From NCBI GenBank assembly GCA_029547805.1, contig JAKPOP010000017.1:1-64000 (forward strand): a stretch of 64,000 nucleotides of DNA, given 5' to 3'. The notes under the pieces were generated by a model. That model made no database searches. It was not told where the DNA came from and saw nothing but the letters and a program-made list of their open reading frames with translations. The stretch is from Deltaproteobacteria bacterium (GTDB lineage: Bacteria; Myxococcota_A; UBA9042; DTJE01). The position numbers and the translations under genes were made by a program. This document shows, piece by piece, positions 1-64,000 of the stretch; position 1 is the stretch's first letter; each line of letters starts with the position of its first letter.

Positions 1-1
1 G

Positions 2-31
2 GCCACGAAGCGTGGTTTCAAGGGCATCTGA
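2..31 (+). CDS. possible 3' end of an upstream gene (partial)
   Basis: A frame open from the window edge reads ATKRGFKGI and then stops at TGA 29-31. The residues look like a plausible basic C-terminus. The stop lies inside the left arm of the inverted repeat at 28-81, as expected if that repeat ends an upstream transcript. With ten codons visible the call is weak and no product can be named. Confidence 0.25.
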
Positions 32-81
32 CTCGGCGACCCGCCCCCCACACGCCAGACATGGTCTGGTCGCCGAGTCAG
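28..81. repeat. 14-bp perfect inverted repeat upstream of the CoA-transferase genes
   Basis: CTGACTCGGCGACC (28-41) is repeated as its exact reverse complement at 68-81. A smaller palindrome, CCAGAC-ATG-GTCTGG (55-69), sits inside and overlaps the right arm. Outside the 14 bp the arms stay similar (a GGTTT-AAG core). The right-arm core CCGAGTCAGG (73-82) recurs as a direct repeat at 161-170. It could be a terminator hairpin for an upstream gene, although no T-run follows, or an operator for the downstream operon. Confidence 0.6.
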
Positions 82-271
82 GGACTTCAAACCCTCAGCC
101 CCCTGGACGGAGTCTGCCCAAATCCCTGCGGATCTGGGCCGCGACGCGCCGGGAACATGCCCGAGTCAGGCCTGGCCCCTTTACCGGTCAGTCCTGCCGG
201 ACCCCCAATGGCGATTGACGACGCGGGGCCGGGCGAGGGAGAATCCCCGCGGCCCGCAACGCGGAGGGTTC

Positions 272-970
272 ATGGGAAAGGTCTTCGACAGCGCGGACGC
301 CGCGGTGGCCGACATCCCCGACGGGGCCACGATCGCCGTCGGGGGATTCGGGCTCTGCGGCAACCCGGAGAACCTGATTCGGGCCCTGCACCGCAAGGGG
401 GTCCGGAACCTCACCATCATCAGCAACAACTGCGGCATCGACGGCGAGGGCCTCGGCATCCTGCTCGATGCGGGGCAGGTCCGGAAGATCATCGCCTCCT
501 ACGTCGGCGAGAACCGCCGGTTCGAGCAGTTGTTCCTGTCGGGGGACCTGGAGGTCGAGCTGGTGCCCCAGGGGACGCTGGCGGAGGCGATCCGGGCCGG
601 AGGGGCAGGAATTCCCGCCTTCTACACCGCCACGGGCGTCGGGACGCTCCGGGCCGAGGGCCGGGAGACCCGGGTCTTCGACGGCAGGGAGTACCTGCTG
701 GAGCGGGCCCTCCGGGCCGACTTCGCGCTGGTGAAGGCCTGGAAGGGGGACCGGGGCGGCAACCTCGTGTATCGGAAGACCGCCCGGAACTTCAACCCGA
801 TGGTCGCCACCTGCGCCCTGATCACCATCGCCGAGGTGGAGGTGCTGGTGGACAAGGGCGAGATCGACCCGGACCTGGTCCACACCCCGGCGATCTTCGT
901 CCAGCGCATCCTGCAGGGCACCGAGTACCGGAAACCCATCGAGAAACGGACCACCAGGCCCCGGGCCTGA
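272..970 (+). CDS. 3-oxoacid CoA-transferase, subunit A
   Basis: This 232-residue protein matches the alpha subunit of family I CoA-transferases (ScoA/AtoD/CtfA type). These enzymes move CoA between acyl-CoA and a free acid, typically succinyl-CoA with acetoacetate. The N-terminal motif [16 protein letters not shown] and the SNNCG segment are characteristic. The ATG at 272 is preceded by GGAGGG at 263-268; the frame can be extended to a TTG at 215, but those residues are low-complexity. Subunit B begins 11 bases after the stop, so the two are co-translated. Acyl specificity cannot be read from sequence. Confidence 0.92.
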
Positions 971-981
971 AGGAGGACCCC

Positions 982-1632
982 ATGCTGACACGGGAGGAGA
1001 TCGCCCGCCGGGCAGCCCAGGAGATCCGGGACGGTTTCACGGTCAACCTGGGCATCGGCCTGCCGACGCTGGTGGCCAACTTCCTGTCGCCTGACCTGGA
1101 CGTGACCTTCCACAGCGAGAACGGGATGCTGGGCGTGGGCCCCTTCCCCTTCGAGGGAGAGGAGGACCCGGACCTGATCAACGCCGGCAAGCAGACCGTC
1201 AGCGAGACGCCGGGGTGCTGCTATTTCAGCAGCGCCGACTCCTTCGCGATGATCCGCGGCGGCCACGTGGACATGACGATCCTCGGGGCGATGGAGGTCT
1301 CCCGGCACGGCGACCTGGCCAACTGGATGATCCCCGGCAAGATGGTGAAGGGCATGGGCGGGGCGATGGACCTGGTGGCCGGGGTGCCTCGGGTGATCGT
1401 GGCGATGGAGCACACGGCGAAGGGCCAGCCGAAGATCCTGGAGCAGTGCACGCTGCCCCTGACCGGGCGGCGATGCGTGCACCGGATCATCACGGATCTG
1501 GCGGTGATGGACGTCGGGCCCGGGGGCCTGACACTGGTCGAGATCGCGCCGGGACACTCCGTGGAGGACGTCCGGGAGGCCACCGGCTGTCCCTTCGAGG
1601 TCTCGCCCCACCTGCGGGAGATGCTCCTCTGA
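982..1632 (+). CDS. 3-oxoacid CoA-transferase, subunit B
   Basis: This is a 216-residue beta subunit of the same CoA-transferase. It carries the catalytic glutamate in SENGMLGVG, where the enzyme-CoA thioester forms, and the [15 protein letters not shown] segment typical of the family. The ATG at 982 follows AAGGAGGA, giving a good ribosome site. The length is normal. Together with subunit A it would feed or drain acetoacetyl-CoA or another 3-oxoacyl-CoA, in keeping with the amino-acid fermentation genes at 8385-13097. The stop overlaps the inferred CTG start of the next gene. Confidence 0.93.
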
Positions 1633-2426
1633 GCCAGCCCTCCGCCAGCCGATTCCGACTGGGGCGCCTCGGGGACCTGCTGCACCTGCGGGAGGCCCGG
1701 GAGGCGGCCCGGGCGGTCCCCTTCGAGGCGGCGGTCGTGCTCCTGTCGATCCCCCTGGTGATGACGACCTTCTGGTACTTCGGGCGATCGGGGTTCTACC
1801 AGCAATACCTGGAGCCCCTGGTGCCTCCGGACCTGCCCCTGCGACACCTCTACCCGTTCTTCTACTTCGCCCTGTCGTCGGTGGTGCTCCGGCTGCTGTT
1901 GCCCCTGGCGCTGATCCGCCTCGTGCTGCGCCGGTCGCCCGGGGACTACGGGTTCCGCCTGCCCCGGCGGTTCGAGTACACCTGGGCCTATGGCCTGCTG
2001 TGGCTGGCGGTGATCCCCTTCATCGCCCATGCGGCGGGGATGCCGTCCTTCCAGCAGCGCTACCCCTTCTGCGGCGAGGCGATCCTGCGGGACGGGGCGG
2101 TCCCGGTCCTGGACTTCCTGATCTACCAGGCCTTCTACGGGCTGGTCTTCGTCAGCGGCGAGGGATACTGGCGAGGGTTCGTGGTCTTCGGACTGCGACG
2201 GCACATCGGGGACCTGGGGATCCTGGTCATGGTGACCCCCTACGTGATGAGCCATTACGGAAAGCCCGCCGCCGAGTCCTATGCGGCGATCCTGACGGGC
2301 CTGGTGCTGGGCTTCCTGGCCCTGCGCCACGGGTCCTTCTGGCTCGGGGTGGCGGTCCACTGGGCCGCGGCCCTGGCCATGGACCTGCTGGCGATCCGCC
2401 AGCACGGATGGCCCTTCGCCTGGTAG
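1629..2426 (+). CDS. CPBP-type intramembrane metalloprotease (CTG start inferred)
   Basis: The protein has about 265 residues and several hydrophobic helices. Its C-terminal half resembles the CPBP (Abi/CAAX protease-like) family: a Glu/Arg segment (SGEGYWRGF), a His in MSHYGKP and a late GVAVHW motif supply the usual metal-binding positions. The canonical EExxxR is here GExxxR, so activity is uncertain. No ATG or GTG lies near the conserved N-terminus. CTG at 1629 overlaps the previous stop and has GGGAG 8 bases upstream; in-frame GTG/ATG codons at 1758-1761 would remove the first helix. It sits in the operon that continues into ruvX and the ABC exporter. Confidence 0.7.
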
Positions 2427-2438
2427 CAGGGAGGCGAG

Positions 2439-2870
2439 ATGCGGTTCCTGGCCATCGACTCCGGCACGGTCCGCTGTGGGCTGGCGACCTGCGACCCCTC
2501 GGAGTCGGTGGTGACCCCGGCGGGGGCGATCGAGGTCGGGCGGGGCCCGGACCTCGCCGAGCGGTTGCTGGCCCAGGCGGCGGCCCTCCAGGCCGAGGCG
2601 CTGCTGGTCGGGATCCCCAGAAACATGGACGGCACCGAGGGGCCTCGGGCCCGGGCGGCCCACGCCCTGGCGGACCGCCTGGAGGCCATCGGCCCCCTCC
2701 CGGTCTTCCGTTTCGACGAGGCCCTGACGTCCTTCGAGGCGGACCTGCGGCTCGAAGAGGCCGGGGGACGCCGAGGGGACCCGCGGCGACTGCGACGAAC
2801 AGGGCGCCGGGACGCCCTGGCCGCGGCGGTGCTGCTGGAGCGCTTCCTGGACCACCGGAGGAGGCCATGA
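2439..2870 (+). CDS. ruvX: RuvX/YqgF-type Holliday-junction-resolvase-like nuclease
   Basis: The 143 residues match the YqgF/RuvX family, whose members act in maturation of the 16S rRNA 5' end and resemble Holliday junction resolvases. The RNase H-fold motif AIDSGTVRCG holds the first catalytic Asp. VGIPRNMDGTEG matches the second family motif, DEALTS supplies the middle acidic residue, and the last acidic residue lies in DALAAAVLL. Length is normal. A GGAGGCG ribosome site precedes the ATG. The stop overlaps the ABC ATPase start as ATGA, implying translational coupling. Confidence 0.88.
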   Translation: MRFLAIDSGTVRCGLATCDPSESVVTPAGAIEVGRGPDLAERLLAQAAALQAEALLVGIPRNMDGTEGPRARAAHALADRLEAIGPLPVFRFDEALTSFEADLRLEEAGGRRGDPRRLRRTGRRDALAAAVLLERFLDHRRRP

Positions 2871-3649
2871 CCGAGGCAGCGGTCGAGGCCCGGGGGCTGT
2901 GCAAGGACTACCTGCCGCCCCTCACCTGGGGGGCCATGATCCGGGGACGGTTCCGGCGCACCCCGGTGCGGGCCATCGAAGACCTGGACCTCACGATCGC
3001 CGCCGGAAGCCTGGTCGCCCTGATGGGCCCCAACGGGGCCGGGAAGACGACCCTGCTGAAACTGCTGGCGGGCCTGCTGCTGCCCACGGCGGGGGTCCTC
3101 CGGGTGCTGGGACGGGACCCGGAGCGATCCCCCCGGGAGGTCCGGCAGCAGGTGGGCTACTGCATCACCGAGGGCCGATCCTTCTTCCTGCGTCTCTCGG
3201 GCCGCGAGAATCTCCGCTTCTTCGGGACCCTGGCGGGACTGCACGGGCCAGTCCGGGACCGGCGCATCGCCGACCTGCTGGAGGAACTGGAACTGGCCGA
3301 CGTGGCCGACCGGCAGGTCCTGTCCTACAGCGACGGCATGCGGCAGCGCCTGGCCCTGGCCCGGTCCCTGCTGCATCGCCCTCGTTTGCTGCTGCTGGAC
3401 GAGGTCAGCCGGGGCCTGGACCCCCGCCTCCGATCCCGGGTCCATCGCCTGGTCCGGGAGGACCTGGCCCGAAGCCAGCGGGTCACGGTCCTCTGGGCCA
3501 GTCACCAGGTGGAGGAGGTCGAGGCCCTCTCGGACCGGGTGCTGGCCATGGACCGGGGGCGGCTGGTGGCCGACGGGACCTTCCGGGAGGTCCAGCCGGT
3601 GCTGGACTCCCTCTTTCGGGAGGATCGGCCGGGGAGGGACCCGCGATGA
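2867..3649 (+). CDS. ABC transporter ATP-binding protein
   Basis: This 260-residue ATPase of the ABC-2 export type has a Walker A (GPNGAGKT), a signature region SYSDGMRQR (a Ser/Asp version of the usual LSGGQ), a Walker B LLLLDEVSRGLD and an H-loop His in WASHQ. It overlaps ruvX by ATGA upstream and the permease by ATGA downstream, so the pair is one exporter. The cargo is unknown. The architecture resembles lipooligosaccharide, drug or polysaccharide exporters of the NodI/DrrA kind. Confidence 0.92.
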   Translation: MTEAAVEARGLCKDYLPPLTWGAMIRGRFRRTPVRAIEDLDLTIAAGSLVALMGPNGAGKTTLLKLLAGLLLPTAGVLRVLGRDPERSPREVRQQVGYCITEGRSFFLRLSGRENLRFFGTLAGLHGPVRDRRIADLLEELELADVADRQVLSYSDGMRQRLALARSLLHRPRLLLLDEVSRGLDPRLRSRVHRLVREDLARSQRVTVLWASHQVEEVEALSDRVLAMDRGRLVADGTFREVQPVLDSLFREDRPGRDPR

Positions 3650-4470
3650 GCCAATGGTCCCTGGAGGCGAGCCGGGCCTGGGCCTTCCTGCGCCGGGACT
3701 TCCTGTTCCGGTGGTCCTACAAGTTCGGGTTCCTCTATGACATCGGCGCCCTCTTCAGCAGCCTGATCGCGCTGTTCTTCACGAACCGGATGATCGCCGC
3801 CGCGCCCCCGCCCTCGGTGACGGCCTACGGGACCGACTACTTCACCTTCGCCCTGGTCGGTGTCGCCTTCCTGGACTACATGTGGGTCTCGATGCGGTCC
3901 TTCGCCCAGCAGGTCCGGATGGCCCAGTTGATGGGCACCCTGGAGGCGATGCTCGCGACCCCCACCTCGCCCTTCCGCATCCTGTGCTACAGCGCCCTGT
4001 GGCCTTACGCCTGGACCACGATCCGGGCGGTCCTCTACCTGGCCCTGGGGGTTCTGGCCTTCGGGGCCGACCTCGGAGCAGTCAATGTCCTGTCGGTGCT
4101 GGTCTTCCTGGCGGCCATGATCGCGGCCTTCGCCGGCATCGGGATCGCCTCGGCGGCCCTGACGCTCTACCTCAAGCAGGCCGACCCCATCACCGCGGCG
4201 GTCGGGGGCATCTCCTTCCTCTTCGGCGGCATCGTCTATCCCGTCTCGGCGCTCCCGGAGGCCCTCCAGCCGGTCGCCTGGTCCCTGCCGATGACCCACG
4301 CGGTCGAGGGACTGCGCCGGGCCTTCCTGTCGGGCGCGCCCCTGGCCGACCTGTGGGACCACCTCGCGATGCTGGTCCTCTGGGCCCTGCTATCATTCCT
4401 GCTGGCCGCCGGGTCGCTCCGGCGGGTGATTCGCGTCCTGTCCCGGGAGGGGTCCTTCGGGGCCTATTGA
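3646..4470 (+). CDS. ABC-2 type transporter permease
   Basis: The 274-residue membrane protein has about six hydrophobic segments. It carries the family pattern near its C-terminus, GISFLFGGIVYPVSALPE followed by MTHAVEGLRRAF, which is typical of ABC-2 permeases of the NodJ/DrrB/LptF-unrelated export class. Its ATG overlaps the ATPase stop (ATGA), so the two subunits are coupled. A short cytoplasmic N-terminus precedes the first helix. Substrate cannot be deduced from sequence or neighbours. Confidence 0.9.
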   Translation: MSQWSLEASRAWAFLRRDFLFRWSYKFGFLYDIGALFSSLIALFFTNRMIAAAPPPSVTAYGTDYFTFALVGVAFLDYMWVSMRSFAQQVRMAQLMGTLEAMLATPTSPFRILCYSALWPYAWTTIRAVLYLALGVLAFGADLGAVNVLSVLVFLAAMIAAFAGIGIASAALTLYLKQADPITAAVGGISFLFGGIVYPVSALPEALQPVAWSLPMTHAVEGLRRAFLSGAPLADLWDHLAMLVLWALLSFLLAAGSLRRVIRVLSREGSFGAY

Positions 4471-4472
4471 CC

Positions 4473-5483
4473 ATGGAAGACCTGGCGCCAGCCCGGTTCT
4501 GGGAACCCGCCGACGGCCTGTCGGTGCGCTGTCATCTCTGCCCGGCCCGGTGCCTGCTGCCGGACGGCGGGGCCGGTCGCTGCGGGGCCCGGACCAACCG
4601 GGGCGGGGTCCTGTTCAGCCGGGTCTACGGCCACCTGAAGGCGGTGAACCTGGACCCCATCGAAAAGAAGCCCCTCTACCACGTGCTCCCGGACACCCCG
4701 GTCCTCTCGGTCGGGACGTCCGGGTGCAACCTGACCTGCGCCTTCTGCCAGAACTGGTCCCTCTCCCGGGCCCCGTCGATGCCGGCCCAGGAACCGGTCT
4801 CTCCGACCCGGCTGGTGGGGCTGGCGGAGCGACACCGGTGCCCCTCCATCGCGTTCACCTACAACGAGCCCACGATCCAGGCGGAATACGTGATGGACGC
4901 CGCGGCGCTGGCCCGCCGGCAGGGACTCAAGGTCGTCATGGTGACCAACGGCTACATCACGCCGGAGGCCCTCCCGGAGGTCTACCGGGACGTCGATGCG
5001 GCGAACGTGGATCTGAAGTCCTTCGACGACGACTTCTACCGGCAGCACTGCGGCGGAAGCCTCCCGGCGGTGTTGAAGACCCTCGAGGCCCTGGTGCGCC
5101 AGGGGGTCTTCCTGGAGGTCACCACGCTGGTGATCCCCGGCCTCAACGACACCCCCGAGGAGATGCGGCGGGAGGCGGCCTGGATCCGGGATCACCTGGG
5201 GGCCGGGACGCCCCTGCACCTCTCGGCCTTCCACCCCGACCACCGGATGCGGGACCGGCCCCCGACGCCTCGGAACACCCTGGCCGTTCTCCGGGAGGCA
5301 GCCCGGGCCGAGGGACTGTCCTTCGTGTACGAGGGCAACATCCCTGGCGGATATGCGACCACCGTGTGCCCCGGCTGTGGCAAGGCCGTGGTGGACCGAA
5401 CATGGTTCACGGTGACGCGGATGGACCTCACGGCCGGCCGATGCCGCCACTGCGGCCACCGCCTGCCGGGCATCTGGGAGTGA
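4473..5483 (+). CDS. amrS: AmmeMemoRadiSam-system radical SAM enzyme (AmrS type)
   Basis: The 336-residue radical SAM protein has C85, C89 and C92 in GCNLTCAFCQNW, binding the [4Fe-4S]-SAM cluster. An N-terminal Cys cluster (CHLCPARC, CGAR) and two C-terminal zinc-ribbon pairs (CPGC, CRHC) flank the barrel. The fold and FTYNEPTIQAEY match the pyruvate-formate-lyase-activating-like AmrS family. Its usual partners, MEMO1-like and AMMECR1-like proteins, are not in this window. It starts two bases after the permease stop and ends the operon. The substrate of this family is not established. Confidence 0.88.
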   Translation: MEDLAPARFWEPADGLSVRCHLCPARCLLPDGGAGRCGARTNRGGVLFSRVYGHLKAVNLDPIEKKPLYHVLPDTPVLSVGTSGCNLTCAFCQNWSLSRAPSMPAQEPVSPTRLVGLAERHRCPSIAFTYNEPTIQAEYVMDAAALARRQGLKVVMVTNGYITPEALPEVYRDVDAANVDLKSFDDDFYRQHCGGSLPAVLKTLEALVRQGVFLEVTTLVIPGLNDTPEEMRREAAWIRDHLGAGTPLHLSAFHPDHRMRDRPPTPRNTLAVLREAARAEGLSFVYEGNIPGGYATTVCPGCGKAVVDRTWFTVTRMDLTAGRCRHCGHRLPGIWE

Positions 5484-5510
5484 CCGACCCGTTTTCGGAC
5501 GCCTGCGATA

Positions 5511-8288
5511 TCACCCCGGGAATGGCCGATGGTGTGCTGCTATCCGCTCGATGTTGAATCCCGCCTTGGCCAGCACCAGGGGATGCTGCCGGATCATGTG
5601 CCGGGCCCGATCCCGGTCCGATTCCTGGAGTCGTTCCCAGGCCACATTGGCCGAGTGCCCGGGACCGGCGTCCTGGGTCCGCCACCGGTCATGCTCCATC
5701 CGGGCCAGCGTCTCGACCTCGCCGTCCGAGAACTGGAGCCACGGTTGCCTCCAGTCGAACCGGGGGACCAGCGTGCAGCCCACCGCCTGCAGTTTGACGG
5801 GAACATGTCGTGCCAGCCGGTGGTTCGAGTCCCGGTAACTGGCCGGCAGGCGGCACCACGGCTGGTGGGAGGCCCGGGCGGGGTTGTACCGATGGGCCTG
5901 CATCTCGTGCCGCAGATAGACCTGATGGAACTCCCTCGCGATGCCCTCGTAGGGAGCCTGCTCGAACACCTCGGGTCGGCACGCCTCCTCCCGCAGCCCA
6001 AAGAAGCGGATGCCCGGGCCCCGGCCCTTCTCCTTCTCCGCCAGGCGCGCCACTCCCCCCAATCCGGTGACCATCACCGTGGTTGCCATTCCCGGGAAGC
6101 GGTGATGCAGGCCATCATGGACCACTTTCGCGGTCAGGAGGCTCTGGGTGTCATGGCCCAGACAGACAAAGACCAGCGGGGGGTCATCCCCCTGGGAGGT
6201 CAATGGCTCCAGGAAGTCGCGATAGAACGCGCCCGTCTCCACGTCTGCGTCCACGGCCTCAAGGTCGGTCACCGCTGCCAGGGCCGGATATCGGGTGGTC
6301 AGCAGGTCTTTCACCCGGTTTGCCTCCCGATCCACCATCGTGATCCGCAGTCGCGGCCCAGCCTCGCGGAACCGCTCCTCCCCGGGATCCCACCAGTGCC
6401 TCCAGAACCAGGCATGGGCGGCCCGGACGATCAGGGACCGGCCCATCCACCCGGTCCCGACGATCGCCAGGCGCGTCCGGTCCACCTTCCGGAAGTCCAG
6501 GTCCCAGACGAGACGTTCCGCCGCATGGTCGAACAGGTTGACGCAGTCCACCTGGGGGCCCGTCGATCCTCGATCGGAGGCCAGGGTCGCCCCCCCCAGA
6601 ATCGACCCCCGAAAGAACGCCAGCAGGTAGTCGTCGGCCACGTGGGCGATCACCCGGCAGTCCCCACGGCCGCTCCGTCCAAGCATCTCCGCGACGTTCC
6701 GGGCAATCGCCAGGTTCGCCGCACCATCGCCCGTTGCCGTCACGACCAGTCGCGCGGACCGGGTCCGGGCGATCTCCAGCACCGGAGTCTCCATCGCATC
6801 TCCGACGACCACCGCCCCACCGGAGGTCCTCAAGGGAGCAATGAAGTCGCATTCCCCGTCGAGTTCCACCGCCACCACCCGATCCCCCTTCTTCCGGTAG
6901 CGGTCGGCGAGGCCGTAGCCGGTCTCCCCCAGGCCGCAGACCACCACGTGACCCTTGCGGGCCGTGGCCCAGAACAGGCGAAGTCGCTGGGAAAAGAGGT
7001 CCACGAACGCGGCCACCGCGGTCGCCAGGGCAGTGAACGGAGCGAGGAATCGCGCGAAGTTCAGGAAGCAATTGGGTGTCGCACTGCCGTTGTATTCCAG
7101 GCCGAAGAGCTGGATGGTCTGGAAGAAGGCGGCCGATCGGAAGAAGTCACACTCCTGCCCCTTGGACATCTCGCAGGCCTGACGCCGAAATCCCTCCAGG
7201 CCCAGCAGGAAGGAGGTCAGGAACATCCCGGCGAGGACCAGGGGCCAGGTGACGCGAAGCCACGGAATCCAGCGCCGGAGCCCCTGCCGCCCGGACCCCG
7301 ATTCCAGAGAGGGGCGCTGGACCCCGTATTCGCCCGCCTCGAGCAGGTCCGGGATCTTCCGGACCGCCTGCCGATCCTTCTCTCGATTCGGCTCGTCCAG
7401 TTCCAGGAACGGAACCAGGTAGGGAGAAAGCCTTGCGGCCACATCCTTCGCGGGCCCCCAGCGCCAGCCGGCCAGCAGCCGCTCGATCACCCATCGGCCA
7501 TGCTCGATGACCGCCAGCCACTCCACGTCCCCATCCGACAGGTCGAGCCCCTGCCCACCCTCCGACAAGGGGACAATGCGCCATCCCAGCAATTCCAGTT
7601 TCCGGTGCATGTCCTCGGCCTGACGGCAGTTCGACTCCCGCAGGTCCGCGGGCAGGTCCTCCCAGGGGGCCAGGGAGGGTTCGGGCAAGGCCCCCTCGGC
7701 CAGGCGTTCGTTCACGTAGGACTCATGCAGGAGCCGACCCAGGCGCTGGCGCAGGTCATCCGGCAACCGGGGAGCGGGCCCGCGGAGAAAGCACCAGAGG
7801 ACCGCCTGGTCCAGGGGAAGGGGCAACCAGGCACCCGGTTGGGCCTCAGAACCTGTCGGCTCCTCGCCGGTACTGCGGACCAGGGTTGCCACCTTGAGGC
7901 CGAGTTCCTGTGCCAGGAGGGCCTGACGTTCCGATGCCTCGTCGCCCCGAAAGAGGAGCACCGGGAGGTATCCTCCTGCCGACCGGGTCACTCGGGCCCA
8001 GAAGGACACCAGATCCCGTTCCTGTCGCGGGTCCAGGAACCTCAAGCCACCGGCGGTCCTGGAAGCCGTCTTCTTCCACCCCGGGTGCTCCCGGTTCCCC
8101 TGGGAGACAACGAACACCGGACCTGGAAAACCCTCCAGGGCCCATTGCAGAGCCTGCCACTCGGCATCCGTCGCGGGATCGCCCAGCACGATCAGGGGAT
8201 GCGGTCCTGCCTCGGTCCGCCCGGGGACCGAGGCATTCCGGACCCGTTCCGCCAGGCGCCTCACCTGGTCCCTCGAAGCCTCCTCCAT
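5511..8288 (-). CDS. RyR / two-TM / TrkA-N (RCK) protein with a second RyR copy
   Basis: This is a 925-residue protein. Residues about 30-170 look Rossmann-like. Residues about 183-320 match the bacterial RyR domain: ESN-QA, EVE-like DGDVEWLA, EHGRW, GWRWG and KDRQAVRKIP. Two helices (about 345-367 and 408-432) enclose a segment with a TIQLFGLEY motif and no K+ filter GYG. TrkA-N follows (GLGETG 452-457), then a second Rossmann unit (VGTGWMG about 610-616). The C-terminal RyR-like repeat (about 780-915) has lost the GW-G-D block. ATG 8288 is chosen because GAGGTGG precedes it; a further ATG and TTG upstream lack ribosome sites. It is likely a membrane sensor or conduit regulated by nucleotides, which is inference. 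It is transcribed alone and converges on amrS. Confidence 0.8.
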   Translation of the reverse strand: MEEASRDQVRRLAERVRNASVPGRTEAGPHPLIVLGDPATDAEWQALQWALEGFPGPVFVVSQGNREHPGWKKTASRTAGGLRFLDPRQERDLVSFWARVTRSAGGYLPVLLFRGDEASERQALLAQELGLKVATLVRSTGEEPTGSEAQPGAWLPLPLDQAVLWCFLRGPAPRLPDDLRQRLGRLLHESYVNERLAEGALPEPSLAPWEDLPADLRESNCRQAEDMHRKLELLGWRIVPLSEGGQGLDLSDGDVEWLAVIEHGRWVIERLLAGWRWGPAKDVAARLSPYLVPFLELDEPNREKDRQAVRKIPDLLEAGEYGVQRPSLESGSGRQGLRRWIPWLRVTWPLVLAGMFLTSFLLGLEGFRRQACEMSKGQECDFFRSAAFFQTIQLFGLEYNGSATPNCFLNFARFLAPFTALATAVAAFVDLFSQRLRLFWATARKGHVVVCGLGETGYGLADRYRKKGDRVVAVELDGECDFIAPLRTSGGAVVVGDAMETPVLEIARTRSARLVVTATGDGAANLAIARNVAEMLGRSGRGDCRVIAHVADDYLLAFFRGSILGGATLASDRGSTGPQVDCVNLFDHAAERLVWDLDFRKVDRTRLAIVGTGWMGRSLIVRAAHAWFWRHWWDPGEERFREAGPRLRITMVDREANRVKDLLTTRYPALAAVTDLEAVDADVETGAFYRDFLEPLTSQGDDPPLVFVCLGHDTQSLLTAKVVHDGLHHRFPGMATTVMVTGLGGVARLAEKEKGRGPGIRFFGLREEACRPEVFEQAPYEGIAREFHQVYLRHEMQAHRYNPARASHQPWCRLPASYRDSNHRLARHVPVKLQAVGCTLVPRFDWRQPWLQFSDGEVETLARMEHDRWRTQDAGPGHSANVAWERLQESDRDRARHMIRQHPLVLAKAGFNIERIAAHHRPFPG

Positions 8289-8320
8289 GGCACCACCTCG
8301 ATTTCCGGCCATGATCGCGA

Positions 8321-8349
8321 AGTATCCACGATTCCCCAACGACGGCCAA
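8321..8349 (-). promoter_or_regulatory. sigma70-like promoter for the RyR/TrkA-N gene
   Basis: Reading the minus strand, TTGGCC (8349-8344), a 17-base spacer and GATACT (8326-8321) form a good -35/-10 pair. The predicted start near 8314 leaves a leader of about 25 nt with GAGGTGG before the ATG at 8288. Recognised by eye only. Confidence 0.5.
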
Positions 8350-8384
8350 TCCGTTCGGGAGCGATGGCGGGGAGGTCCCGGGGA

Positions 8385-10682
8385 TCAGGCCTCGGCGCGG
8401 GGGATGGGCGCCAGACGCCAGGCCAGGTAGCGCTGGAAGGCCCGCATCGCCGAGTCGACGCTGCGGCCCACGACCAGGTCCTTCGCCCGCAAGGCGTGGA
8501 CCAGCGGGTCGTAGAGGGGCCCCGCATCGACCGTCACCAGTACGGGCTTTCGGTGGCGGCGGACCAGCGGCGGGAAGAGGTCCGGCAGGGCCCCGGGGGC
8601 GTCCACCCGATCCCGCCCATTCGGGTCCACCCCCGGCGGCAGGGTCTTCATGGCCGGGGTCAGCGGGATCACGCCGACCACCACCGCGTCCATCCCCTCG
8701 TCGAGCAGCATGGCCTCCAGGCAGTCGGCGTAGGCCTGGTCCCCGGCCATCGGCGTGATGTCCAGGGGGTTGCGCAGGTTCACGATCCCCGTCAGGCGAT
8801 GCCGTTCCAGGATGCCCTGAACCCGCCGCCGTCCCTCCTCGGACCACTGCCCCAGGCGGAACCGGGGCCGCTGCAGCAGGGCGTCGGCCATCCCCACCGT
8901 CTCGAAGCCTGCATTGGAGAGGCAGCCCAGGCGCATCCCCCGGACCTCGGTGTCCCGCATCTGGCTCATCATCGACAGGATCAGGTTGAACTCCTCGAAG
9001 GACTCGGCGACGTAGGCCCCGGCATCCCGCAGAATCGCGGCGCAGGCGGCGTAGTCCCCGCTGATGCTCGCGGTGTGGCTCGACGTCGCCGTGCGCCCCT
9101 CGGCGGTGCGCCCGCCCTTGTAGGCCAGCACGTCCTTGCCCAGGAGGCGGGCCCGCCGGATGGACCGGGCCAGCCGCAGGCCGTCGCCGGGCTGGAAGCC
9201 CTCGATGTAGAGCCCCAGCACCTCGACCTCCGGCTCCTCCAGCACCGCCTCCACGAAGTCCGTCAGGGACAGGTCCATCTGGTTGCCGGTGCTGATGGCG
9301 TACCGGGGGTCCAGGAACGGCAGGTCGTTGATCCGGGTGATCAGGAAGGCCCCGCTCTGGCAGATCAGGGCCACGTTGCGCCGCCCGCCCTCCTCGGGCA
9401 GGGGCAGTTTCGTCTCCGGGATGAAGAGCGTGTCGTAGCGTCCCGGCCGGGACCGGAGCCCCAGGCAGTTGGGCCCCACCAGCACCGGCGCCGGACGCCC
9501 CGCCTCCCGGGCCTCCCGGAGGGCCCTCCGGGCCGCCTGGTCCGCTTCCTGGCCCTCCTCGGTCTCCCCCATGCCGCCGGGGATCAGGACCATGCCCGCG
9601 GCCTTTCCCGTCGCGATGGCCTCCCCGAGGATCCCCGGCACCTGCGCCGCCGAGACGGCCACCACGACCAGGTCCGCCCTCCAGGGCAGGTCCGTCAGCG
9701 ACGGGCAGCAGGCGACCCCGTCCACCTCCGCCACGTCCCCGCGGATCACCCGGATGTCCGCCCGGGGAAAGCCCTCCCGGATCAGGTTCCGCAGGATGAT
9801 GCGGCCGGGGTTCACGTCCTTCGCAGAGACGCCGTAGATCGCCGCCGTCCTCGGTCGGAGCAGGGTCCGGATCCCCGCGAGGTCCGCCGGCCGGCCCTCA
9901 GGGTCCCTGGGCCGGAAGCGGCAGAAGGCGTCCACCGCCACCAGGCGGTCCCCCAGCCCGAAGAAGGGATTCACCTCGAAGTCGGCGATGGTCCACCGGC
10001 CTCCTGGCGCCATCGACACCTCCCGGGCCAGGGCCTCGAAGAAGGCCAGCGCCCTCCCCAGGGCCTCGGGCGAGGCACTCTGGAGGGCCTCCCGACTCCG
10101 GCCGGCCAGGCGCCGTCCCAGGTAGGAATCCTCCAGGCGCCGCCCCCACGCCTCCACGGGGGTCAGCAGCGGCGACCCCAGCAGGGTCCCCTCCCCCGGG
10201 CCAAAGGCCGCGGCCAGTTCCTCTGCGTCGAGCCCCCCGAAGCCCACCGCCAGGACCGGCCCGAAGTCCGGCGTATGCCGCATCCCCAGGAAGACCTGTC
10301 CCCCCAGGGCGGCCGATCCGGGCACGAACTCCGAGACCAGCACCTCCCGGACCGAGGCGGCCAGGTCGTCTCCGCCTCGTTCCCGAACGTTGGCCAGGAC
10401 CTGCCGGACGGCCTCCCGGATGGCCTCGGGGCGATTCGCCGTCACCTTCACGCCCCCCATCTCGGTCTTGTGGGTGATCCGGGGCGAGACCACCTTCACC
10501 ACCACCCGGTCCCCCGGGAGGATCCTGGGAAGGGCCTCCTCGGGCCCTGGGACCGTGAAGAAGTCCGGTGTGTCCACGCCGCCCTGGCGGAGCAGGGCAT
10601 AGAGTTCCGGCTCCAGCAGCGTGTCCCGACCCTCCGCGGCGGCGCGGTCCAGCGCCTCGATGAACGACTCCGTCCAGGCCAT
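8385..10682 (-). CDS. acetate/acyl-CoA ligase (ADP-forming), ATP-grasp and CoA-binding domains fused
   Basis: About 765 residues form an NDP-forming acyl-CoA synthetase that makes ATP from acyl-CoA, ADP and phosphate. The ATP-grasp part comes first (SPRITHKTEMGGV, ADFEVNPFF). Next are the CoA-binding Rossmann part (YGVSAKDVNPGR) and the ligase domain with the phospho-accepting His in SSHTASISGDY. Alpha and beta parts are thus fused in beta-alpha order. Starts at 10694, 10685 and 10682 are possible; 10682 has GGAGG at 5 bases. The gene follows iorB by about 35 bases, so it probably conserves energy from the aryl-acetyl-CoA made by IorAB. Confidence 0.88.
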   Translation of the reverse strand: MAWTESFIEALDRAAAEGRDTLLEPELYALLRQGGVDTPDFFTVPGPEEALPRILPGDRVVVKVVSPRITHKTEMGGVKVTANRPEAIREAVRQVLANVRERGGDDLAASVREVLVSEFVPGSAALGGQVFLGMRHTPDFGPVLAVGFGGLDAEELAAAFGPGEGTLLGSPLLTPVEAWGRRLEDSYLGRRLAGRSREALQSASPEALGRALAFFEALAREVSMAPGGRWTIADFEVNPFFGLGDRLVAVDAFCRFRPRDPEGRPADLAGIRTLLRPRTAAIYGVSAKDVNPGRIILRNLIREGFPRADIRVIRGDVAEVDGVACCPSLTDLPWRADLVVVAVSAAQVPGILGEAIATGKAAGMVLIPGGMGETEEGQEADQAARRALREAREAGRPAPVLVGPNCLGLRSRPGRYDTLFIPETKLPLPEEGGRRNVALICQSGAFLITRINDLPFLDPRYAISTGNQMDLSLTDFVEAVLEEPEVEVLGLYIEGFQPGDGLRLARSIRRARLLGKDVLAYKGGRTAEGRTATSSHTASISGDYAACAAILRDAGAYVAESFEEFNLILSMMSQMRDTEVRGMRLGCLSNAGFETVGMADALLQRPRFRLGQWSEEGRRRVQGILERHRLTGIVNLRNPLDITPMAGDQAYADCLEAMLLDEGMDAVVVGVIPLTPAMKTLPPGVDPNGRDRVDAPGALPDLFPPLVRRHRKPVLVTVDAGPLYDPLVHALRAKDLVVGRSVDSAMRAFQRYLAWRLAPIPRAEA

Positions 10683-10716
10683 CATGTCCTCCATGGATTC
10701 CAGCGGAAGCAGGGCC

Positions 10717-11484
10717 TCAGCGGCAGCGTGCCAGCGCCGCGTCCAACGGCATCTTGCCACCGGCCTCCTGCAGGAAGGCCTCGGCACCGGGGCCATGGAG
10801 CGCGACGGCCACCTCGTTGGCCCGATCGGGGTCCACCGTCTCGGGCGTGACCCGCAGGAGGAAGGAGTTCACCTGTCGCGTCGGGACCCCCTGGGTCAGC
10901 AATTGCTGCACGGTCCGGCCCACGTTCCAGCCCATGCGGAGCACCGCGAGGTTCCCCTGGACCAGCGCCTCCCCCTTCGCCTCGAAGAGCCGGCGCACGA
11001 AGGGCTCGTAGTCCGCCAGGTCGAAGGGAAGGAACGGCGTCGCCGCGCCCACCATGGCCATGTTCTGGGCCTTGGGCTGCCGCCCGGCCGCGGCGATGGC
11101 CGCCGCATCGACCAGCACGCAGCGGGGGAGGTCCAGGAGCGCCGACAACACGGCCGCCTCCTCCGGATAGTCGGGGATGTTCTTGTGGGGCGCCGTGTTG
11201 CTGATGACGACCCCCTCCCGGGACAGGTAGTGCAGGTAGCGCTGCACCTCCAGGGGCTCGACGCTCAGGATCATGTCCCCCTGGCCCTCGGGCACCAGGT
11301 CGCTCCAGATGGGGCGATCCGCGATGCGCAGGTAGGAATAGACCGCTCCGCCCCGCTGGGACATCCCGTGGACCTCGGCCTGCTTGAAGTGCAGTCCCCG
11401 GGACAGCGCCGCGTTGTCCAGCACGAAGGCGATCGTCAGGATGCCCTGGCCCCCGACCCCCGACAGGATGATGTCCGTCTTCAT
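10717..11484 (-). CDS. iorB: indolepyruvate:ferredoxin oxidoreductase, beta subunit
   Basis: This 255-residue protein matches the gamma-type domain of 2-oxoacid oxidoreductases. GVGGQGIL near the N-terminus and HGMSQRGGAVYS are classic IorB motifs. With IorA it decarboxylates aryl pyruvates from Trp, Phe and Tyr to aryl-acetyl-CoA, reducing ferredoxin. The C-terminal 50 residues extend past the core. ATG at 11484 has AGGAGGAG upstream. It lies 23 bases after iorA and before the ADP-forming CoA ligase. Confidence 0.92.
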   Translation of the reverse strand: MKTDIILSGVGGQGILTIAFVLDNAALSRGLHFKQAEVHGMSQRGGAVYSYLRIADRPIWSDLVPEGQGDMILSVEPLEVQRYLHYLSREGVVISNTAPHKNIPDYPEEAAVLSALLDLPRCVLVDAAAIAAAGRQPKAQNMAMVGAATPFLPFDLADYEPFVRRLFEAKGEALVQGNLAVLRMGWNVGRTVQQLLTQGVPTRQVNSFLLRVTPETVDPDRANEVAVALHGPGAEAFLQEAGGKMPLDAALARCR

Positions 11485-11507
11485 CGCTGCATCTCCTCCT
11501 TCAGGCC

Positions 11508-13097
11508 TCAGACCACCCCGCGCCGGAGGGCCTGTACGCAGGCCCGGCGGGCGATGATCACCGAGGTCCCGGGGTATTCGATCTCCCGGCGGATGATGGC
11601 CACCTGCTCCTCGGCCCGCATCTTGTGGGGCTCGATCACCTTCAGGTGGTCCGGGTCCAGGCCCAGACCCAGCACGATGCGATCCAGGTCCTCTCCGGTG
11701 GCCAGGGTCTTCTGGGTGCCGGTCATCGCGACGGTGCCGTTGTCCAGGATCACAACGGTGAAGTCCACGTTCTGGCGGATGGCCGTCAGCAGCGGGGTGA
11801 TCCCCGAGTGGGCGAAGGTCGAGTCGCCAATCGCCGCGACCACCGGCCGTGCCCCGGCGTGGGCCGCTCCGGCCGCCATGCTGATGCTGGCCCCCATGTC
11901 CACACAGGAATGGATGGCGTTGAGCGGCGAGTAGAAGCCCAGCGTGTAGCACCCGATGTCCGAAAAGACCCGCAGGTCCCCATAGGGCTTCATGGCCTCC
12001 CGGACCTCCAGGAAGGAATCGGTGTGGGAACATCCGGGACACAGGGTCGGGGGCCGCCCGGGGACCTCCCCCAGGGTCGGCCGGAGGCCCTGGGCCACCG
12101 GCAGGCCAAGGGACGCCGCAACAATGGTCGGGTTCAGTTCCCCGGTCCGGGGCAGCGTCCCGTCCAGTTTCCCTCGAATGGCCTTCCCCGGGATCCCCAC
12201 GATGCCCCGGAGGCGCTCCTCGAGGAACGGATAGCCCTCCTCGACCACCACCACCTCCTCGACCCTCTCCACCAGCGACCGCATCAGGTCCACCGGCACG
12301 GGGTACTGGCCGATGCGCAGCACCGGGTGGGGGCATTCCCCGCCGAAGGCCTCCATCAGGTAGTTCCAGGCGATGCCGTTCACCAGGAACCCCCGGTCAT
12401 GGCGGGGTCCGTCGGACAGCACGTTCCAGCGGGACGTCTCGGACCGGTGCAGCAGGTCCGCCTGCTTCTCGGTCAGTCTCCGGTACTGGATCCGGGCGTT
12501 CTGGGGCAGCAGCGTGAAGGTCATGGGGTCCCGCCAGACGTCCAGCGGTTTCTGAGGGACCCGGGGCCCCGGGAGGACCGACGCGCGGCTGTGGGCCAGC
12601 CGGGTCACCAGCCGCAGCACCACCGGCAGGCCGACGGCCTCCGAGAGGTCGAGGGCCTCCCGGGTCATCTCGTAGGCCTGCTGCTGGTCCGCCGGTTCCA
12701 GACAGGGCACCAGGGCGAAGTGGGCGTAGTAGCGGGAGTCCTGCTCGTTCTGGGACGAGTGCATGCCCGGGTCGTCGGCCACGGTGAGGACCAGGCCGCC
12801 GTGGACGCCGGTGACCGCCGAGTTCATGAAGGCGTCGGCGGCGACGTTGAGGCCCACGTGCTTCATCGTCACGATGGACCGGCGCCCGGCGAAGGACATC
12901 CCCAGGGCCTCCTCGTAGGCGACCTTCTCGTTGGCGGACCAGTGGGCGTGAATCCCCTCCCGGAGGGCCACCGCCTCCACCGCCTCGAAGATCTCCGTCG
13001 AAGGGGTCCCGGGGTAGCCATAGACTCCGCTGATCCCCGCGTGGACCGCCGCCATCGCAACGGCCTCGTCCCCCAGCCAGACCTCCCGGTCGCCCAT
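11508..13097 (-). CDS. iorA: indolepyruvate oxidoreductase, alpha subunit, without ferredoxin domain
   Basis: The 529-residue thiamine-diphosphate subunit has a pyrimidine-binding half (YGYPGTPSTE, SANEKVAYEEALG) and a PP-binding half (CPGCSHTDSF, SDIGCYTLG, GDSTFAHSG, DNGTVAMTG). Typical IorA continues into a C-terminal 2x[4Fe-4S] domain with eight cysteines. Here the protein ends shortly after VIIARRACVQALRR, exactly where that domain would begin. Electrons must therefore leave by another route or subunit. ATG 13097 follows AGGAGGG. It leads the iorA-iorB-acs operon. Confidence 0.9.
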   Translation of the reverse strand: MGDREVWLGDEAVAMAAVHAGISGVYGYPGTPSTEIFEAVEAVALREGIHAHWSANEKVAYEEALGMSFAGRRSIVTMKHVGLNVAADAFMNSAVTGVHGGLVLTVADDPGMHSSQNEQDSRYYAHFALVPCLEPADQQQAYEMTREALDLSEAVGLPVVLRLVTRLAHSRASVLPGPRVPQKPLDVWRDPMTFTLLPQNARIQYRRLTEKQADLLHRSETSRWNVLSDGPRHDRGFLVNGIAWNYLMEAFGGECPHPVLRIGQYPVPVDLMRSLVERVEEVVVVEEGYPFLEERLRGIVGIPGKAIRGKLDGTLPRTGELNPTIVAASLGLPVAQGLRPTLGEVPGRPPTLCPGCSHTDSFLEVREAMKPYGDLRVFSDIGCYTLGFYSPLNAIHSCVDMGASISMAAGAAHAGARPVVAAIGDSTFAHSGITPLLTAIRQNVDFTVVILDNGTVAMTGTQKTLATGEDLDRIVLGLGLDPDHLKVIEPHKMRAEEQVAIIRREIEYPGTSVIIARRACVQALRRGVV

Positions 13098-13125
13098 GGA
13101 GCCCTCCTGTTGCGTGAGACCCGAT

Positions 13126-13179
13126 CCGTCGCGGAGGCGACGGCCTGCCCCTTCTACCCAGGCCACGAACGGAGATCAA
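13126..13179 (-). promoter_or_regulatory. promoter and 5' hairpin of the ior-acs operon
   Basis: On the minus strand TTGATC (13179-13174), 17 bases, then TAGAAG (13156-13151) make a clear promoter. The expected transcript begins near 13144 and at once forms a perfect 7-bp hairpin with a 4-base loop (13143-13126, CCGTCGC/GCGACGG). Such a 5'-terminal stem may stabilise the messenger. Confidence 0.5.
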
Positions 13180-13194
13180 CCGGAAAATGCCCCA

Positions 13195-13224
13195 TTGACA
13201 AACTTTCCGGCGGACGGCGATGCT
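13195..13224 (+). promoter_or_regulatory. putative promoter of the methyltransferase gene
   Basis: A perfect TTGACA (13195-13200) is followed after 18 bases by GATGCT (13219-13224), a weak -10. The -35 lies 15 bp from the -35 of the divergent ior promoter, so the two promoters are back to back and may share regulation. Confidence 0.4.
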
Positions 13225-13264
13225 CTGCGCGGCTGGCCGAGCGGGACAACCGGAGCGCTGTCCG

Positions 13265-14026
13265 ATGGGGAGTCCTGTCGCCTTTGAAGACCACTTCGGG
13301 GACATGGCGAAGGACTATGCCCGCTACCGGCCGGTCTATCCCGAGTCCCTCTTCCACTGGCTGGCCTCCATCGCCCCCGGAAGGGAGACCGCCTGGGACT
13401 GCGGCACCGGGACCGGCCAGGCGGCCCTGGGACTGGCGCCCTTCTTCCAGACGGTGCTGGCCACCGACCCCTCTCCCATGCAGATTGCCCACGCAGTGCC
13501 CCACCCCCGGGTCAGATATCTCGTCGCACCTGCCGAGGACAGCGGGCTGCCCTCGGCCACGGTGGATCTCGTCACGGTCGCCGTCGCGATGCACTGGTTC
13601 GACCTGGATCGCTTCTACCGGGAGGTCCGGCGGGTCGGGCGTCCAGGGGCCGTCCTGGCGGCCTGGTGCTACACCCGGGCGCAGATCCGTCCGGACATCG
13701 ACGCCCTGGTCGAGGACTTCTACGACCGCGTGGTGGGACCCTACTGGCCCATGGACCGGCGAGTGGTCGAGGGGGGCTACGCCCGGTTGCCCTTTCCGTT
13801 CGACGAGATCACGCCCCCGTCGTTCGAGATGACGGCCCGGTGGGACCTCGGGCACCTGGCGGGCTATCTGGCCACCTGGTCGGCAACCCGCCGGGCGACC
13901 CGGGCCCTGGGACGCAACCCCCTCGAGGACCTGGAGCCCCGCCTCCGGGCCCTCTGGGGCGACCCTCGGGAGGAGCGGACCGTCCGGTGGCCTCTGGGTC
14001 TGCGAGTGGGCCGTCTGCCCTCCTGA
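13265..14026 (+). CDS. class I SAM-dependent methyltransferase
   Basis: The 253-residue protein has the SAM-binding glycine motif WDCGTGTGQ near residue 45, an acidic residue at the end of strand 2 (ATDPSP) and the post-motif MHWFDLDRFYREV. This matches the UbiE/Methyltransf_11 type and resembles trans-aconitate-like enzymes. The start at 13265 begins the FEDHF region conserved in the family; GCGCTGTCCG before it is a poor ribosome site. The substrate is unknown. It stands alone, divergent from iorA, with the transporter gene 110 bases downstream on the same strand. Confidence 0.82.
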   Translation: MGSPVAFEDHFGDMAKDYARYRPVYPESLFHWLASIAPGRETAWDCGTGTGQAALGLAPFFQTVLATDPSPMQIAHAVPHPRVRYLVAPAEDSGLPSATVDLVTVAVAMHWFDLDRFYREVRRVGRPGAVLAAWCYTRAQIRPDIDALVEDFYDRVVGPYWPMDRRVVEGGYARLPFPFDEITPPSFEMTARWDLGHLAGYLATWSATRRATRALGRNPLEDLEPRLRALWGDPREERTVRWPLGLRVGRLPS

Positions 14027-14135
14027 CCTCGGATCGGGTCCTCGAGCGATGGGATGGGAGCGTCGACGATTTCCGTGTATGGTTGGCCACCGGCGCCCGA
14101 GGTCCGGCGCCCAGGCGTGACCCCAGGAGGCGACC

Positions 14136-15536
14136 ATGACCGATTCCGAGGCTTCTGACACCCCCAGGCGGCCCCGTCCGGGAACCGCCGCGGTCATTGC
14201 CTACAGTGCCGGGAACTTCCCCACGGGATTCCTGCTGCTGGCGGTCGGGATCTGGCTGATGCGGGTGTACTGCCCCAACGAGCCGGACCGGCCGACGCTG
14301 GTCAGTCCGCTGATCTTCGGGGCGGTCTCCTTCGGGGTCATGCTGGTGGCCGGGATCATGGACTTCCTGGTCGGCTTCTGGTCCGACCGGAGCCGACACC
14401 CGGCAGGACGCCGGATCCCCTTCATCCGATGGGGCCTCTTCTTCATGGCCCTGTCCTTCCTGCTGGTCTGGTTTCCCCTGGATCACACCGGGGACGCGGT
14501 CTGGTGGGTCACCGACTCCTTCGGCCTGCACCTGAACGGGCTCTGGCTGGCCCTGATGCTCGGCATGCTCCACGTCTCCTTCACCGTGGTGGTGAATCCC
14601 TACCTGGCATTGATGCCGGAGGTCTGGCAGGACGGCCAGGACCGGGTCCGGGTCTCGGCCTGGATGACCATCTTCAACGCACCGGCCCAGATCTTCGCCT
14701 TCGCCGGTTTCGGCGCGGCCTCCTTCCTGCTGGCCGGAGGCCACCGGTTCCTGGGAATCCCCCTGGACAACGGCTTCCAGCTGGCCGGGGTCGTCGGAGC
14801 GGTGCTGACCGTCGCGGCCTTCCTCCCGCTGCTGTTCCTGGTCCGGGAGCCGCCCCACTCGGCGGACAAGGAGGTCCCCTTCGGCCTGTTCCGGGCGGCC
14901 CTCGAGACCCTCCGGAACCCCGCCTTCGTTCCCTACATCATCTCCGGGGCCCTGCTGATGGCCTCCTTCCAGTTGATCGAGGCAGCCCTGCCCTACATCT
15001 CCAACACCGCCCTCGTGGACGACCCGGCCGACGGGGACCTGGTGGCGGGCCTGATCCTGGTGGGCCTGGCATTGCTGACCGCCGCCTGGGCCCCCCTGGC
15101 CAACGTCCTCTCGCGCCGTTACAAGCGCCGGCAGCTCTACCTGATTTCCCTGGCGTGGTTCGCGGTGCTGCTCCCGGCAGTCTCCCTGGTCGGGCACGTC
15201 CCGGGAGTCTCGGCCCGCTGGCACATGGGGGTCGTCTGCTTCCTGCTGGCACCGGGAATGGCCCTGGGCCTGGTGGTCCCCCGGACCATCCTGGCCGACG
15301 TGATGGACCACGACATCGAGCGGACCGGCTACCGCCGAGAGGCCATGTACAACGGCATGGAGGGGTTGATCCAGAAGATCGCGATGGGACTGGTGATGCT
15401 GGCCCTCGGGGCCCTGTTCCACGCCTTCGGCTACACCGAGGACTCCCCGCTGGGCATCATCCTGAGCGGGGCGGCGGCAGGCGTCTTCGCCATCCTCGGC
15501 TTCATCGCCTTCCTGTTCTACCCGCTGGATCGTTGA
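14136..15536 (+). CDS. GPH-family (MFS_2) cation:solute symporter
   Basis: This 466-residue protein has about twelve hydrophobic helices. It has the glycoside-pentoside-hexuronide hallmark between helices 2 and 3, GFWSDRSRHPAGRRIPF, and the second acidic motif DVMDHDIERTGYRREAMYNG near residue 390. Members import sugars or other solutes with Na+ or H+; MFSD2-like relatives move lysolipids. AGGAGG ends 5 bases before the ATG. The substrate is not deducible. It converges on the lipoprotein gene that ends at 15567. Confidence 0.85.
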   Translation: MTDSEASDTPRRPRPGTAAVIAYSAGNFPTGFLLLAVGIWLMRVYCPNEPDRPTLVSPLIFGAVSFGVMLVAGIMDFLVGFWSDRSRHPAGRRIPFIRWGLFFMALSFLLVWFPLDHTGDAVWWVTDSFGLHLNGLWLALMLGMLHVSFTVVVNPYLALMPEVWQDGQDRVRVSAWMTIFNAPAQIFAFAGFGAASFLLAGGHRFLGIPLDNGFQLAGVVGAVLTVAAFLPLLFLVREPPHSADKEVPFGLFRAALETLRNPAFVPYIISGALLMASFQLIEAALPYISNTALVDDPADGDLVAGLILVGLALLTAAWAPLANVLSRRYKRRQLYLISLAWFAVLLPAVSLVGHVPGVSARWHMGVVCFLLAPGMALGLVVPRTILADVMDHDIERTGYRREAMYNGMEGLIQKIAMGLVMLALGALFHAFGYTEDSPLGIILSGAAAGVFAILGFIAFLFYPLDR

Positions 15537-15566
15537 CGATCTGCCCGGGCCACCGGGGATCCGGGG

Positions 15567-17456
15567 CTACTGCCGGTTGGCCGTAAACGCACCGGTCAGG
15601 GCGATCGGGTCACCGCCCGGGGCGTTCACGGTGCCGGTCTCGGCCCCCTCGGAGAAGCGGTCCCCCGTCAGGTCGCAGTTCTGGTCGCTCCAGGTGGCCG
15701 TGCCGGTCCAGCGGAGGCTCGTTGTCGCGGTGACGGCCGAGAGGGCCTCGTTGAAGGGCCGGAGGGCCTCGGTGACCCCCTGGGTGCACAGGGTCTTCAG
15801 GCCCGCCTGGCCGCTGCCATACCACCCCTGAACCCGGGGCCAGAGGTCGGCGGCGAGGTCGTCGCAGTTCACGGTGAGCCGGAAGGCCGAGGCCACGTCG
15901 GTCGCCTGGCCGTCCTTGTAGATCCCGTCCCGGATGGTGCCGCCGGTGAGGGCCCGTGCGGCGATGTCGCTGGCCACGAAGACCAGCAGGCGCCCGGGGT
16001 TCATCTGGACCTCGTGTTCCAGCACCTCCAGCAGGTTCCCCTGGCCCCGGCGGACGGTCATCGTGGACTTCGGAATGGCCGGCGAGTACGCGAGCCCCCC
16101 GAAGCGGTCCATCCCGTAGGTCAGTTTGCCGCAGAGGTAGTACTGAGGGTCCTGGGGGTCGCAGCCGGTCTTCCAGTAGAGCAGGTACGCCTTCCAGGTC
16201 TCGGACCCGTCAAAGACGCCTTCGGTCGACGAGGCCTCCAGTTTCATCGTGGAGGTGACATTGACGCTCCGGACGGCCTGGAGAGCCTTGGGCCCCACGG
16301 TGGCATAGTCGGCGGCCCAGGCCGGCAGCCTCGAGGTCACCTGGGCAGCCACGGCGGCCCGGACCGCCGTCTCGAAATCCGCCTCGTGCCCGGCGACGGC
16401 ACCGGCGGCGGCGCTGATCAATCCCTGCACCACGGCCTCGCCATCGGACCGGAAGAGTCGCTCGATGGACTCCAGGAAGCAGCAGACCCGACCGGGGAAG
16501 TCCAGGGACCCGCTCCCGCACCTCTGCACCGGGGACTGGCAGGCCGGGAAGGCCTCCTGGAACTTCCAATTGTGGCTCACGTCGAACGACCCCGCCAGCG
16601 AGACCTCGACGCCGGTCAACGAGACGGTCGCCTCGGTCACCTCGTCCTTGCCGCCGCTGTGAACCCCCTCCAGGCACCCCGCCGCGAAGGGGCAGATCTC
16701 CTGGGCCTCGGCGAAGATCGTCCAGGTCTGGTCCAGCGGCACGCAGGGGATCTCGACGCCTGCCTGGAAGTCATTGCCCACCTCCTGGGCCACCGGGTTC
16801 GGCAGGTTGCCCACCTCCAGGGAGTCGCAGGTCCGGTCCCCAGGCAGCACGGTGACCCGGAGAGAGGCCGCCGGGGACAGGGACCCGGCCCAGTCGCCCT
16901 TCACCAGCAACCTGGCGCAGTCCATCGCCCGGACCACCAGCTGGATCGTCGCCGGGCTCGCATCCTCCGTCTCGACCTGCACCGTGTAGACCAGTTCGGT
17001 GGACTCGCCGGCCTGGAAGACCCCGTCGGCGCGTCCGTTCTCATCGGTGATGGCTGCGGAGGTGGTCATCGTCCCGTCGTACTCCAGGATCTCCTCGCCG
17101 GCCAGTTCCTCGCACTTCACGATGCGGAACTGGACCGCCGCCGCCCGGACCCCCTGGTTCGTCTCGTTGTCCACCACGCGAACCCGGATCGTGTACTTCT
17201 GGGTTGCCGGCACCGCCTGGGGGAACATCACATCCACCAGGAACTCGATGCGCCGACCGTAGCCCGTCGAGAGGTCGCTGCCGGGCGTGTCCTCAGGGAC
17301 CGTCGCGTCGGTGCCGCCCTCGTCGATCTGGACATCGACCCGGGGCAGGTCCTGTCCCTGCGGCACGTCGGCAGGGCCCGGGTCCGAGGACCCGCCGTTG
17401 CCACCCCCACAACCCAGGGCCAGCAGCAGCCCCAGTCCCCACACTGCGCGTCGCAT
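15567..17456 (-). CDS. large lipoprotein with an Ig-like region, function unknown
   Basis: The 629-residue lipoprotein has a signal peptide ending in the lipobox LALGC (Cys about residue 16). An Asp/Gly/Pro-rich tether runs to about residue 60. An Ig-like, CARDB/BIG-type segment follows, with the wording KYTIRVRVVDNETNQGV. The remaining 450 residues have many paired cysteines, suggesting disulfides and an exported location. No catalytic motif was recognised. ATG 17456 is chosen because the signal peptide starts there; the frame is open upstream but without such a sequence. It converges on the transporter gene and diverges from the S46 peptidase. Confidence 0.8.
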   Translation of the reverse strand: MRRAVWGLGLLLALGCGGGNGGSSDPGPADVPQGQDLPRVDVQIDEGGTDATVPEDTPGSDLSTGYGRRIEFLVDVMFPQAVPATQKYTIRVRVVDNETNQGVRAAAVQFRIVKCEELAGEEILEYDGTMTTSAAITDENGRADGVFQAGESTELVYTVQVETEDASPATIQLVVRAMDCARLLVKGDWAGSLSPAASLRVTVLPGDRTCDSLEVGNLPNPVAQEVGNDFQAGVEIPCVPLDQTWTIFAEAQEICPFAAGCLEGVHSGGKDEVTEATVSLTGVEVSLAGSFDVSHNWKFQEAFPACQSPVQRCGSGSLDFPGRVCCFLESIERLFRSDGEAVVQGLISAAAGAVAGHEADFETAVRAAVAAQVTSRLPAWAADYATVGPKALQAVRSVNVTSTMKLEASSTEGVFDGSETWKAYLLYWKTGCDPQDPQYYLCGKLTYGMDRFGGLAYSPAIPKSTMTVRRGQGNLLEVLEHEVQMNPGRLLVFVASDIAARALTGGTIRDGIYKDGQATDVASAFRLTVNCDDLAADLWPRVQGWYGSGQAGLKTLCTQGVTEALRPFNEALSAVTATTSLRWTGTATWSDQNCDLTGDRFSEGAETGTVNAPGGDPIALTGAFTANRQ

Positions 17457-17501
17457 GGTCGTCCTCCGCCCCCGTCGCCGGGGTTGCCTGGTTCCGGCGG
17501 C

Positions 17502-17531
17502 AGCATACGCGGCCAGCCCCGCCCCTTTCAA
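17502..17531 (-). promoter_or_regulatory. promoter of the large lipoprotein gene
   Basis: On the minus strand TTGAAA (17531-17526), 18 bases, then TATGCT (17507-17502). The start of transcription would be near 17495, some 40 bases before the ATG. GGAGGACG lies just ahead of the ATG as ribosome site. Confidence 0.5.
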
Positions 17532-17650
17532 GGGGGAGATCACCGACCCGGACCACCATGGGAGTTCCCGTATCGCCGCCGGGTGTCCGCGCTCCCGCCC
17601 CAGGGACCTCAAAGGGCACCCGCCGGGCCGCCATCAACGTCCACCGTCCC

Positions 17651-17679
17651 TTGCCAGTCAGCGGGCCTCGGGATAGAGT
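17651..17679 (+). promoter_or_regulatory. promoter of the S46 peptidase gene
   Basis: TTGCCA (17651-17656), a 17-base spacer and TAGAGT (17674-17679). The same hexamers with an 18-base spacer precede ettA on the other strand. The leader would be about 26 bases, with GGGAGG ahead of the ATG. Confidence 0.55.
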
Positions 17680-17711
17680 CCGCGCCGTCTGATGGACCGG
17701 GAGGTGCCTCC

Positions 17712-19751
17712 ATGAGGCGAGCGACCGCGACGTGCCTGATGATCCTCCTCTGCCCGCTCCTGGCCCGGGCCGACGAGGGGATGTGGCTCTTCAACGACTT
17801 CCCCTCGGACCTCGTGAAGTCCCGTTACGGCTTCGCCCCGGATGCCCGCTGGCTGGAGAAGGCCCGCCTGGCCTCCGTCCGGCTCGCCGGAGGTTGCAGC
17901 GGGTCCTTCGTCTCCCCGGAGGGCCTGGTGCTGACCAACCACCACTGCGCCTCCTCCTGCATCCACCAGGTCTCGACGCCGGAGAAGGACTACATGGAGA
18001 CGGGCTTCCTGGCCGCCAGCCGGGACCAGGAAGTGAAATGCCCCGAGATCGAGGTCAACGTCCTGGTGGAGATCCGGGACGTCACGGACCGCCTGGCCCA
18101 GGCCACCGCGGGCAAGGAGGGCGGGGCCTTCAGCGAGGCCCAGAAGGCCGAGATGACCCGCATCGAGGCCGAGTGCGCCCAGAACGGCGCCTGGCGCTGC
18201 GACGTGGTGACTCTCTTTCATGGCGGTGCCTATCATCTCTATCGCTACCAGCGCTACCAGGACGTGCGTCTGGTCTTCGCCCCGGAGTTCCGCATCGCCT
18301 TCTTCGGCGGCGACCCCGACAACTTCACCTTCCCGCGGTATGACCTGGACATGGCGATGCTCCGGGTCTACCAGGACGGCAAGCCCCTCCGGTCCCCGGC
18401 CTGGTTCCGGTTCAGCAACAAGGCCCCCCGGGAGGGGGACCTGACCTTCGTGTCGGGTCATCCGGGCCGGACCCAGCGTCTCCTGACGGTCGCGGAACTG
18501 GAGTTCCTGCGCGACGTGGCCTACCCCACCCGCCTGCTCCGCCTGGCAGAACTCCGGGGGCTCCTGACCCAGTATGGACGCCGATCCCCCGAGGCCCGCC
18601 GGGAGGCCCGGGAGAACCTCTTCTTCGTGGAGAACTCCTACAAGGCCGTCCTGGGCATGTGGCGGGCCCTGCTGGACCCGGCCCTGATGCGCAGGAAGGC
18701 CGACCTGGAGGCGGCCCTCCGGCTCTTCATCCAGGACCCCGAGAAGGCCAGGGCCTGGGACGCCATTGCCGAGTCCCAGCAACGCTACCGGGACTTCTTC
18801 GACGCCCACATGCTGCTGGAACAGGGCTGGGCCTTCCCCGGCGACCTGTTCCCCATCGCCCGGATGCTGGTCCGAGGCGCCGCCGAGCGCCAGAAACCCG
18901 ACGACCAGCGCCTCCGGGAATACACCGAGGCCGCCCTCCCCTCCCTGACCCAGCGCCTCTTCAGCACCGCACCGGTCCCCCTGGCGATGGAGGAGGAACT
19001 GCTGGCCTTCGGGCTCACGAAACTGCGGGAAATCCTCACCATGGACGACCCGGTGGTCCGGCAGGTCCTCGGCGACCGAAGTCCCGAGCGCCTGGCTGCC
19101 GAGGTGGTCCAGGGCACCCGGCTCGCGGACCTGGAGGTGCGCAAGGCCCTCTGGGAAGGAGGCCCCGAGGCCATCCAGGCCAGCACCGACCCGATGATCC
19201 GCCTGGCGATCCGGGTCGATGAGGCCGCCCGAGCGGTCCGCAAGCGCTACGAAGAGCAGGTGGAGGCGGTGGTGCGCCAGCACTCGGCCACCGTTGCCCG
19301 GGCCCATTTCCAGGCCGCCACCGGAAAGACCTGGCCCGACGCCACCTTCACCCTCCGCCTGTCCTTCGGCACGGTCCAGTCCTTCCGGGAGCGGGGCCGC
19401 ACGGTGCCCCCCGTGACCTTCCTGGAGGGTGCCTTCCAGCGCCACACCGGCGAGGATCCCTATGCCCTCCCGGCCTCCTGGCTCGCCGCAGCCTCCCGCC
19501 TGAACAGGAAGACATCGATGAACGTCGCCACCACCAACGACATCGTGGGCGGCAACTCCGGAAGCCCGTTGTTCAACAAGAACCTGGAACTGGTGGGCCT
19601 GATCTTTGACGGCAACCTCCCCTCCCTCGGGGGTGCCTTCTGGTTCGACGAGGCGTCCAACCGGGCCGTGGCGGTGACCTCCCAGGCCATCCTGGAGGCC
19701 CTCAAGAAGGTCTACCGGGCCGACCGTCTGGTCCGGGAACTTTCCCGCTGA
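17712..19751 (+). CDS. S46 family dipeptidyl-peptidase
   Basis: The 679-residue serine peptidase has a signal peptide cut after about residue 20 ([10 protein letters not shown]). The chymotrypsin-like triad is visible: His in LTNHHC (77-78), Asp in [11 protein letters not shown] and Ser in [11 protein letters not shown]46 enzymes (DPP7/DPP11) remove dipeptides from peptide N-termini in the periplasm. Whether this one prefers hydrophobic or acidic residues cannot be read safely. Length is usual for the family (about 700). GGGAGG precedes ATG 17712. It fits a protein-degrading, amino-acid-fermenting lifestyle with IorAB. Confidence 0.92.
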
Positions 19752-19756
19752 CGGGC

Positions 19757-19785
19757 TTTACCTGGGGCCCGGATCCTGGCACACT
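19757..19785 (+). promoter_or_regulatory. weak promoter candidate before the cyclophilin gene
   Basis: TTTACC (19757-19762), 17 bases, then CACACT (19780-19785). Match to consensus is modest (4/6 and 3/6). The gene starts 62 bases after the peptidase stop, so read-through is equally possible. Confidence 0.3.
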
Positions 19786-19812
19786 GGGCACTCCTTTCGA
19801 GGAGGCGACTCG

Positions 19813-20316
19813 ATGGCCAACCCCCAGGTCCTGATCCAGACCACCAAGGGCGACATCACCGTGGAACTGTTCCCGGACAAGGCCCCCAAGACCGTGGAGA
19901 ACTTCCTGGGCTACGTGCGGTCCGGGCACTACACCGGCACCCTGTTCCACCGCGTGATCCAGAAGTTCATGATCCAGGGTGGCGGCTTCGACGTGGCACG
20001 CCGGGAAAAGGCCACCCGGGCCCCGATCCCCAACGAGGCGGCCAACGGCCTCAAGAACCGCCGGGGAACCCTGGCGATGGCCCGGACCAGCGAGCCCCAC
20101 AGCGCGACGGCCCAGTTCTTCATCAACCTGGTGGACAACGACTTCCTGGACCACACCGCTCCGGTCCCTGACGGCTGGGGCTACTGCGTCTTCGGACAGG
20201 TGGTCGCCGGGATGGACGTCGTGGATGCCATCGCCCAGGTCCCGGTGACCCGGAACGCTCTCAGCGAGGCCTTCCCGACCCAGGTGGTGGCCATCAAGGC
20301 CACCCGGGAACTCTGA
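19813..20316 (+). CDS. cyclophilin-type peptidylprolyl isomerase
   Basis: The 167-residue PpiB-like protein, cytosolic since no signal peptide is present, isomerises Xaa-Pro bonds during folding. Core motifs are [13 protein letters not shown], the catalytic Arg in [17 protein letters not shown] and [12 protein letters not shown]. Length is normal for PpiB. GAGGAGGCG precedes the ATG. It follows the S46 peptidase on the same strand. Confidence 0.95.
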
Positions 20317-20328
20317 CCCCTCCGGTCC

Positions 20329-21834
20329 TCACTTTCCGATGCCGTCCAGGGCCGACCCGGGCCTGGTGCGTTGCAGCGACTCGGCCAGATGGCCGTCCAG
20401 CACCTGGATGTGGTGCATCATGTGAACCAGGAAGAGTCGGAACCGGTCTCCGAGATCGGGGTGATCCGAACGAACGTGCCGCAGGGCCAGGAGGGACTCC
20501 AGTTCCTGCTCCAGGCGCCGGTGCGCCTCCCGGTGCAGGGGGCCCTCTCCCCAGGCCACCCGCTCCATGAGGGCCTCCTCCTGCCGGAAGTGGGGGATCA
20601 GGTGCCGAGACACCTCCTCCAGCAACTGCAGCAGGCGTGAACTCTCGAGGTTTCGTCCCTGTCCCAGAGCCTCGTTGGCCACCTCGCAGAGGGATTCGTG
20701 ATCCCGATCGAGGTCCGGTTCCCCCAGGACCAGGCGCGGGGAGAACCGGACCATCCGCAGGGCCCCGGACTCTCCGGAGCGGTGTTCGGGGGCCGAGGTC
20801 TGAGCGGTGCCCCGGATGGGGCGGGTCGGGCGCCGGAACTTCGACTCCGGAGCCTTCCGAATGCCCGTGACCTCCCCGCCCTCCCGGGACGGGAGGCTCG
20901 CCCGGATCTCCCGCAGGCGGTCCCGGACCTCCGCCGCGCCGGGGGGACGCCGGGCCGGATCCCGGTCCAGCAGGGAGGACACCAGGTCCTCCAGTTCCCG
21001 GGGCACCCCCCGCTCCGGCGCCACCTCCCCGATCCGGGGCGCGTCCTCGGTGTTCTTCTTCAGGAGCAGTCGGATGGCCGAGGCATCCTGGTGCGGCGTC
21101 TCCCCGGTGATCATCTCGAAGAGGATCACTCCCACCGCGTAGAGGTCCGTCGGGACCCCGCCCGGCAGGCCCCGCCCCTGTTCCGGGGACATGTAGAGGG
21201 GCGTTCCCAGGGCCGTGCCCGCCAGGGTCAGCCGAGGCCCTCGGTCTTCCAGGTTCCTGGCCAGGCCGAAATCCAGCAGGCGGACCCGCTCCGGGGACCC
21301 GGCCAGCAGGAAGATGTTGCCAGGCTTCAGGTCCCGGTGGACCAGGCCCCCTTCGTGAACCCGTTGCACCGCGTCGAGCACCTGGGCCCCCAGGTCCAGC
21401 ACCCGGGCGACCGGAAACGGGAGTCCGTCCTGCTGGAAGGCCTCGGCCAGCGTCCGTCCCTGCAGGAGTTCCATTGCCAGCCAGCACGTGCCATCGGGGT
21501 CCTGTCCGTAGTCGAAGACCCGGACCACGCCTTCCCCACCGAGCCGTCGCGCCAGTTCCGCCGACCGCAGGAACCGCTCGACCTCCCGGTCGGTCTGCCA
21601 GAGGGACGGCGGGCTCACCTTGAGGGCGACCTCGATCCCGTCGGGGCGCCGCAGGGCCCGATAGACCATCGCGGAACCCCCGGTCGCAAGCCGTTCCAGC
21701 ACCACGTGGCGCCCCAGGACCTGGCCCATCTCCGGGTCGATCCGGGCCACCTCCCGGAGCTGGGTCCGGTGCACGGGGCACAGAGAATCGCCTTCCCCAT
21801 AGGCCCGGCGGCAATCAATGCAGACCCTGGGCAC
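20329..21834 (-). CDS. Ser/Thr protein kinase fused to a C-terminal bacteriohemerythrin domain
   Basis: The 501-residue protein starts with a short Cys-rich stretch (CIDC, CPVH). A eukaryotic-type kinase follows (about 40-310) with K72, HRDLKPGN (167-174), DFG (188-190) and a GT-P-YMSPEQ loop. After a basic linker, residues about 362-485 form a hemerythrin domain with a full di-iron set: H379, H415, E419, H434, H438 and H475-x4-D480. The start is GTG 21834, with AAGGGGG close upstream; an ATG at 21879 lacks a ribosome site. An O2, NO or redox-tuned kinase is a reasonable inference. It is divergent from the PilZ kinase. Confidence 0.88.
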   Translation of the reverse strand: MPRVCIDCRRAYGEGDSLCPVHRTQLREVARIDPEMGQVLGRHVVLERLATGGSAMVYRALRRPDGIEVALKVSPPSLWQTDREVERFLRSAELARRLGGEGVVRVFDYGQDPDGTCWLAMELLQGRTLAEAFQQDGLPFPVARVLDLGAQVLDAVQRVHEGGLVHRDLKPGNIFLLAGSPERVRLLDFGLARNLEDRGPRLTLAGTALGTPLYMSPEQGRGLPGGVPTDLYAVGVILFEMITGETPHQDASAIRLLLKKNTEDAPRIGEVAPERGVPRELEDLVSSLLDRDPARRPPGAAEVRDRLREIRASLPSREGGEVTGIRKAPESKFRRPTRPIRGTAQTSAPEHRSGESGALRMVRFSPRLVLGEPDLDRDHESLCEVANEALGQGRNLESSRLLQLLEEVSRHLIPHFRQEEALMERVAWGEGPLHREAHRRLEQELESLLALRHVRSDHPDLGDRFRLFLVHMMHHIQVLDGHLAESLQRTRPGSALDGIGK

Positions 21835-21940
21835 CCCGTTCCCCCTTTCTCCCTGTACCTGTCCTCCCGGCAGAGTCATGCTACCGCGAAACCGACCCAT
21901 CTGCCACGTCGGCCATCGAACCCCTGGATGGGAATGGCCC

Positions 21941-21969
21941 TTGTCGGCAAGACGACATCCGGGTATCGT
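21941..21969 (+). promoter_or_regulatory. promoter of the PilZ-kinase gene
   Basis: TTGTCG (21941-21946), 17 bases, then TATCGT (21964-21969). A transcript from near 21976 would reach the GTG start at 22001, with GAGG at 21990 as ribosome site. Confidence 0.5.
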
Positions 21970-22000
21970 TGCGTCCCTGACGAAGACGTGAGGCATCGCG

Positions 22001-23704
22001 GTGTCGGATGTCGGGACGCCCTCGACGGGGAACACCCTGGTGGGCCGGGTGCTGGACGATCGCTACGTCCTCCGTTCCGTGCTGGGCGTCGGGGGCATGG
22101 GAACGGTCTTTCGGGCCGAACAGCTGAGCATGGGCCGCGACGTGGCCATCAAGGTCCTCCGGACGGACATGGTCCACGACGAGCAGGCGGTCCGGCGCTT
22201 CCTGACCGAGGCCCGGGCGGCCAGCCGCCTCAAGAGCCCCCACACGGTGTCGGTCTTCGACTTCGGACGGACCGCCGATGGAGTCCTCTACCTGGTGATG
22301 GAACTCCTGGAAGGCCGGACGCTGGGTGACGCGATGGAGCAGGAGAAACGCCCGATGGCGCTGGATCGGGCGGTCCGGCTGGTGCACCAGATCCTGGACG
22401 CCCTGGAGGAAGCCCATGGCCAGGGGATCCTTCACCGGGACCTCAAGCCCGACAACGTCTTCCTCCTGGAGGGGGCCAACGGCCGAGAGTTCGTGAAGGT
22501 CCTGGATTTTGGCGTGGCCAAGATGCTCTTCGACCCGCGTCCGGGGCAGACGGTCCAGGGAGTCACCTTCGGCACGATGGAGTACATGAGCCCGGAGCAG
22601 ATGCTCGGGCGAGACCTGGGCCCCTCCTCGGACCTCTACGAGGTGGCCATCCTGCTGTTCCAGTTGGTCTGCGGGAAGTTGCCCTTCGAGGGAAACAACC
22701 CGGTGGAGATCGCCCTGCGGAAGATCGAGGGTCCGATCCCCACGCCCCGGGACCTCCTGCCGACCCTCCCCCCCTCCGAGGCGCTGGAGGAGTTCTTCCG
22801 GGTGGCCCTGGCCCCGTCACCGGAGGACCGCTACCCGGACGTCGAGACCTTCCGGGCGGCCCTGAAACTGACCGCCCGGTCTTCGATTCCGGAGCGACTC
22901 GCCGCCCGGGGACCAGGGGACACTGAGCGGGACCTGTCTCCGTCTGGCGGCGCCCTGGACACCTGGGCCGGGGTGCCCATGGTGTCCGACGCTCCGGCGC
23001 CAATCGCCGAGGGGCCCCGGGAGCCGGCGCCGGCCACCGTGGCCATGGCCCCCTTCGGGAAGATGGATGTCCAGGGGGCCCCGGCCCCCGCCGCCCGATC
23101 CCCCGTGCCCGAGTCCCCCCGAGGCACCGTCGCCATGGCCCCCTTCGGGCAGATGGACACTCCCTCGGCAATCGATCCCGTGGTGCCGGCCCCTCCCCCG
23201 GAAGGGGGTCCGATCCCCGCACCGGCGCCGCCATCCGTTCCGGTCCCCGGGACCCCCACCAAAGGCCCCGGCCAGGACCGGAGGCGGCGTCCCCGGAAGC
23301 CCCACCTGCTGTCGGTCCTCTGCGTCCACAATGGAGCCCGGCACAAGGCACTTCTGGCGGAGGTGAGCCTGGGAGGCGCCTTCGTCCACTCCCGTTGGCT
23401 CCCGGTCCCCGGGGCCGAGGTGGCCATCGTCTTCCCGCGGCTGGTCGAGGAGGGACATCCCACCGTGGTGATCCGCTCCCAGGTCCTCCGACGGCTGGAG
23501 TTCCCCCAGAAACCCGGCGAGGTCCAGGGGTTCTCGGTCCGTTTCCTGACGCTGCGGACCCAGGGCGCCCTGGCCCACCTCAAACACTTCTTCCGACATC
23601 ACTTCCGGTTTGAACTCCCCACGGACCTGCCGGAGGATCGGCAGGCGGCCCTCTGGGAGTGGTCCTTCGAGTCCCAGACGCTGCGCGGAGTCGACGAGGC
23701 CTGA
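22001..23704 (+). CDS. Ser/Thr protein kinase with a C-terminal PilZ domain
   Basis: The 567-residue protein has a PknB-like kinase at about 20-290: GVGGMGTVF loop, K51, HRDLKPDN 145-152, DFG 169-171. A Pro/Ala-rich linker of about 140 residues carries two copies of TVAMAPFG[KQ]MD (346-356 and 376-386). A PilZ domain (about 430-530) has an Arg-rich entry, RRRRPRK, and the SLGG turn, so c-di-GMP binding is plausible. No TM segment is present, so it is cytosolic. GTG start with GAGG ahead. The OmpA-type gene follows 20 bases later. Linker threonines may be phosphosites, which is inference. Confidence 0.88.
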   Translation: MSDVGTPSTGNTLVGRVLDDRYVLRSVLGVGGMGTVFRAEQLSMGRDVAIKVLRTDMVHDEQAVRRFLTEARAASRLKSPHTVSVFDFGRTADGVLYLVMELLEGRTLGDAMEQEKRPMALDRAVRLVHQILDALEEAHGQGILHRDLKPDNVFLLEGANGREFVKVLDFGVAKMLFDPRPGQTVQGVTFGTMEYMSPEQMLGRDLGPSSDLYEVAILLFQLVCGKLPFEGNNPVEIALRKIEGPIPTPRDLLPTLPPSEALEEFFRVALAPSPEDRYPDVETFRAALKLTARSSIPERLAARGPGDTERDLSPSGGALDTWAGVPMVSDAPAPIAEGPREPAPATVAMAPFGKMDVQGAPAPAARSPVPESPRGTVAMAPFGQMDTPSAIDPVVPAPPPEGGPIPAPAPPSVPVPGTPTKGPGQDRRRRPRKPHLLSVLCVHNGARHKALLAEVSLGGAFVHSRWLPVPGAEVAIVFPRLVEEGHPTVVIRSQVLRRLEFPQKPGEVQGFSVRFLTLRTQGALAHLKHFFRHHFRFELPTDLPEDRQAALWEWSFESQTLRGVDEA

Positions 23705-23724
23705 GGCGGACTGGAGGGGAGGCC

Positions 23725-24744
23725 ATGAAGCGGCTGTTGCTGGCCTGGGCTGGAGTCCTGTGCATCGTCCCGGACGCCCGGGCGGGGGTCCTCGGGCCCC
23801 TGGACGTCACCGTCCACCACCGGTGCCTGGGGGGCGACGACCAGCCGGGCCTGTCCCTGCACGCCGAGGCCCCCGTCCGGGGCATCACGGTGACCCTGGA
23901 GCGCGTCGACGGTCCTCGGAAGGTCTTCCGGATCCCGGCGATGAAGGCCGGAGAGACCCGGCGGGTCGGGATGCCTCAGGAACCAGGCCGGCAGTACTAC
24001 CGAGCCATCGTGGAGGCGGCGGGTCACCAGCCGCCCTACGAGGTGGCCTTTTCCGCAGCGGTCGCGAGACCGTTCAGGCTGGAGGTCCCGCCCGAGGGGG
24101 TCGACCTGGCCCTGGGGCGGATCGCCGTCCGGCTCCAGGGCGACCCGGAGCGGGTCACATTGACCCTGACGGGTCTGGATGGCCAGGAACTGCTCCGAAA
24201 GCACTGGCGCCTGGACCTCCCCATGGGGAGACCCGACACGCTGACCTTCGATCCCCCCAAGGACCCGGTGGGTCGGGTGGAGGTGGTCGCGGAGGACCCC
24301 GAGGGCTTCCGGCAGGCCGTGGAGTTCAGCCCGGTGGTCATGGAGGTCCCCCACGACGAGGTCCTCTTCGAGTTCGGCAAGGCCGACATCCTCCCGGAAG
24401 AGGAGCCCAAACTGGCCCGGGTGCTGGAGGAGACCCACCGGGTGCTGGCCACCCTGGGAACCCAGTTGCGGTTGCGGCTCTACGTCGCGGGCTACACCGA
24501 CACCGTCGGCAGTCGGGAGTTCAACCAGTCCCTCTCGGGGGCCCGGGCGGCGGCGACGGCACTCTGGCTGAAGGCCCACGGCCTCAAGGTCCCGGTCTGC
24601 AGCCAGGGATTCGGGGAGGATGCCCTGGCGGTGCCGACCCCCGACGAGACCCCTGAGCCACGGAATCGACGGTCATTGTTCGTGCTGGCAGCCCAGGGAC
24701 CGTCGGGGGCGGCCTTCCCCCGGGGGGGATGGGTCTGCCATTGA
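23725..24744 (+). CDS. OmpA-domain envelope protein
   Basis: The 339-residue exported protein has a signal peptide of about 22 residues ending DARA. A beta-rich region of roughly 190 residues follows (no family recognised). A C-terminal OmpA-like peptidoglycan-binding domain (about 205-325) has FEFGKADILPEE, GYTDTVG, SGARAAA and a final RNRR motif. It probably links the envelope to peptidoglycan. It lies directly behind the PilZ kinase gene and could be its output partner. GGGGAGGCC precedes ATG 23725. Confidence 0.85.
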   Translation: MKRLLLAWAGVLCIVPDARAGVLGPLDVTVHHRCLGGDDQPGLSLHAEAPVRGITVTLERVDGPRKVFRIPAMKAGETRRVGMPQEPGRQYYRAIVEAAGHQPPYEVAFSAAVARPFRLEVPPEGVDLALGRIAVRLQGDPERVTLTLTGLDGQELLRKHWRLDLPMGRPDTLTFDPPKDPVGRVEVVAEDPEGFRQAVEFSPVVMEVPHDEVLFEFGKADILPEEEPKLARVLEETHRVLATLGTQLRLRLYVAGYTDTVGSREFNQSLSGARAAATALWLKAHGLKVPVCSQGFGEDALAVPTPDETPEPRNRRSLFVLAAQGPSGAAFPRGGWVCH

Positions 24745-24768
24745 GGACATGCCGACGGCGAGGCCGCC

Positions 24769-26448
<1,680 letters not shown>

Positions 26449-26477
26449 GGCCGGAGCCTCCCTGCATTCGACGGCCT

Positions 26478-26507
26478 ACTCTAGAGGAGGGCCCCGGCCC
26501 CTGGCAA
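26478..26507 (-). promoter_or_regulatory. ettA promoter
   Basis: On the minus strand TTGCCA (26507-26502), 18 bases, then TAGAGT (26483-26478). Transcription would begin about 22 bases ahead of the ATG, with GGGAGGC as ribosome site. Confidence 0.55.
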
Positions 26508-26583
26508 GGACCCTCGCCCCTCCTCGACCCTCGGGAGGCCCCCGGTCTTGCCGACGAACCGCACCGATGCTCGCTCCGGGAGA

Positions 26584-28011
26584 TCACGCCTCGAGGTCCG
26601 TCTCCCGCTGGGACAGGCCGAGCCGGGCCATCCTCCGGAGCAGTCGGAAGCGACTGATGCCCAGTTGCCGGGCCGCTTCGGCCTTCACCCCCCGGGCCCG
26701 TTCCAGGGCCTCCAGGATCGCCCGGCGTTCCAGGTCTTCCAGGGAGCCGGACCCCGCCGAGGCCCGTGGCGCCGCCCGGTCCGGCCCGGCGGACCTCCCA
26801 CCGGCTCCCGGAGGGGGAACACGGGACCCGGTGCCCCCGGCAGACCACAGGCGATCGGGGAGATGGCGCAGTTCGATCCGCCCCGAATCCCCGAGGATCA
26901 GGGCCCGCTCCAACAGGTGCTTCAGTTCCCGAACGTTTCCGGGAAAGTCGTAGCGAACCAGGGCCTCCTCCACGTCCGGAGCCAACGGTTCCGGTGTCCG
27001 TCCCAGGCGTCGGGCGGTGTTCGACAGAAAGTGCTCCGCCAGGATCAGCACGTCCCGGTCCCGATCCCGCAACGGGGGCAGCAGGACTGGATAGACCGAC
27101 AGCCGCTGGTAGAGGTCGAACCGGAAGGTCCCCTCCCGGACCATCTGCTCCAGGTCCCGATGGGTCGCGGCGACGATCCGTGCCCGAACCGTCTGCCGCC
27201 GGACGCTCCCCACCCGGGAGTACTCCCGGGACTCCAGCACCCGGAGCAACTTCCCCTGGAGACCGAGGTCCATGTCCCCGATCTCATCCAGGAAGACCGT
27301 TCCGTCCCCGGCGGCCTCGAAGGCACCCGTCGCCGCCCTGTCCGCCCCGGTGAAGGCACCCCGCTCATGACCGAACAGCAGGCTCTCGGCCAGGCTGGCC
27401 GGCATCGCGACGCAGTCCACCGGCACGAAGGGGCTTCCCGGAGGGGCGTGCCGCTCGTGGAGCCACCGGGCCGCCACCTCCTTGCCGGTGCCGCTCTCCC
27501 CCAGGAGCAGGACCGTCATCTCGGGCATCGCCCCGGCCCGGTCCAGTTGCTCCCGGGCCAGCCGAATCCCCGGGCTGTTGCCCAACAGCCCTCCTGCGGC
27601 GTCCTCTCCCTTCGGGGCCTGGAGGGCCAGGCGCCTCCGGACGGCCATCACCGCCTGGACCAGGGGATCCATGGAGGCCTGCTTCACCAGGTAGTCCTCG
27701 GCCCCCAGCCGGATGGCCTGGATGGCGCTGGGAATGGCCTCGAAGGCCGTCATCACCAGCACCACGGCCCCGGGCATCCGTCCCCGGAGGGTCGGGACCA
27801 GCCGGATTCCATCGCCGTCGGGGAGTTTGTGGTCCAGCAGCACCACGGCGTAGGACTTCCGGGAGACCCTCTCGACGGCCTCGGCGGCACCGTGGGCGAC
27901 ATCGCAGGAGACCCCCTCCCGGGCGATGGTCCGGGCCAGGGCCCGGGCGAACAGCACCTCGTCGTCCACCACCAGCACCCGAAACTCCCCGCCGCCGGTG
28001 CCTCCGGTCAT
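26584..28011 (-). CDS. sigma-54-dependent NtrC-type response regulator
   Basis: The 475-residue regulator has a receiver domain (about 10-125) with DD 16-17, phospho-Asp D60 and K110. An AAA+ domain follows with Walker A GESGTGKE (171-178), the sigma-54 contact loop GAFTGA (218-223) and Arg-finger region NVRELKHL. The C-terminal Fis-type HTH (about 435-470) reads KAEAARQLGISRF. All elements for activating RpoN-RNA polymerase are intact. It overlaps the histidine kinase by ATGA, forming one cassette. Targets are unknown. Confidence 0.95.
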   Translation of the reverse strand: MTGGTGGGEFRVLVVDDEVLFARALARTIAREGVSCDVAHGAAEAVERVSRKSYAVVLLDHKLPDGDGIRLVPTLRGRMPGAVVLVMTAFEAIPSAIQAIRLGAEDYLVKQASMDPLVQAVMAVRRRLALQAPKGEDAAGGLLGNSPGIRLAREQLDRAGAMPEMTVLLLGESGTGKEVAARWLHERHAPPGSPFVPVDCVAMPASLAESLLFGHERGAFTGADRAATGAFEAAGDGTVFLDEIGDMDLGLQGKLLRVLESREYSRVGSVRRQTVRARIVAATHRDLEQMVREGTFRFDLYQRLSVYPVLLPPLRDRDRDVLILAEHFLSNTARRLGRTPEPLAPDVEEALVRYDFPGNVRELKHLLERALILGDSGRIELRHLPDRLWSAGGTGSRVPPPGAGGRSAGPDRAAPRASAGSGSLEDLERRAILEALERARGVKAEAARQLGISRFRLLRRMARLGLSQRETDLEA

Positions 28012-29885
28012 GTCGTCCTCCTGGGCAGCCACACCGTGGCCCGGGTGCCCCCCTCGGGCCTCGCAGTCAGAGCGACGCGCCCCTCGTGGGCCTCCACCAC
28101 CTGACGCACCACCGAAAGGCCGAGCCCGGTGCCGTGGCGCTTGGTGCTCATGAACGGTTCGAACAGCGAGGCCGGGTCCACCGGGGGGAGCCCGACCCCG
28201 TCGTCCTCCACCTCCAGCATGACCCGGTCCCCCTCGACTCCGCCTCGGACCTCGACTCGCCCGCCGGGAGAAGTGGCCTCCAGGGCATTCAGCACCAGGT
28301 TGAACAGCACGTGCCGCAACCCATCGGGGTCCGCCATCACCGGCAAGGTCTCCGGCAACGCCTGGACCAGGATCCGGTCCTGGGCCTTCGGGGAGTGGCG
28401 CAGCAACGAGAGGACCTCCCGGGTCACCTCCACCAGGTCCACGGGAGCCCGGACCGCCCCCTGGCGGACCGCCAGCGACAGGTAGTCCTTCAACAGCATG
28501 TCCAGCCGCGTGATCTCCGCGGCGGCGGCCGTGAGCATCCCCCGGGACTCCTCCTCGATGCGCTCCTCCCGGGCCAGGACCTGGAGGGTCGCCCCGATGG
28601 CCAGCAGGGGGTTCCGGATCTCGTGGGCCATCTGGGCCGCCATCTGCCCCATCGTGGCCAGGCGCTCCTGCCGCATCACCTCCGATCCCGCCCCCTCCTC
28701 CCGGTCCCACTCCTCGTCGAGGGTCTCCCGGATTCCCATCAGGAATCCCAGAGTCCGGCCCTCCCCATCGGCCAGCAGCAGCCACTCGGTCCGGCCCGTG
28801 AACGACGAGCCGTCCAGTCGCCGCAGCGTGACGACCTCCTCCCGGTGTTCCTGGCTCATGATCATCTGGCGGTTCAACAGGGCCTGGGCGGCCTCCCGGG
28901 AGGGGAAGAAGTCCCAGATCGGCCGGTCCTGGAGTCCGCCCGGTTGCGCGCCGAAAAGGACCTCGGCGTCGGAGTTGCAGGAGGTCACCTCCAGGTCCGG
29001 TCCCAGGAGCAGGGTGGCCTGGCGCTCCCCCAGGGCCAGCCGCATCCACCGGTCCCGGGGGTCCAGGCCCGTCGCCGTCCGATCGAGTCGCACCAGGGCC
29101 GCCTCCTGTCCCTGGACTCGAAGCCGGTCCCAGTGCACCCGCACGACGCCGCCCTCCTGGGCCGCCCCCCATTCGAGGGTCTGCGGGCCGCCGTCCCCTG
29201 GCCGTTGCAGCCGTTCCCCGACCTGTCGGGCCAGGGCCCGGCGCTGGGACTTGTCGAGGGACAGGGCCATCCGGTTGCCCCCGAGAATGCGCCCCTGGGG
29301 TCCGACCAGCAGCAGCACCTCCTGGCGATGACCCTGGGAGGCGGCCTCGGGGTCCTGCCCCCGCCGAAGGATCTCCCCCAGGCGCTGGGCATACCGGACC
29401 ATCACCTCCCGCTGCTGGGGGCTGAAGGGGCGCTTCCCGGTCTTTTCGAAGAGCACGAGCCCCACGGGGTTCTCCCCGGCGATGACCGGAACCGCCACGA
29501 AGCGATGGTCCCCCAGCAGCCGGTCCACCATCCGGAGCACCGAGGCCGGGAATGCCCCGCCGGCCATCTCCGTCAGGCTCGAGCACTCCACGGCGGCCCG
29601 GTCCCGCCAGGCCACGTAGAGCAGGCTGTTGCGGACCGATTCCATGGGCCGGGAGATCTCCCGGATCGACCCCAGCAGGGACTCCACCTCGGCCAGGGAC
29701 GGATTGGAGACTGCCGTGATTCCCACGCGGACCCGGAGGACCTGGGCCTCCTGGTCCAGAAAAATCAGGCTCGCCGAGGAGCACCCGAGGACTTTGGCCG
29801 CACCTCGGAGGACCGCCTCCAGGACCTCATCGCCTCCCGCAGGGACGTTCCAGAGGGGCTGGGGCAGGGCCTCGTCGTCCTTCAT
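28008..29885 (-). CDS. soluble GAF/PAS sensor histidine kinase
   Basis: The 625-residue kinase has no obvious TM segment. A GAF domain spans about 20-170 and PAS-like regions about 180-385. The HisKA dimerisation helix carries phospho-His H421 in MAHEIRNP, and the HATPase_c part has FNLVLNALEA, DDGVGLP and GTGLGLSVV boxes. It presumably phosphorylates D60 of the overlapping regulator. Its ATG 29885 overlaps the stop of the small Cys-rich gene, so translation of the three is linked. The ligand sensed by GAF is unknown. Confidence 0.93.
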   Translation of the reverse strand: MKDDEALPQPLWNVPAGGDEVLEAVLRGAAKVLGCSSASLIFLDQEAQVLRVRVGITAVSNPSLAEVESLLGSIREISRPMESVRNSLLYVAWRDRAAVECSSLTEMAGGAFPASVLRMVDRLLGDHRFVAVPVIAGENPVGLVLFEKTGKRPFSPQQREVMVRYAQRLGEILRRGQDPEAASQGHRQEVLLLVGPQGRILGGNRMALSLDKSQRRALARQVGERLQRPGDGGPQTLEWGAAQEGGVVRVHWDRLRVQGQEAALVRLDRTATGLDPRDRWMRLALGERQATLLLGPDLEVTSCNSDAEVLFGAQPGGLQDRPIWDFFPSREAAQALLNRQMIMSQEHREEVVTLRRLDGSSFTGRTEWLLLADGEGRTLGFLMGIRETLDEEWDREEGAGSEVMRQERLATMGQMAAQMAHEIRNPLLAIGATLQVLAREERIEEESRGMLTAAAAEITRLDMLLKDYLSLAVRQGAVRAPVDLVEVTREVLSLLRHSPKAQDRILVQALPETLPVMADPDGLRHVLFNLVLNALEATSPGGRVEVRGGVEGDRVMLEVEDDGVGLPPVDPASLFEPFMSTKRHGTGLGLSVVRQVVEAHEGRVALTARPEGGTRATVWLPRRTT

Positions 29886-30094
29886 GGCAGACAGGTCCTC
29901 TGGCAGCGCCTCTCGCAGTCGCTCCGGGTGTCGGCCGGGATCGCCCGGGGCCCCTCCTCGTTCCGGTCCAGCGTCGCCGCAGGGCAGGTGGCCAGGCAGG
30001 CCCGAATCCGGTCCTCGCAGTCCCGGGAGACCGTGAGCCCCCCGGCGCAGGCCGCCCACCCCAGAAGTCCCGTCAGCAACCACCGGTACCGCAT
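29882..30094 (-). CDS. small exported twin-CX3C cysteine-rich protein
   Basis: A 70-residue product has an N-terminal hydrophobic signal (residues 4-17, ending WAAC, a poor lipobox). The mature part holds C26, C33, C37 and C60, C64, C68: two CX3C-type helices separated by an acidic loop, a pattern able to form a disulfide-locked hairpin. The stop overlaps the kinase start (ATGA). GAGGGAGCC lies ahead of the ATG and a TATACT -10-like box at 30129-30124. It may be the envelope partner or signal input of the two-component system. No family was recognised. Confidence 0.65.
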   Translation of the reverse strand: MRYRWLLTGLLGWAACAGGLTVSRDCEDRIRACLATCPAATLDRNEEGPRAIPADTRSDCERRCQRTCLP

Positions 30095-30157
30095 CCTCGT
30101 TGGCTCCCTCGATCCGGGGCATCAGTATATCCGACAACAGACTCCGGGGCCTCCGGC

Positions 30158-33100
30158 CTAGGGAGCGGCCGATGGGCGAAGGCGCAGGCGGACGGGTCCC
30201 ACCAGGCCCGCGGCCACCCGGGTGGCCCCCTTGCCCCGGAACTGCCTGGCCCAGGCCTCGCCCCGGTCCCCGAGGGCCAGCATCCGGTTCCGCAAGGGGG
30301 GAGTCACCGTCACCGTGACCTCGTTGTTCCCTTCCCGTACCCGCCCCGTCAGGTCCACCACGAAGGGCGGCACCAGGCTTCGGCCGACCGTCTGTCGGTT
30401 TGCCTGCACCTCGGCGCTCCCCCAGATCCAGCCCAGGTCCAGCGACACGTCCCCGGCGGCCTCCCCGGCCGTCAGGGAGAAGGTCGTCCGATAGACCCCG
30501 GGGCTCCCGGCATCCCGGAGGTCCTCCTGGTCCCGCCAGTCCCCGAGCGCCTGGAAGACCCGGTCCACGACGCCGCCAGGCACGTCGTCCCCCTCGACCC
30601 GAAGCCTCCAGTCCTGGAGGGGCAGTTCCTTCTGGAACGCCACCGTCCCCGCGACGGGCACCGGGACCCCCTGGTCCATGGGAGTCCCGGTGCCACAGAG
30701 CAGCAGTCGGGTCTCCCAGGGTGCCAGCGTGATCCCGATCCGCCCGTCGTCGTCCAGGTCGGCCTCGGTCCAGGTCCCCTGCATGGGGTCCGCCAGGATT
30801 GGCCCCCGGCAGCCTCCCTCCAGCGAGAACCTCGCCTCCAGCGAGGTCCCCGAGGGATTCCAGAGGAGCGCCACCCGCCCGTTGCCCGGGAGTCGGCGCC
30901 GGATGTGCCGGAGGATCGATCGCCCCTGGGCATGCTGCAGCCCCGGCACCACGCCCGCCGCGCGCAGCACGGCAGCGGCCTGGGCCAGGTCCCCGAACAC
31001 GGCCCCCCGGGACGTGCGGGCCGAAGCCATCGCCGCCGCCACTCGGGCATCCCCCGCCTCGCGACCCAGGTAGCCCGGCTGGTGGTCCGGAACGGCCCCC
31101 AGGAAGATCACCCGCACCCCCTGGCCCGCCAGATCAGCCAGGGCCTCGGCCACCTCCGGCTCCAGCGCCGTCACCTCGGGCACCACCAGGGCCTGGAACC
31201 GCCGGTCCCCCAGCACGATCCCCGACACCAGGTCCGGCCGAGCCTCCAGGACCCCGGCACCGTTCACGAACTCCCAGGCATGGCCCTGGTCCTGAAGGTC
31301 CCGCAGCACCGGCCGCATGACCTGCATCCATCGGGCCGAGGGAGGCAGCGAGAGGCCCCCGAAGAGCCCCTGGACCGTCTCCAGCAGCCCCTGGTTGCCG
31401 GTCTCTTCCGGCTCGCCGTCGAAGCGCCCCTGGACCAGCGGCTCCCCCTCGGCGTCCAGGTTCACCAGGGAGGCCGACACCTCCAGCCACGGATACAGCA
31501 CCAGGAAATCCGCCGACGGGGTTCCTTGCCGCATCGCCCACTGGATCCGACCGGCGTACCGGTTCAGGTCCGGCCAGGCCGACCAGAAGGGGTCCGCCTC
31601 CCCGATGTGGCTGGAATAGGTCCCCGACCCGCCAAAGGGCGAGCAGAACGGATGCCAGTCCAGGGGCCCGTAGCCCTCCTCCATGGAGCGATAGGGAAAG
31701 CCGTGGAGCGTGACGGCGTTGATCCCCGCCAGGAAGGCCTTGTCCAGGGCCGCCTTCGCCTTGAGGGGGGTGGTCATGAGGTCCCGGCCCGACCAGACCA
31801 GGACCTCGGCCCCCACCAGGTCCCGATGATACTGGTGCGCCCCCGAGGAGACGACCTTCAGGAAGACATCCAGGCCGTTGGCGTAGAGTTGTTCCGCCTC
31901 GGGGATCGGGACCACCCGGGCCGCCTCCAGGGGGTCCACGTGAACGCCATGGACCTGGGCCCGATAGGTCCATCCATGGGCCTCGGCCCACTGGCCCAGG
32001 GACCCCAGGCCTCGTTCCAGGAACAGGTCCGAGACCGTCCGGGCGTAGTCCCAGCGAACCCGGTCGTCGTCCTCGCCGTAGGCGAAGGGCGCCGCGGTGG
32101 CGATGGCCGCCCCGTCGAAGAGGTGGTTGTCGGCCCCCGGGACCAGCATCACCGGGAGCCAGGGCTCCAGGTCATAGCCCCGAAGTTCCCGGAAGCGCTG
32201 CAGGAAGTCCCGGGACCAGTGGCGCTCGCACTCCAGTTCGAAGGAATCGGTGAAGAGGCCCCGCCAGGGCGGCCCCTGGAGCGAGCCCGCCTGCCCGTCC
32301 AGGTAGGCCTGGAGCGCCGCGACCATCGCCTCGCCGTCCAGGTGGTCCGCCACGAAGGACTCCCCCGGATAGGCCGCCAGACTGACCTCCTCCCCGTCGG
32401 GCATGTCCCAGATCGAGACAATGCGCCAGTCCCCCTCGGGGACCTCCCAGGAGAGGCGCCGGTCAGCCCCGACCCGGTCCGTCAGCAGGCGGATGCTGGA
32501 GGGGTCCAGGCGCACCTGGTCCGTCAGCACGAAGACGTCCGGGTCTCGCTGGTCGTCGAGGACCCGGGCGGCGATCACCGACACCAGGGAGGCCTGATCC
32601 GGCAGGAACCGCGCCAGGGGCTCCCCGAGTCCTGCGGCCAGTTCCGCCACCTCGTAGAACGGCCCCTTCTCAGGTCCAGCGAGGACCAGGGAGAGCGACG
32701 CGGGCCCCCGGGCCACGTCCTCCCGGTGGATCAGCGTCCGCATGGACCGGTCCACCGCAACGAAGGGTCCCCCCAGGGGCCACCCCGACCCGGCGGTGAG
32801 GTCCAGGGTGATCCCCGCTTCCCGGGCCGCCTCCGCCGCCGTCCGCAGGTGGTCCAGGAACTCGGGGCTCCCCACCGAACGCCTCCGGGTCAGCCGTTCC
32901 TCGGGCACCGTCGGGTCCAGGGCCGCATCGAGGGCCTGGATCTCGGCCCCGCCGAAGCCCGCCTCGGCCAGCAGTCCGACCTCCCGGCGCAGTTCCTCCG
33001 GGGCCACGTCGTTGCCGGGCCACCACCAGCGCACGAAGGGCCGAGCCTCCCGCGGAGGGTCCAGGAAGGCCTGCCAGTCGAACGCCCCGTCGGACGTCCC

Positions 33101-33163
33101 CCCGCACCCGAGAACTCCCATCCACAGCCATCCCCAACAGAGTCCCCGAGTGACTCGCCGCAT
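30158..33163 (-). CDS. GH106-type alpha-L-rhamnosidase lipoprotein
   Basis: The 1001-residue secreted enzyme has a signal peptide ending in GVLGC (lipobox). The mature N-terminus has the GH106 signature PFVRWWWPGNDV near residue 40 and GFGGAEIQ. A catalytic TIM-barrel-like part follows (GLFTDSFELE, GWTYRAQVHG, EAEQLYANG), and a C-terminal beta-sandwich ends the protein. The family removes terminal rhamnose from plant or bacterial glycans. The start is ATG 33163 with AGGAGG ahead; a second ATG nine codons upstream is weaker. Placed as a lipoprotein, it would act at the cell surface or periplasm. Confidence 0.85.
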   Translation of the reverse strand: MRRVTRGLCWGWLWMGVLGCGGTSDGAFDWQAFLDPPREARPFVRWWWPGNDVAPEELRREVGLLAEAGFGGAEIQALDAALDPTVPEERLTRRRSVGSPEFLDHLRTAAEAAREAGITLDLTAGSGWPLGGPFVAVDRSMRTLIHREDVARGPASLSLVLAGPEKGPFYEVAELAAGLGEPLARFLPDQASLVSVIAARVLDDQRDPDVFVLTDQVRLDPSSIRLLTDRVGADRRLSWEVPEGDWRIVSIWDMPDGEEVSLAAYPGESFVADHLDGEAMVAALQAYLDGQAGSLQGPPWRGLFTDSFELECERHWSRDFLQRFRELRGYDLEPWLPVMLVPGADNHLFDGAAIATAAPFAYGEDDDRVRWDYARTVSDLFLERGLGSLGQWAEAHGWTYRAQVHGVHVDPLEAARVVPIPEAEQLYANGLDVFLKVVSSGAHQYHRDLVGAEVLVWSGRDLMTTPLKAKAALDKAFLAGINAVTLHGFPYRSMEEGYGPLDWHPFCSPFGGSGTYSSHIGEADPFWSAWPDLNRYAGRIQWAMRQGTPSADFLVLYPWLEVSASLVNLDAEGEPLVQGRFDGEPEETGNQGLLETVQGLFGGLSLPPSARWMQVMRPVLRDLQDQGHAWEFVNGAGVLEARPDLVSGIVLGDRRFQALVVPEVTALEPEVAEALADLAGQGVRVIFLGAVPDHQPGYLGREAGDARVAAAMASARTSRGAVFGDLAQAAAVLRAAGVVPGLQHAQGRSILRHIRRRLPGNGRVALLWNPSGTSLEARFSLEGGCRGPILADPMQGTWTEADLDDDGRIGITLAPWETRLLLCGTGTPMDQGVPVPVAGTVAFQKELPLQDWRLRVEGDDVPGGVVDRVFQALGDWRDQEDLRDAGSPGVYRTTFSLTAGEAAGDVSLDLGWIWGSAEVQANRQTVGRSLVPPFVVDLTGRVREGNNEVTVTVTPPLRNRMLALGDRGEAWARQFRGKGATRVAAGLVGPVRLRLRPSAAP

Positions 33164-33188
33164 CGCCCCCCTCCTTCCGAACCGACGC

Positions 33189-33216
33189 ATTGTAGCGTCA
33201 GCGCCTCCCCTGCGAA
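33189..33216 (-). promoter_or_regulatory. promoter of the GH106 gene
   Basis: On the minus strand TTCGCA (33216-33211), 16 bases, then TACAAT (33194-33189). It lies back to back with a TAGAAT box at 33252-33257 that would serve the divergent lipoprotein gene. Confidence 0.45.
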
Positions 33217-33251
33217 TCCCGCTCTCCCCCCCCGGGATGAGAGACCTGGGC

Positions 33252-33257
33252 TAGAAT
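33252..33257 (+). promoter_or_regulatory. -10 box of the lipoprotein gene at 33284
   Basis: TAGAAT sits 27 bases before the inferred CTG start. No acceptable -35 hexamer is seen upstream, where the spacing position falls in a C-run. The same TAGAATG string precedes the MopE-repeat gene (45801). Confidence 0.35.
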
Positions 33258-33283
33258 GCCCCCGTTCCCTGCCGGAGGACATC

Positions 33284-34519
33284 CTGAAACACTGCATTTC
33301 CGCGAAAGAATGCCTCGTCATCGTGACGCTGGGCCTGGCGCTGGAATCGGCCCTGGCCTGCGGGGCGGGCCCCGGAACGACCGATCGGGGACCCGGGGAT
33401 ACGGGTTCGATGGGGCCCGAGGATCCGGGACATGACGAGGAGACCGCCCCTGGAGACCCCGGCCCCGAGGGGACCGGGCTGCCCGATGCCGAAGTCCAGG
33501 GGGACTCCGGAACCGACAACGCCACGCCCCCGGATGCCGACGCATCGCCGACCTCCGACCCGGGGGACGTGGCCGGCGGGGACCCGTCCTCCGGGGCGGA
33601 CGACGACCTGACAGACCTGGCCGATGCTCACCCCGAAGTGATCGAGGCCTGTCCGCCATGGTCGCCTCCCCAGGTGGTCGGCAACCTGGACGACACCGAT
33701 CTGGTGGAGGTCTCGGGCCTGGCGGCGAGCCGGACCCATCCGGGCATCCTGTGGTCCCACAACGACTCGGGGGACTCTGCCCGCATCTTCGCCATCCGCC
33801 TGCCAGAACCCCCGACGGGCGATGCCCCGCCGGCGGAGGCGCCCCTCACGGAGGTCATGGCCTTCCCGCTGCAGGGCATCCAGGTGTCCGACGTCGAGGA
33901 CATCGCCATCGGGCCCTTTGCCGGGATCGCCGGGGATGCCCTGTTCCTGGCCGACACGGGCAACAACGGGGGCAGACGGACCATCCTGTCGGTGTACGTC
34001 TTCCCCGAGCCGGCGGCCATCGACGGATCCCCCATCGAGGACATTCGCCGGATCGACCTGACCTACCCCGACGGCAGCCACGACTGCGAGTCCCTCTTCG
34101 TGGACCCCTGGACCGGGGATCTGTACCTGGTGGTGAAGGAATACACCCTGGACCGCACGAAGGTCTTCCGGCTGGCGGCCCCGGCAGCGGACACCCCCGC
34201 CATCCCGCGGGAGCCCGTCACGGCGGAACTGGTGGCCGACTTCCCCTTCGCCACCGCGACCGCGGCCGACATGTCCCCGGACGGGCTCCTGCTGGCGATC
34301 CGCGGCTACTTCGACGGCCGCCTGTTCCGACGGGATCCCGGGCGGTCCGTCGCAGAGATGCTCGCCTCGGACCCCTGCCCCCTGCCCGCCTTCATGGACG
34401 ACCTCTACCACGAGGCCCAGGGGGAGGCCCTGGCCTTCGACGCCGCCGGAACCGGCTTCTACACGGCCAGTGAGCGGATCCTCTTCCCCCAGGACATCCT
34501 CTACACGTCCGTTCCCTGA
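33284..34519 (+). CDS. lipoprotein with phytase-/esterase-like beta-propeller body (non-ATG start)
   Basis: About 411 residues. The signal peptide has only a few basic residues, then a hydrophobic core ending SALAC. No ATG/GTG/TTG serves it; CTG 33284 lies 5 bases after GGAGG (ATC 33281 is the alternative). An Asp/Gly/Pro-rich tether of about 85 residues follows. The body has repeated short motifs typical of beta-propellers (VSGLAASRTHPGILWSHND, DVEDIAIGP, FLADTGNNG, DCESLFVD). It is reminiscent of esterase-like phytase-fold or SdiA-regulated proteins. The exact family is unsure and a catalytic role is unproven. Confidence 0.7.
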   Translation: MKHCISAKECLVIVTLGLALESALACGAGPGTTDRGPGDTGSMGPEDPGHDEETAPGDPGPEGTGLPDAEVQGDSGTDNATPPDADASPTSDPGDVAGGDPSSGADDDLTDLADAHPEVIEACPPWSPPQVVGNLDDTDLVEVSGLAASRTHPGILWSHNDSGDSARIFAIRLPEPPTGDAPPAEAPLTEVMAFPLQGIQVSDVEDIAIGPFAGIAGDALFLADTGNNGGRRTILSVYVFPEPAAIDGSPIEDIRRIDLTYPDGSHDCESLFVDPWTGDLYLVVKEYTLDRTKVFRLAAPAADTPAIPREPVTAELVADFPFATATAADMSPDGLLLAIRGYFDGRLFRRDPGRSVAEMLASDPCPLPAFMDDLYHEAQGEALAFDAAGTGFYTASERILFPQDILYTSVP

Positions 34520-34626
34520 CCGGGACCTGTGCCCGGGAGGGTGTCCGGTCCCGACGCCCGGTGGAGGGTCCCGAGCCATCCAACTGGACCTCTGGACCGC
34601 GGGTGGGAGATGCTGACGCGTTGCGT

Positions 34627-34632
34627 TACAAT
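34627..34632 (+). promoter_or_regulatory. -10 box before the MBL hydrolase gene
   Basis: TACAAT is placed 26 bases upstream of the ATG at 34658 with ribosome site GGGGGA in between. No clear -35 hexamer at 16-18 bases was found. Confidence 0.3.
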
Positions 34633-34657
34633 GCCCCGGGATCTGGGGGAGTCGCCC

Positions 34658-35491
34658 ATGTGGATCGTCCCGGACCGGCCGTTGCCTGAAAAGACCCCGG
34701 CCATCGCCCGATGGATCGCCCCCGGGGGCATCGCCCGGGCCCGGATCCACCGGGGACCCGACACGGCCGTGATGGTCCTGCCAGGGCGCTATGGGGTCAG
34801 TTACGTGATCCGTGCCGGGGACCGGGCCATGGTGGTGGACATGGGGTCCTCCCAGGATGTCGGCGACGTCGCCGAGGCGGTCCGGTGGGCCCGGAGGACT
34901 GGCGCCCGGGTCGCCGGCGTCGCCATCTCCCACCTCCACTTCGACCACCTGATGGGCGCCGATGCCCTGGCCTCGCGCCTGGGGTGCCCCATCCTGGTCC
35001 AGGCCCGGGCCTTCGAGGCCTTCCAGGGCGGTCCCCCGCTGCGGTATCCCCATGCCCCCCACCTGCGGCACCTGCTGGCCGGATGGCTCTACCAGGGCCT
35101 CCCGCTCCTGACCCCCGAGGACCTGGGGTGGATTCGACAACGGGGGCTGACCCACCAGCAGAACCCCTTTCATGCACCCGTTCGGTCCCTGCCGGTCGAG
35201 GGGCCGATCCCGGACCTCCCGGGTTGGGAGGTCATTCCGACTCCGGGGCACTCCGACGACTCGGCCTGCCTGTTCCACCGGGAGGCGGGCTTCCTGGTCA
35301 CCGGGGACACCGTGCGCAACTTCCTGGGCGGCGAGTGGAACCCGGTGGTGATCGACGAGGGCCAGTATCGCCAAAGCCGGGAGCGGCTGCTGCGCCTGCC
35401 GGTCCGGGTCGTCTTCCCGGGTCACGGCCCGGTCCTCGAGGGAGAGGACGTGCTGCACCGGCTCCGGACGGTCCTCCCGGATCGGTCCTGA
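34658..35491 (+). CDS. MBL-fold metallo-hydrolase
   Basis: The 277-residue protein has metallo-beta-lactamase motifs: SHLHFDHLMGA (HxHxDH), the following His in TPGHSDDSA, the bridging Asp in TGDTVRN and the last His in PGHGP. Two zinc or iron ions are expected. Family members are glyoxalase II-, lactonase- or arylsulfatase-like hydrolases; nothing here selects among them. It has no signal peptide. The ATG is supported by GGGGGA 8 bases ahead. It converges with the PfkB kinase gene, 8 bases between stops. Confidence 0.88.
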   Translation: MWIVPDRPLPEKTPAIARWIAPGGIARARIHRGPDTAVMVLPGRYGVSYVIRAGDRAMVVDMGSSQDVGDVAEAVRWARRTGARVAGVAISHLHFDHLMGADALASRLGCPILVQARAFEAFQGGPPLRYPHAPHLRHLLAGWLYQGLPLLTPEDLGWIRQRGLTHQQNPFHAPVRSLPVEGPIPDLPGWEVIPTPGHSDDSACLFHREAGFLVTGDTVRNFLGGEWNPVVIDEGQYRQSRERLLRLPVRVVFPGHGPVLEGEDVLHRLRTVLPDRS

Positions 35492-35499
35492 CTCCCGGG

Positions 35500-36372
35500 T
35501 CAGAGCCCGTGGAGCAGGGAGGGGTCGGTCACACAGCCGCCCCGGATGCCCACCACCCGAGCAGCGACCTGAGATGCCAGGGCCATGGCCCGGTCCGCCG
35601 GCCAGCCCCGCAGACGGCCGGTCAGCAGGGCCGCCGTGAAGGCATCGCCGGCCCCGGTGGGGTCCACCACGGTGGCTGGCATGGCCGGGGCCTCGATCCA
35701 CCGGCCCTCCAGGACCCCCCAGGCACCGGCCGCCCCATCGGTCACCACCACCTCTCGGGCCGCCCTCCCCTGGAGGGCCTCCACTGCCGCCGGGCCTGCC
35801 CGCCCGGTCGCCCGTTCGGCCTCCCGGCGGTTCAGCACCAGCAGGTCGAAGGGGACATCCGCCCGGGTTCCCAGGCGATCCAGGTCCGGCGGCGACCAGC
35901 ATCCCGTCGTGCAGACCCGCGCCCCCCGGCCTCGGACCTCCCGGACCCGAGCCTCGTTCCGGAAGGCCTCCTTCGCCCCACCGACCAGCACCCAGGGGGC
36001 CGGCGGAATCGGCGGGCAGGCTCCCAGGCAATCCTCGTCCCCGGCGCTCAGGAACGACCGATCCTCCCCGGGGATGACCATCGTGACGAACGGATCCGGA
36101 CGACTCGGCCAGAGGACCTCCCGGATGCCCAGAAGTCGCAGCAGGGCCCGAGCGGCCTCCTCGGTGGGACCGCCGCCGAAGGGATGCACCAGGGTCACCC
36201 GGACCCCCAGCGCTGCCGCCACGCTGGCGGCGTTGATGGCCCCGCCGAATCCCGTCGGAATCGCCGGAACGTAGCGTTCCTCCCCCGGGGGAGGCCAGGG
36301 GTCCCGGCCGGGCAGGAAGACCTCGAAGAAGACAGGGCCGACCACCGTCAGGCGAGGGCGTCGTCGATCCAT
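35500..36372 (-). CDS. PfkB-family carbohydrate kinase
   Basis: The 290-residue ribokinase-like protein has the C-terminal signature DPTGAGDAF, with the catalytic Asp of GAGD, and an N-terminal GFGGAINAASVAAALG substrate-lid region. Members phosphorylate sugars, nucleosides or sugar acids. The N-terminus is shorter than in ribokinase and diverges, so the substrate is not predicted. It lies next to the GH92 gene, in the opposite direction, and could handle a released sugar (inference). AGGAG precedes the ATG at 36372. Confidence 0.85.
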   Translation of the reverse strand: MDRRRPRLTVVGPVFFEVFLPGRDPWPPPGEERYVPAIPTGFGGAINAASVAAALGVRVTLVHPFGGGPTEEAARALLRLLGIREVLWPSRPDPFVTMVIPGEDRSFLSAGDEDCLGACPPIPPAPWVLVGGAKEAFRNEARVREVRGRGARVCTTGCWSPPDLDRLGTRADVPFDLLVLNRREAERATGRAGPAAVEALQGRAAREVVVTDGAAGAWGVLEGRWIEAPAMPATVVDPTGAGDAFTAALLTGRLRGWPADRAMALASQVAARVVGIRGGCVTDPSLLHGL

Positions 36373-36451
36373 GCACCCGGCTCCTGTCGTTTGCGAAGGA
36401 CAAGCGGCCGGGTTCAGCATAGCATGCACCGGTCCGGGCACGGAGGAGCCG

Positions 36452-38857
36452 ATGCGACCCCGATGGCACACCTGGCAGGTGATCGGATGGGCGATGGCGA
36501 CCTGCACGCTGGCCGCCTGCGAGCCTTCAGACACGACGTCGTCCCTGGACCTTGGCCAGGACCTGCCGCCGGAGGCCCTGGGAGACCTCCCGGGAGAGGG
36601 ACCGGCGGACACCGCCGTGGAGGACGTCCGGTCCGATGGCCCTGGAGACCTGCCGGACGCCCCCCTGGGGGCCGTGGACCGGGTCAACACGCGCATCGGC
36701 ACGGGGGGACGGGGGTGGTTCGCCGGCAGCGCCTTTGTAGGGGCACAGGCCCCCTTCGGGCAGGTCCAGGCGGGCCCCGACGGCCGGGACGACTACCAGC
36801 TGCCGCCAGACCACTGCAGCGGCTTCAACAGTGCGGACCACCACATCCTGGGGTTCAGCCACAGCCACCTCCACGGGACGGGCATCCCGGACCTCGCGGC
36901 GGTGGGCTTCCTGCCGTTCCGGGGAGAGGTGGACGCCGGCCCGGCGCTGGACGAGGGGCAGGGCTTCGACGCCGACAGTTTGCGGGGCACCGCCGGCCAT
37001 TTCCAGGTGACTCTGTCCGACGGGGTGCACGTGGAACTCACCGCCACCGACCTGGCGGCCGTGCACCGCTATTCCTGGCCTTCCGGAAACGCCCCGACGG
37101 CCCTGACCCTGCGCATCGACGTGGCCCACACCCTCTCGACCGGCAGGATCCAGGACGGACGTCTGGAGGTGCTGGAGGGCGCCGCGGGCGTCCGGATCAG
37201 CGCCTGGAACGTCGGGGAGTTCACCCGGGCCGAGGGACCCATTCCCCACTATCTGGCCGTGCGGTTCCGCTGGCCCCCGGACCGGTTCGGCACCTGGAAG
37301 GGTCAGGACCGGCAGCCGGGGGTCCGGGTGCAGGAAGGACCGGACACCGGCGCCTGGTTCACCTGGGACCTGGCCGCCGGGGAGGCCGTCGAGGTGGACG
37401 TCGGCCTCTCCTTCGTGGACCTGGACGGGGCGGTGGACAACCTGGCGGACCTCCCGGACGGCGGCTTCGACGGTGCCCTGCGGCAGACCCGGGAGGCCTG
37501 GGAGGCGGTGCTGGGCCGCGTGCGCTGCGAGGGAGGCAGCCCCGAGGACCAGGAGGTCCTGGCCATCGCGATCTACCACGCCCACCTGATGCCCAACCGC
37601 TTCATGGACCGGGACGGGCGCTATCGGGGCCTCGATGGCCAGGTCCATGGGAACCCGGGGTTCGTCCATCACACGAACTTCAGCCTCTGGGACACCTACC
37701 GGGGCCTCCACTCGCTGCTGGTGCTGCTGCAGCCCGACCGCCAGGCGGACCTGGTGCGTTCCCTCGTGCAGATGGCCCGGGAGGGGGGATTCCTGCCCAA
37801 GTGGCCTCTCGGTCCCTACTACACCAACGTGATGATCGGCTCCCCGGCCGACATGGTCATCGCCGAGACCTGGCTGAAGGGAATCCGGGACTTCGACGTG
37901 GACACGGCCTGGCAGGCCATGGTGGCCATCGCCAACGCGCCGCCACCCGCGGGACACCCCTACGCCGGTCGGGTGGGCATCGAGGACTACGTCCGGCTCG
38001 GCTATGTGCCGGTGGACCGCCAGAACCAGTCGGTGGCCCGAACGTTGGAGTTCGCGGTCGCCGACGCAGCGATGGCCCGCCTGGCCCGGGCCCTGGGGAA
38101 GACCGACGAGGCGGCCCGCTACGAGTCCCGATCCGCCAACTGGCGCAACCTCTTCGACCCGGCCCAGGGCTTCTTCGCGCCCCGAAAGGCCGCCGGCACC
38201 TTCGTGACCATCACGGACCCGACGGACCCGATGACCTTCCAGAACCGGCCCTACACCGAGGGCACGCCCTGGCAGTACCTCTGGCTGGTCCCCCAGGACC
38301 CCGAGGGACTCCGGGAGGTCCTGGGCGGCGCCGAGACGATGGCCGATCGGCTGGAGACCTTCTTCCAGCAGGGCCGACGGGAGCACGAGGAGATTTTCTC
38401 TCAGCCCAACGACGACCCCCTGTGGTGGTTCGGCAACCACCCCCGCTACTACTGGCACGGCAACGAGCCGGACCTCCACGCGGCCTTCCTGTTCCACGCC
38501 GCCGGGAGGCCGGACCGGGTGGGCCACTGGGTCCACTGGGCCGCCCGGACCCTCTACACGACCCGGGATGACGGGATCCCGGGCAACGACGACGCCGGCA
38601 CAATGGCCGCCTGGTACGTCTTCGCGGCCCTGGGCTTCTTCCCGATGCCCGGCGACGACCGGTACTGGGTCGGCAGTCCCCTCTTCCCCCGCTGCGAGGT
38701 GGACCTGCCCGGGGACCGCACCCTGACCGTCGAGGCCCCCGGGGCAGCCAACGGCCCTGCCTGGAGCCGGGTCACCTGGAACGGAGTCGAGGTTGCAGGG
38801 GGAGTTCTCCAGCACTCGGACCTGGTCCAGGGAGGCACCTTGCGCTTCGAGCCGTGA
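36452..38857 (+). CDS. GH92-type alpha-mannosidase lipoprotein
   Basis: This is an 801-residue exported glycosidase. The signal peptide ends LAAC (lipobox, Cys about 23), and a 50-residue Asp/Pro/Gly-rich tether follows. GH92 motifs are the N-terminal GGRGWFAGSAFVGAQAPFG, GFSHSHLHGTG, SLWDTYRGLHSLL and GNDDAGTMAAWYVF, the last carrying the catalytic Glu/Asp region and Ca2+ ligands. GH92 enzymes are Ca2+-dependent exo-alpha-mannosidases, often 1,2-specific, acting on N-glycans or fungal mannan. GGAGGAG sits before ATG 36452. Confidence 0.88.
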   Translation: MRPRWHTWQVIGWAMATCTLAACEPSDTTSSLDLGQDLPPEALGDLPGEGPADTAVEDVRSDGPGDLPDAPLGAVDRVNTRIGTGGRGWFAGSAFVGAQAPFGQVQAGPDGRDDYQLPPDHCSGFNSADHHILGFSHSHLHGTGIPDLAAVGFLPFRGEVDAGPALDEGQGFDADSLRGTAGHFQVTLSDGVHVELTATDLAAVHRYSWPSGNAPTALTLRIDVAHTLSTGRIQDGRLEVLEGAAGVRISAWNVGEFTRAEGPIPHYLAVRFRWPPDRFGTWKGQDRQPGVRVQEGPDTGAWFTWDLAAGEAVEVDVGLSFVDLDGAVDNLADLPDGGFDGALRQTREAWEAVLGRVRCEGGSPEDQEVLAIAIYHAHLMPNRFMDRDGRYRGLDGQVHGNPGFVHHTNFSLWDTYRGLHSLLVLLQPDRQADLVRSLVQMAREGGFLPKWPLGPYYTNVMIGSPADMVIAETWLKGIRDFDVDTAWQAMVAIANAPPPAGHPYAGRVGIEDYVRLGYVPVDRQNQSVARTLEFAVADAAMARLARALGKTDEAARYESRSANWRNLFDPAQGFFAPRKAAGTFVTITDPTDPMTFQNRPYTEGTPWQYLWLVPQDPEGLREVLGGAETMADRLETFFQQGRREHEEIFSQPNDDPLWWFGNHPRYYWHGNEPDLHAAFLFHAAGRPDRVGHWVHWAARTLYTTRDDGIPGNDDAGTMAAWYVFAALGFFPMPGDDRYWVGSPLFPRCEVDLPGDRTLTVEAPGAANGPAWSRVTWNGVEVAGGVLQHSDLVQGGTLRFEP

Positions 38858-38866
38858 CGGGGCGGG

Positions 38867-39955
38867 TCATCCCCCCGGCAGGTCCCGGATGCCCAGTTCC
38901 GCTGCCAGGACCTTGCGGAACATCCCCTTGTCCAGGGCCCGGTCCATGGCATCCCGAGGCTCCACCTCCCGGCGACGGACCAGGTCCAGCAGGCTGTCGT
39001 CCATCGCCACCATGCCCAGGCGCCTCCCGGTCTTGATTGCCGTCTCGATCAGGTGGGGCTTCCCGTCGCGGATCATCGCCGGCAGCCCCTGGGTCCAGAA
39101 GAGCAGTTCGATGGCCGGGACCCGGCCCCCGGACCGCCGGGGCAGCAACTGCTGGGCCAAAATGCCCCGAAGCACCCCCGCCAGCACGCTCCGGACCACC
39201 TCCTGGTCCTGGCTCGGAAAGACGTTGACCAGCCGGTCCACGCTCCGGGAGGCACTGTTCGTGTGCAGCGTCGCGAGTACCAGGACGCCCGTCTCGGCGG
39301 CCTGCAGGGCCATCTGGATCGTCTCCAGGTCCCGCAACTCCCCTACCAGGATCACGTCCGGGTCCTCCCGGAGGGCCAGCCGAAGGGCCTCGGCGAAGGA
39401 GACCGCCGACGACCCGATCTCCCGCTGGGTGATCCGGGCCAGGCGGTTCTCGTGGATGTGCTCGATGGGGTCCTCGATGGTCAGGATGTGGATGCGCCGG
39501 CTCCGGTTCAGGTGGTCGATCAGGGCCGCCAGGGTCGTGCTCTTGCCGGAACCCGTGGGCCCGGTGACCAGCACAAGCCCGTCGGGGTACTCCACCAGGC
39601 GGGAGACCTGGGCCGGCAGCGACAGGTCCTGGAACGACAGCGACAGGCTCGGGACATGGCGAAAGACCGCCCCGGTCCCCCGCTCCTGCCGGAAGAGATT
39701 GCCCCGGAACCGGCCGAGGCCCTCCACCGCATGGGCGAAATCCAGGTCTCCCGTCTCCAGGAACCGGACCAGCAGGTCCTCGGGGAGGGCCCGACGCAGC
39801 ATCCCCACGAGGTCCTCGTCCCCCAGGGCCTGGAGGTGCAGGGGCACCATCTCCCCCAGAAGCCGCAGGATCGGGGGATGTCCCGCACAGAGGTGCAGGT
39901 CCGAGGCCCCCTGCTCCACCGCAATCTCCAGCAGGCGGTCCAGGTCCCAGGTCAT
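38867..39955 (-). CDS. PilT/PilU-type twitching ATPase
   Basis: The 362-residue retraction ATPase of type IV pili has the N-terminal QGASDLHL motif, Walker A GPTGSGKST, the Asp box IEDPIE, Walker B DVILVGE, and His box ATLHTNSA. AIRNLIRE, which is PilT-specific, is replaced by a C-terminal region lacking it; the protein is closer to PilU-type paralogues. It overlaps the preceding HEAT-PilT gene by ATGA. No pilin or assembly gene is in the window. Confidence 0.9.
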   Translation of the reverse strand: MTWDLDRLLEIAVEQGASDLHLCAGHPPILRLLGEMVPLHLQALGDEDLVGMLRRALPEDLLVRFLETGDLDFAHAVEGLGRFRGNLFRQERGTGAVFRHVPSLSLSFQDLSLPAQVSRLVEYPDGLVLVTGPTGSGKSTTLAALIDHLNRSRRIHILTIEDPIEHIHENRLARITQREIGSSAVSFAEALRLALREDPDVILVGELRDLETIQMALQAAETGVLVLATLHTNSASRSVDRLVNVFPSQDQEVVRSVLAGVLRGILAQQLLPRRSGGRVPAIELLFWTQGLPAMIRDGKPHLIETAIKTGRRLGMVAMDDSLLDLVRRREVEPRDAMDRALDKGMFRKVLAAELGIRDLPGG

Positions 39956-41775
39956 GGCTGCCCTCCCCCGACCGCCGCCCGGAGGACCTCGGGGTTCTGG
40001 GCGCGACTCGCCGCGTCCTCCAGGGTGATGTCCCCGGCCCGGACCCGCTCCGCCAGCGCCACGTCCATCGTCCGCAGGCCCTCGCCCCGCCCCACCTGCA
40101 TCTGGGCCAGCAACTGGGCCAGTTTGTTCTCCCGGATCAGGGCCGATACGGCCATCGTGACCGGCAGCACCTCGAAGACCCCGACCCGCCCCTGTCCGTT
40201 GCGTCGCCGGACCAGCATCTGGGCCACCACGAGCCGCAGGGAGTCGGCCAGCATCAATCTCACCTGGGCCTGCTCCGCTGCCGGGAAGGACTCGATCAGA
40301 CGCTGGATCGCCCCCACCGCGGTGGGCGTGTGCAGAGTCGCCAGGACCAGGTGCCCCGTCTCGGCGGCCTCGATGGCCATGCGCATCGTCAGGAGGTCCC
40401 GCATCTCTCCCACCACGATCACGTCGGGGTCCTCCCGGAGGGCCGCCCGAAGGGCCGCGGGGAACGATGCCGAGTGGCGGCCGATCTCCCGCTGGTTCAC
40501 CAGGGCCCGCTTTCGCTCGTGGACGTACTCGATGGGGTCCTCGAGCATCACCACGTGACAGGCTCGCGCCTCGTTGATGCGGTCCACCAGGGCCGCCAGG
40601 GTGCTGGTCTTGCCGCTGCCGCTGCGCCCGGTGACCAGCACGAGGCCCTGGGAGAGCCCCGCCGCCTCCCGAACCTGGGGCGGCAGGCCCAGTTCCCGGG
40701 CATGGGGCGGCCGGGCGGGCACCAGGCGAAACACGGCGGACCAGCCCCGCCGCTCCTGGAAGACATTGACCCGGTGGCGGCCGATCCCCGGCAGGTCGTG
40801 GCTGAAGTCGCCTCCCATGGCCCGGAGGACCTCCTCCCGAAGGGCCTCGGGCACCACCGACAGCACCAGATCCCGACACTCGGACTCCGACAGGGCCGGC
40901 CCCTCGATCTCCCGCAACTCTCCGTGGATCCGGTAGGCCGGAGGCGATCCCGGGACCACGTGCAGGTCCGACGCCCCCTGGCGCCTGGCCTCGGCCAGCC
41001 ACCGTTCCAGGGGGGTCCGATCCCCACCCGCCTCCACCACCGGTTGCAGGTCCTCTTCGGGCAGGGAGACCCCCAGGTCCAGGGCCATCGATGCCGCCCC
41101 TGCAGCCGCGGCCTGCCGGACCCGAGGCATCGGATCCTCCCGGGCCACCCGGGCCAGGTAGGGAATCAGGCGCCGGTCCTGGAACCCCGCCAGGGCCCCG
41201 ATCGCCTCCAGACGGACCTCCGGAGAGGGATCCTGGAGGTGGCGGGCCAGGACCCCCATGGTCTCGGGGATGCCTCGTTGGCGCAGCATCGCCACCGCAG
41301 TCCAGCGCAGGTCCTCCCGGTCCAGGGAGGTCACCAGCAGCGACGTGGCCCTCCGGTCGTCCATCGCTCCGACGGCCTGCAGGGCCAGCACCGCCGCGAA
41401 GCGATCCTCCCCCTCCAGCACCCGCTCCAGCCCCGGCAGCAGGTCCGGCAGCCCCAGGACCTTCGCGAAGTCCAACACGAGCCGCAGGTCCCGCCCCTTG
41501 CAGGTCTCCAGGCGCCGAAGGATGGGACCGACCCAGCGCGTCCCTCCCTCGGCCAGAACCCCTTTGAGGCGCCCCCGGAGCACCGGCATCAGGCGATACT
41601 GGGCCCGGAGGACCGCCAGGGCCGGATCCGACGCCGGGGTCCCCGGGTCCCGCCCCCCGCGGTCGTAGGCCTCGACGGCCCCCAGGACCGCCTCCAGGGC
41701 CTTTCGCCGGGGCACCTCGCCCCCGTCCAGCAGCACCGGGATCACCTGGAAGAACGACGTGCGCCTGTCATCCAT
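39952..41775 (-). CDS. HEAT-repeat/PilT fusion ATPase
   Basis: The 607-residue protein starts with about 240 residues of alpha-helical HEAT-like repeats (for example RRATSLLVTSLDREDLRW, RQRGIPETMGVLARHL, RRLIPYLARVAREDPMPR). A complete PilT domain follows: GASDLHV 267-273, Walker A GRSGSGKT (383-390), LEDPIE, Walker B DVIVVGE (451-457), ATLHTPTA and MLVRRRNG. ATG 41775 follows AGGAT. HEAT units probably anchor the motor to a partner; the fusion is in one open frame, so it is not a sequencing frameshift. It is coupled to the simple PilT gene. Confidence 0.87.
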   Translation of the reverse strand: MDDRRTSFFQVIPVLLDGGEVPRRKALEAVLGAVEAYDRGGRDPGTPASDPALAVLRAQYRLMPVLRGRLKGVLAEGGTRWVGPILRRLETCKGRDLRLVLDFAKVLGLPDLLPGLERVLEGEDRFAAVLALQAVGAMDDRRATSLLVTSLDREDLRWTAVAMLRQRGIPETMGVLARHLQDPSPEVRLEAIGALAGFQDRRLIPYLARVAREDPMPRVRQAAAAGAASMALDLGVSLPEEDLQPVVEAGGDRTPLERWLAEARRQGASDLHVVPGSPPAYRIHGELREIEGPALSESECRDLVLSVVPEALREEVLRAMGGDFSHDLPGIGRHRVNVFQERRGWSAVFRLVPARPPHARELGLPPQVREAAGLSQGLVLVTGRSGSGKTSTLAALVDRINEARACHVVMLEDPIEYVHERKRALVNQREIGRHSASFPAALRAALREDPDVIVVGEMRDLLTMRMAIEAAETGHLVLATLHTPTAVGAIQRLIESFPAAEQAQVRLMLADSLRLVVAQMLVRRRNGQGRVGVFEVLPVTMAVSALIRENKLAQLLAQMQVGRGEGLRTMDVALAERVRAGDITLEDAASRAQNPEVLRAAVGGGQP

Positions 41776-41896
41776 CCTGACCGCCCCGCCCGATCCCCCG
41801 CTCGATGCTTCACGGACCGCATTCCGAGCATAGCCCGTCCCGAGGGTCCCCGTCACCCCGGTTCCCGTTCCCGGGCGGCCACGGTCGGGTCCGACG

Positions 41897-44416
41897 TCAG
41901 CGTCCCCGGAGCGTCATCGAGACCTTCAGGATGTCCGCCAGCACCCCGGCGGCGGTCACGGCGCCACCGGCCCCGGACCCCTGGACCAGCAGCGGGTACT
42001 CCAGGAACCGGTCCGTGGTGAAGGCCACGAAGGCCTCGGTTCCCCGAAGTCGCGTCGCAGGATGGTCCCGGTCCACGGCCATGGGCCCCACCTGCACCAC
42101 CGGCTCCCCCGGCCCCGGCTCCGGATCGATGCGGGCCAGATAGCGGATCACCCGCCCCTCCGCTGCCACCTGATCCCGCCAGGCCCCGAAGGCCTCGTCG
42201 GCCCCCTGGAGCGCCTGGAAAAAGGCCTCGACCCCCGCTCCGGGATCCAGGCCCAGGTCCACCAGCGGCACCACCCGGACGTCGGCCAGCGACAGAGGCA
42301 GGCCCAGTTCTCGGGCCAGGATCAGGGCCTTCCGGGCCACGTCCATCCCCGACAGGTCCTCGGCCGGATTCGGCTCCGTGTAGCCCAGGTCCCGGGCCCG
42401 CCGCACGGCCTCCGACAGCCGTTTCCCCTGCATCACCTCGTTCACCACGAATCCCAGCGTCCCCGAGAAGGACCCCTCGATCCGCCGCACCCGGTCCCCG
42501 GTCCGGACCAGATTCTTCAGCGTGTCGATGACCGGGAGGCTGGCCCCCACCGTGGTCTCGTAGTGGTAGAAGCGGTGGTTGCGCCTGGCTGATTCCATCA
42601 GCCGCTCCCGGGTCTCCCAGGGGATCGTGAGGGGCTTCTTGTTCGCCGCCACGACGTGGATGCCCCGCTCGAAGGCCTCCTGGTAGACGGCCTCCATTCC
42701 CTCGGCGGCGGTGCAGTCCACCAGCACCGGCACTGGCAGTCTTCGAAGTCGATCCAGCAGGGGCCTCACGTCGGGGACACCGTCCCCGGGCCAGGGGGCC
42801 ATCCGTTCCTGCCACCGCGCCGGGTCCAGGCCCTCGGGGTCGAAGGCCATTCCACGCTGTCCCACGACGCCCACCAGGTCCAGGTCCGCATCGTGGCGTT
42901 CCGCCAGCGTGGCCCGTTCCGAGGCGATCTGGGCCAGCAGGTGCCCCCCGACGGTCCCCTTCCCCAGCACCAGCAAGGAGACCTGCTGGTGGGCCAGGTT
43001 GAACGCCGCATGGACGGTCCGGACCGCCACCTGGGTGTCCTCGGCGTCGATCACGCAGGAGATGGACCGGGAACTGGCCCCCTGGGCCGCGGCCCGGATG
43101 TTCACCCCCACGGCCCCGAGGGCGTGGAAGAACCGCCCGGCGACCCCGACGGTCTGCCCCATGGCCTCGGCGACCAGCGTCAGCAACGTCACCGGGGACC
43201 GGACCGCCACCGACTCCACCTCGCCGCGGCCCAGTTCCAGGGCCAGTTCCTCCTCGATGACCTCCCGGGCCCGGGCCTGCTCCCGGACGGGCACCACCAC
43301 CGCGAAGGCCTGTCCGTGGGCCGACTGGCTGGACATCCAGATGGTCAGCCCCGCGTCCTCGAGGGCCCGGAGCAGGCGCCCTCCCACCGGGGCCTGCTTG
43401 GCGATGCGCCGGACCTGGACCCCCAGCAACGCCAGGTTCTCGAGGCTCGTGACCGAGGTCGCCGCGGACCGGTCGCTGGCCCCCCGGGCGTCGATCAGGG
43501 TCCCAGGGTCCCCCGGCACCATCGTGTTCCGGATGCGCATGGGGATCCCGGACTCGATCAGGGGAATCAGGGTCCGGGGATGGAACATGCTGGCGCCGAA
43601 GTCCACCAGTTCCAGGGCCTCCATGTAGGACAGGTGCGCCAGGGGATACGCATCCTTCACGATCCCCGGATCGGCCGTCATCACTCCCGACACGTCGGTC
43701 CAGACGATCACCTCCCGGGCCTGCAGGAACTTCGCCAGCAGCGTCGCCGTGTAGTCCGACCCGTTGCGGCCCAGCGTGGTGGTCCGACCGTCCCGGGTGG
43801 CCCCGATGAAGCCCGTGACCACCGGCAGTCTCCCCTCCCAGCCGACGGCCCTCTCCCGCAGCCGCGCCTCGCTCTCGGAACACTCGACCCGGGCCGCCCC
43901 GAAGCCGTCGTCGGTCACGAGCCACTCCCGGGCGTCCACCATCTGCGCCGGGAGACCCCTGGCCTTGAGCAGGGCCGCCAGCACCGTCGCACTGAGGCGC
44001 TCCCCGAAGGACAACACCAGATCCAGGGTCTGGGGCGTCCGCTCCCGCAACAGCGAGACCCCATAGAGCAACTGCCGCAACTCGGTGAATCGCTCCCGGA
44101 CGGCCGGCACCAGGGGGACCCGCTCCCCGGCAGAACCCATTCGCTCCTCGATGGCCCGCAATCCCACCAGGCCGTTCGTCGTGGTGAGGTCCATCAGGTC
44201 GTCCAGCACCCGCTCCGCCCGATCCAGGTGCCCCGCAACCGCCAGGTCCGCCGCCTCGATGAGCCGATCGGTGGAGTGCTGCATGGCCGATACCACCACG
44301 ACCAGCGGCGCCTCCTGCCAGGAGTCGGCAACGATCTCCACCACCCGAAGCAGGCGATCGGGAGACCCGACCGAGGTCCCCCCGAACTTCATCACCCGGA
44401 CCTGTGCCCCGTTCAT
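41897..44416 (-). CDS. thrA: bifunctional aspartokinase / homoserine dehydrogenase I
   Basis: The 839-residue ThrA makes aspartyl phosphate and reduces aspartate semialdehyde to homoserine. The kinase starts with KFGGTSVGS at 10-18. Two ACT regions (about 310-465) have LLALGVQ-like and SSRSISC motifs for threonine feedback. The dehydrogenase (about 470-839) has VLGKGTVGG (NAD(P) loop), AANKKPLTIP and the catalytic TEPNPAEDLSG region. Size is as in enteric ThrA. It follows metX (ATGA overlap), so homoserine made here goes to the acetyl-transfer step. Confidence 0.95.
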   Translation of the reverse strand: MNGAQVRVMKFGGTSVGSPDRLLRVVEIVADSWQEAPLVVVVSAMQHSTDRLIEAADLAVAGHLDRAERVLDDLMDLTTTNGLVGLRAIEERMGSAGERVPLVPAVRERFTELRQLLYGVSLLRERTPQTLDLVLSFGERLSATVLAALLKARGLPAQMVDAREWLVTDDGFGAARVECSESEARLRERAVGWEGRLPVVTGFIGATRDGRTTTLGRNGSDYTATLLAKFLQAREVIVWTDVSGVMTADPGIVKDAYPLAHLSYMEALELVDFGASMFHPRTLIPLIESGIPMRIRNTMVPGDPGTLIDARGASDRSAATSVTSLENLALLGVQVRRIAKQAPVGGRLLRALEDAGLTIWMSSQSAHGQAFAVVVPVREQARAREVIEEELALELGRGEVESVAVRSPVTLLTLVAEAMGQTVGVAGRFFHALGAVGVNIRAAAQGASSRSISCVIDAEDTQVAVRTVHAAFNLAHQQVSLLVLGKGTVGGHLLAQIASERATLAERHDADLDLVGVVGQRGMAFDPEGLDPARWQERMAPWPGDGVPDVRPLLDRLRRLPVPVLVDCTAAEGMEAVYQEAFERGIHVVAANKKPLTIPWETRERLMESARRNHRFYHYETTVGASLPVIDTLKNLVRTGDRVRRIEGSFSGTLGFVVNEVMQGKRLSEAVRRARDLGYTEPNPAEDLSGMDVARKALILARELGLPLSLADVRVVPLVDLGLDPGAGVEAFFQALQGADEAFGAWRDQVAAEGRVIRYLARIDPEPGPGEPVVQVGPMAVDRDHPATRLRGTEAFVAFTTDRFLEYPLLVQGSGAGGAVTAAGVLADILKVSMTLRGR

Positions 44417-45471
44417 GGCCCCTTCCCTCCTCCGGTTCCCCGGTCCTGGAACTCCCGCACCATGGCCGACAGTTCGTCCGTCTGGATCAGGAACCCATCG
44501 TGACCGTCCCGAGAATGGAGCGTGGCCAGCCGGGCTCCCGGAATGCCCCGGGCCAGTTCCTCCTGTTCCACCGGCGGATAGAGGACGTCACTGTCAATGG
44601 CCACCACGAGCGTTGCCGCTCGAATCCGTGCCAGGGCCGCCTCGACGCCCCCGCGGCCCCGCCCCAGGTCATGGGAGTCCATCGCCCGGGTCAATGTCAT
44701 GTAGGTGTTGGCGTCGAAGCGCCGGACCAGTTTCTCCCCCTGGTACCTCAGATAGGACTCCACCGCGAAGATCCCCGTCCCGTCCTGGGGACGCCGCCCG
44801 AAGCGGTCCTGGAAGGATTCCCGGGTCCGGTAGGTGCACATGGCGACCATCCGGGCCGCCGCAAGCCCCGCCGCCGGGGGCCGATCCGGGGCATAGAGCC
44901 CTCCCCGCCATTCCGGGTCCGCCCGGATCGCCTGTCGCTGGGCCTCGGACCAGGCAATGCACCAGGCCGAGTGGGCCGCCGAGGTGGCAATGGGGACCGC
45001 CGCGGCCACCCGATCCGGGGCCATGACCGCCCACTCCAGCGCCTGCATGCCCCCCAGGGACCCGCCGATCACCATCGCCACCCGCCGGACGCCCAGTCGA
45101 GTCAGCACCGCGGACTGCACCGCCACCATGTCCCGGATGGTCACCTCTGGGAAGTCCGGACCGTAGCCGCGTTGCGCCCCCGGCATCGGCGACGTGGGAC
45201 CCGTGGTGCCGTAGCAGGACCCCAGGATGTTCTGGCAGACGATGAAATCCCGGTCCGGGTCCAGGGCCTTCCCGGCCCCGAACATCCCGTGCCACCAGTC
45301 ATCGGCGTCGGCAGACCCCGTCAGGGCGTGACAGACCACCACCCCGTTGCTGCCGGAGGCGTTGATCCGGCCCCAGGTCCGGTAGGCCACCTGCACATGG
45401 AAGAGCCGTGCCCCTGACTCCAGCCGCCAGTCTCCCGGCAGGTCCATGATCTGGGTCCCTGGCGATATCAC
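44413..45471 (-). CDS. metX: homoserine O-acetyltransferase
   Basis: The 352-residue alpha/beta-hydrolase-fold acyltransferase has nucleophile S138 in GGSLGGMQALEW, acid Asp in VAIDSDVLYPP and His in SRDGHDGFL. The oxyanion/entry motif NILGSCYGTTGP is typical. It acylates homoserine on the way to methionine; acetyl- versus succinyl-CoA specificity is inferred only from family name. GTG 45471 is preceded by AGGAGG at 5 bases. It leads the metX-thrA operon and is preceded by a long leader. Confidence 0.92.
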   Translation of the reverse strand: MISPGTQIMDLPGDWRLESGARLFHVQVAYRTWGRINASGSNGVVVCHALTGSADADDWWHGMFGAGKALDPDRDFIVCQNILGSCYGTTGPTSPMPGAQRGYGPDFPEVTIRDMVAVQSAVLTRLGVRRVAMVIGGSLGGMQALEWAVMAPDRVAAAVPIATSAAHSAWCIAWSEAQRQAIRADPEWRGGLYAPDRPPAAGLAAARMVAMCTYRTRESFQDRFGRRPQDGTGIFAVESYLRYQGEKLVRRFDANTYMTLTRAMDSHDLGRGRGGVEAALARIRAATLVVAIDSDVLYPPVEQEELARGIPGARLATLHSRDGHDGFLIQTDELSAMVREFQDRGTGGGKGP

Positions 45472-45632
45472 GCGTCCTCCTTCCGAGTGTCCCGGCTCCG
45501 CGACGCACCGTCGATTTCGGAGATTGGGCCGGAAAGGGATTCAGGCGGTGGGCCGCCGACCCCTCCCCGGCCCGGGACACATCATCCCGGTTCCGACGAG
45601 GGGCCTGCCTGTGCCAGGTCGGCGCATCATGG
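45472..45632 (-). promoter_or_regulatory. structured leader of the metX-thrA operon
   Basis: About 160 nt lie between the predicted start site (near 45632) and the GTG. Reading the transcript, stems are seen at CCGAC 45622-45618 with GUCGG 45597-45593, CCGGGA 45590-45585 with UCCCGG 45577-45572 (7-nt loop), and GGCGG 45557-45553 with CCGCC 45548-45544. A 10-bp bulged hairpin lies at 45522-45496. CUUUCCG (45536-45530) could instead pair with CGGAAGG (45485-45479), overlapping the ribosome site. These two states are mutually exclusive through CCGG 45532-45529. No known SAM riboswitch sequence was matched. Confidence 0.4.
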
Positions 45633-45637
45633 AGGCG

Positions 45638-45666
45638 AACCTAGGAGAAGCGGCGTCGGAGGTCAA
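45638..45666 (-). promoter_or_regulatory. promoter of metX-thrA
   Basis: On the minus strand TTGACC (45666-45661), 17 bases, then TAGGTT (45643-45638). It is the best evidence that the operon has a leader of about 160 nt. The rest of the metX/MopE-repeat intergenic region (45667-45800) shows nothing else convincing. Confidence 0.5.
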
Positions 45667-45800
45667 GAGAAGCGACGCCTTGCCCCGTGGTGGCGCGATG
45701 ATGGCCCCTCCGCACCTCCAGCGGGGAGGCCCACGGACCTTGCCAGGATGCCTCTGGCCACCGGCCCCGAATTGCCACGCCGGGCACCGGAGAAAACGGC

Positions 45801-45806
45801 TAGAAT
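45801..45806 (+). promoter_or_regulatory. -10 box before the MopE-repeat gene
   Basis: TAGAAT lies 28 bases ahead of the ATG at 45834. A TTGCCA at 45772-45777 is too distant (23-base spacer) to count as a normal -35, so the promoter may need an activator or has a degenerate -35. CTGGAGG before the ATG is the ribosome site. Confidence 0.35.
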
Positions 45807-45833
45807 GACTCGGCGCCTTGCTGGAGGTTCCCG

Positions 45834-47654
<1,821 letters not shown>

Positions 47655-47748
47655 GGAGCCGGCCTCCCGGCCTGTCCCGCTGCCGATCCCGGGCCCCGAT
47701 CCCCGGCGATGGGATCCCCCCGTTCTCCCCCATGACCGGCCATGTTCT

Positions 47749-47798
47749 CTACTTGATGGATTGTGCTACTTGACTTTTTATCGGACCATTCTTATCCT
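47749..47798 (+). promoter_or_regulatory. AT-rich promoter with direct repeats before the small lipoprotein
   Basis: The sequence is far less GC-rich than its surroundings. TTGACT (47770-47775), 17 bases, TATCCT (47793-47798) give a strong pair. CTACTTGA occurs at 47749-47756 and again at 47766-47773, the second overlapping the -35, as for an activator or repressor bound as a direct-repeat dimer. Upstream, GATCCC/GGGATC (47698-47716) can form a 6-bp hairpin, possibly ending the preceding transcript. Confidence 0.5.
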
Positions 47799-47830
47799 GG
47801 TTCCGTCTCCAACCCATAGGGGGATTGATG

Positions 47831-48367
47831 ATGCGTCCTGATCACCGATTCCTGACATGGATGTTCCTGGCAGTGCTGTTCGTCGTTCCCGGATGCGAGT
47901 CGAGCAATGACAACGGTTCGGGATCCGGCGGATCCGACGCCATCACCACGGGCGATGGTTCCTCGGGTTCCGGCGGATCCGACGCCACCGCCACGGGCGA
48001 TGGTTCTTCGGGTTCCGGCGGCGGTCCGTCGATCGTCTGCGGAGACGGCACCTGTACCGGCGGCAAGATCTGCTGCCTGGAAACGCCTCCCAAGTGCATC
48101 GCGCCGACCGAGTCCTGCGCCTTCGGGTACGGAAGCACGGTGTCCTGCGACGGCCCCGAGGACTGCGACGCGGGGCAGCAGTGCATGGACAAGCCTGGGA
48201 GCTTTCCGATGTCCGTCGCGTGCGTGGCCGGGACCGACCCGTACTCGGCCTACTGCCACGACCAGAAGGACTGCGGCGGGAGTTCCTTCGATGTCCAGTG
48301 TTGCGCCTTCAACGCCGGCCCTGGTTTGAAGCGTTGCAACATGAAGTCCATGTGTCCGGCCGAATGA
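47831..48367 (+). CDS. small cysteine-rich lipoprotein
   Basis: The 178-residue protein has a lipoprotein signal ending VVPGC. A Gly/Ser-rich linker contains a 15-residue unit (GGSDAxxTGDGSSGS) twice. A C-terminal domain of about 115 residues with twelve or more cysteines follows (CGDGTCTGGKICC, CDAGQQC, DVQCC), suggesting several disulfides. The start is uncertain: TTG 47825, ATG 47828 and ATG 47831 are consecutive, and AGGGGG is best placed for the last. No family was recognised; such Cys-knot-like domains are frequent in myxobacterial lipoproteins. Confidence 0.78.
   Translation: MRPDHRFLTWMFLAVLFVVPGCESSNDNGSGSGGSDAITTGDGSSGSGGSDATATGDGSSGSGGGPSIVCGDGTCTGGKICCLETPPKCIAPTESCAFGYGSTVSCDGPEDCDAGQQCMDKPGSFPMSVACVAGTDPYSAYCHDQKDCGGSSFDVQCCAFNAGPGLKRCNMKSMCPAE
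47927..48016 (+). repeat. two tandem copies of a 45-bp unit inside the small lipoprotein gene
   Basis: Copies at 47927-47971 and 47972-48016 differ at only a few bases. The unit keeps the reading frame (15 codons) and encodes the linker, so copy number could change linker length without breaking the protein. Confidence 0.75.
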
Positions 48368-48378
48368 GCGAAGACCCT

Positions 48379-48401
48379 CGGCCCCCCTGAGGACGGGGCC
48401 G
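48379..48401 (+). terminator. possible hairpin between two lipoprotein genes
   Basis: CGGCCCC (48379-48385) and GGGGCCG (48395-48401) form a 7-bp stem with a 9-nt loop just after the stop at 48367. No T-run follows, so termination is only possible; it may instead reduce read-through to the next gene. Confidence 0.3.
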
Positions 48402-48437
48402 CGGGCGTGATGCAGAACCAACAGAGGAGCAAACGAC

Positions 48438-49613
48438 ATGAAAAACGGATCCATCGGAGGCGTGGTGATGGCCCTGGCGCTGGTCACGGCCCTGGCGGCC
48501 TGTGACGGCGGGTCCTCGTCCTCGGGCACCGATCACGGTGGCCAGGACGTCATCTCGGGCGGTTCGGACACCGGGGGATCCCGGGACCCTGGCGGTACGA
48601 CCGACACGGGGGCATCGACCGACACGGGGGCAACGACGGACCCGGGGGCGACGACCGACACAGGCGGCACCGCCGACACAGGCGGGGGCCCCGATGGGGG
48701 AGCCGACCAGACCACCTCCCGGGAACTGGGTGGCGAGAAGGGCGGCGGCAGTCTCGAGAGCGCCGACGGAATGGCCTCGATCAGCATTCCCGCGGGCGCC
48801 CTGGACACGGTCACCACGATCACCGTCACCGTGCTCCCGAAGACGGCGGAGACGACCTCCAATGTCTATGACTTCGGACCGGACGGTCTGGAGTTCCAGG
48901 TTCCTGCCTCGCTGAGCATCAAGTATGCCGGTCCTGCCCTCGCCGAAGGGAAGAAGGCCGTGCTGGCCTGGTATGACGAGAAGGCTGGCCAGTGGGTCGA
49001 CATCCCAGGCTCCCAGCTCCTGAACGTCCAGGGCGATTCTCGGGTCCTGGCCCCGGTCGAGCACTTCACCCGGTTCGCCATCGTGATCCGGGACGACCAG
49101 GTCGTCATCGAGGGCTGCGTGGAGGACATCGATGCCTTCCAGGCCTGCGGCGGCGACCCGACCGGTACCTGGAAGTTCCAGGACGCCTGCCTCCAGTTGC
49201 CCATGGGCAGTGGCGGTGGGGAGTGCCCGGGCATGACCCAGCAGGGGGACATTCAGTTCGTCAACCTGACGATGGAATTCCAGGGCGGCCAGTTGACCAC
49301 CTCGATGGACAAGACCGTCGCGACCGTCGAGTTGAACGTGCCGAAGTCCTGCCTGCCCGGTGTCCCCTGCTCGGCGCTGGAACAGGACGGGCAACTCACC
49401 TGCACCGATACGGGATCGGCCTGCCAGTGCACCGGCACCCAGGAGGAGGTCCCCCAGGACAGCCCCAAGACCGTGGCCTACACCGTCTCCGGCGGAGACC
49501 TGTCCTACGAAGGCACGACGGCGAAATTCTGCGTCCAGGGTGATGAACTGCGCATCCTGCAGGAGGACCCGGAGGACGGAAGCCGCCTGCTGCTGATCAT
49601 GAAGCGACAGTAG
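48438..49613 (+). CDS. lipoprotein with a ZU5-like domain
   Basis: The 391-residue lipoprotein has a signal ending TALAAC. A Thr/Gly/Asp-rich tether (repeats of TDTGA/TDPGA type) covers residues about 25-90. A ZU5-like beta module follows (about 100-160: ASISIPAGAL, ITVTVLPK, FGPDGLEFQVPASL). The remaining 220 residues include a CGGDPTGTWKF start found in other lipoproteins of this group and eight cysteines. The role is unknown; ZU5-like modules are common in surface proteins. AGAGGAG precedes the ATG. Confidence 0.8.
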   Translation: MKNGSIGGVVMALALVTALAACDGGSSSSGTDHGGQDVISGGSDTGGSRDPGGTTDTGASTDTGATTDPGATTDTGGTADTGGGPDGGADQTTSRELGGEKGGGSLESADGMASISIPAGALDTVTTITVTVLPKTAETTSNVYDFGPDGLEFQVPASLSIKYAGPALAEGKKAVLAWYDEKAGQWVDIPGSQLLNVQGDSRVLAPVEHFTRFAIVIRDDQVVIEGCVEDIDAFQACGGDPTGTWKFQDACLQLPMGSGGGECPGMTQQGDIQFVNLTMEFQGGQLTTSMDKTVATVELNVPKSCLPGVPCSALEQDGQLTCTDTGSACQCTGTQEEVPQDSPKTVAYTVSGGDLSYEGTTAKFCVQGDELRILQEDPEDGSRLLLIMKRQ

Positions 49614-49789
49614 TCGCTGTCAGACACCCCCAGGACCGACCTGGCGGTCCTCCCGGGAACAAGGACATCCGTCGTCGACGCCATCCCGATCGCCGTGGGG
49701 GAAACCGACGGTCCAGGAGCCGAGCTCGGGGACCCGGAGGCCTGTACCGCACCCGATTCTTTCGATGAAGGCTGTTGTCACGCGGCCTT
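49614..49789. other. intergenic stretch without a recognised gene
   Basis: Between the ZU5-like lipoprotein and nrfH (49614-50142) the only recognisable remnant is the transposase fragment at 49790-50013. The open frames on either strand here show no coherent protein features. Base composition drops around 49750-49900. Confidence 0.5.
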
Positions 49790-50013
49790 CCGATCCAGCA
49801 AGTCTCGCGGGCCTGCCTGGGGCTGAGAAAACCGAGTTTCTTGATGCGCCAGTGTTCGGTGTCGTCACCGACGACGTCTCGGCCGGCGCTGAGGACACCC
49901 TCCAGGTCGTTGAAGTGGCTTCGGTCGATGGCCTGCTCCTGCTGGGTCCTGTTGAAGCGTTCCAGGATCCCGCATGTCTCCGTCTCGGCCACAAGGGAGA
50001 AGACCCAGCCCAC
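49790..50013 (-). pseudogene. decayed transposase (integrase-core) remnant
   Basis: The minus strand reads TCGILERFNRTQQEQAI, close to the GIxERFNRTLKEE segment after the second Asp of DDE/rve transposases (IS3/IS481 type). About 30 residues later it reads TEHWRIKKLGFLSPRQARE, like the family end NTERPH-LG-LSP. The part between is out of register (RSHFNDLEGVLSAG), as if frameshifted. No catalytic N-terminal half and no terminal repeats remain. Composition is less GC-rich than flanking genes, fitting a transferred, eroding element. Confidence 0.6.
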
Positions 50014-50059
50014 CTGTCCGCCAGGGATACCCTACCGGGGATGCACATCGCACCTTCCA

Positions 50060-50088
50060 TTGCGTGAGAGGTCCTTCCCTGCTAACGT
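50060..50088 (+). promoter_or_regulatory. promoter candidate for nrfHA
   Basis: TTGCGT (50060-50065), 17 bases, TAACGT (50083-50088), 54 bases before the nrfH ATG. Match to consensus is modest. It lies just upstream of the transposase remnant's 5' side. Confidence 0.3.
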
Positions 50089-50142
50089 CCGGCATCAGGC
50101 ATTGCATGGTCCAGACGGGACCGGGACTTCGACGGGGAAGGC

Positions 50143-50640
50143 ATGGCCGGAAGGGGAACTCGGGGATGGATGGCCCTGTCGGCGCTGGCAGGCGCCTTCA
50201 CGGGACTCGGGGCCTTCACGTTCCACTACGCCGGGGGATTCGGCTACCTGGGCAGCGACCCGGCCACCTGCGCCCAGTGCCACCTGATGAACGACCCCTT
50301 CGACTCCTGGCGCAAGGGCCCCCATCATGCGGTCGCCACCTGCTCCGACTGCCACCTGCCCTCCCCGTTCGTGCCGAAGTATCTGGCCAAGGCCCGCAAC
50401 GGCTATCACCACTCGATGGGCTTCACGCTGCAGCCGCCGGCCCCCGACGACCCCGGGGCTCGGACGGTCTTTCCGGAGCCGATCCGCATCAAGGACTTCA
50501 ACAGCCAGGTCCTCCAGGACAACTGCCTTCGCTGCCACGGGGAGTTCACCCATGGGATTGTCCGGGGCAGCACCGGGGCGGACCATGCCGTTCGATGCGT
50601 CCATTGCCATGACGCCGTCGGCCACGGGGCCCGGCGCTGA
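50143..50640 (+). CDS. nrfH: cytochrome c nitrite reductase small subunit
   Basis: The 165-residue tetraheme quinol dehydrogenase has an N-terminal TM anchor (about 9-30). Heme motifs are CAQCH (43-47) followed by Leu-Met, the CXXCHxM pattern whose Met ligates heme 1 in NrfH, then CSDCH, CLRCH and CVHCH. It takes electrons from menaquinol and passes them to NrfA in the periplasm. nrfA starts 14 bases downstream. GGGGAAGG precedes the ATG. Length is slightly above the usual 150-160. Confidence 0.93.
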
Positions 50641-50654
50641 GACGAGGGAGGAAC

Positions 50655-52241
50655 ATGGACCGGAACCGCAGAGTGGTCATCGGCACCTACGTCTTGATCG
50701 CGATGGGGACCGCCATCGCCACGGCGGTCGTCGCGGCCCTGCTGGTCAACATCTTCGAACGGAAGCAGGAGGCCAGGAACCCCTTCCTGAAACTGATCGA
50801 GGTCGGCGAGGATGACGTCGATCCGGCAAAGTGGGGCGTGAACTGGCCCCGGCAGTACGACGGCTACCTCCGGACCTCGGAGCCGACCGCCACGAAGTAT
50901 GGAGGCAGCCAGGTGGGTCCCGAGGGGTCGATGCCGCCCCAGAAGGCCGACCGGGACCCCTGGCTGAGGCGGATCTTTGCGGGCTACCTGTTCGCGGTGG
51001 ACTACCGGGACCGCCGCGGCCACGCCTTCATGCTCCACGACCAGGAGGTCACGAAGCGGAACGTGCCCGGCGGAAAGAAGCAGTCGGGCAACTGCCTCCA
51101 CTGCCACGCCTCGGTGATGCCGCTGTACCGGCGGCTGGGCGCCGAGGCCCTTCCCCATGGGACACCCCAGGAGCAGGTGCAGCGAGGCCTGGAGGCCGTT
51201 GCCGGAATGGACTACTGGGACGCGCACCAGATGCTGACGGAGATCACCGGCAAGGCCCACCCGGTGTCCTGCGTGGACTGCCATGACCCTGCGACGATGG
51301 AACTGCGGGTCACCCGACCGGCCTTCCTGGCCGGCATGCGCCGGCTGGCCGCCTCTGATGCCCCGGTGCCGCACCTGCCCAGCGTCGAGCAATGGCGGCG
51401 GGGAAGCCGGTCCGCGCCCTACGACCCCAACGTGGACGGCACCCGCCAGGAGATGCGGTCCTACGTCTGCGGCCAGTGCCACGTCGAGTACTACTGTGGC
51501 AAGGGGATGACGATCTTTTTCCCCTGGGATCGGGGGTTGAAGGCCGAGGAGATCGAGGCCACCTACGATGGGATGACCGTCCAGGATCGGCGCTTCAAGG
51601 ACTGGACCCACGCCGAGACGGGCGTCGAGGTCCTGAAGGCCCAGCACCCCGAGTTCGAGGTCTGGAGCCAGGGCATCCACGCCAGGAGCGGCGTCGCCTG
51701 CGCCGACTGCCACATGCCCTACAAACGGGAGGGCGCCTTGAAGGTCTCCGAGCACTGGGTGCGCAGCCCGTTGCTGCAGATTCCCCGGGCCTGCGCAACC
51801 TGCCATCCCTACGGCGAGAAGGAACTGGAGACCCGGGTCGAGGCCATCCAGGACCGGCACTTCGCGCTGCTGACTCGGGCCGGCGAGGCCGCGGTGGCCA
51901 TGCTGGACGCCCTGGTGGCGGTCCGCAAGGGCTACGACGAGGCCGGTTGGCAGGAAGCCCTGGAGAAGGACCCGGAGGTCCGGCGCCTCGGGGAGTTGCA
52001 GCGGGCCGCCCAGTGGCGCCTGGACTTCGTCGCAGCCGAGAACTCGATGGGATTCCACGCCCCCCAGGAGTTGGCACGTCTCCTGGCGGAGTCGATCGAC
52101 CTCTCCCGTCAGGCCGAGATTGGGGCCCTGAGGCTGCTGGCGAGGTCCCCGACGCCTGCGGCGGCCCCCGGTCAGAACTCGAAGGCCAGCCCCGCGGACC
52201 CGCCGATCCAGCCCCGGTCATACTGCCGGCGCAACCCGTAG
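50655..52241 (+). CDS. nrfA: pentaheme nitrite reductase, catalytic subunit (CXXCH type)
   Basis: The 528-residue enzyme reduces nitrite to ammonium with six electrons. A TM anchor lies at 8-32. Five heme motifs occur: CLHCH (147-151, active-site heme), CVDCH (206-210), CGQCH (272-276), CADCH (349-353) and CATCH (380-384). The active-site heme is CXXCH, not the usual CXXCK, so the distal lysine ligand is replaced by His. Tyr in HVEYY and His in AQHPEFE fit catalytic positions. The last 70 bases overlap the convergent outer-membrane protein gene; the tail after about residue 500 is not conserved-looking. GGGAGGA before ATG. Confidence 0.92.
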
Positions 52242-53272
52242 GTGACCTCGCCGTTCAGTTCCAGGCCGAAGGGCAGCAGGAAGGCGACCCGGACCCCGGG
52301 GACCACCCCGTAGTCCTCGTTGAACGGCCAGTTGGTGATGTCCGCATGGAACCCCAGGCGCAGGAACGAGGCCGCCAGCATGTCCAGGCCCGCCTCGAAT
52401 CGCCATCCGAGGGTCCGCACGCCCGAGAAGCCGAGGTCGAAGTGCGTCCCGTGCAGTGCCCCAAACCGCAGCATCAGGCCCCCGCCCGCCTCCATGCCCC
52501 GCTGGGAGGCCCCCCACATCAGGACCGGTTCCAGCCCGAAGATGTCGTTCCAGTGCCAGGCCAGTTTCACGAAGCCCAGGTAGGCCCCGGGGCGGTCCTC
52601 CAGTTCCAGCCGGGACGGCATCCGGACCCCCATGCGATCCCCGACCAGATCCACCCCGACGGAGACCTGATAGAGGGCCGGATGCAGCAATCGAAAGGTG
52701 TACCCGACCGTCAACTGGTTGAAGCGGTCCGTCGAACGCGGATCCCCGGGCCACTCGTGCCCGAAATCCACCCGGCGGAAGGTCGCCTCGACCCGGTGCC
52801 GACGACCGTGGAAGGCCTTCAGGGCCCCGGCCACCGAGTCCCCCTGCCTCCCGGCCACCGTCACCCGTTGGGGCATGTCCTCCGAGGCGAAGCAGGCCTC
52901 GGTCCTCCCGTCGGCCGAGACCACCTCCAGGAAGTAGTCGAGGTCCCCCTCCAGGCGGTCCCGGGCGATCCGGGCCTCCCAGAGTCCATCCCGGGAGGGG
53001 GAGAAGACCTCGGTGCGCCACTCCGGCTGGTCCACGGGTCGCCATCGCAACCGTAGCGTCCAGCCCTGAAGCGGGCCGTCGACTCGGGCCGAGAAGACCA
53101 GCCCCCGCCGGCCCGCCTGGGCCTCCCCCATGGGCCAGTGGAACACCCGCCCCCGGCCCCCCACGGCCCCCTCCCCTTGGGGCCCGGGTTCCGACGACTG
53201 CCCCATCGCGACCCCCGGCACGGCCACCAGCCACAGGCACACCGTCCAGACGCCCCAGTTGCGGCGCTTCAT
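52172..53272 (-). CDS. outer-membrane beta-barrel-like protein (paralogue A)
   Basis: The 366-residue exported protein has a signal peptide (about 1-24, GVAMG). Residues about 45-140 form an Ig-like module with the wording [13 protein letters not shown] and [11 protein letters not shown]. The rest has alternating hydrophobic residues and ends in an aromatic (LAFEF), as expected for an outer-membrane barrel. It is similar in layout and wording to the next gene upstream, so the two are paralogues. The function is unknown. Its stop lies inside the end of nrfA on the other strand. GGGTGG precedes the ATG. Confidence 0.75.
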
Positions 53273-53282
53273 GGTCCACCCC

Positions 53283-54758
53283 CTACCACCAGAAGGCCAG
53301 GTTCAGGCCGCCGCCGATTCCCGCGTGGTCCGTGCTCCGGATGTTGGCCCCCAACCGGGCCTCGAGTCCCAGCCAGGGCAGGCCGCGCCATGCAGTGATC
53401 CACTCGATCCGGGTCGCCCATTCCTGGGCCACCGGCCAGGAGGTCCCGCCGATGCGGCCCCCCACCCAGACGCCGTGACCGGCGTGGCCCATCGCCCCGA
53501 CCAGGAACTGCCCCCCGACCGTGGCCAGGCCGTTGCCCTCCACCGACACGAAGAACCGGTCCTCGGGGCCGAACTCGAAGCGGCTGCCGGCCCCCCCCAT
53601 CACGTCGCCTCTGGCATAGGACTGGTAGTCCCCGTACTCGCAGTCGTCGCAGAAGTCCCAGAAGGCCCCCAGGACCAGCCGTGGGATCCAGCGGACGTAC
53701 CGGCCAAACCGGAACCGGGCCTCCAGGAAACCGTATCCCAACGACCGGTAGTCCAGCGCGAACCCTTCTTCGACCTCGAACCGGCTGCCCCCGACGCCCT
53801 CGAAGGCCCCGAAGCCGACCCGGATCTCGTCCAGCACCCCCCGGCCCACCCGGTACCCGAGGGCCGTCTCCGCCGTCCACCAGGTGTCCCTTCCCCCGTG
53901 GGTCAGGTAGGCCTCCTGCCACTCGAAAGACCCCGAGATCCCCACCTGTCCCCGGGTCGCCGCCCTGGGACGGGGATCCACCTGGACCTTCCAGGGGCGC
54001 TGCTGCCCGGCGAAGAGGGGCCTCTCGTCCCCCGCGGGGCCCCGGGCCACCACGTGGTAGAGCACCTCGCCCGGAGCCAGGGACTCCCCGGGAATGCGGG
54101 CCTGCCAGGCCGTGTCGCCCGCCGGCTCCAGGGGCACCTCCCGCCACTCGCCTCTCCGTCCGGTCTTCCATCGCAGCATCATCCCCGACAGGGGCTGATC
54201 CGACTGGACGGAAAAGGTCAGGATCAGGTCCCGGCCCTCGGTCCAGCGAGACACGGGGTCATGGGCCACCCTGGGTGCCACCGCGACCCGCCGGGGAGGC
54301 GGCTCCCGATCCGATTCCCGGTCCCCGGCCACCTCAGGGCGCCCGGCCTCCCGGTCCTCCGCCTCCTCCCGAGGGGCCCAGTCCGCGGGGTCCGCCCGGA
54401 CCAGGTCCCCGGGCCGGATGGCCCCCCGGGGGAGCCGTCGCAGCCCAACCCAGGCCCGGGTCTCCCCGACCCGGACGACCCGGGCCTTTCCGACCTCCTT
54501 CGGACCCGCCGGCAGGGCCTGAAACAGCGTCACCCGGTCCCCGGGGACCAGCCCGTCGGCCTCCCCCAGGTCGATCACCGCCAGGTCCCCTTCCACCTGG
54601 ACCACCTTCCCTTCGAGGGCCAGGCCCGGACCCGTCGGCGGTTCCGGGGCGTCCTCCCGGGCCGGCGCGGCGATCGCCGACATCGGAATTCCGCCGAGGA
54701 CCCAGATGCAGACCACCACGGTTCCCGCTTGCTTGACAAAGGGGGTCTTCAACGTCAT
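53283..54758 (-). CDS. outer-membrane beta-barrel-like protein (paralogue B)
   Basis: The 491-residue protein has a signal peptide (about 1-30, SAIAA). A module of about 80 residues resembles flagellar-FlgT-like or LysM-less KOW/OB segments (EGDLAVIDLGEADGLVPGD), and a Glu/Arg-rich linker follows. An Ig-like module matches paralogue A (QPLSGMMLRWK, EVLYHVVARGPAG). A barrel-like C-terminus ends in LAFWW. The pair is 10 bases apart and surely co-transcribed. The first module type occurs in envelope proteins that sense or organise. GAGGTG before ATG 54758. Confidence 0.75.
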   Translation of the reverse strand: MTLKTPFVKQAGTVVVCIWVLGGIPMSAIAAPAREDAPEPPTGPGLALEGKVVQVEGDLAVIDLGEADGLVPGDRVTLFQALPAGPKEVGKARVVRVGETRAWVGLRRLPRGAIRPGDLVRADPADWAPREEAEDREAGRPEVAGDRESDREPPPRRVAVAPRVAHDPVSRWTEGRDLILTFSVQSDQPLSGMMLRWKTGRRGEWREVPLEPAGDTAWQARIPGESLAPGEVLYHVVARGPAGDERPLFAGQQRPWKVQVDPRPRAATRGQVGISGSFEWQEAYLTHGGRDTWWTAETALGYRVGRGVLDEIRVGFGAFEGVGGSRFEVEEGFALDYRSLGYGFLEARFRFGRYVRWIPRLVLGAFWDFCDDCEYGDYQSYARGDVMGGAGSRFEFGPEDRFFVSVEGNGLATVGGQFLVGAMGHAGHGVWVGGRIGGTSWPVAQEWATRIEWITAWRGLPWLGLEARLGANIRSTDHAGIGGGLNLAFWW

Positions 54759-54763
54759 AGAAC
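54733..54763 (+). promoter_or_regulatory. possible nifU-nifS promoter
   Basis: TTGACA (54733-54738) is followed by CATAGA at 17 or TAGAAC at 19 bases (54758-54763). The pair overlaps the first codons of the divergent barrel gene and would leave a leader of about 200 nt. The leader holds a CCGGATCCGG palindrome (54866-54875) and several TCCGG repeats. Confidence 0.3.
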
Positions 54764-54971
54764 ACCTCGGCTTGGGACGTGTTCGAACGCGGCACCACCG
54801 GAATGCAAGGCGCGTGCCGCCAGGGCCGACCCACAGGATGCCGGATGGCGGCCCGATTTTCCAGCCCGGATCCGGCGTGGTCCGGTTCCGGGTCCGGGAC
54901 CTCGGTGGAGGAGGGATGCTCCAACCTGGGCGGAAGTTCCTGCCGCCCCGACCCCGGAAGGAGACCGATCG

Positions 54972-55931
54972 ATGCCCTGGGACTACTCGAACAAGGTGAT
55001 GCAACTGTTCCGGGACGCCATCGCCGGGAAGGCGGGCACCCATTTCGGTCGGGCGGATCCCCCTGACGGTGAGGGCCGCCACGGGAGCATCCAGTGCGGC
55101 GACGCCATGGACTTCACCTTCCAGGTGGAGAAGGACCCCGAGGACCCCCGCAAGGACCGGATCGTCACGGCCCGGTACCAGACCTTCGGATGCACCTCGG
55201 CCATCGCCTCCTCGGAGGCGCTCTGCCGGATGCTGGAGGACCGCCGCCTGACGCCCATCGAGGCCCTGGGGATCCGGAACGCGGACATCGTGGACTACCT
55301 GGAGGGTCTGCCGCCCCAGAAACTCCACTGCAGCGTGATGGGGGCCGAGGCCCTCCAGGCTGCCGTGGTGGACTGGGCCCGGCGCCGGGGCGTGCCCCTG
55401 GAGGACCTCGGCATCGACCCGACGCAACTGGCCGAGGACGAGGGGCGGGTGGTCTGCCGCTGCTTCAACCTCACGGAGCCCTACATCCGGCGCAAGGTGA
55501 AGGAACTGAACCTGCGGAGCATCGAGGAGATCACCGCCGCCATCAAGGCCGGCGGGGCCTGCACCTCCTGTCACCACGAGCCCGGCGGGCTCCAGGACAT
55601 CCTGGACGAGACCTGGGGCACTCGCCCGGAGCCGCCTCCCGCGCCCCCGACCACGCCCGCCGGATCGCCCATCGGTCGTCCCGCCCGGACCCCTTACCAG
55701 TTCGCGAAGGAGGTCGAGCGGGTCGTGGACTCGATCGTGCGGCCACGCCTGGCCCTGGAGGGCGGCGACATCGAGATCGTGGAGATCCGGGACCGAAAGG
55801 TCTTCTGCCGTCTCCTGGGCGTCTGCGCCGGGTGTCCCGGGTCTTCCCAGACGCTGGTCTTCGTGGTCGAGGACGCCCTCCGGGAGCACGTGGACCCCGA
55901 GATCGAGGTGGTCCCGGTGCGGATGCCCTGA
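54972..55931 (+). CDS. nifU: three-domain NifU-type Fe-S scaffold
   Basis: The 319-residue protein has an IscU-like N-terminal domain with C42, C74 and C120 (QCGDAMDF, FGCTSA, LHCSV). The central [2Fe-2S] domain has C162, C164, C197 and C200. An Nfu C-terminal domain carries the CAGC pair in LLGVCAGCPGSS. This is the full NifU layout found in nitrogen fixers and in epsilon-/deltaproteobacteria as the general scaffold. No nif structural genes are present, so a housekeeping Fe-S role is likelier. AAGGAGA before ATG. nifS follows 14 bases after. Confidence 0.95.
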   Translation: MPWDYSNKVMQLFRDAIAGKAGTHFGRADPPDGEGRHGSIQCGDAMDFTFQVEKDPEDPRKDRIVTARYQTFGCTSAIASSEALCRMLEDRRLTPIEALGIRNADIVDYLEGLPPQKLHCSVMGAEALQAAVVDWARRRGVPLEDLGIDPTQLAEDEGRVVCRCFNLTEPYIRRKVKELNLRSIEEITAAIKAGGACTSCHHEPGGLQDILDETWGTRPEPPPAPPTTPAGSPIGRPARTPYQFAKEVERVVDSIVRPRLALEGGDIEIVEIRDRKVFCRLLGVCAGCPGSSQTLVFVVEDALREHVDPEIEVVPVRMP

Positions 55932-55945
55932 GCCGGAGAAAACCC

Positions 55946-57187
55946 ATGCACACCGACGGCTGGATCTACCTGGACAACAACGCCACCACGCCCCTGGCCC
56001 CCGAGGTCTTCGAGGCGATGACCGTCTGGCTCCGGGACCAGTTCTACAACCCGTCGTCGGCCTACGAGGCTGCCCGGCCGGCCCGGGACGCGGTGGAGCG
56101 GGCCCGGGAGTCGGTGGCGCGGCTGCTGGGCGCCGGGGCGCGGTCCGAGGTGATCTTCACCTCCGGGGCCACCGAGGCCAACAACGCCGCCCTGTGGGGA
56201 GCCCTGCGGGCGAACCCGGAACGAACCCACGTGATCACCTCGAGTGTCGAGCACCCGGCGGTGCTGGAGGTGGCCAAGGAGATCCAGCGACTGGGCTACC
56301 GCGTGACCTTCCTGCCGGTCTCCACCCGGGGGACCCTGGACCCGAAGGACCTCCTGAAGGCCCTGACGCCGGACACCGCGGTCGTGTCCCTGATGCACGC
56401 CAACAACGAGACGGGCGTGATCTTCCCGGTGGGGGACCTGGCCCGGATGGTGAAGCAGGCGGACCCGAAGGTCCTGTTCCACACCGATGCGACCCAGAGC
56501 GTGGGCAAGGTCCCGTTCCGGATGGAATCGGAGTTCCAGGCCGTGGACCTGCTGTCGCTGTCGGCGCACAAACTCCACGGGCCGAAGGGCGTGGGGGCCC
56601 TCTACGTCCGGCGTGGGGCCCGATGGCGCCCCTACCTGCTGGGAGGCCACCAGGAGCGGGGACGACGGGCCGGGACCGAGAACGTCGCCGGCATCGTCGG
56701 GCTCGGCAAGGCCTGCGACCTGGCCCGGGAATCCTTCGTCCAGGAGGCCCGCCTGCGAGGAATCCAGCGCCGCATGGAGCAGCAGGTCAAGGAGCGCATC
56801 CCCCGGGTCCTGATCAACGGCGAGGGGGCGGACCGGTTGCCCAACACCAGCAACTTCGCCTTCGAGTTCGTCGAGGGCGAGGGCATCCTGATGGCCCTCC
56901 AGGACCACCGGATCCTGGCCTCGTCGGGGTCGGCCTGCACCTCCGGGAGCCTCGACCCCTCCCACGTGCTGAAGGCGATGGACGTGCCCTTCACGGCGGC
57001 CCATGGGAGCCTGCGGATCAGCACGAGTCGGTACACCACCGAGGCCGAGATCGACCGCCTGGTCGCGGTGCTGCCCGGGGTGATCGAGAGCCTCCGACGG
57101 ATCAGTCCCTACTGGGACAGCGACCGGAATGCCCCCCGGGAGGGGGCCGAGGTCTTCATCCAGGGGAAGTTCCGCAAGGAAGGCTGA
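55946..57187 (+). CDS. nifS: NifS-type cysteine desulfurase
   Basis: The 413-residue PLP enzyme supplies sulfur to NifU. It has YLDNNATTP at the start, HANNETG, the PLP lysine in SLSAHKLHGPKG, and the catalytic Cys loop SSGSACTSG. Class I desulfurase length and loop. It is coded directly behind nifU as one unit, as in the nif/isc-like operons of anaerobes. A hairpin (GAGGTC/GACCTC, 57186-57199) overlaps the stop and could end the transcript. Confidence 0.95.
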   Translation: MHTDGWIYLDNNATTPLAPEVFEAMTVWLRDQFYNPSSAYEAARPARDAVERARESVARLLGAGARSEVIFTSGATEANNAALWGALRANPERTHVITSSVEHPAVLEVAKEIQRLGYRVTFLPVSTRGTLDPKDLLKALTPDTAVVSLMHANNETGVIFPVGDLARMVKQADPKVLFHTDATQSVGKVPFRMESEFQAVDLLSLSAHKLHGPKGVGALYVRRGARWRPYLLGGHQERGRRAGTENVAGIVGLGKACDLARESFVQEARLRGIQRRMEQQVKERIPRVLINGEGADRLPNTSNFAFEFVEGEGILMALQDHRILASSGSACTSGSLDPSHVLKAMDVPFTAAHGSLRISTSRYTTEAEIDRLVAVLPGVIESLRRISPYWDSDRNAPREGAEVFIQGKFRKEG

Positions 57188-57199
57188 GGTCGGGACCTC
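57186..57199. terminator. weak bidirectional hairpin between nifS and the M28 gene
   Basis: GAGGTC and GACCTC are separated by only two bases, so realistically a 5-bp stem with a 4-base loop. No T-run. It lies between convergent genes, where a terminator is needed. Confidence 0.25.
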
Positions 57200-57220
57200 G
57201 GGTGTCCACCACCACCCGGA

Positions 57221-58882
57221 TCACCGGCGCCCGGTCCCCCCGAGCCGCCGGCGCCAGAGGTTCTGCACGAGTCGCTCGGCATAGTCGATGGAGTCCATCA
57301 CCTCGTCGTAGGCGAGGTTCTCGGGGGTGTCGCTGGGCATGTGGTAGTGCCGCGGCGCCCCGATCTCCGGGTCCACCGCCGCCAGGCAGACCCCCTCCCA
57401 GCCCCGGGCCAGGAAGGCCGAGATGTCGCTGCCGCCGATGGGGACCTCGAAGCCCGTGACCCCTGCAAACCGGGGTTCGCTCCGGGAGGTCTCCTGACAG
57501 ACCTCCTCGATCCAGGCGGGGATCCGCCGGGCCGTGACCTCGCCCTCCTCGACCAGATAGCGCAACTGCCCGTTGCCCAGGCCGTCGAGGCCGACCACCA
57601 CCGTGCGGGTCTTGTCCCACTCGCCGTCGAAGTCCCTTGCGATGGCGTCTCCACCGCCCAGGGAGGCCTCCTCGCACCCCGTCGCGGCGAAGACCAGTTC
57701 CACCTCCGGGGGTTTTGTGGCCGAGAGCCGCCGGGCCAGGATCACCAGCGCCGCCACCCCCGACAGGTCGTCATTCGCCCCGGGGACGATCTGGTTGCGG
57801 ATCACGATGTCCAGCTGGGTCAGGGTGGCCAGCAGCGAAGGCACGGTGAGCAGGAACTCCAGCGGCCGCAGAGGCCAGGACAGGGGTCCCAGGACCATCC
57901 GAGCCACGTCGGTCGCCGCCAGGGCGAACTGGGATCGCACCGTGAGTTCCATCGCCCGGTGGAGCCACTTCTGCCCCAGGGGCGGGTCCCGCCCCACGGT
58001 CTTGAGCACGTCGGGCCGGAAGAAGAAGCCGGTGAAGGCGGCATCGACGTGGGCGCACAGCACGACCCGCAAGGCCGGTTCCAGGCCGTCGGCCGGCAGG
58101 ATGCCCAGAATGTTCCGGGAGGGCTTGAAGGGGAACAGGCGCCGGCCCAGGTAGGCCTTCCGGTTCGATTCCAGGTAGTAGGACAGGGCCGGGAGCAGGT
58201 GCAGGGGCAGGGCCACGGCCGGGGCCACCCCGGAGATCGCCGTCCCGATGACCGCCGGGGCGGCATGGAGCAGCGAGTTCTTGTAGAGGCTGTCGTTGAA
58301 CAGGAAGGTGTGTTCCCGGAGGGCGAGTCCCAGGCGCCGGAACTCCTCCTCGACGATCCGGGAGGCCCGCAGTTCATCCTCGGAGGTCGGCTGACGCCGG
58401 GGACACTCCCGGACGATCCGGGTGATCAGTTCCCGGACCTGCTCCCGCTCCTGGTCCCGGGTCACCTGGGGCTCCGGGGCCGTCGGGGTGGGAGCCTCCA
58501 CCACGGCCACCACAGGCTCCTCGACAACAGGCGCCGCCGCAGGAGCCGCCTCGGCAGGTCTGGTCGTTGCAGGCGCCCTGTTCTTCCTGGAGGACGACCG
58601 GGGGGCGGAACCCGCCCTCCCCGGTCGGGAAGTCACCGGACCGGCTGCCTCTTCCACCGAGGCCACCGGCTCCGGGGTCTTCGGTGCGGTCCCGACCGGA
58701 CGAGATGCTGCGGCGCCACCCCCCGGAGCGTTCCCCTTGGGCCGGAACCGGGCCGCCACTGCTGCCAGGCGATCCGCATCGACCGTCACCGGACGGGAAG
58801 TCCCGGCGGCAGCACCCGCCCCCCGATCCCGGGACCTCACACACCTGGATTCCCGGCCAGCCTCCCTACTCTTCCCGGGCAT
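57221..58882 (-). CDS. M28-family metallopeptidase with hydrophobic segments
   Basis: The 553-residue protein has an Ala/Pro-rich N-terminal tail of about 150 residues, then a zinc aminopeptidase fold: CAHVDAAF (His-x-Asp), GANDDLSGVAALV (bridging Asp and base), CEEASLGG (Glu-Glu) and a final His in HYHMPSDTP. Two long hydrophobic stretches (about 205-235 and 330-360) suggest membrane contact. ATG 58882 follows AAAGGGGGTGG and lies inside the end of the M19 gene (17-base overlap). It would cleave N-terminal residues of peptides or act on a small amide. Confidence 0.85.
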   Translation of the reverse strand: MPGKSREAGRESRCVRSRDRGAGAAAGTSRPVTVDADRLAAVAARFRPKGNAPGGGAAASRPVGTAPKTPEPVASVEEAAGPVTSRPGRAGSAPRSSSRKNRAPATTRPAEAAPAAAPVVEEPVVAVVEAPTPTAPEPQVTRDQEREQVRELITRIVRECPRRQPTSEDELRASRIVEEEFRRLGLALREHTFLFNDSLYKNSLLHAAPAVIGTAISGVAPAVALPLHLLPALSYYLESNRKAYLGRRLFPFKPSRNILGILPADGLEPALRVVLCAHVDAAFTGFFFRPDVLKTVGRDPPLGQKWLHRAMELTVRSQFALAATDVARMVLGPLSWPLRPLEFLLTVPSLLATLTQLDIVIRNQIVPGANDDLSGVAALVILARRLSATKPPEVELVFAATGCEEASLGGGDAIARDFDGEWDKTRTVVVGLDGLGNGQLRYLVEEGEVTARRIPAWIEEVCQETSRSEPRFAGVTGFEVPIGGSDISAFLARGWEGVCLAAVDPEIGAPRHYHMPSDTPENLAYDEVMDSIDYAERLVQNLWRRRLGGTGRR

Positions 58883-60098
58883 CGACCCACCCCCTTTCAA
58901 AGACCCGATAGGCATTGCCGAACAGCACGTCGTCGATCTCCCGGGGACTGAAGTGCTTCTTCATCCGCCAGGCGATGCGGTCCAGTTCATCGGGCTTGCA
59001 GCAGTCGGTGAACGGGTGCGTCAGGCCGTCGAAATCGGTCCCGATGCCGATGCAGGCCACGTCCCCGGTCAACTGGCGGATGTAGAGCATCACCTCGATC
59101 AGGTCCGCGATCCCGTCCCCGCCGCTGTAGTGGCAGTCCTCGGGAGACAGCAGCCACCGCTTCGACAGGATCAGCCCGATCACCCCGCCGATCTCCCGGA
59201 TCCGCAGGACCTCCCGGTCCGAGAGGTTGTACTCGTGGGGGAAGAAGTGCTGGAGGCCGTTGTGGCTCAGCACCACCGGCCGTCCCGCCTCGGCGCAGAG
59301 GTCGTAGATCCGCCACCGGGCATCCTCCTGGACGTGCACCAGATCCAGCAGGATGCCCAGGCGCAGGCACTCCCGGACGAACTCCTCCGAGGGATGGTCC
59401 CGATCCCCCCAGGACCAGGTCGCGCGCTCCATCTCGTAGAAGGCGTCGTCCCGCTCCCAGACGACCTTCCCCTTCCGAACCTTCGGAATGATCTCGGTGC
59501 TGTCGATCTGGGGCACGAAGGCGTTGTCCATGAAATGGGCCAGGCCGATCATCGCCAGGCCCCGGTCCTTCACGATGCCCAGCCGTTGCCTCGTCCGCTG
59601 CCAGAAGGCCTCCCGGTCCATCCCCGGGTCCCGGTAGCCCAGGGCATGGGGCCCCTCGATGGCATGGACCACCCCGATCTCCTGGGAACTCAGGTCCCGG
59701 ATGTCGGTGAACCGCCGGACCATGCGCAGGCGCTTTCCCCCCAGCACGAACAGGTTGGTGTTCTGCACCGCCTGTTCCAGGTCGTCCATCATGGCCAGCA
59801 GGGACTCCCAGGGGTCCGCCCGGACCAGCCGCTCGTACCACTGGCCCGTGAGCACCTTCGCCAGCGTGCGCCCCAGGCGCTTGATCCCCTTGCCGGCAAA
59901 GGTCGGCTCGATCACATAGTGGGCGTTGACCAGGACCTTGACGGGGCTGTTCTTGAGATTCTGGTAGCGGGTCTGGAAGTTCAGGGGGTTCCAGAAGCGC
60001 TCCTGGGCCACCGCCGCGTGGAAGGTCCGGGAGAGATAGGGCAGGTAGTGGATCTTGAGGCTGGGATGACAGTGCAGGTCGAAGAGTCGGTCGCTCAC
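58866..60098 (-). CDS. M19 membrane-dipeptidase family protein
   Basis: The 410-residue renal-dipeptidase-like (M19) amidohydrolase has metal ligands in FDLHCHPS, the bridging Glu in HAIEGPHALG, the His in LSHNGLQHFF and the late motif GIGTDFDG. It hydrolyses dipeptides, some with D-residues. The N-terminus lacks a signal peptide, so it is cytosolic. GTG 60098 follows AAGGAG. It lies 25 bases after the aminotransferase and overlaps the M28 gene, all in one operon. The real substrate in this cassette is unknown. Confidence 0.87.
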   Translation of the reverse strand: MSDRLFDLHCHPSLKIHYLPYLSRTFHAAVAQERFWNPLNFQTRYQNLKNSPVKVLVNAHYVIEPTFAGKGIKRLGRTLAKVLTGQWYERLVRADPWESLLAMMDDLEQAVQNTNLFVLGGKRLRMVRRFTDIRDLSSQEIGVVHAIEGPHALGYRDPGMDREAFWQRTRQRLGIVKDRGLAMIGLAHFMDNAFVPQIDSTEIIPKVRKGKVVWERDDAFYEMERATWSWGDRDHPSEEFVRECLRLGILLDLVHVQEDARWRIYDLCAEAGRPVVLSHNGLQHFFPHEYNLSDREVLRIREIGGVIGLILSKRWLLSPEDCHYSGGDGIADLIEVMLYIRQLTGDVACIGIGTDFDGLTHPFTDCCKPDELDRIAWRMKKHFSPREIDDVLFGNAYRVFERGWVDAREE

Positions 60099-60123
60099 GG
60101 GACTCCTTTCGACGACGGCCCGG

Positions 60124-61362
60124 TCAGCCGCCGAACTCCTTCTTCACGATGCCGAAGCAGGTGTCCGCCACGTCCAGGGTCCGGTCGATGTCCGCCTCGG
60201 TGTGGGACTGCATCAGGAACCAGTTGTGATGGGGGTGCAGCAGCACGCCTCGCCGGGCCGCCTCGCCACTGAACCGCTGGCTCCGGCGGAAGTTCTTCTC
60301 GTTCGTGAAGGTCATGAAGGGAATCGATGGCGGACCGCTCAGGGTGACCTGGAGCCCCCGGGCCTCGGCCAGTTTCCCGAGGCCCTCCATGAGCCTCCGC
60401 CCCATGGCCATCATGTGGTCCACGGCGTTTCGCTTCTCCAGTTCCGCAAGGCAGGCCAGCGCCGCCGCTTGCTCCACCGCCGAGGTATAGAAGGTCCCCG
60501 TGAAAAAGACCCGAGAGGCCGCCGGCTTCATCGTCTCGGTGCCGCAGCACGCAGCCACCGAGTAGCCGTTCGCGATGGCCTTGCAGTAGCACGTCAGGTC
60601 CGGCTGGAAGCCGAAATGAACGTGGCTGCCCCGGAGGTCCAGCCGGAACCCGGCCCGGACATCGTCGAGGATCAGCGCCGCTCCGTAGCGATCGCAAATC
60701 GCCCGGAGGTCCTGCAGGAACCCGGGCTTGGGCAACACCTGGTCCCCGAAGGCCGGGTGGTGATAGGGCGTGATGATCACACCCGCCACATCCCCGTCAT
60801 GGCGCTTGAAGAGGTCCTCGACCTCGGTGGCATCGTTCCAGGTGAAATCCAGCACGTGCTCGTAGTCGGTCTCGATCAGGCCCCCGAGGCCGCTGCGGCA
60901 CCAGGACTGGCTCCCATGGTAGGCGCCTCGGGCCTTCAGGATCTTGCGCCGCTGGGTGTGCTCCCGGGCCGTCTGCACCGCATAGGCCGTCACGTCGCTG
61001 CCGTTCTTGCCAAAGGCCGCCCAGTCCATGCCCTGGATCAGGGAGACCATCTTTTCCGCCAGTTCCACCGCCCGGGGGGTGGGATGGTTGAAGGCGGCCC
61101 CGAGTTTCCGCTGGGCCTCGGCGGCGGCGTCCACCACCGGGTCGTTGTAGCCCAGCACGATGGGGCCGTACCCCGCCAGATAGTCGATGTACTCGTTGCC
61201 ATCGACGTCCCAGTAGCGGCAGCCGGAGCCCCGCTCGGCGTAGTATGGAAAGGACCCCGGGACCGCGAAGGCCGGGTTCTTGTTTCCCGAGATCCCCGAC
61301 GGGGTGACCTTGGTCGCCCGGGCGAACAACTCCTGGGACCGATCGAAGCGATACAGTTTCAT
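60124..61362 (-). CDS. class III PLP aminotransferase (GSA-aminomutase-like)
   Basis: The 412-residue protein is related to glutamate-1-semialdehyde aminomutase and other class III aminotransferases. It has DVDGNEYIDYLAGYGPIVLG, GKNGSDVTAYAVQTAREHT, ILDDVRAGFRLD (PLP Asp) and the Schiff-base Lys in CYCKAIANGYS. Housekeeping HemL is not implied: the cassette has no other tetrapyrrole gene. The enzyme may aminate a sugar- or lipid-derived aldehyde made by the split transketolase (inference). GGAGGGG before ATG. Confidence 0.87.
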   Translation of the reverse strand: MKLYRFDRSQELFARATKVTPSGISGNKNPAFAVPGSFPYYAERGSGCRYWDVDGNEYIDYLAGYGPIVLGYNDPVVDAAAEAQRKLGAAFNHPTPRAVELAEKMVSLIQGMDWAAFGKNGSDVTAYAVQTAREHTQRRKILKARGAYHGSQSWCRSGLGGLIETDYEHVLDFTWNDATEVEDLFKRHDGDVAGVIITPYHHPAFGDQVLPKPGFLQDLRAICDRYGAALILDDVRAGFRLDLRGSHVHFGFQPDLTCYCKAIANGYSVAACCGTETMKPAASRVFFTGTFYTSAVEQAAALACLAELEKRNAVDHMMAMGRRLMEGLGKLAEARGLQVTLSGPPSIPFMTFTNEKNFRRSQRFSGEAARRGVLLHPHHNWFLMQSHTEADIDRTLDVADTCFGIVKKEFGG

Positions 61363-61375
61363 CGTCCCCTCCGCC

Positions 61376-62185
61376 CTATTTCAGGTAGAAGCCCACGCGT
61401 TCGAAGACCTGGTTGAACTCGTCGGCCAGGTGCAGGTCCCCGGAGGCCCGGATGTCGCCGCTGCCGTTGGCCGCGAAGGTGTCCACGGTCCCCTGCAGGA
61501 GCCCCAGGGCCAGGTCCACGTCCCGGATCGTGATGGTCGTCGCCGGGTCCCCGAGGGGCCCGGCCCCGACCCGGATGCCGCGGGGTTCCAGCAGCACGTG
61601 GACCGCGAAGACCCCGGGCACCTCGTACTGGATCGACCCGTGGTGGAGGGCCGGCCCGACACGCTGTTTGACCCGGGGGTCGTTCTCGAGCAGGCTCGAC
61701 ACCGCCGCGAGGCCCACCAGCAGCGAGATCTCGACGTGTCGGGCCCGGAAGGACGGGTCCTCCAGGGCCTCCCGGGTGGGCTTGAGCAGGTGGGTCAGGC
61801 GGTCCGTCATGGCCGGGAACCGCTGGAGCGCCCGCAGGCTCCCGATCCCCCGGAACTTGAAGGGGATCGGGGTGACCTTCTCGCCGTCGAACATCCGGTT
61901 CAAGGCCTGGCACGACGGGAAGAAGATCCCCACGTCGCTGCCACCCTCCTGGCGGACCTGGACGGACCCGCCGCGGAATTCCAGCACCACCCGGGGCCCC
62001 GCAAAGACCCGGAACTCCAGGGCCACGTCTCCGATGCCCCGGGCCAGCCGGGCTCCCTCCGGGTCCAGCCGGACCAGATGCGGCAGGCTCCCGAGCACCG
62101 CGTGGAGGTGCATCGAGGCCCGCACCCGCTCCCGGACGGGCGGGTTCCCATCGAGCCCCACCTTCTCCAGAATCGGCAGTCCCAT
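61376..62185 (-). CDS. SCP2-like protein A
   Basis: The 269-residue protein has no signal peptide. Its C-terminal 100 residues match the sterol-carrier-protein-2-like fold (ATTITIRDVDLALGLLQG, followed by GSGDIRASGDL). SCP2 modules bind fatty acyls, sterols or other hydrophobic molecules, or present substrates. The N-terminal 150 residues carry FRGGSVQV and an Arg-rich helical part that may be a second, degenerate copy. AGGAGGGAG before ATG 62185. It sits 13 bases before the aminotransferase gene. Confidence 0.65.
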   Translation of the reverse strand: MGLPILEKVGLDGNPPVRERVRASMHLHAVLGSLPHLVRLDPEGARLARGIGDVALEFRVFAGPRVVLEFRGGSVQVRQEGGSDVGIFFPSCQALNRMFDGEKVTPIPFKFRGIGSLRALQRFPAMTDRLTHLLKPTREALEDPSFRARHVEISLLVGLAAVSSLLENDPRVKQRVGPALHHGSIQYEVPGVFAVHVLLEPRGIRVGAGPLGDPATTITIRDVDLALGLLQGTVDTFAANGSGDIRASGDLHLADEFNQVFERVGFYLK

Positions 62186-62194
62186 CGCTCCCTC

Positions 62195-62968
62195 CTATCC
62201 CATCGTCAAGGCATCGAGGCGCTGCATGAACGCCCCGATGTCCTTGCTCCCCTCCATGGCCCCCTCGACCCGCAGGTACCCCCGCTTGACCGCCTCGACG
62301 GTCCCGACCCGCTGGGTCAGCACCTCGAAGGCCCCGTCGATGTCCCGGAAGATCATGTGGACGTAGGGCCGCCGCCGGGCGTAGGTCCCCAGGCCCGCCT
62401 TGCTCTTCCCGGCCTTCACCCGCAGGTAGCACGCCGGGCCGCCGTTCTCCACCGTGAACTGGAAGACCCGGTCGGGGCTCTTCTTCGCATACCCCGCCAG
62501 CACCTCGTCCCCGCCCTTGACCAACTGCGAAAGCCCTGATGCCACCATCTGCAGCAGCATCCGGACCTTCAGGGCCTTCTCGGCCGGGTCGTCGGGCATC
62601 GCCGTGGGCAGCAGGATCTTCAGTTTCAGCAGGAACGGCAGCAGCCGCAGCAGCAGCGGAATCCCCGGGAGGCCCCGGATCACCGGCAGCGCCAGGCCCC
62701 CAGCAAAGAAGGCGTTCAGGTCCCGGAGGCTCCGGAACGCGATCACGAGGTCCGGCGCCTCGTGGCGGCCGGGCTTGACGTCGATCCCCTCCGGCGACAG
62801 CAGCACGTGGGCCGCCTGGTCGCTGTCCCGGGCCTCGAACTGCACGACGCCCGATGCCCGGTAGAGGAGGTACCGATACCGGGGCCGCTCGGCCAGCACG
62901 ACCTTGACCAGGGGCAAGGCCGACCGGAGGAACACGCGGGCCCGCAACTCCTGGGTCGCATCCGCCAT
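62195..62968 (-). CDS. SCP2-like protein B
   Basis: The 257-residue protein contains two SCP2-like halves: an N-terminal one (APDLVIAFRSLRDLNAFFAG, residues about 70-90) and a C-terminal one (YVHMIFRDIDGAFEVL, then GAMEGSKDIGAFM). A hydrophobic stretch lies between (LPGIPLLLRLLPFLLKLKILL), perhaps membrane-associated. It differs from protein A but shares the layout, so the two are probably partners. Its ATG overlaps the transketolase stop (TGATG). The ligand is unknown. Confidence 0.65.
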   Translation of the reverse strand: MADATQELRARVFLRSALPLVKVVLAERPRYRYLLYRASGVVQFEARDSDQAAHVLLSPEGIDVKPGRHEAPDLVIAFRSLRDLNAFFAGGLALPVIRGLPGIPLLLRLLPFLLKLKILLPTAMPDDPAEKALKVRMLLQMVASGLSQLVKGGDEVLAGYAKKSPDRVFQFTVENGGPACYLRVKAGKSKAGLGTYARRRPYVHMIFRDIDGAFEVLTQRVGTVEAVKRGYLRVEGAMEGSKDIGAFMQRLDALTMG

Positions 62969-63981
62969 CAGATCTCGTCCTCCCAGTCCTCGTCCGCCTC
63001 GAACTCCGCCTTCAGGACCTGACCGATGGCATCGAGGATGCCGTCGGCGTCCAGGCCATAGTCATGGAGCAGGTCCTCGTAGTACCCCACCTTCGAGAAG
63101 GTGTCCTGGTAGCCGAGCTTCCGGAAGGCGCACCCCTTGCCGGTCCGGGCGATCACGTCGGCCACCGCGTCCCCGAGCCCCCCGATCACCGAGTGGTCCT
63201 CCACCGTGATGATGCGCCGGGTGTCCAGCAGGGCCTGACGCACGGCCTCCTCATCCAGGGGCTTCAGGGTGTGCATGTCCAGCACCCGGACCGAGACGCC
63301 GTTCTGAGCCGCCCGGTCCGCCGCCTCGACGGCATGCAGCACGCAGACCCCGGTGGCGATCACGGTGATGTCCCGGCCGTCCCGGAGGGGAATCGCCTTG
63401 CCAATCTCGAAGTCGAAGTCCATCGACCGGTGCAGCGGAGGCTCGAAACCACGACCGATGCGGATGTACACCGGCCCCGGCCAGTCGATGCAGGCCGACA
63501 CCGCCCGGGCGGTCTCATAGGCATCGGCCGGGGCGATCACGGTCATGCCGGCGAAGGACCGCATGATGGCCAGGTCCTCGGTGCAGTGGTGGGTGGTGCC
63601 CGCCTGCCCGAAGGAGGTCCCCGAGTGGGTCGCGATGATCTTGACCGGGCGCTTCTGGTAGCAGAGGTCCGTCCGGACGAACTCGGCAGCCCGCATCGAG
63701 GCGAAGGTCGCGAAGGTGCTCACGACGGGCACCAGGCCTGCCTCGGTCATCCCGGCGGCGATGGCGATCATGTTCGCCTCGGCGATGCCGACGTTGAAGA
63801 AACGCTCGGGGATCTTCTCCTCGAACTTTCCGATCTTGGTGGACTTCGCCAGGTCCGCGGTCAGGGCCACGACCCGCCGATCCTTGAGGCCGATCTGGGT
63901 CAGCACCTCCCCGTAGATCTCCGCCTGGGTCATGTGGTCCGCATCGAGCACCGTCCAGGTGAGGCCCTGTGCCTTGGCCAT
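62968..63981 (-). CDS. split transketolase, C-terminal (pyrimidine/TK-C) half
   Basis: The 337-residue protein equals the second half of a transketolase: pyrimidine-binding domain with the catalytic Glu in VGIAEANMIAIAAG, VSTFATFASMRAAE and SGTSFGQAG, and the C-terminal domain with TVEDHSVIGGLG. The thiamine-PP-binding N-terminal half must be a separate gene, expected just right of the window (same strand, upstream). GGGAGGGAG before ATG. Split enzymes occur in sugar metabolism and secondary metabolism. It heads the visible operon. Confidence 0.9.
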   Translation of the reverse strand: MAKAQGLTWTVLDADHMTQAEIYGEVLTQIGLKDRRVVALTADLAKSTKIGKFEEKIPERFFNVGIAEANMIAIAAGMTEAGLVPVVSTFATFASMRAAEFVRTDLCYQKRPVKIIATHSGTSFGQAGTTHHCTEDLAIMRSFAGMTVIAPADAYETARAVSACIDWPGPVYIRIGRGFEPPLHRSMDFDFEIGKAIPLRDGRDITVIATGVCVLHAVEAADRAAQNGVSVRVLDMHTLKPLDEEAVRQALLDTRRIITVEDHSVIGGLGDAVADVIARTGKGCAFRKLGYQDTFSKVGYYEDLLHDYGLDADGILDAIGQVLKAEFEADEDWEDEI

Positions 63982-64000
63982 GTCTCCCTCCCATCAGGAC

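What the first reader, a model, noticed from the sequence alone, without database searches (positions are those of the whole stretch)
5511..8288. RyR plus two-TM plus TrkA-N protein with duplicated, unequal RyR units
One chain has an intact bacterial RyR domain, a two-helix membrane hairpin with no potassium filter, two Rossmann-type units and a second RyR copy that lost its GW-G-D block. The repeat layout suggests duplication of a Rossmann-RyR module around a membrane-TrkA core. RyR in bacteria is reported near nucleotide-signalling systems; its ligand is not settled. A sensor or channel gated by a nucleotide is a hypothesis.
Basis: partly seen in the sequence, partly recalled or inferred. 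Interest (0 to 1): 0.7.

Follow-up and report, generated by a model that had tools for sequence, protein, structure and literature searches.

The report
Fused RyR-sensor membrane channel protein
A bacterial gene encodes a channel-like membrane protein that carries two copies of the nucleotide-binding module of animal calcium-release channels; its relatives often sit beside immune genes that make NAD-derived signals, so it is probably a signal-gated membrane effector, acquired recently by this Myxococcota lineage.

Summary
Window 5511-8288 (-) encodes 925 aa with two RyR units (the second has lost its pocket block), a membrane hairpin and TrkA-N.

Corrections:
- The hairpin is a 2TM pore module (TM1, re-entrant pore helix, TM2) with no K+ filter.
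- It is followed by two RCK domains. AF2 pLDDT is 86.9, and the best folds are TrkA and the NAD/ADP-gated channel GsuK.
- A third, N-terminal Rossmann domain resembles SLOG, not RCK2.

A 2TM-RCK-RCK-RyR family with one RyR unit, intact in most members, occurs sporadically in bacteria and one archaeon. The window protein is that core with a SLOG-like+RyR unit added in front. SLOG-RyR is itself a separate neighbour gene in relatives, so gene fusion explains the layout better than duplication, although the RyR tree does not decide.

Relatives lie in immune-type clusters: TIR, nSTAND1, patatin, RelA/SpoT-TPR-SLOG-RyR, Nudix. TIR genes lie within 6 kb of RyR genes in 6 of 14 genomes (0.25 expected).

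Best reading: a membrane effector gated by an ADP-ribose-type nucleotide. Against it, this genome has no TIR gene and no other RyR gene. The gene is probably a recent insertion, absent from a same-genus genome.

The parts
5511..8288 (-). whole gene: SLOG-like / RyR-N / 2TM pore / RCK1 / RCK2 / RyR-C, 925 aa
   Evidence: ORF; GAGGTGG upstream of the ATG at 8288; Pfam
7779..8207 (-). N-terminal Rossmann domain (res. 28-170), SLOG/LSDAT-like, without the GG(T/C) nucleotide loop of the partner SLOGs
   Evidence: AF2 beta-alpha fold; hhalign 25.0 vs SLOG, shuffle max 16.8; pairwise z 5.6 and 4.5 to two SLOG-RyR proteins, -0.2 to RCK2; Pfam LSDAT_prok itself not reached
7314..7760 (-). RyR unit N (res. 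177-325), intact 4-helix unit; H263, W266, S288, D305 = RyDEP H75, W78, H100, D117
   Evidence: Pfam, family HMM 4.6e-44; AF2 and Foldseek to RyR3 Repeat12; residue map through PDB 35tm
7167..7283 (-). TM1 (res. 336-374)
   Evidence: AF2; hydropathy
7071..7145 (-). re-entrant pore helix (382-394) and loop (395-406) FFQTIQLF-GLEYNGSATPN, no TxGYGD filter
   Evidence: AF2; family alignments
6996..7070 (-). TM2 (res. 407-431)
   Evidence: AF2; hydropathy
6519..6953 (-). RCK1 / TrkA-N (res. 446-590), GxGxxG
   Evidence: Pfam TrkA_N 9.7e-15; Foldseek TrkA, GsuK, MthK
5994..6482 (-). RCK2 (res. 603-765), GxGxxG
   Evidence: AF2 and Foldseek tandem-RCK matches
5544..5975 (-). RyR unit C (res. 772-915): four helices kept, pocket block deleted, D305 equivalent replaced by A895, H866 and W869 kept
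   Evidence: family HMM 3.2e-29; alignments; AF2
5482..8376 (.). lineage-specific segment: in same-genus genome G015 the flanks 211-5481 and 8377-17513 (87% identical) lie about 64 bp apart
   Evidence: blastn, junction alignment

Best explanation
It is a ligand-gated membrane effector. Shown: two RyR units, a SLOG-like Rossmann, a 2TM pore module without a K+ filter and a tandem-RCK ring module in one intact gene that is absent from a same-genus genome. Inferred: subunits assemble as a GsuK/MthK-like tetramer; the intact N-terminal RyR unit binds an ADP-ribose-type or other adenine nucleotide; the C-terminal RyR unit, which keeps its helices but lost its pocket, is a scaffold half that pairs with the N unit; ligand binding moves the RCK ring and opens the pore, depolarising the membrane. 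In relatives the ligand would be made by neighbouring TIR (or RelA/SpoT) enzymes during infection. The window gene is best explained as a fusion of two partner proteins of such a system, a SLOG-RyR sensor and a 2TM-RCK-RCK-RyR effector.
For: Domains. AF2 plus Foldseek: core to TrkA, GsuK, MthK; N-terminal half to RyR3 Repeat12, including entries with ATP, ADP and dantrolene. RyDEP, a PF02026 protein, binds and cleaves 2'/3'cADPR through H75, W78, H100, D117 (PMC13232231); three of the four are kept in unit N. GsuK is opened by ADP and NAD+ (PMC3510474). Family neighbourhoods: TIR>RCK-RyR>patatin with a 4-bp overlap and a 1-bp gap (Pfam); TIR>nSTAND1>RCK-RyR; Nudix>RelA/SpoT>SLOG-RyR>RCK-RyR; multi-RyR islands, one with two TIRs. 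TIR within 6 kb of RyR in 6 of 14 genomes, 0.25 expected, P about 9e-9. Fusion: the partners are separate neighbour genes in L039 and L045.
Against: The own genome has no TIR_2, TIR or ThsB_TIR match and no second RyR gene, so no signal maker is identified there. S288 replaces the phosphate-contacting histidine (also variable in the family). The RyR tree does not place unit N with SLOG-RyR. The pore has no known filter, so conduction is unproven. TIR enrichment may partly reflect general clustering of defence genes; the 6-kb limit was chosen after looking. AF2 was run as separate monomer halves only.
Confidence: 0.55

Rival explanations
1. A housekeeping ion-transport regulator or channel that senses cellular nucleotide or redox state (ATP, ADP, NAD) through RCK and RyR, with no role in defence.
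For: RCK rings and RyR Repeat12 bind ATP/ADP/NAD; a broader 2TM-RCK-RCK family without RyR is common in Myxococcota; no TIR in this genome; the gene follows iorA-iorB-acyl-CoA synthetase on the same strand.
Against: Sporadic distribution: RyR in 12 of 379 phylum genomes; insertion absent in same genus; relatives beside TIR, patatin, nSTAND1, RelA/SpoT-SLOG-RyR.
Confidence: 0.22
2. A decaying or orphan gene: the effector was captured without its signal maker, and the degenerate C-RyR and SLOG-like domain mark loss of function.
For: C-RyR lost its pocket and D; SLOG loop lost; no partner genes in the genome; GC3 0.82 vs 0.91-0.945 in neighbours.
Against: 925 codons without a stop or frameshift, RBS-like motif, intact N-RyR invariants, intact GxGxxG motifs, confident folds; lower GC3 fits recent arrival equally well.
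Confidence: 0.15
3. Internal duplication of a Rossmann-RyR module around a membrane-TrkA core. This concerns origin, not function.
For: Both RyR units share the same extended 4-helix layout; the tree does not reject N+C as one clade (p-AU 0.275).
Against: N-terminal Rossmann matches SLOG and not RCK2; SLOG-RyR exists as an independent partner protein; single-RyR relatives have no N-terminal copy.
Confidence: 0.1

Closest known systems
GsuK (Geobacter sulfurreducens), tandem-RCK multi-ligand-gated K+ channel (PDB 4gx0-4gx5)
   Same: TM1-pore helix-TM2-RCK1-RCK2 order; among the best Foldseek matches; nucleotide-gated
   Different: No TVGYG filter here; two RyR units and a SLOG-like domain added; sequence identity about 12%
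RyDEP, phage RyR-domain defence-evasion proteins (PMC13232231)
   Same: Same PF02026 unit; H, W and D of the 2'/3'cADPR pocket kept in the N copy
   Different: RyDEP is a small soluble phage anti-defence enzyme or sponge; here RyR sits on a membrane protein of the host; H100 equivalent is Ser
[quoted passage not shown] RyR3, 6uhh, 9l9b)
   Same: Fold and adenine-nucleotide site region; also attached to an ion channel
   Different: Animal RyR has a six-TM-type pore and a giant cytosolic shell, no RCK
Prokaryotic SLOG/LSDAT, TPR-S, RelA/SpoT, Nudix nucleotide-conflict systems (Pfam PF18171, PF20308)
   Same: The separate partner genes of the family carry these domains beside RyR
   Different: None of these partners is found next to the window gene; the original description papers were not in the library, so prior mention of the RCK-RyR effector could not be checked
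Thoeris (TIR signal maker plus effector)
   Same: TIR genes adjoin the RCK-RyR gene in several relatives; proposed ADPR-type signal
   Different: Effector is not a SIR2-SLOG ThsA; no TIR in the window's genome

Membership tests
RyR domain family PF02026 | score above Pfam gathering cut-off | tested here: met
   57.7 bits, cut-off 27.4, two stretches
RyR domain family PF02026 | pocket residues H75, W78, H100, D117 (RyDEP numbering) | tested here: inconclusive
   N copy H263, W266, D305 kept, S288 replaces H100; C copy H866, W869 kept, D replaced by A895, block deleted. Map assumes PDB 35tm is RyDEP with +1 numbering
TrkA-N / RCK domain | PF02254 above cut-off and RCK fold | tested here: met
   55.4 bits; Foldseek TrkA, GsuK, MthK
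RCK-gated K+ channel (GsuK, MthK) | TM1-pore helix-TM2 pore module | tested here: met
   AF2 pLDDT 86.9, Foldseek
RCK-gated K+ channel (GsuK, MthK) | TxGYGD selectivity filter | tested here: not met
   FFQTIQLFGLEYNGSATPN; filter absent throughout the RyR-bearing family
RCK-gated K+ channel (GsuK, MthK) | tetrameric pore and ion conduction | not testable with these tools
   monomer predictions only
SLOG/LSDAT superfamily | Pfam PF18171 match | tested here: not met
   not listed for P0001 at E<=1
SLOG/LSDAT superfamily | profile similarity to partner SLOG domains, GG-type nucleotide loop | tested here: inconclusive
   hhalign and pairwise scores above shuffles but the GG loop is absent
Thoeris defence system | TIR/ThsB gene in the same genome or operon | tested here: not met
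   no TIR_2, ThsB_TIR or TIR match in the own genome; met in some relatives
2TM-RCK-RCK-RyR family defined here | collinear 2TM, RCK1, RCK2 and C-terminal RyR unit | tested here: met
   own-genome core 841 bits to profile A1, built with the window row included; phmmer 4.8e-57 to the archaeal member L045

The most novel reading that the evidence does not exclude
The 2TM-RCK-RCK-RyR family is a new class of TIR-system effector: a membrane channel opened directly by a cyclic ADP-ribose signal through RyR units, i.e. a prokaryotic counterpart of the long-disputed cADPR-gated ryanodine receptor, with the window protein as a self-contained fusion.
Probability: 0.3. Interest if true: 0.9.

Novelty: new variant of a known kind. 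Interest (0 to 1): 0.62.

Why it matters
RyR domains are known from animal calcium channels, and phage RyR proteins were reported in 2026 to bind and cleave cADPR immune signals. A bacterial membrane protein that combines RyR units with a 2TM-RCK pore module, whose relatives sit beside TIR genes, would be the missing host-side receptor. It would also make the old question whether cADPR acts directly on RyR-type channels testable in a small, expressible protein.

Tried and rejected
A first scan of genome contigs with the whole protein found nothing; the alignment A1 worked. The viral-contig scan found no relative. PADLOC has no model for P0001. N-terminal Rossmann as a copy of RCK2: rejected. 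RyR trees to decide fusion or duplication: unresolved. Some neighbour ORFs came from a simple codon-usage gene caller of my own, so exact starts are approximate; that caller preferred an internal start (7826) for the window gene, which I rejected because of the GAGGTGG at 8288 and the N-terminal homology. The 2015 and 2020 comparative-genomics papers on SLOG, TPR-S and related systems were not held, so prior mention there is unchecked. No paper in the library combines RyR domain and TrkA.

Full report
OBSERVATION. The minus-strand ORF at 5511-8288 gives 925 residues without interruption; GAGGTGG lies just upstream of the ATG. Pfam finds RyR (two stretches, 57.7 bits) and TrkA_N (55.4 bits). 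Both RyR copies match a family-built profile over nearly its full length, copy 1 at residues 182-317 and copy 2 at 781-913. Copy 2 has lost the stretch that carries GW, GP.KD and the SPyLVPf loop.

ANATOMY. AF2 on the N-terminal 345 residues (pLDDT 87.1, pTM 0.85) gives a Rossmann domain and a four-helix RyR unit; its best solved folds are RyR3 Repeat12 entries, some with ATP, ADP or dantrolene. AF2 on residues 335-925 (pLDDT 86.9, pTM 0.82) gives a long TM1 (336-374), a short helix at 382-394, TM2 (407-431), two RCK domains and the second RyR unit with all four helices. Best folds are TrkA, GsuK and MthK. The membrane part is thus the standard 2TM pore module with a re-entrant helix, but the filter sequence is replaced by LFGLEYNGSATPN. 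Most relatives have an LF(x)xE/D-like motif there, so the loss of the K+ filter is a family trait. Only two hydropathy peaks reach membrane strength.

POCKET RESIDUES. A 2026 preprint (PMC13232231) shows that the phage RyR protein RyDEP cleaves 2'/3'cADPR and that homologues bind it, through H75, W78, H100 and D117. PDB 35tm aligns with a constant +1 offset to that numbering, which I take, by inference, as RyDEP. Unit N has H263, W266, S288 and D305. Unit C keeps H866 and W869, has Ala895 in place of Asp and lacks the block between. The histidine-100 position is variable in the whole family (H, S, T, N or A), so S288 alone is not evidence of loss. RyDEP dimerises through helices 1 and 4 and binds its ligand between helices 2 and 3 and the connecting loops. 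Unit C keeps the helices and loses the loop, which suggests a scaffold half paired with unit N (inference).

THE FAMILY. Searches of Myxococcota and of one genome per species found proteins of about 565-690 aa with the order 2TM-RCK-RCK-RyR and one C-terminal RyR unit, in Myxococcota, Acidobacteriota, Eisenbacteria, Verrucomicrobiota, Planctomycetota, Spirochaetota, a Mycobacterium, a Kiritimatiellota MAG and a Methanomicrobiales archaeon. RyR is rare: 12 of 379 genomes of the phylum, none of the 14 control genomes. A broader 2TM-RCK-RCK family without RyR, with a similar unusual pore, is common in Myxococcota. No relative that I found has the N-terminal extension of the window protein.

FUSION, NOT SIMPLE DUPLICATION. 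In relatives a second RyR protein lies beside the channel gene: RelA/SpoT-TPR-SLOG-RyR (Pfam RelA_SpoT, TPR-S borderline, LSDAT_prok, RyR), split in two in the archaeon. The N-terminal half of the window protein matches this SLOG-RyR protein through residues 115-318 (7e-35) and 92-318 in the archaeal one. The Rossmann part alone scores above shuffles against SLOG and not against RCK2. The SLOG nucleotide loop is missing and Pfam LSDAT is not reached, so SLOG membership is inconclusive. A tree of RyR units does not decide: neither N+C (p-AU 0.275) nor N+SLOG (0.261) is rejected. Fusion of two partners is the more economical account, marked as inference.

NEIGHBOURHOODS. L082 (G161): TIR protein, then RCK-RyR overlapping by 4 bp, then a patatin phospholipase 1 bp further on. 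L034: TIR, nSTAND1, RCK-RyR in a row. L045: Nudix, RelA/SpoT, SLOG-RyR, RCK-RyR. L038: SLOG gene overlapping RCK-RyR. L137: SLOG-like gene, solo RyR, two TIRs, DUF4062 fragment, RelA/SpoT-SLOG-RyR, Nudix, AAA-RyR and RCK-RyR within 15 kb. A TIR gene lies within 6 kb of a RyR gene in 6 of 14 genomes where 0.25 is expected from TIR counts and genome sizes (P about 9e-9; TIR positions). Caveats: the limit was chosen after seeing the loci, and defence genes cluster in general.

THE WINDOW GENE ITSELF. In the same-genus genome G015 the two flanks are contiguous at 87% identity and only about 64 bp replace the 2.9 kb segment. GC3 is 0.82 against 0.91-0.945 for neighbours. It lies downstream of iorA, iorB and an ADP-forming-type acyl-CoA synthetase on the same strand. 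So it is most likely a recent acquisition (loss in G015 is the alternative). The own assembly (96.7% complete) has no TIR_2, ThsB_TIR or TIR match and no other RyR gene. The signal source is therefore unknown, the weakest point of the mechanism.

MECHANISM. Shown: composition, predicted folds, residue conservation, presence/absence of the segment, neighbourhoods of relatives. From literature: RyR units bind ADPR-type signals (PMC13232231); GsuK is opened by ADP and NAD+ (PMC3510474). Inferred: tetramer, ligand binding to unit N, ring movement, pore opening and membrane depolarisation as an infection response. I give this 0.55, with a housekeeping nucleotide-sensing channel (0.22) and a decaying orphan (0.15) as main rivals.

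NOVELTY. Each part is known; the combination 2TM-RCK-RCK-RyR as a putative TIR-linked effector, and its fusion with a SLOG-like RyR sensor, was not found in the library. The most relevant older comparative-genomics papers were not available, so I call it a new variant of a known kind.

Noticed in passing
L082:6895-11469 (G161): Three-gene operon TIR > 2TM-RCK-RCK-RyR > patatin with a 4-bp overlap and a 1-bp gap: a compact candidate defence system better suited to experiments than the window gene.
   Followed up: partly
L137 (G383), L138 (G379): Multi-gene RyR islands: RelA/SpoT-TPR-SLOG-RyR, Nudix, AAA-RyR, SLOG-like genes, and in L137 also solo RyR, two TIRs and 2TM-RCK-RyR.
   Followed up: partly
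L069, L071, L075, L079 and similar loci: Widespread Myxococcota 2TM-RCK-RCK proteins of about 430 aa without RyR, with pore motif YYTLGLFVLGGLDLG and no K+ filter; function unknown.
   Followed up: no
L083:7403-11992 (G219): AAA-RyR-RyR gene followed by a gene whose N-terminus looks SLOG-like, with a weak SLATT_3 match.
   Followed up: no
L136:2024-2854 (Arthrobacter phage Stayer gp67): Phage RyR protein with an N-terminal extension that looks like membrane helices; annotated membrane protein in sister phages. Possibly a membrane-bound cADPR sponge.
   Followed up: no
L141:8388-8963: A remnant of a 2TM-RCK-RyR gene (C-terminal 191 aa only) beside TIR and a further large gene in G379, with the conserved HxxW histidine changed to Pro: a decaying copy.
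   Followed up: no
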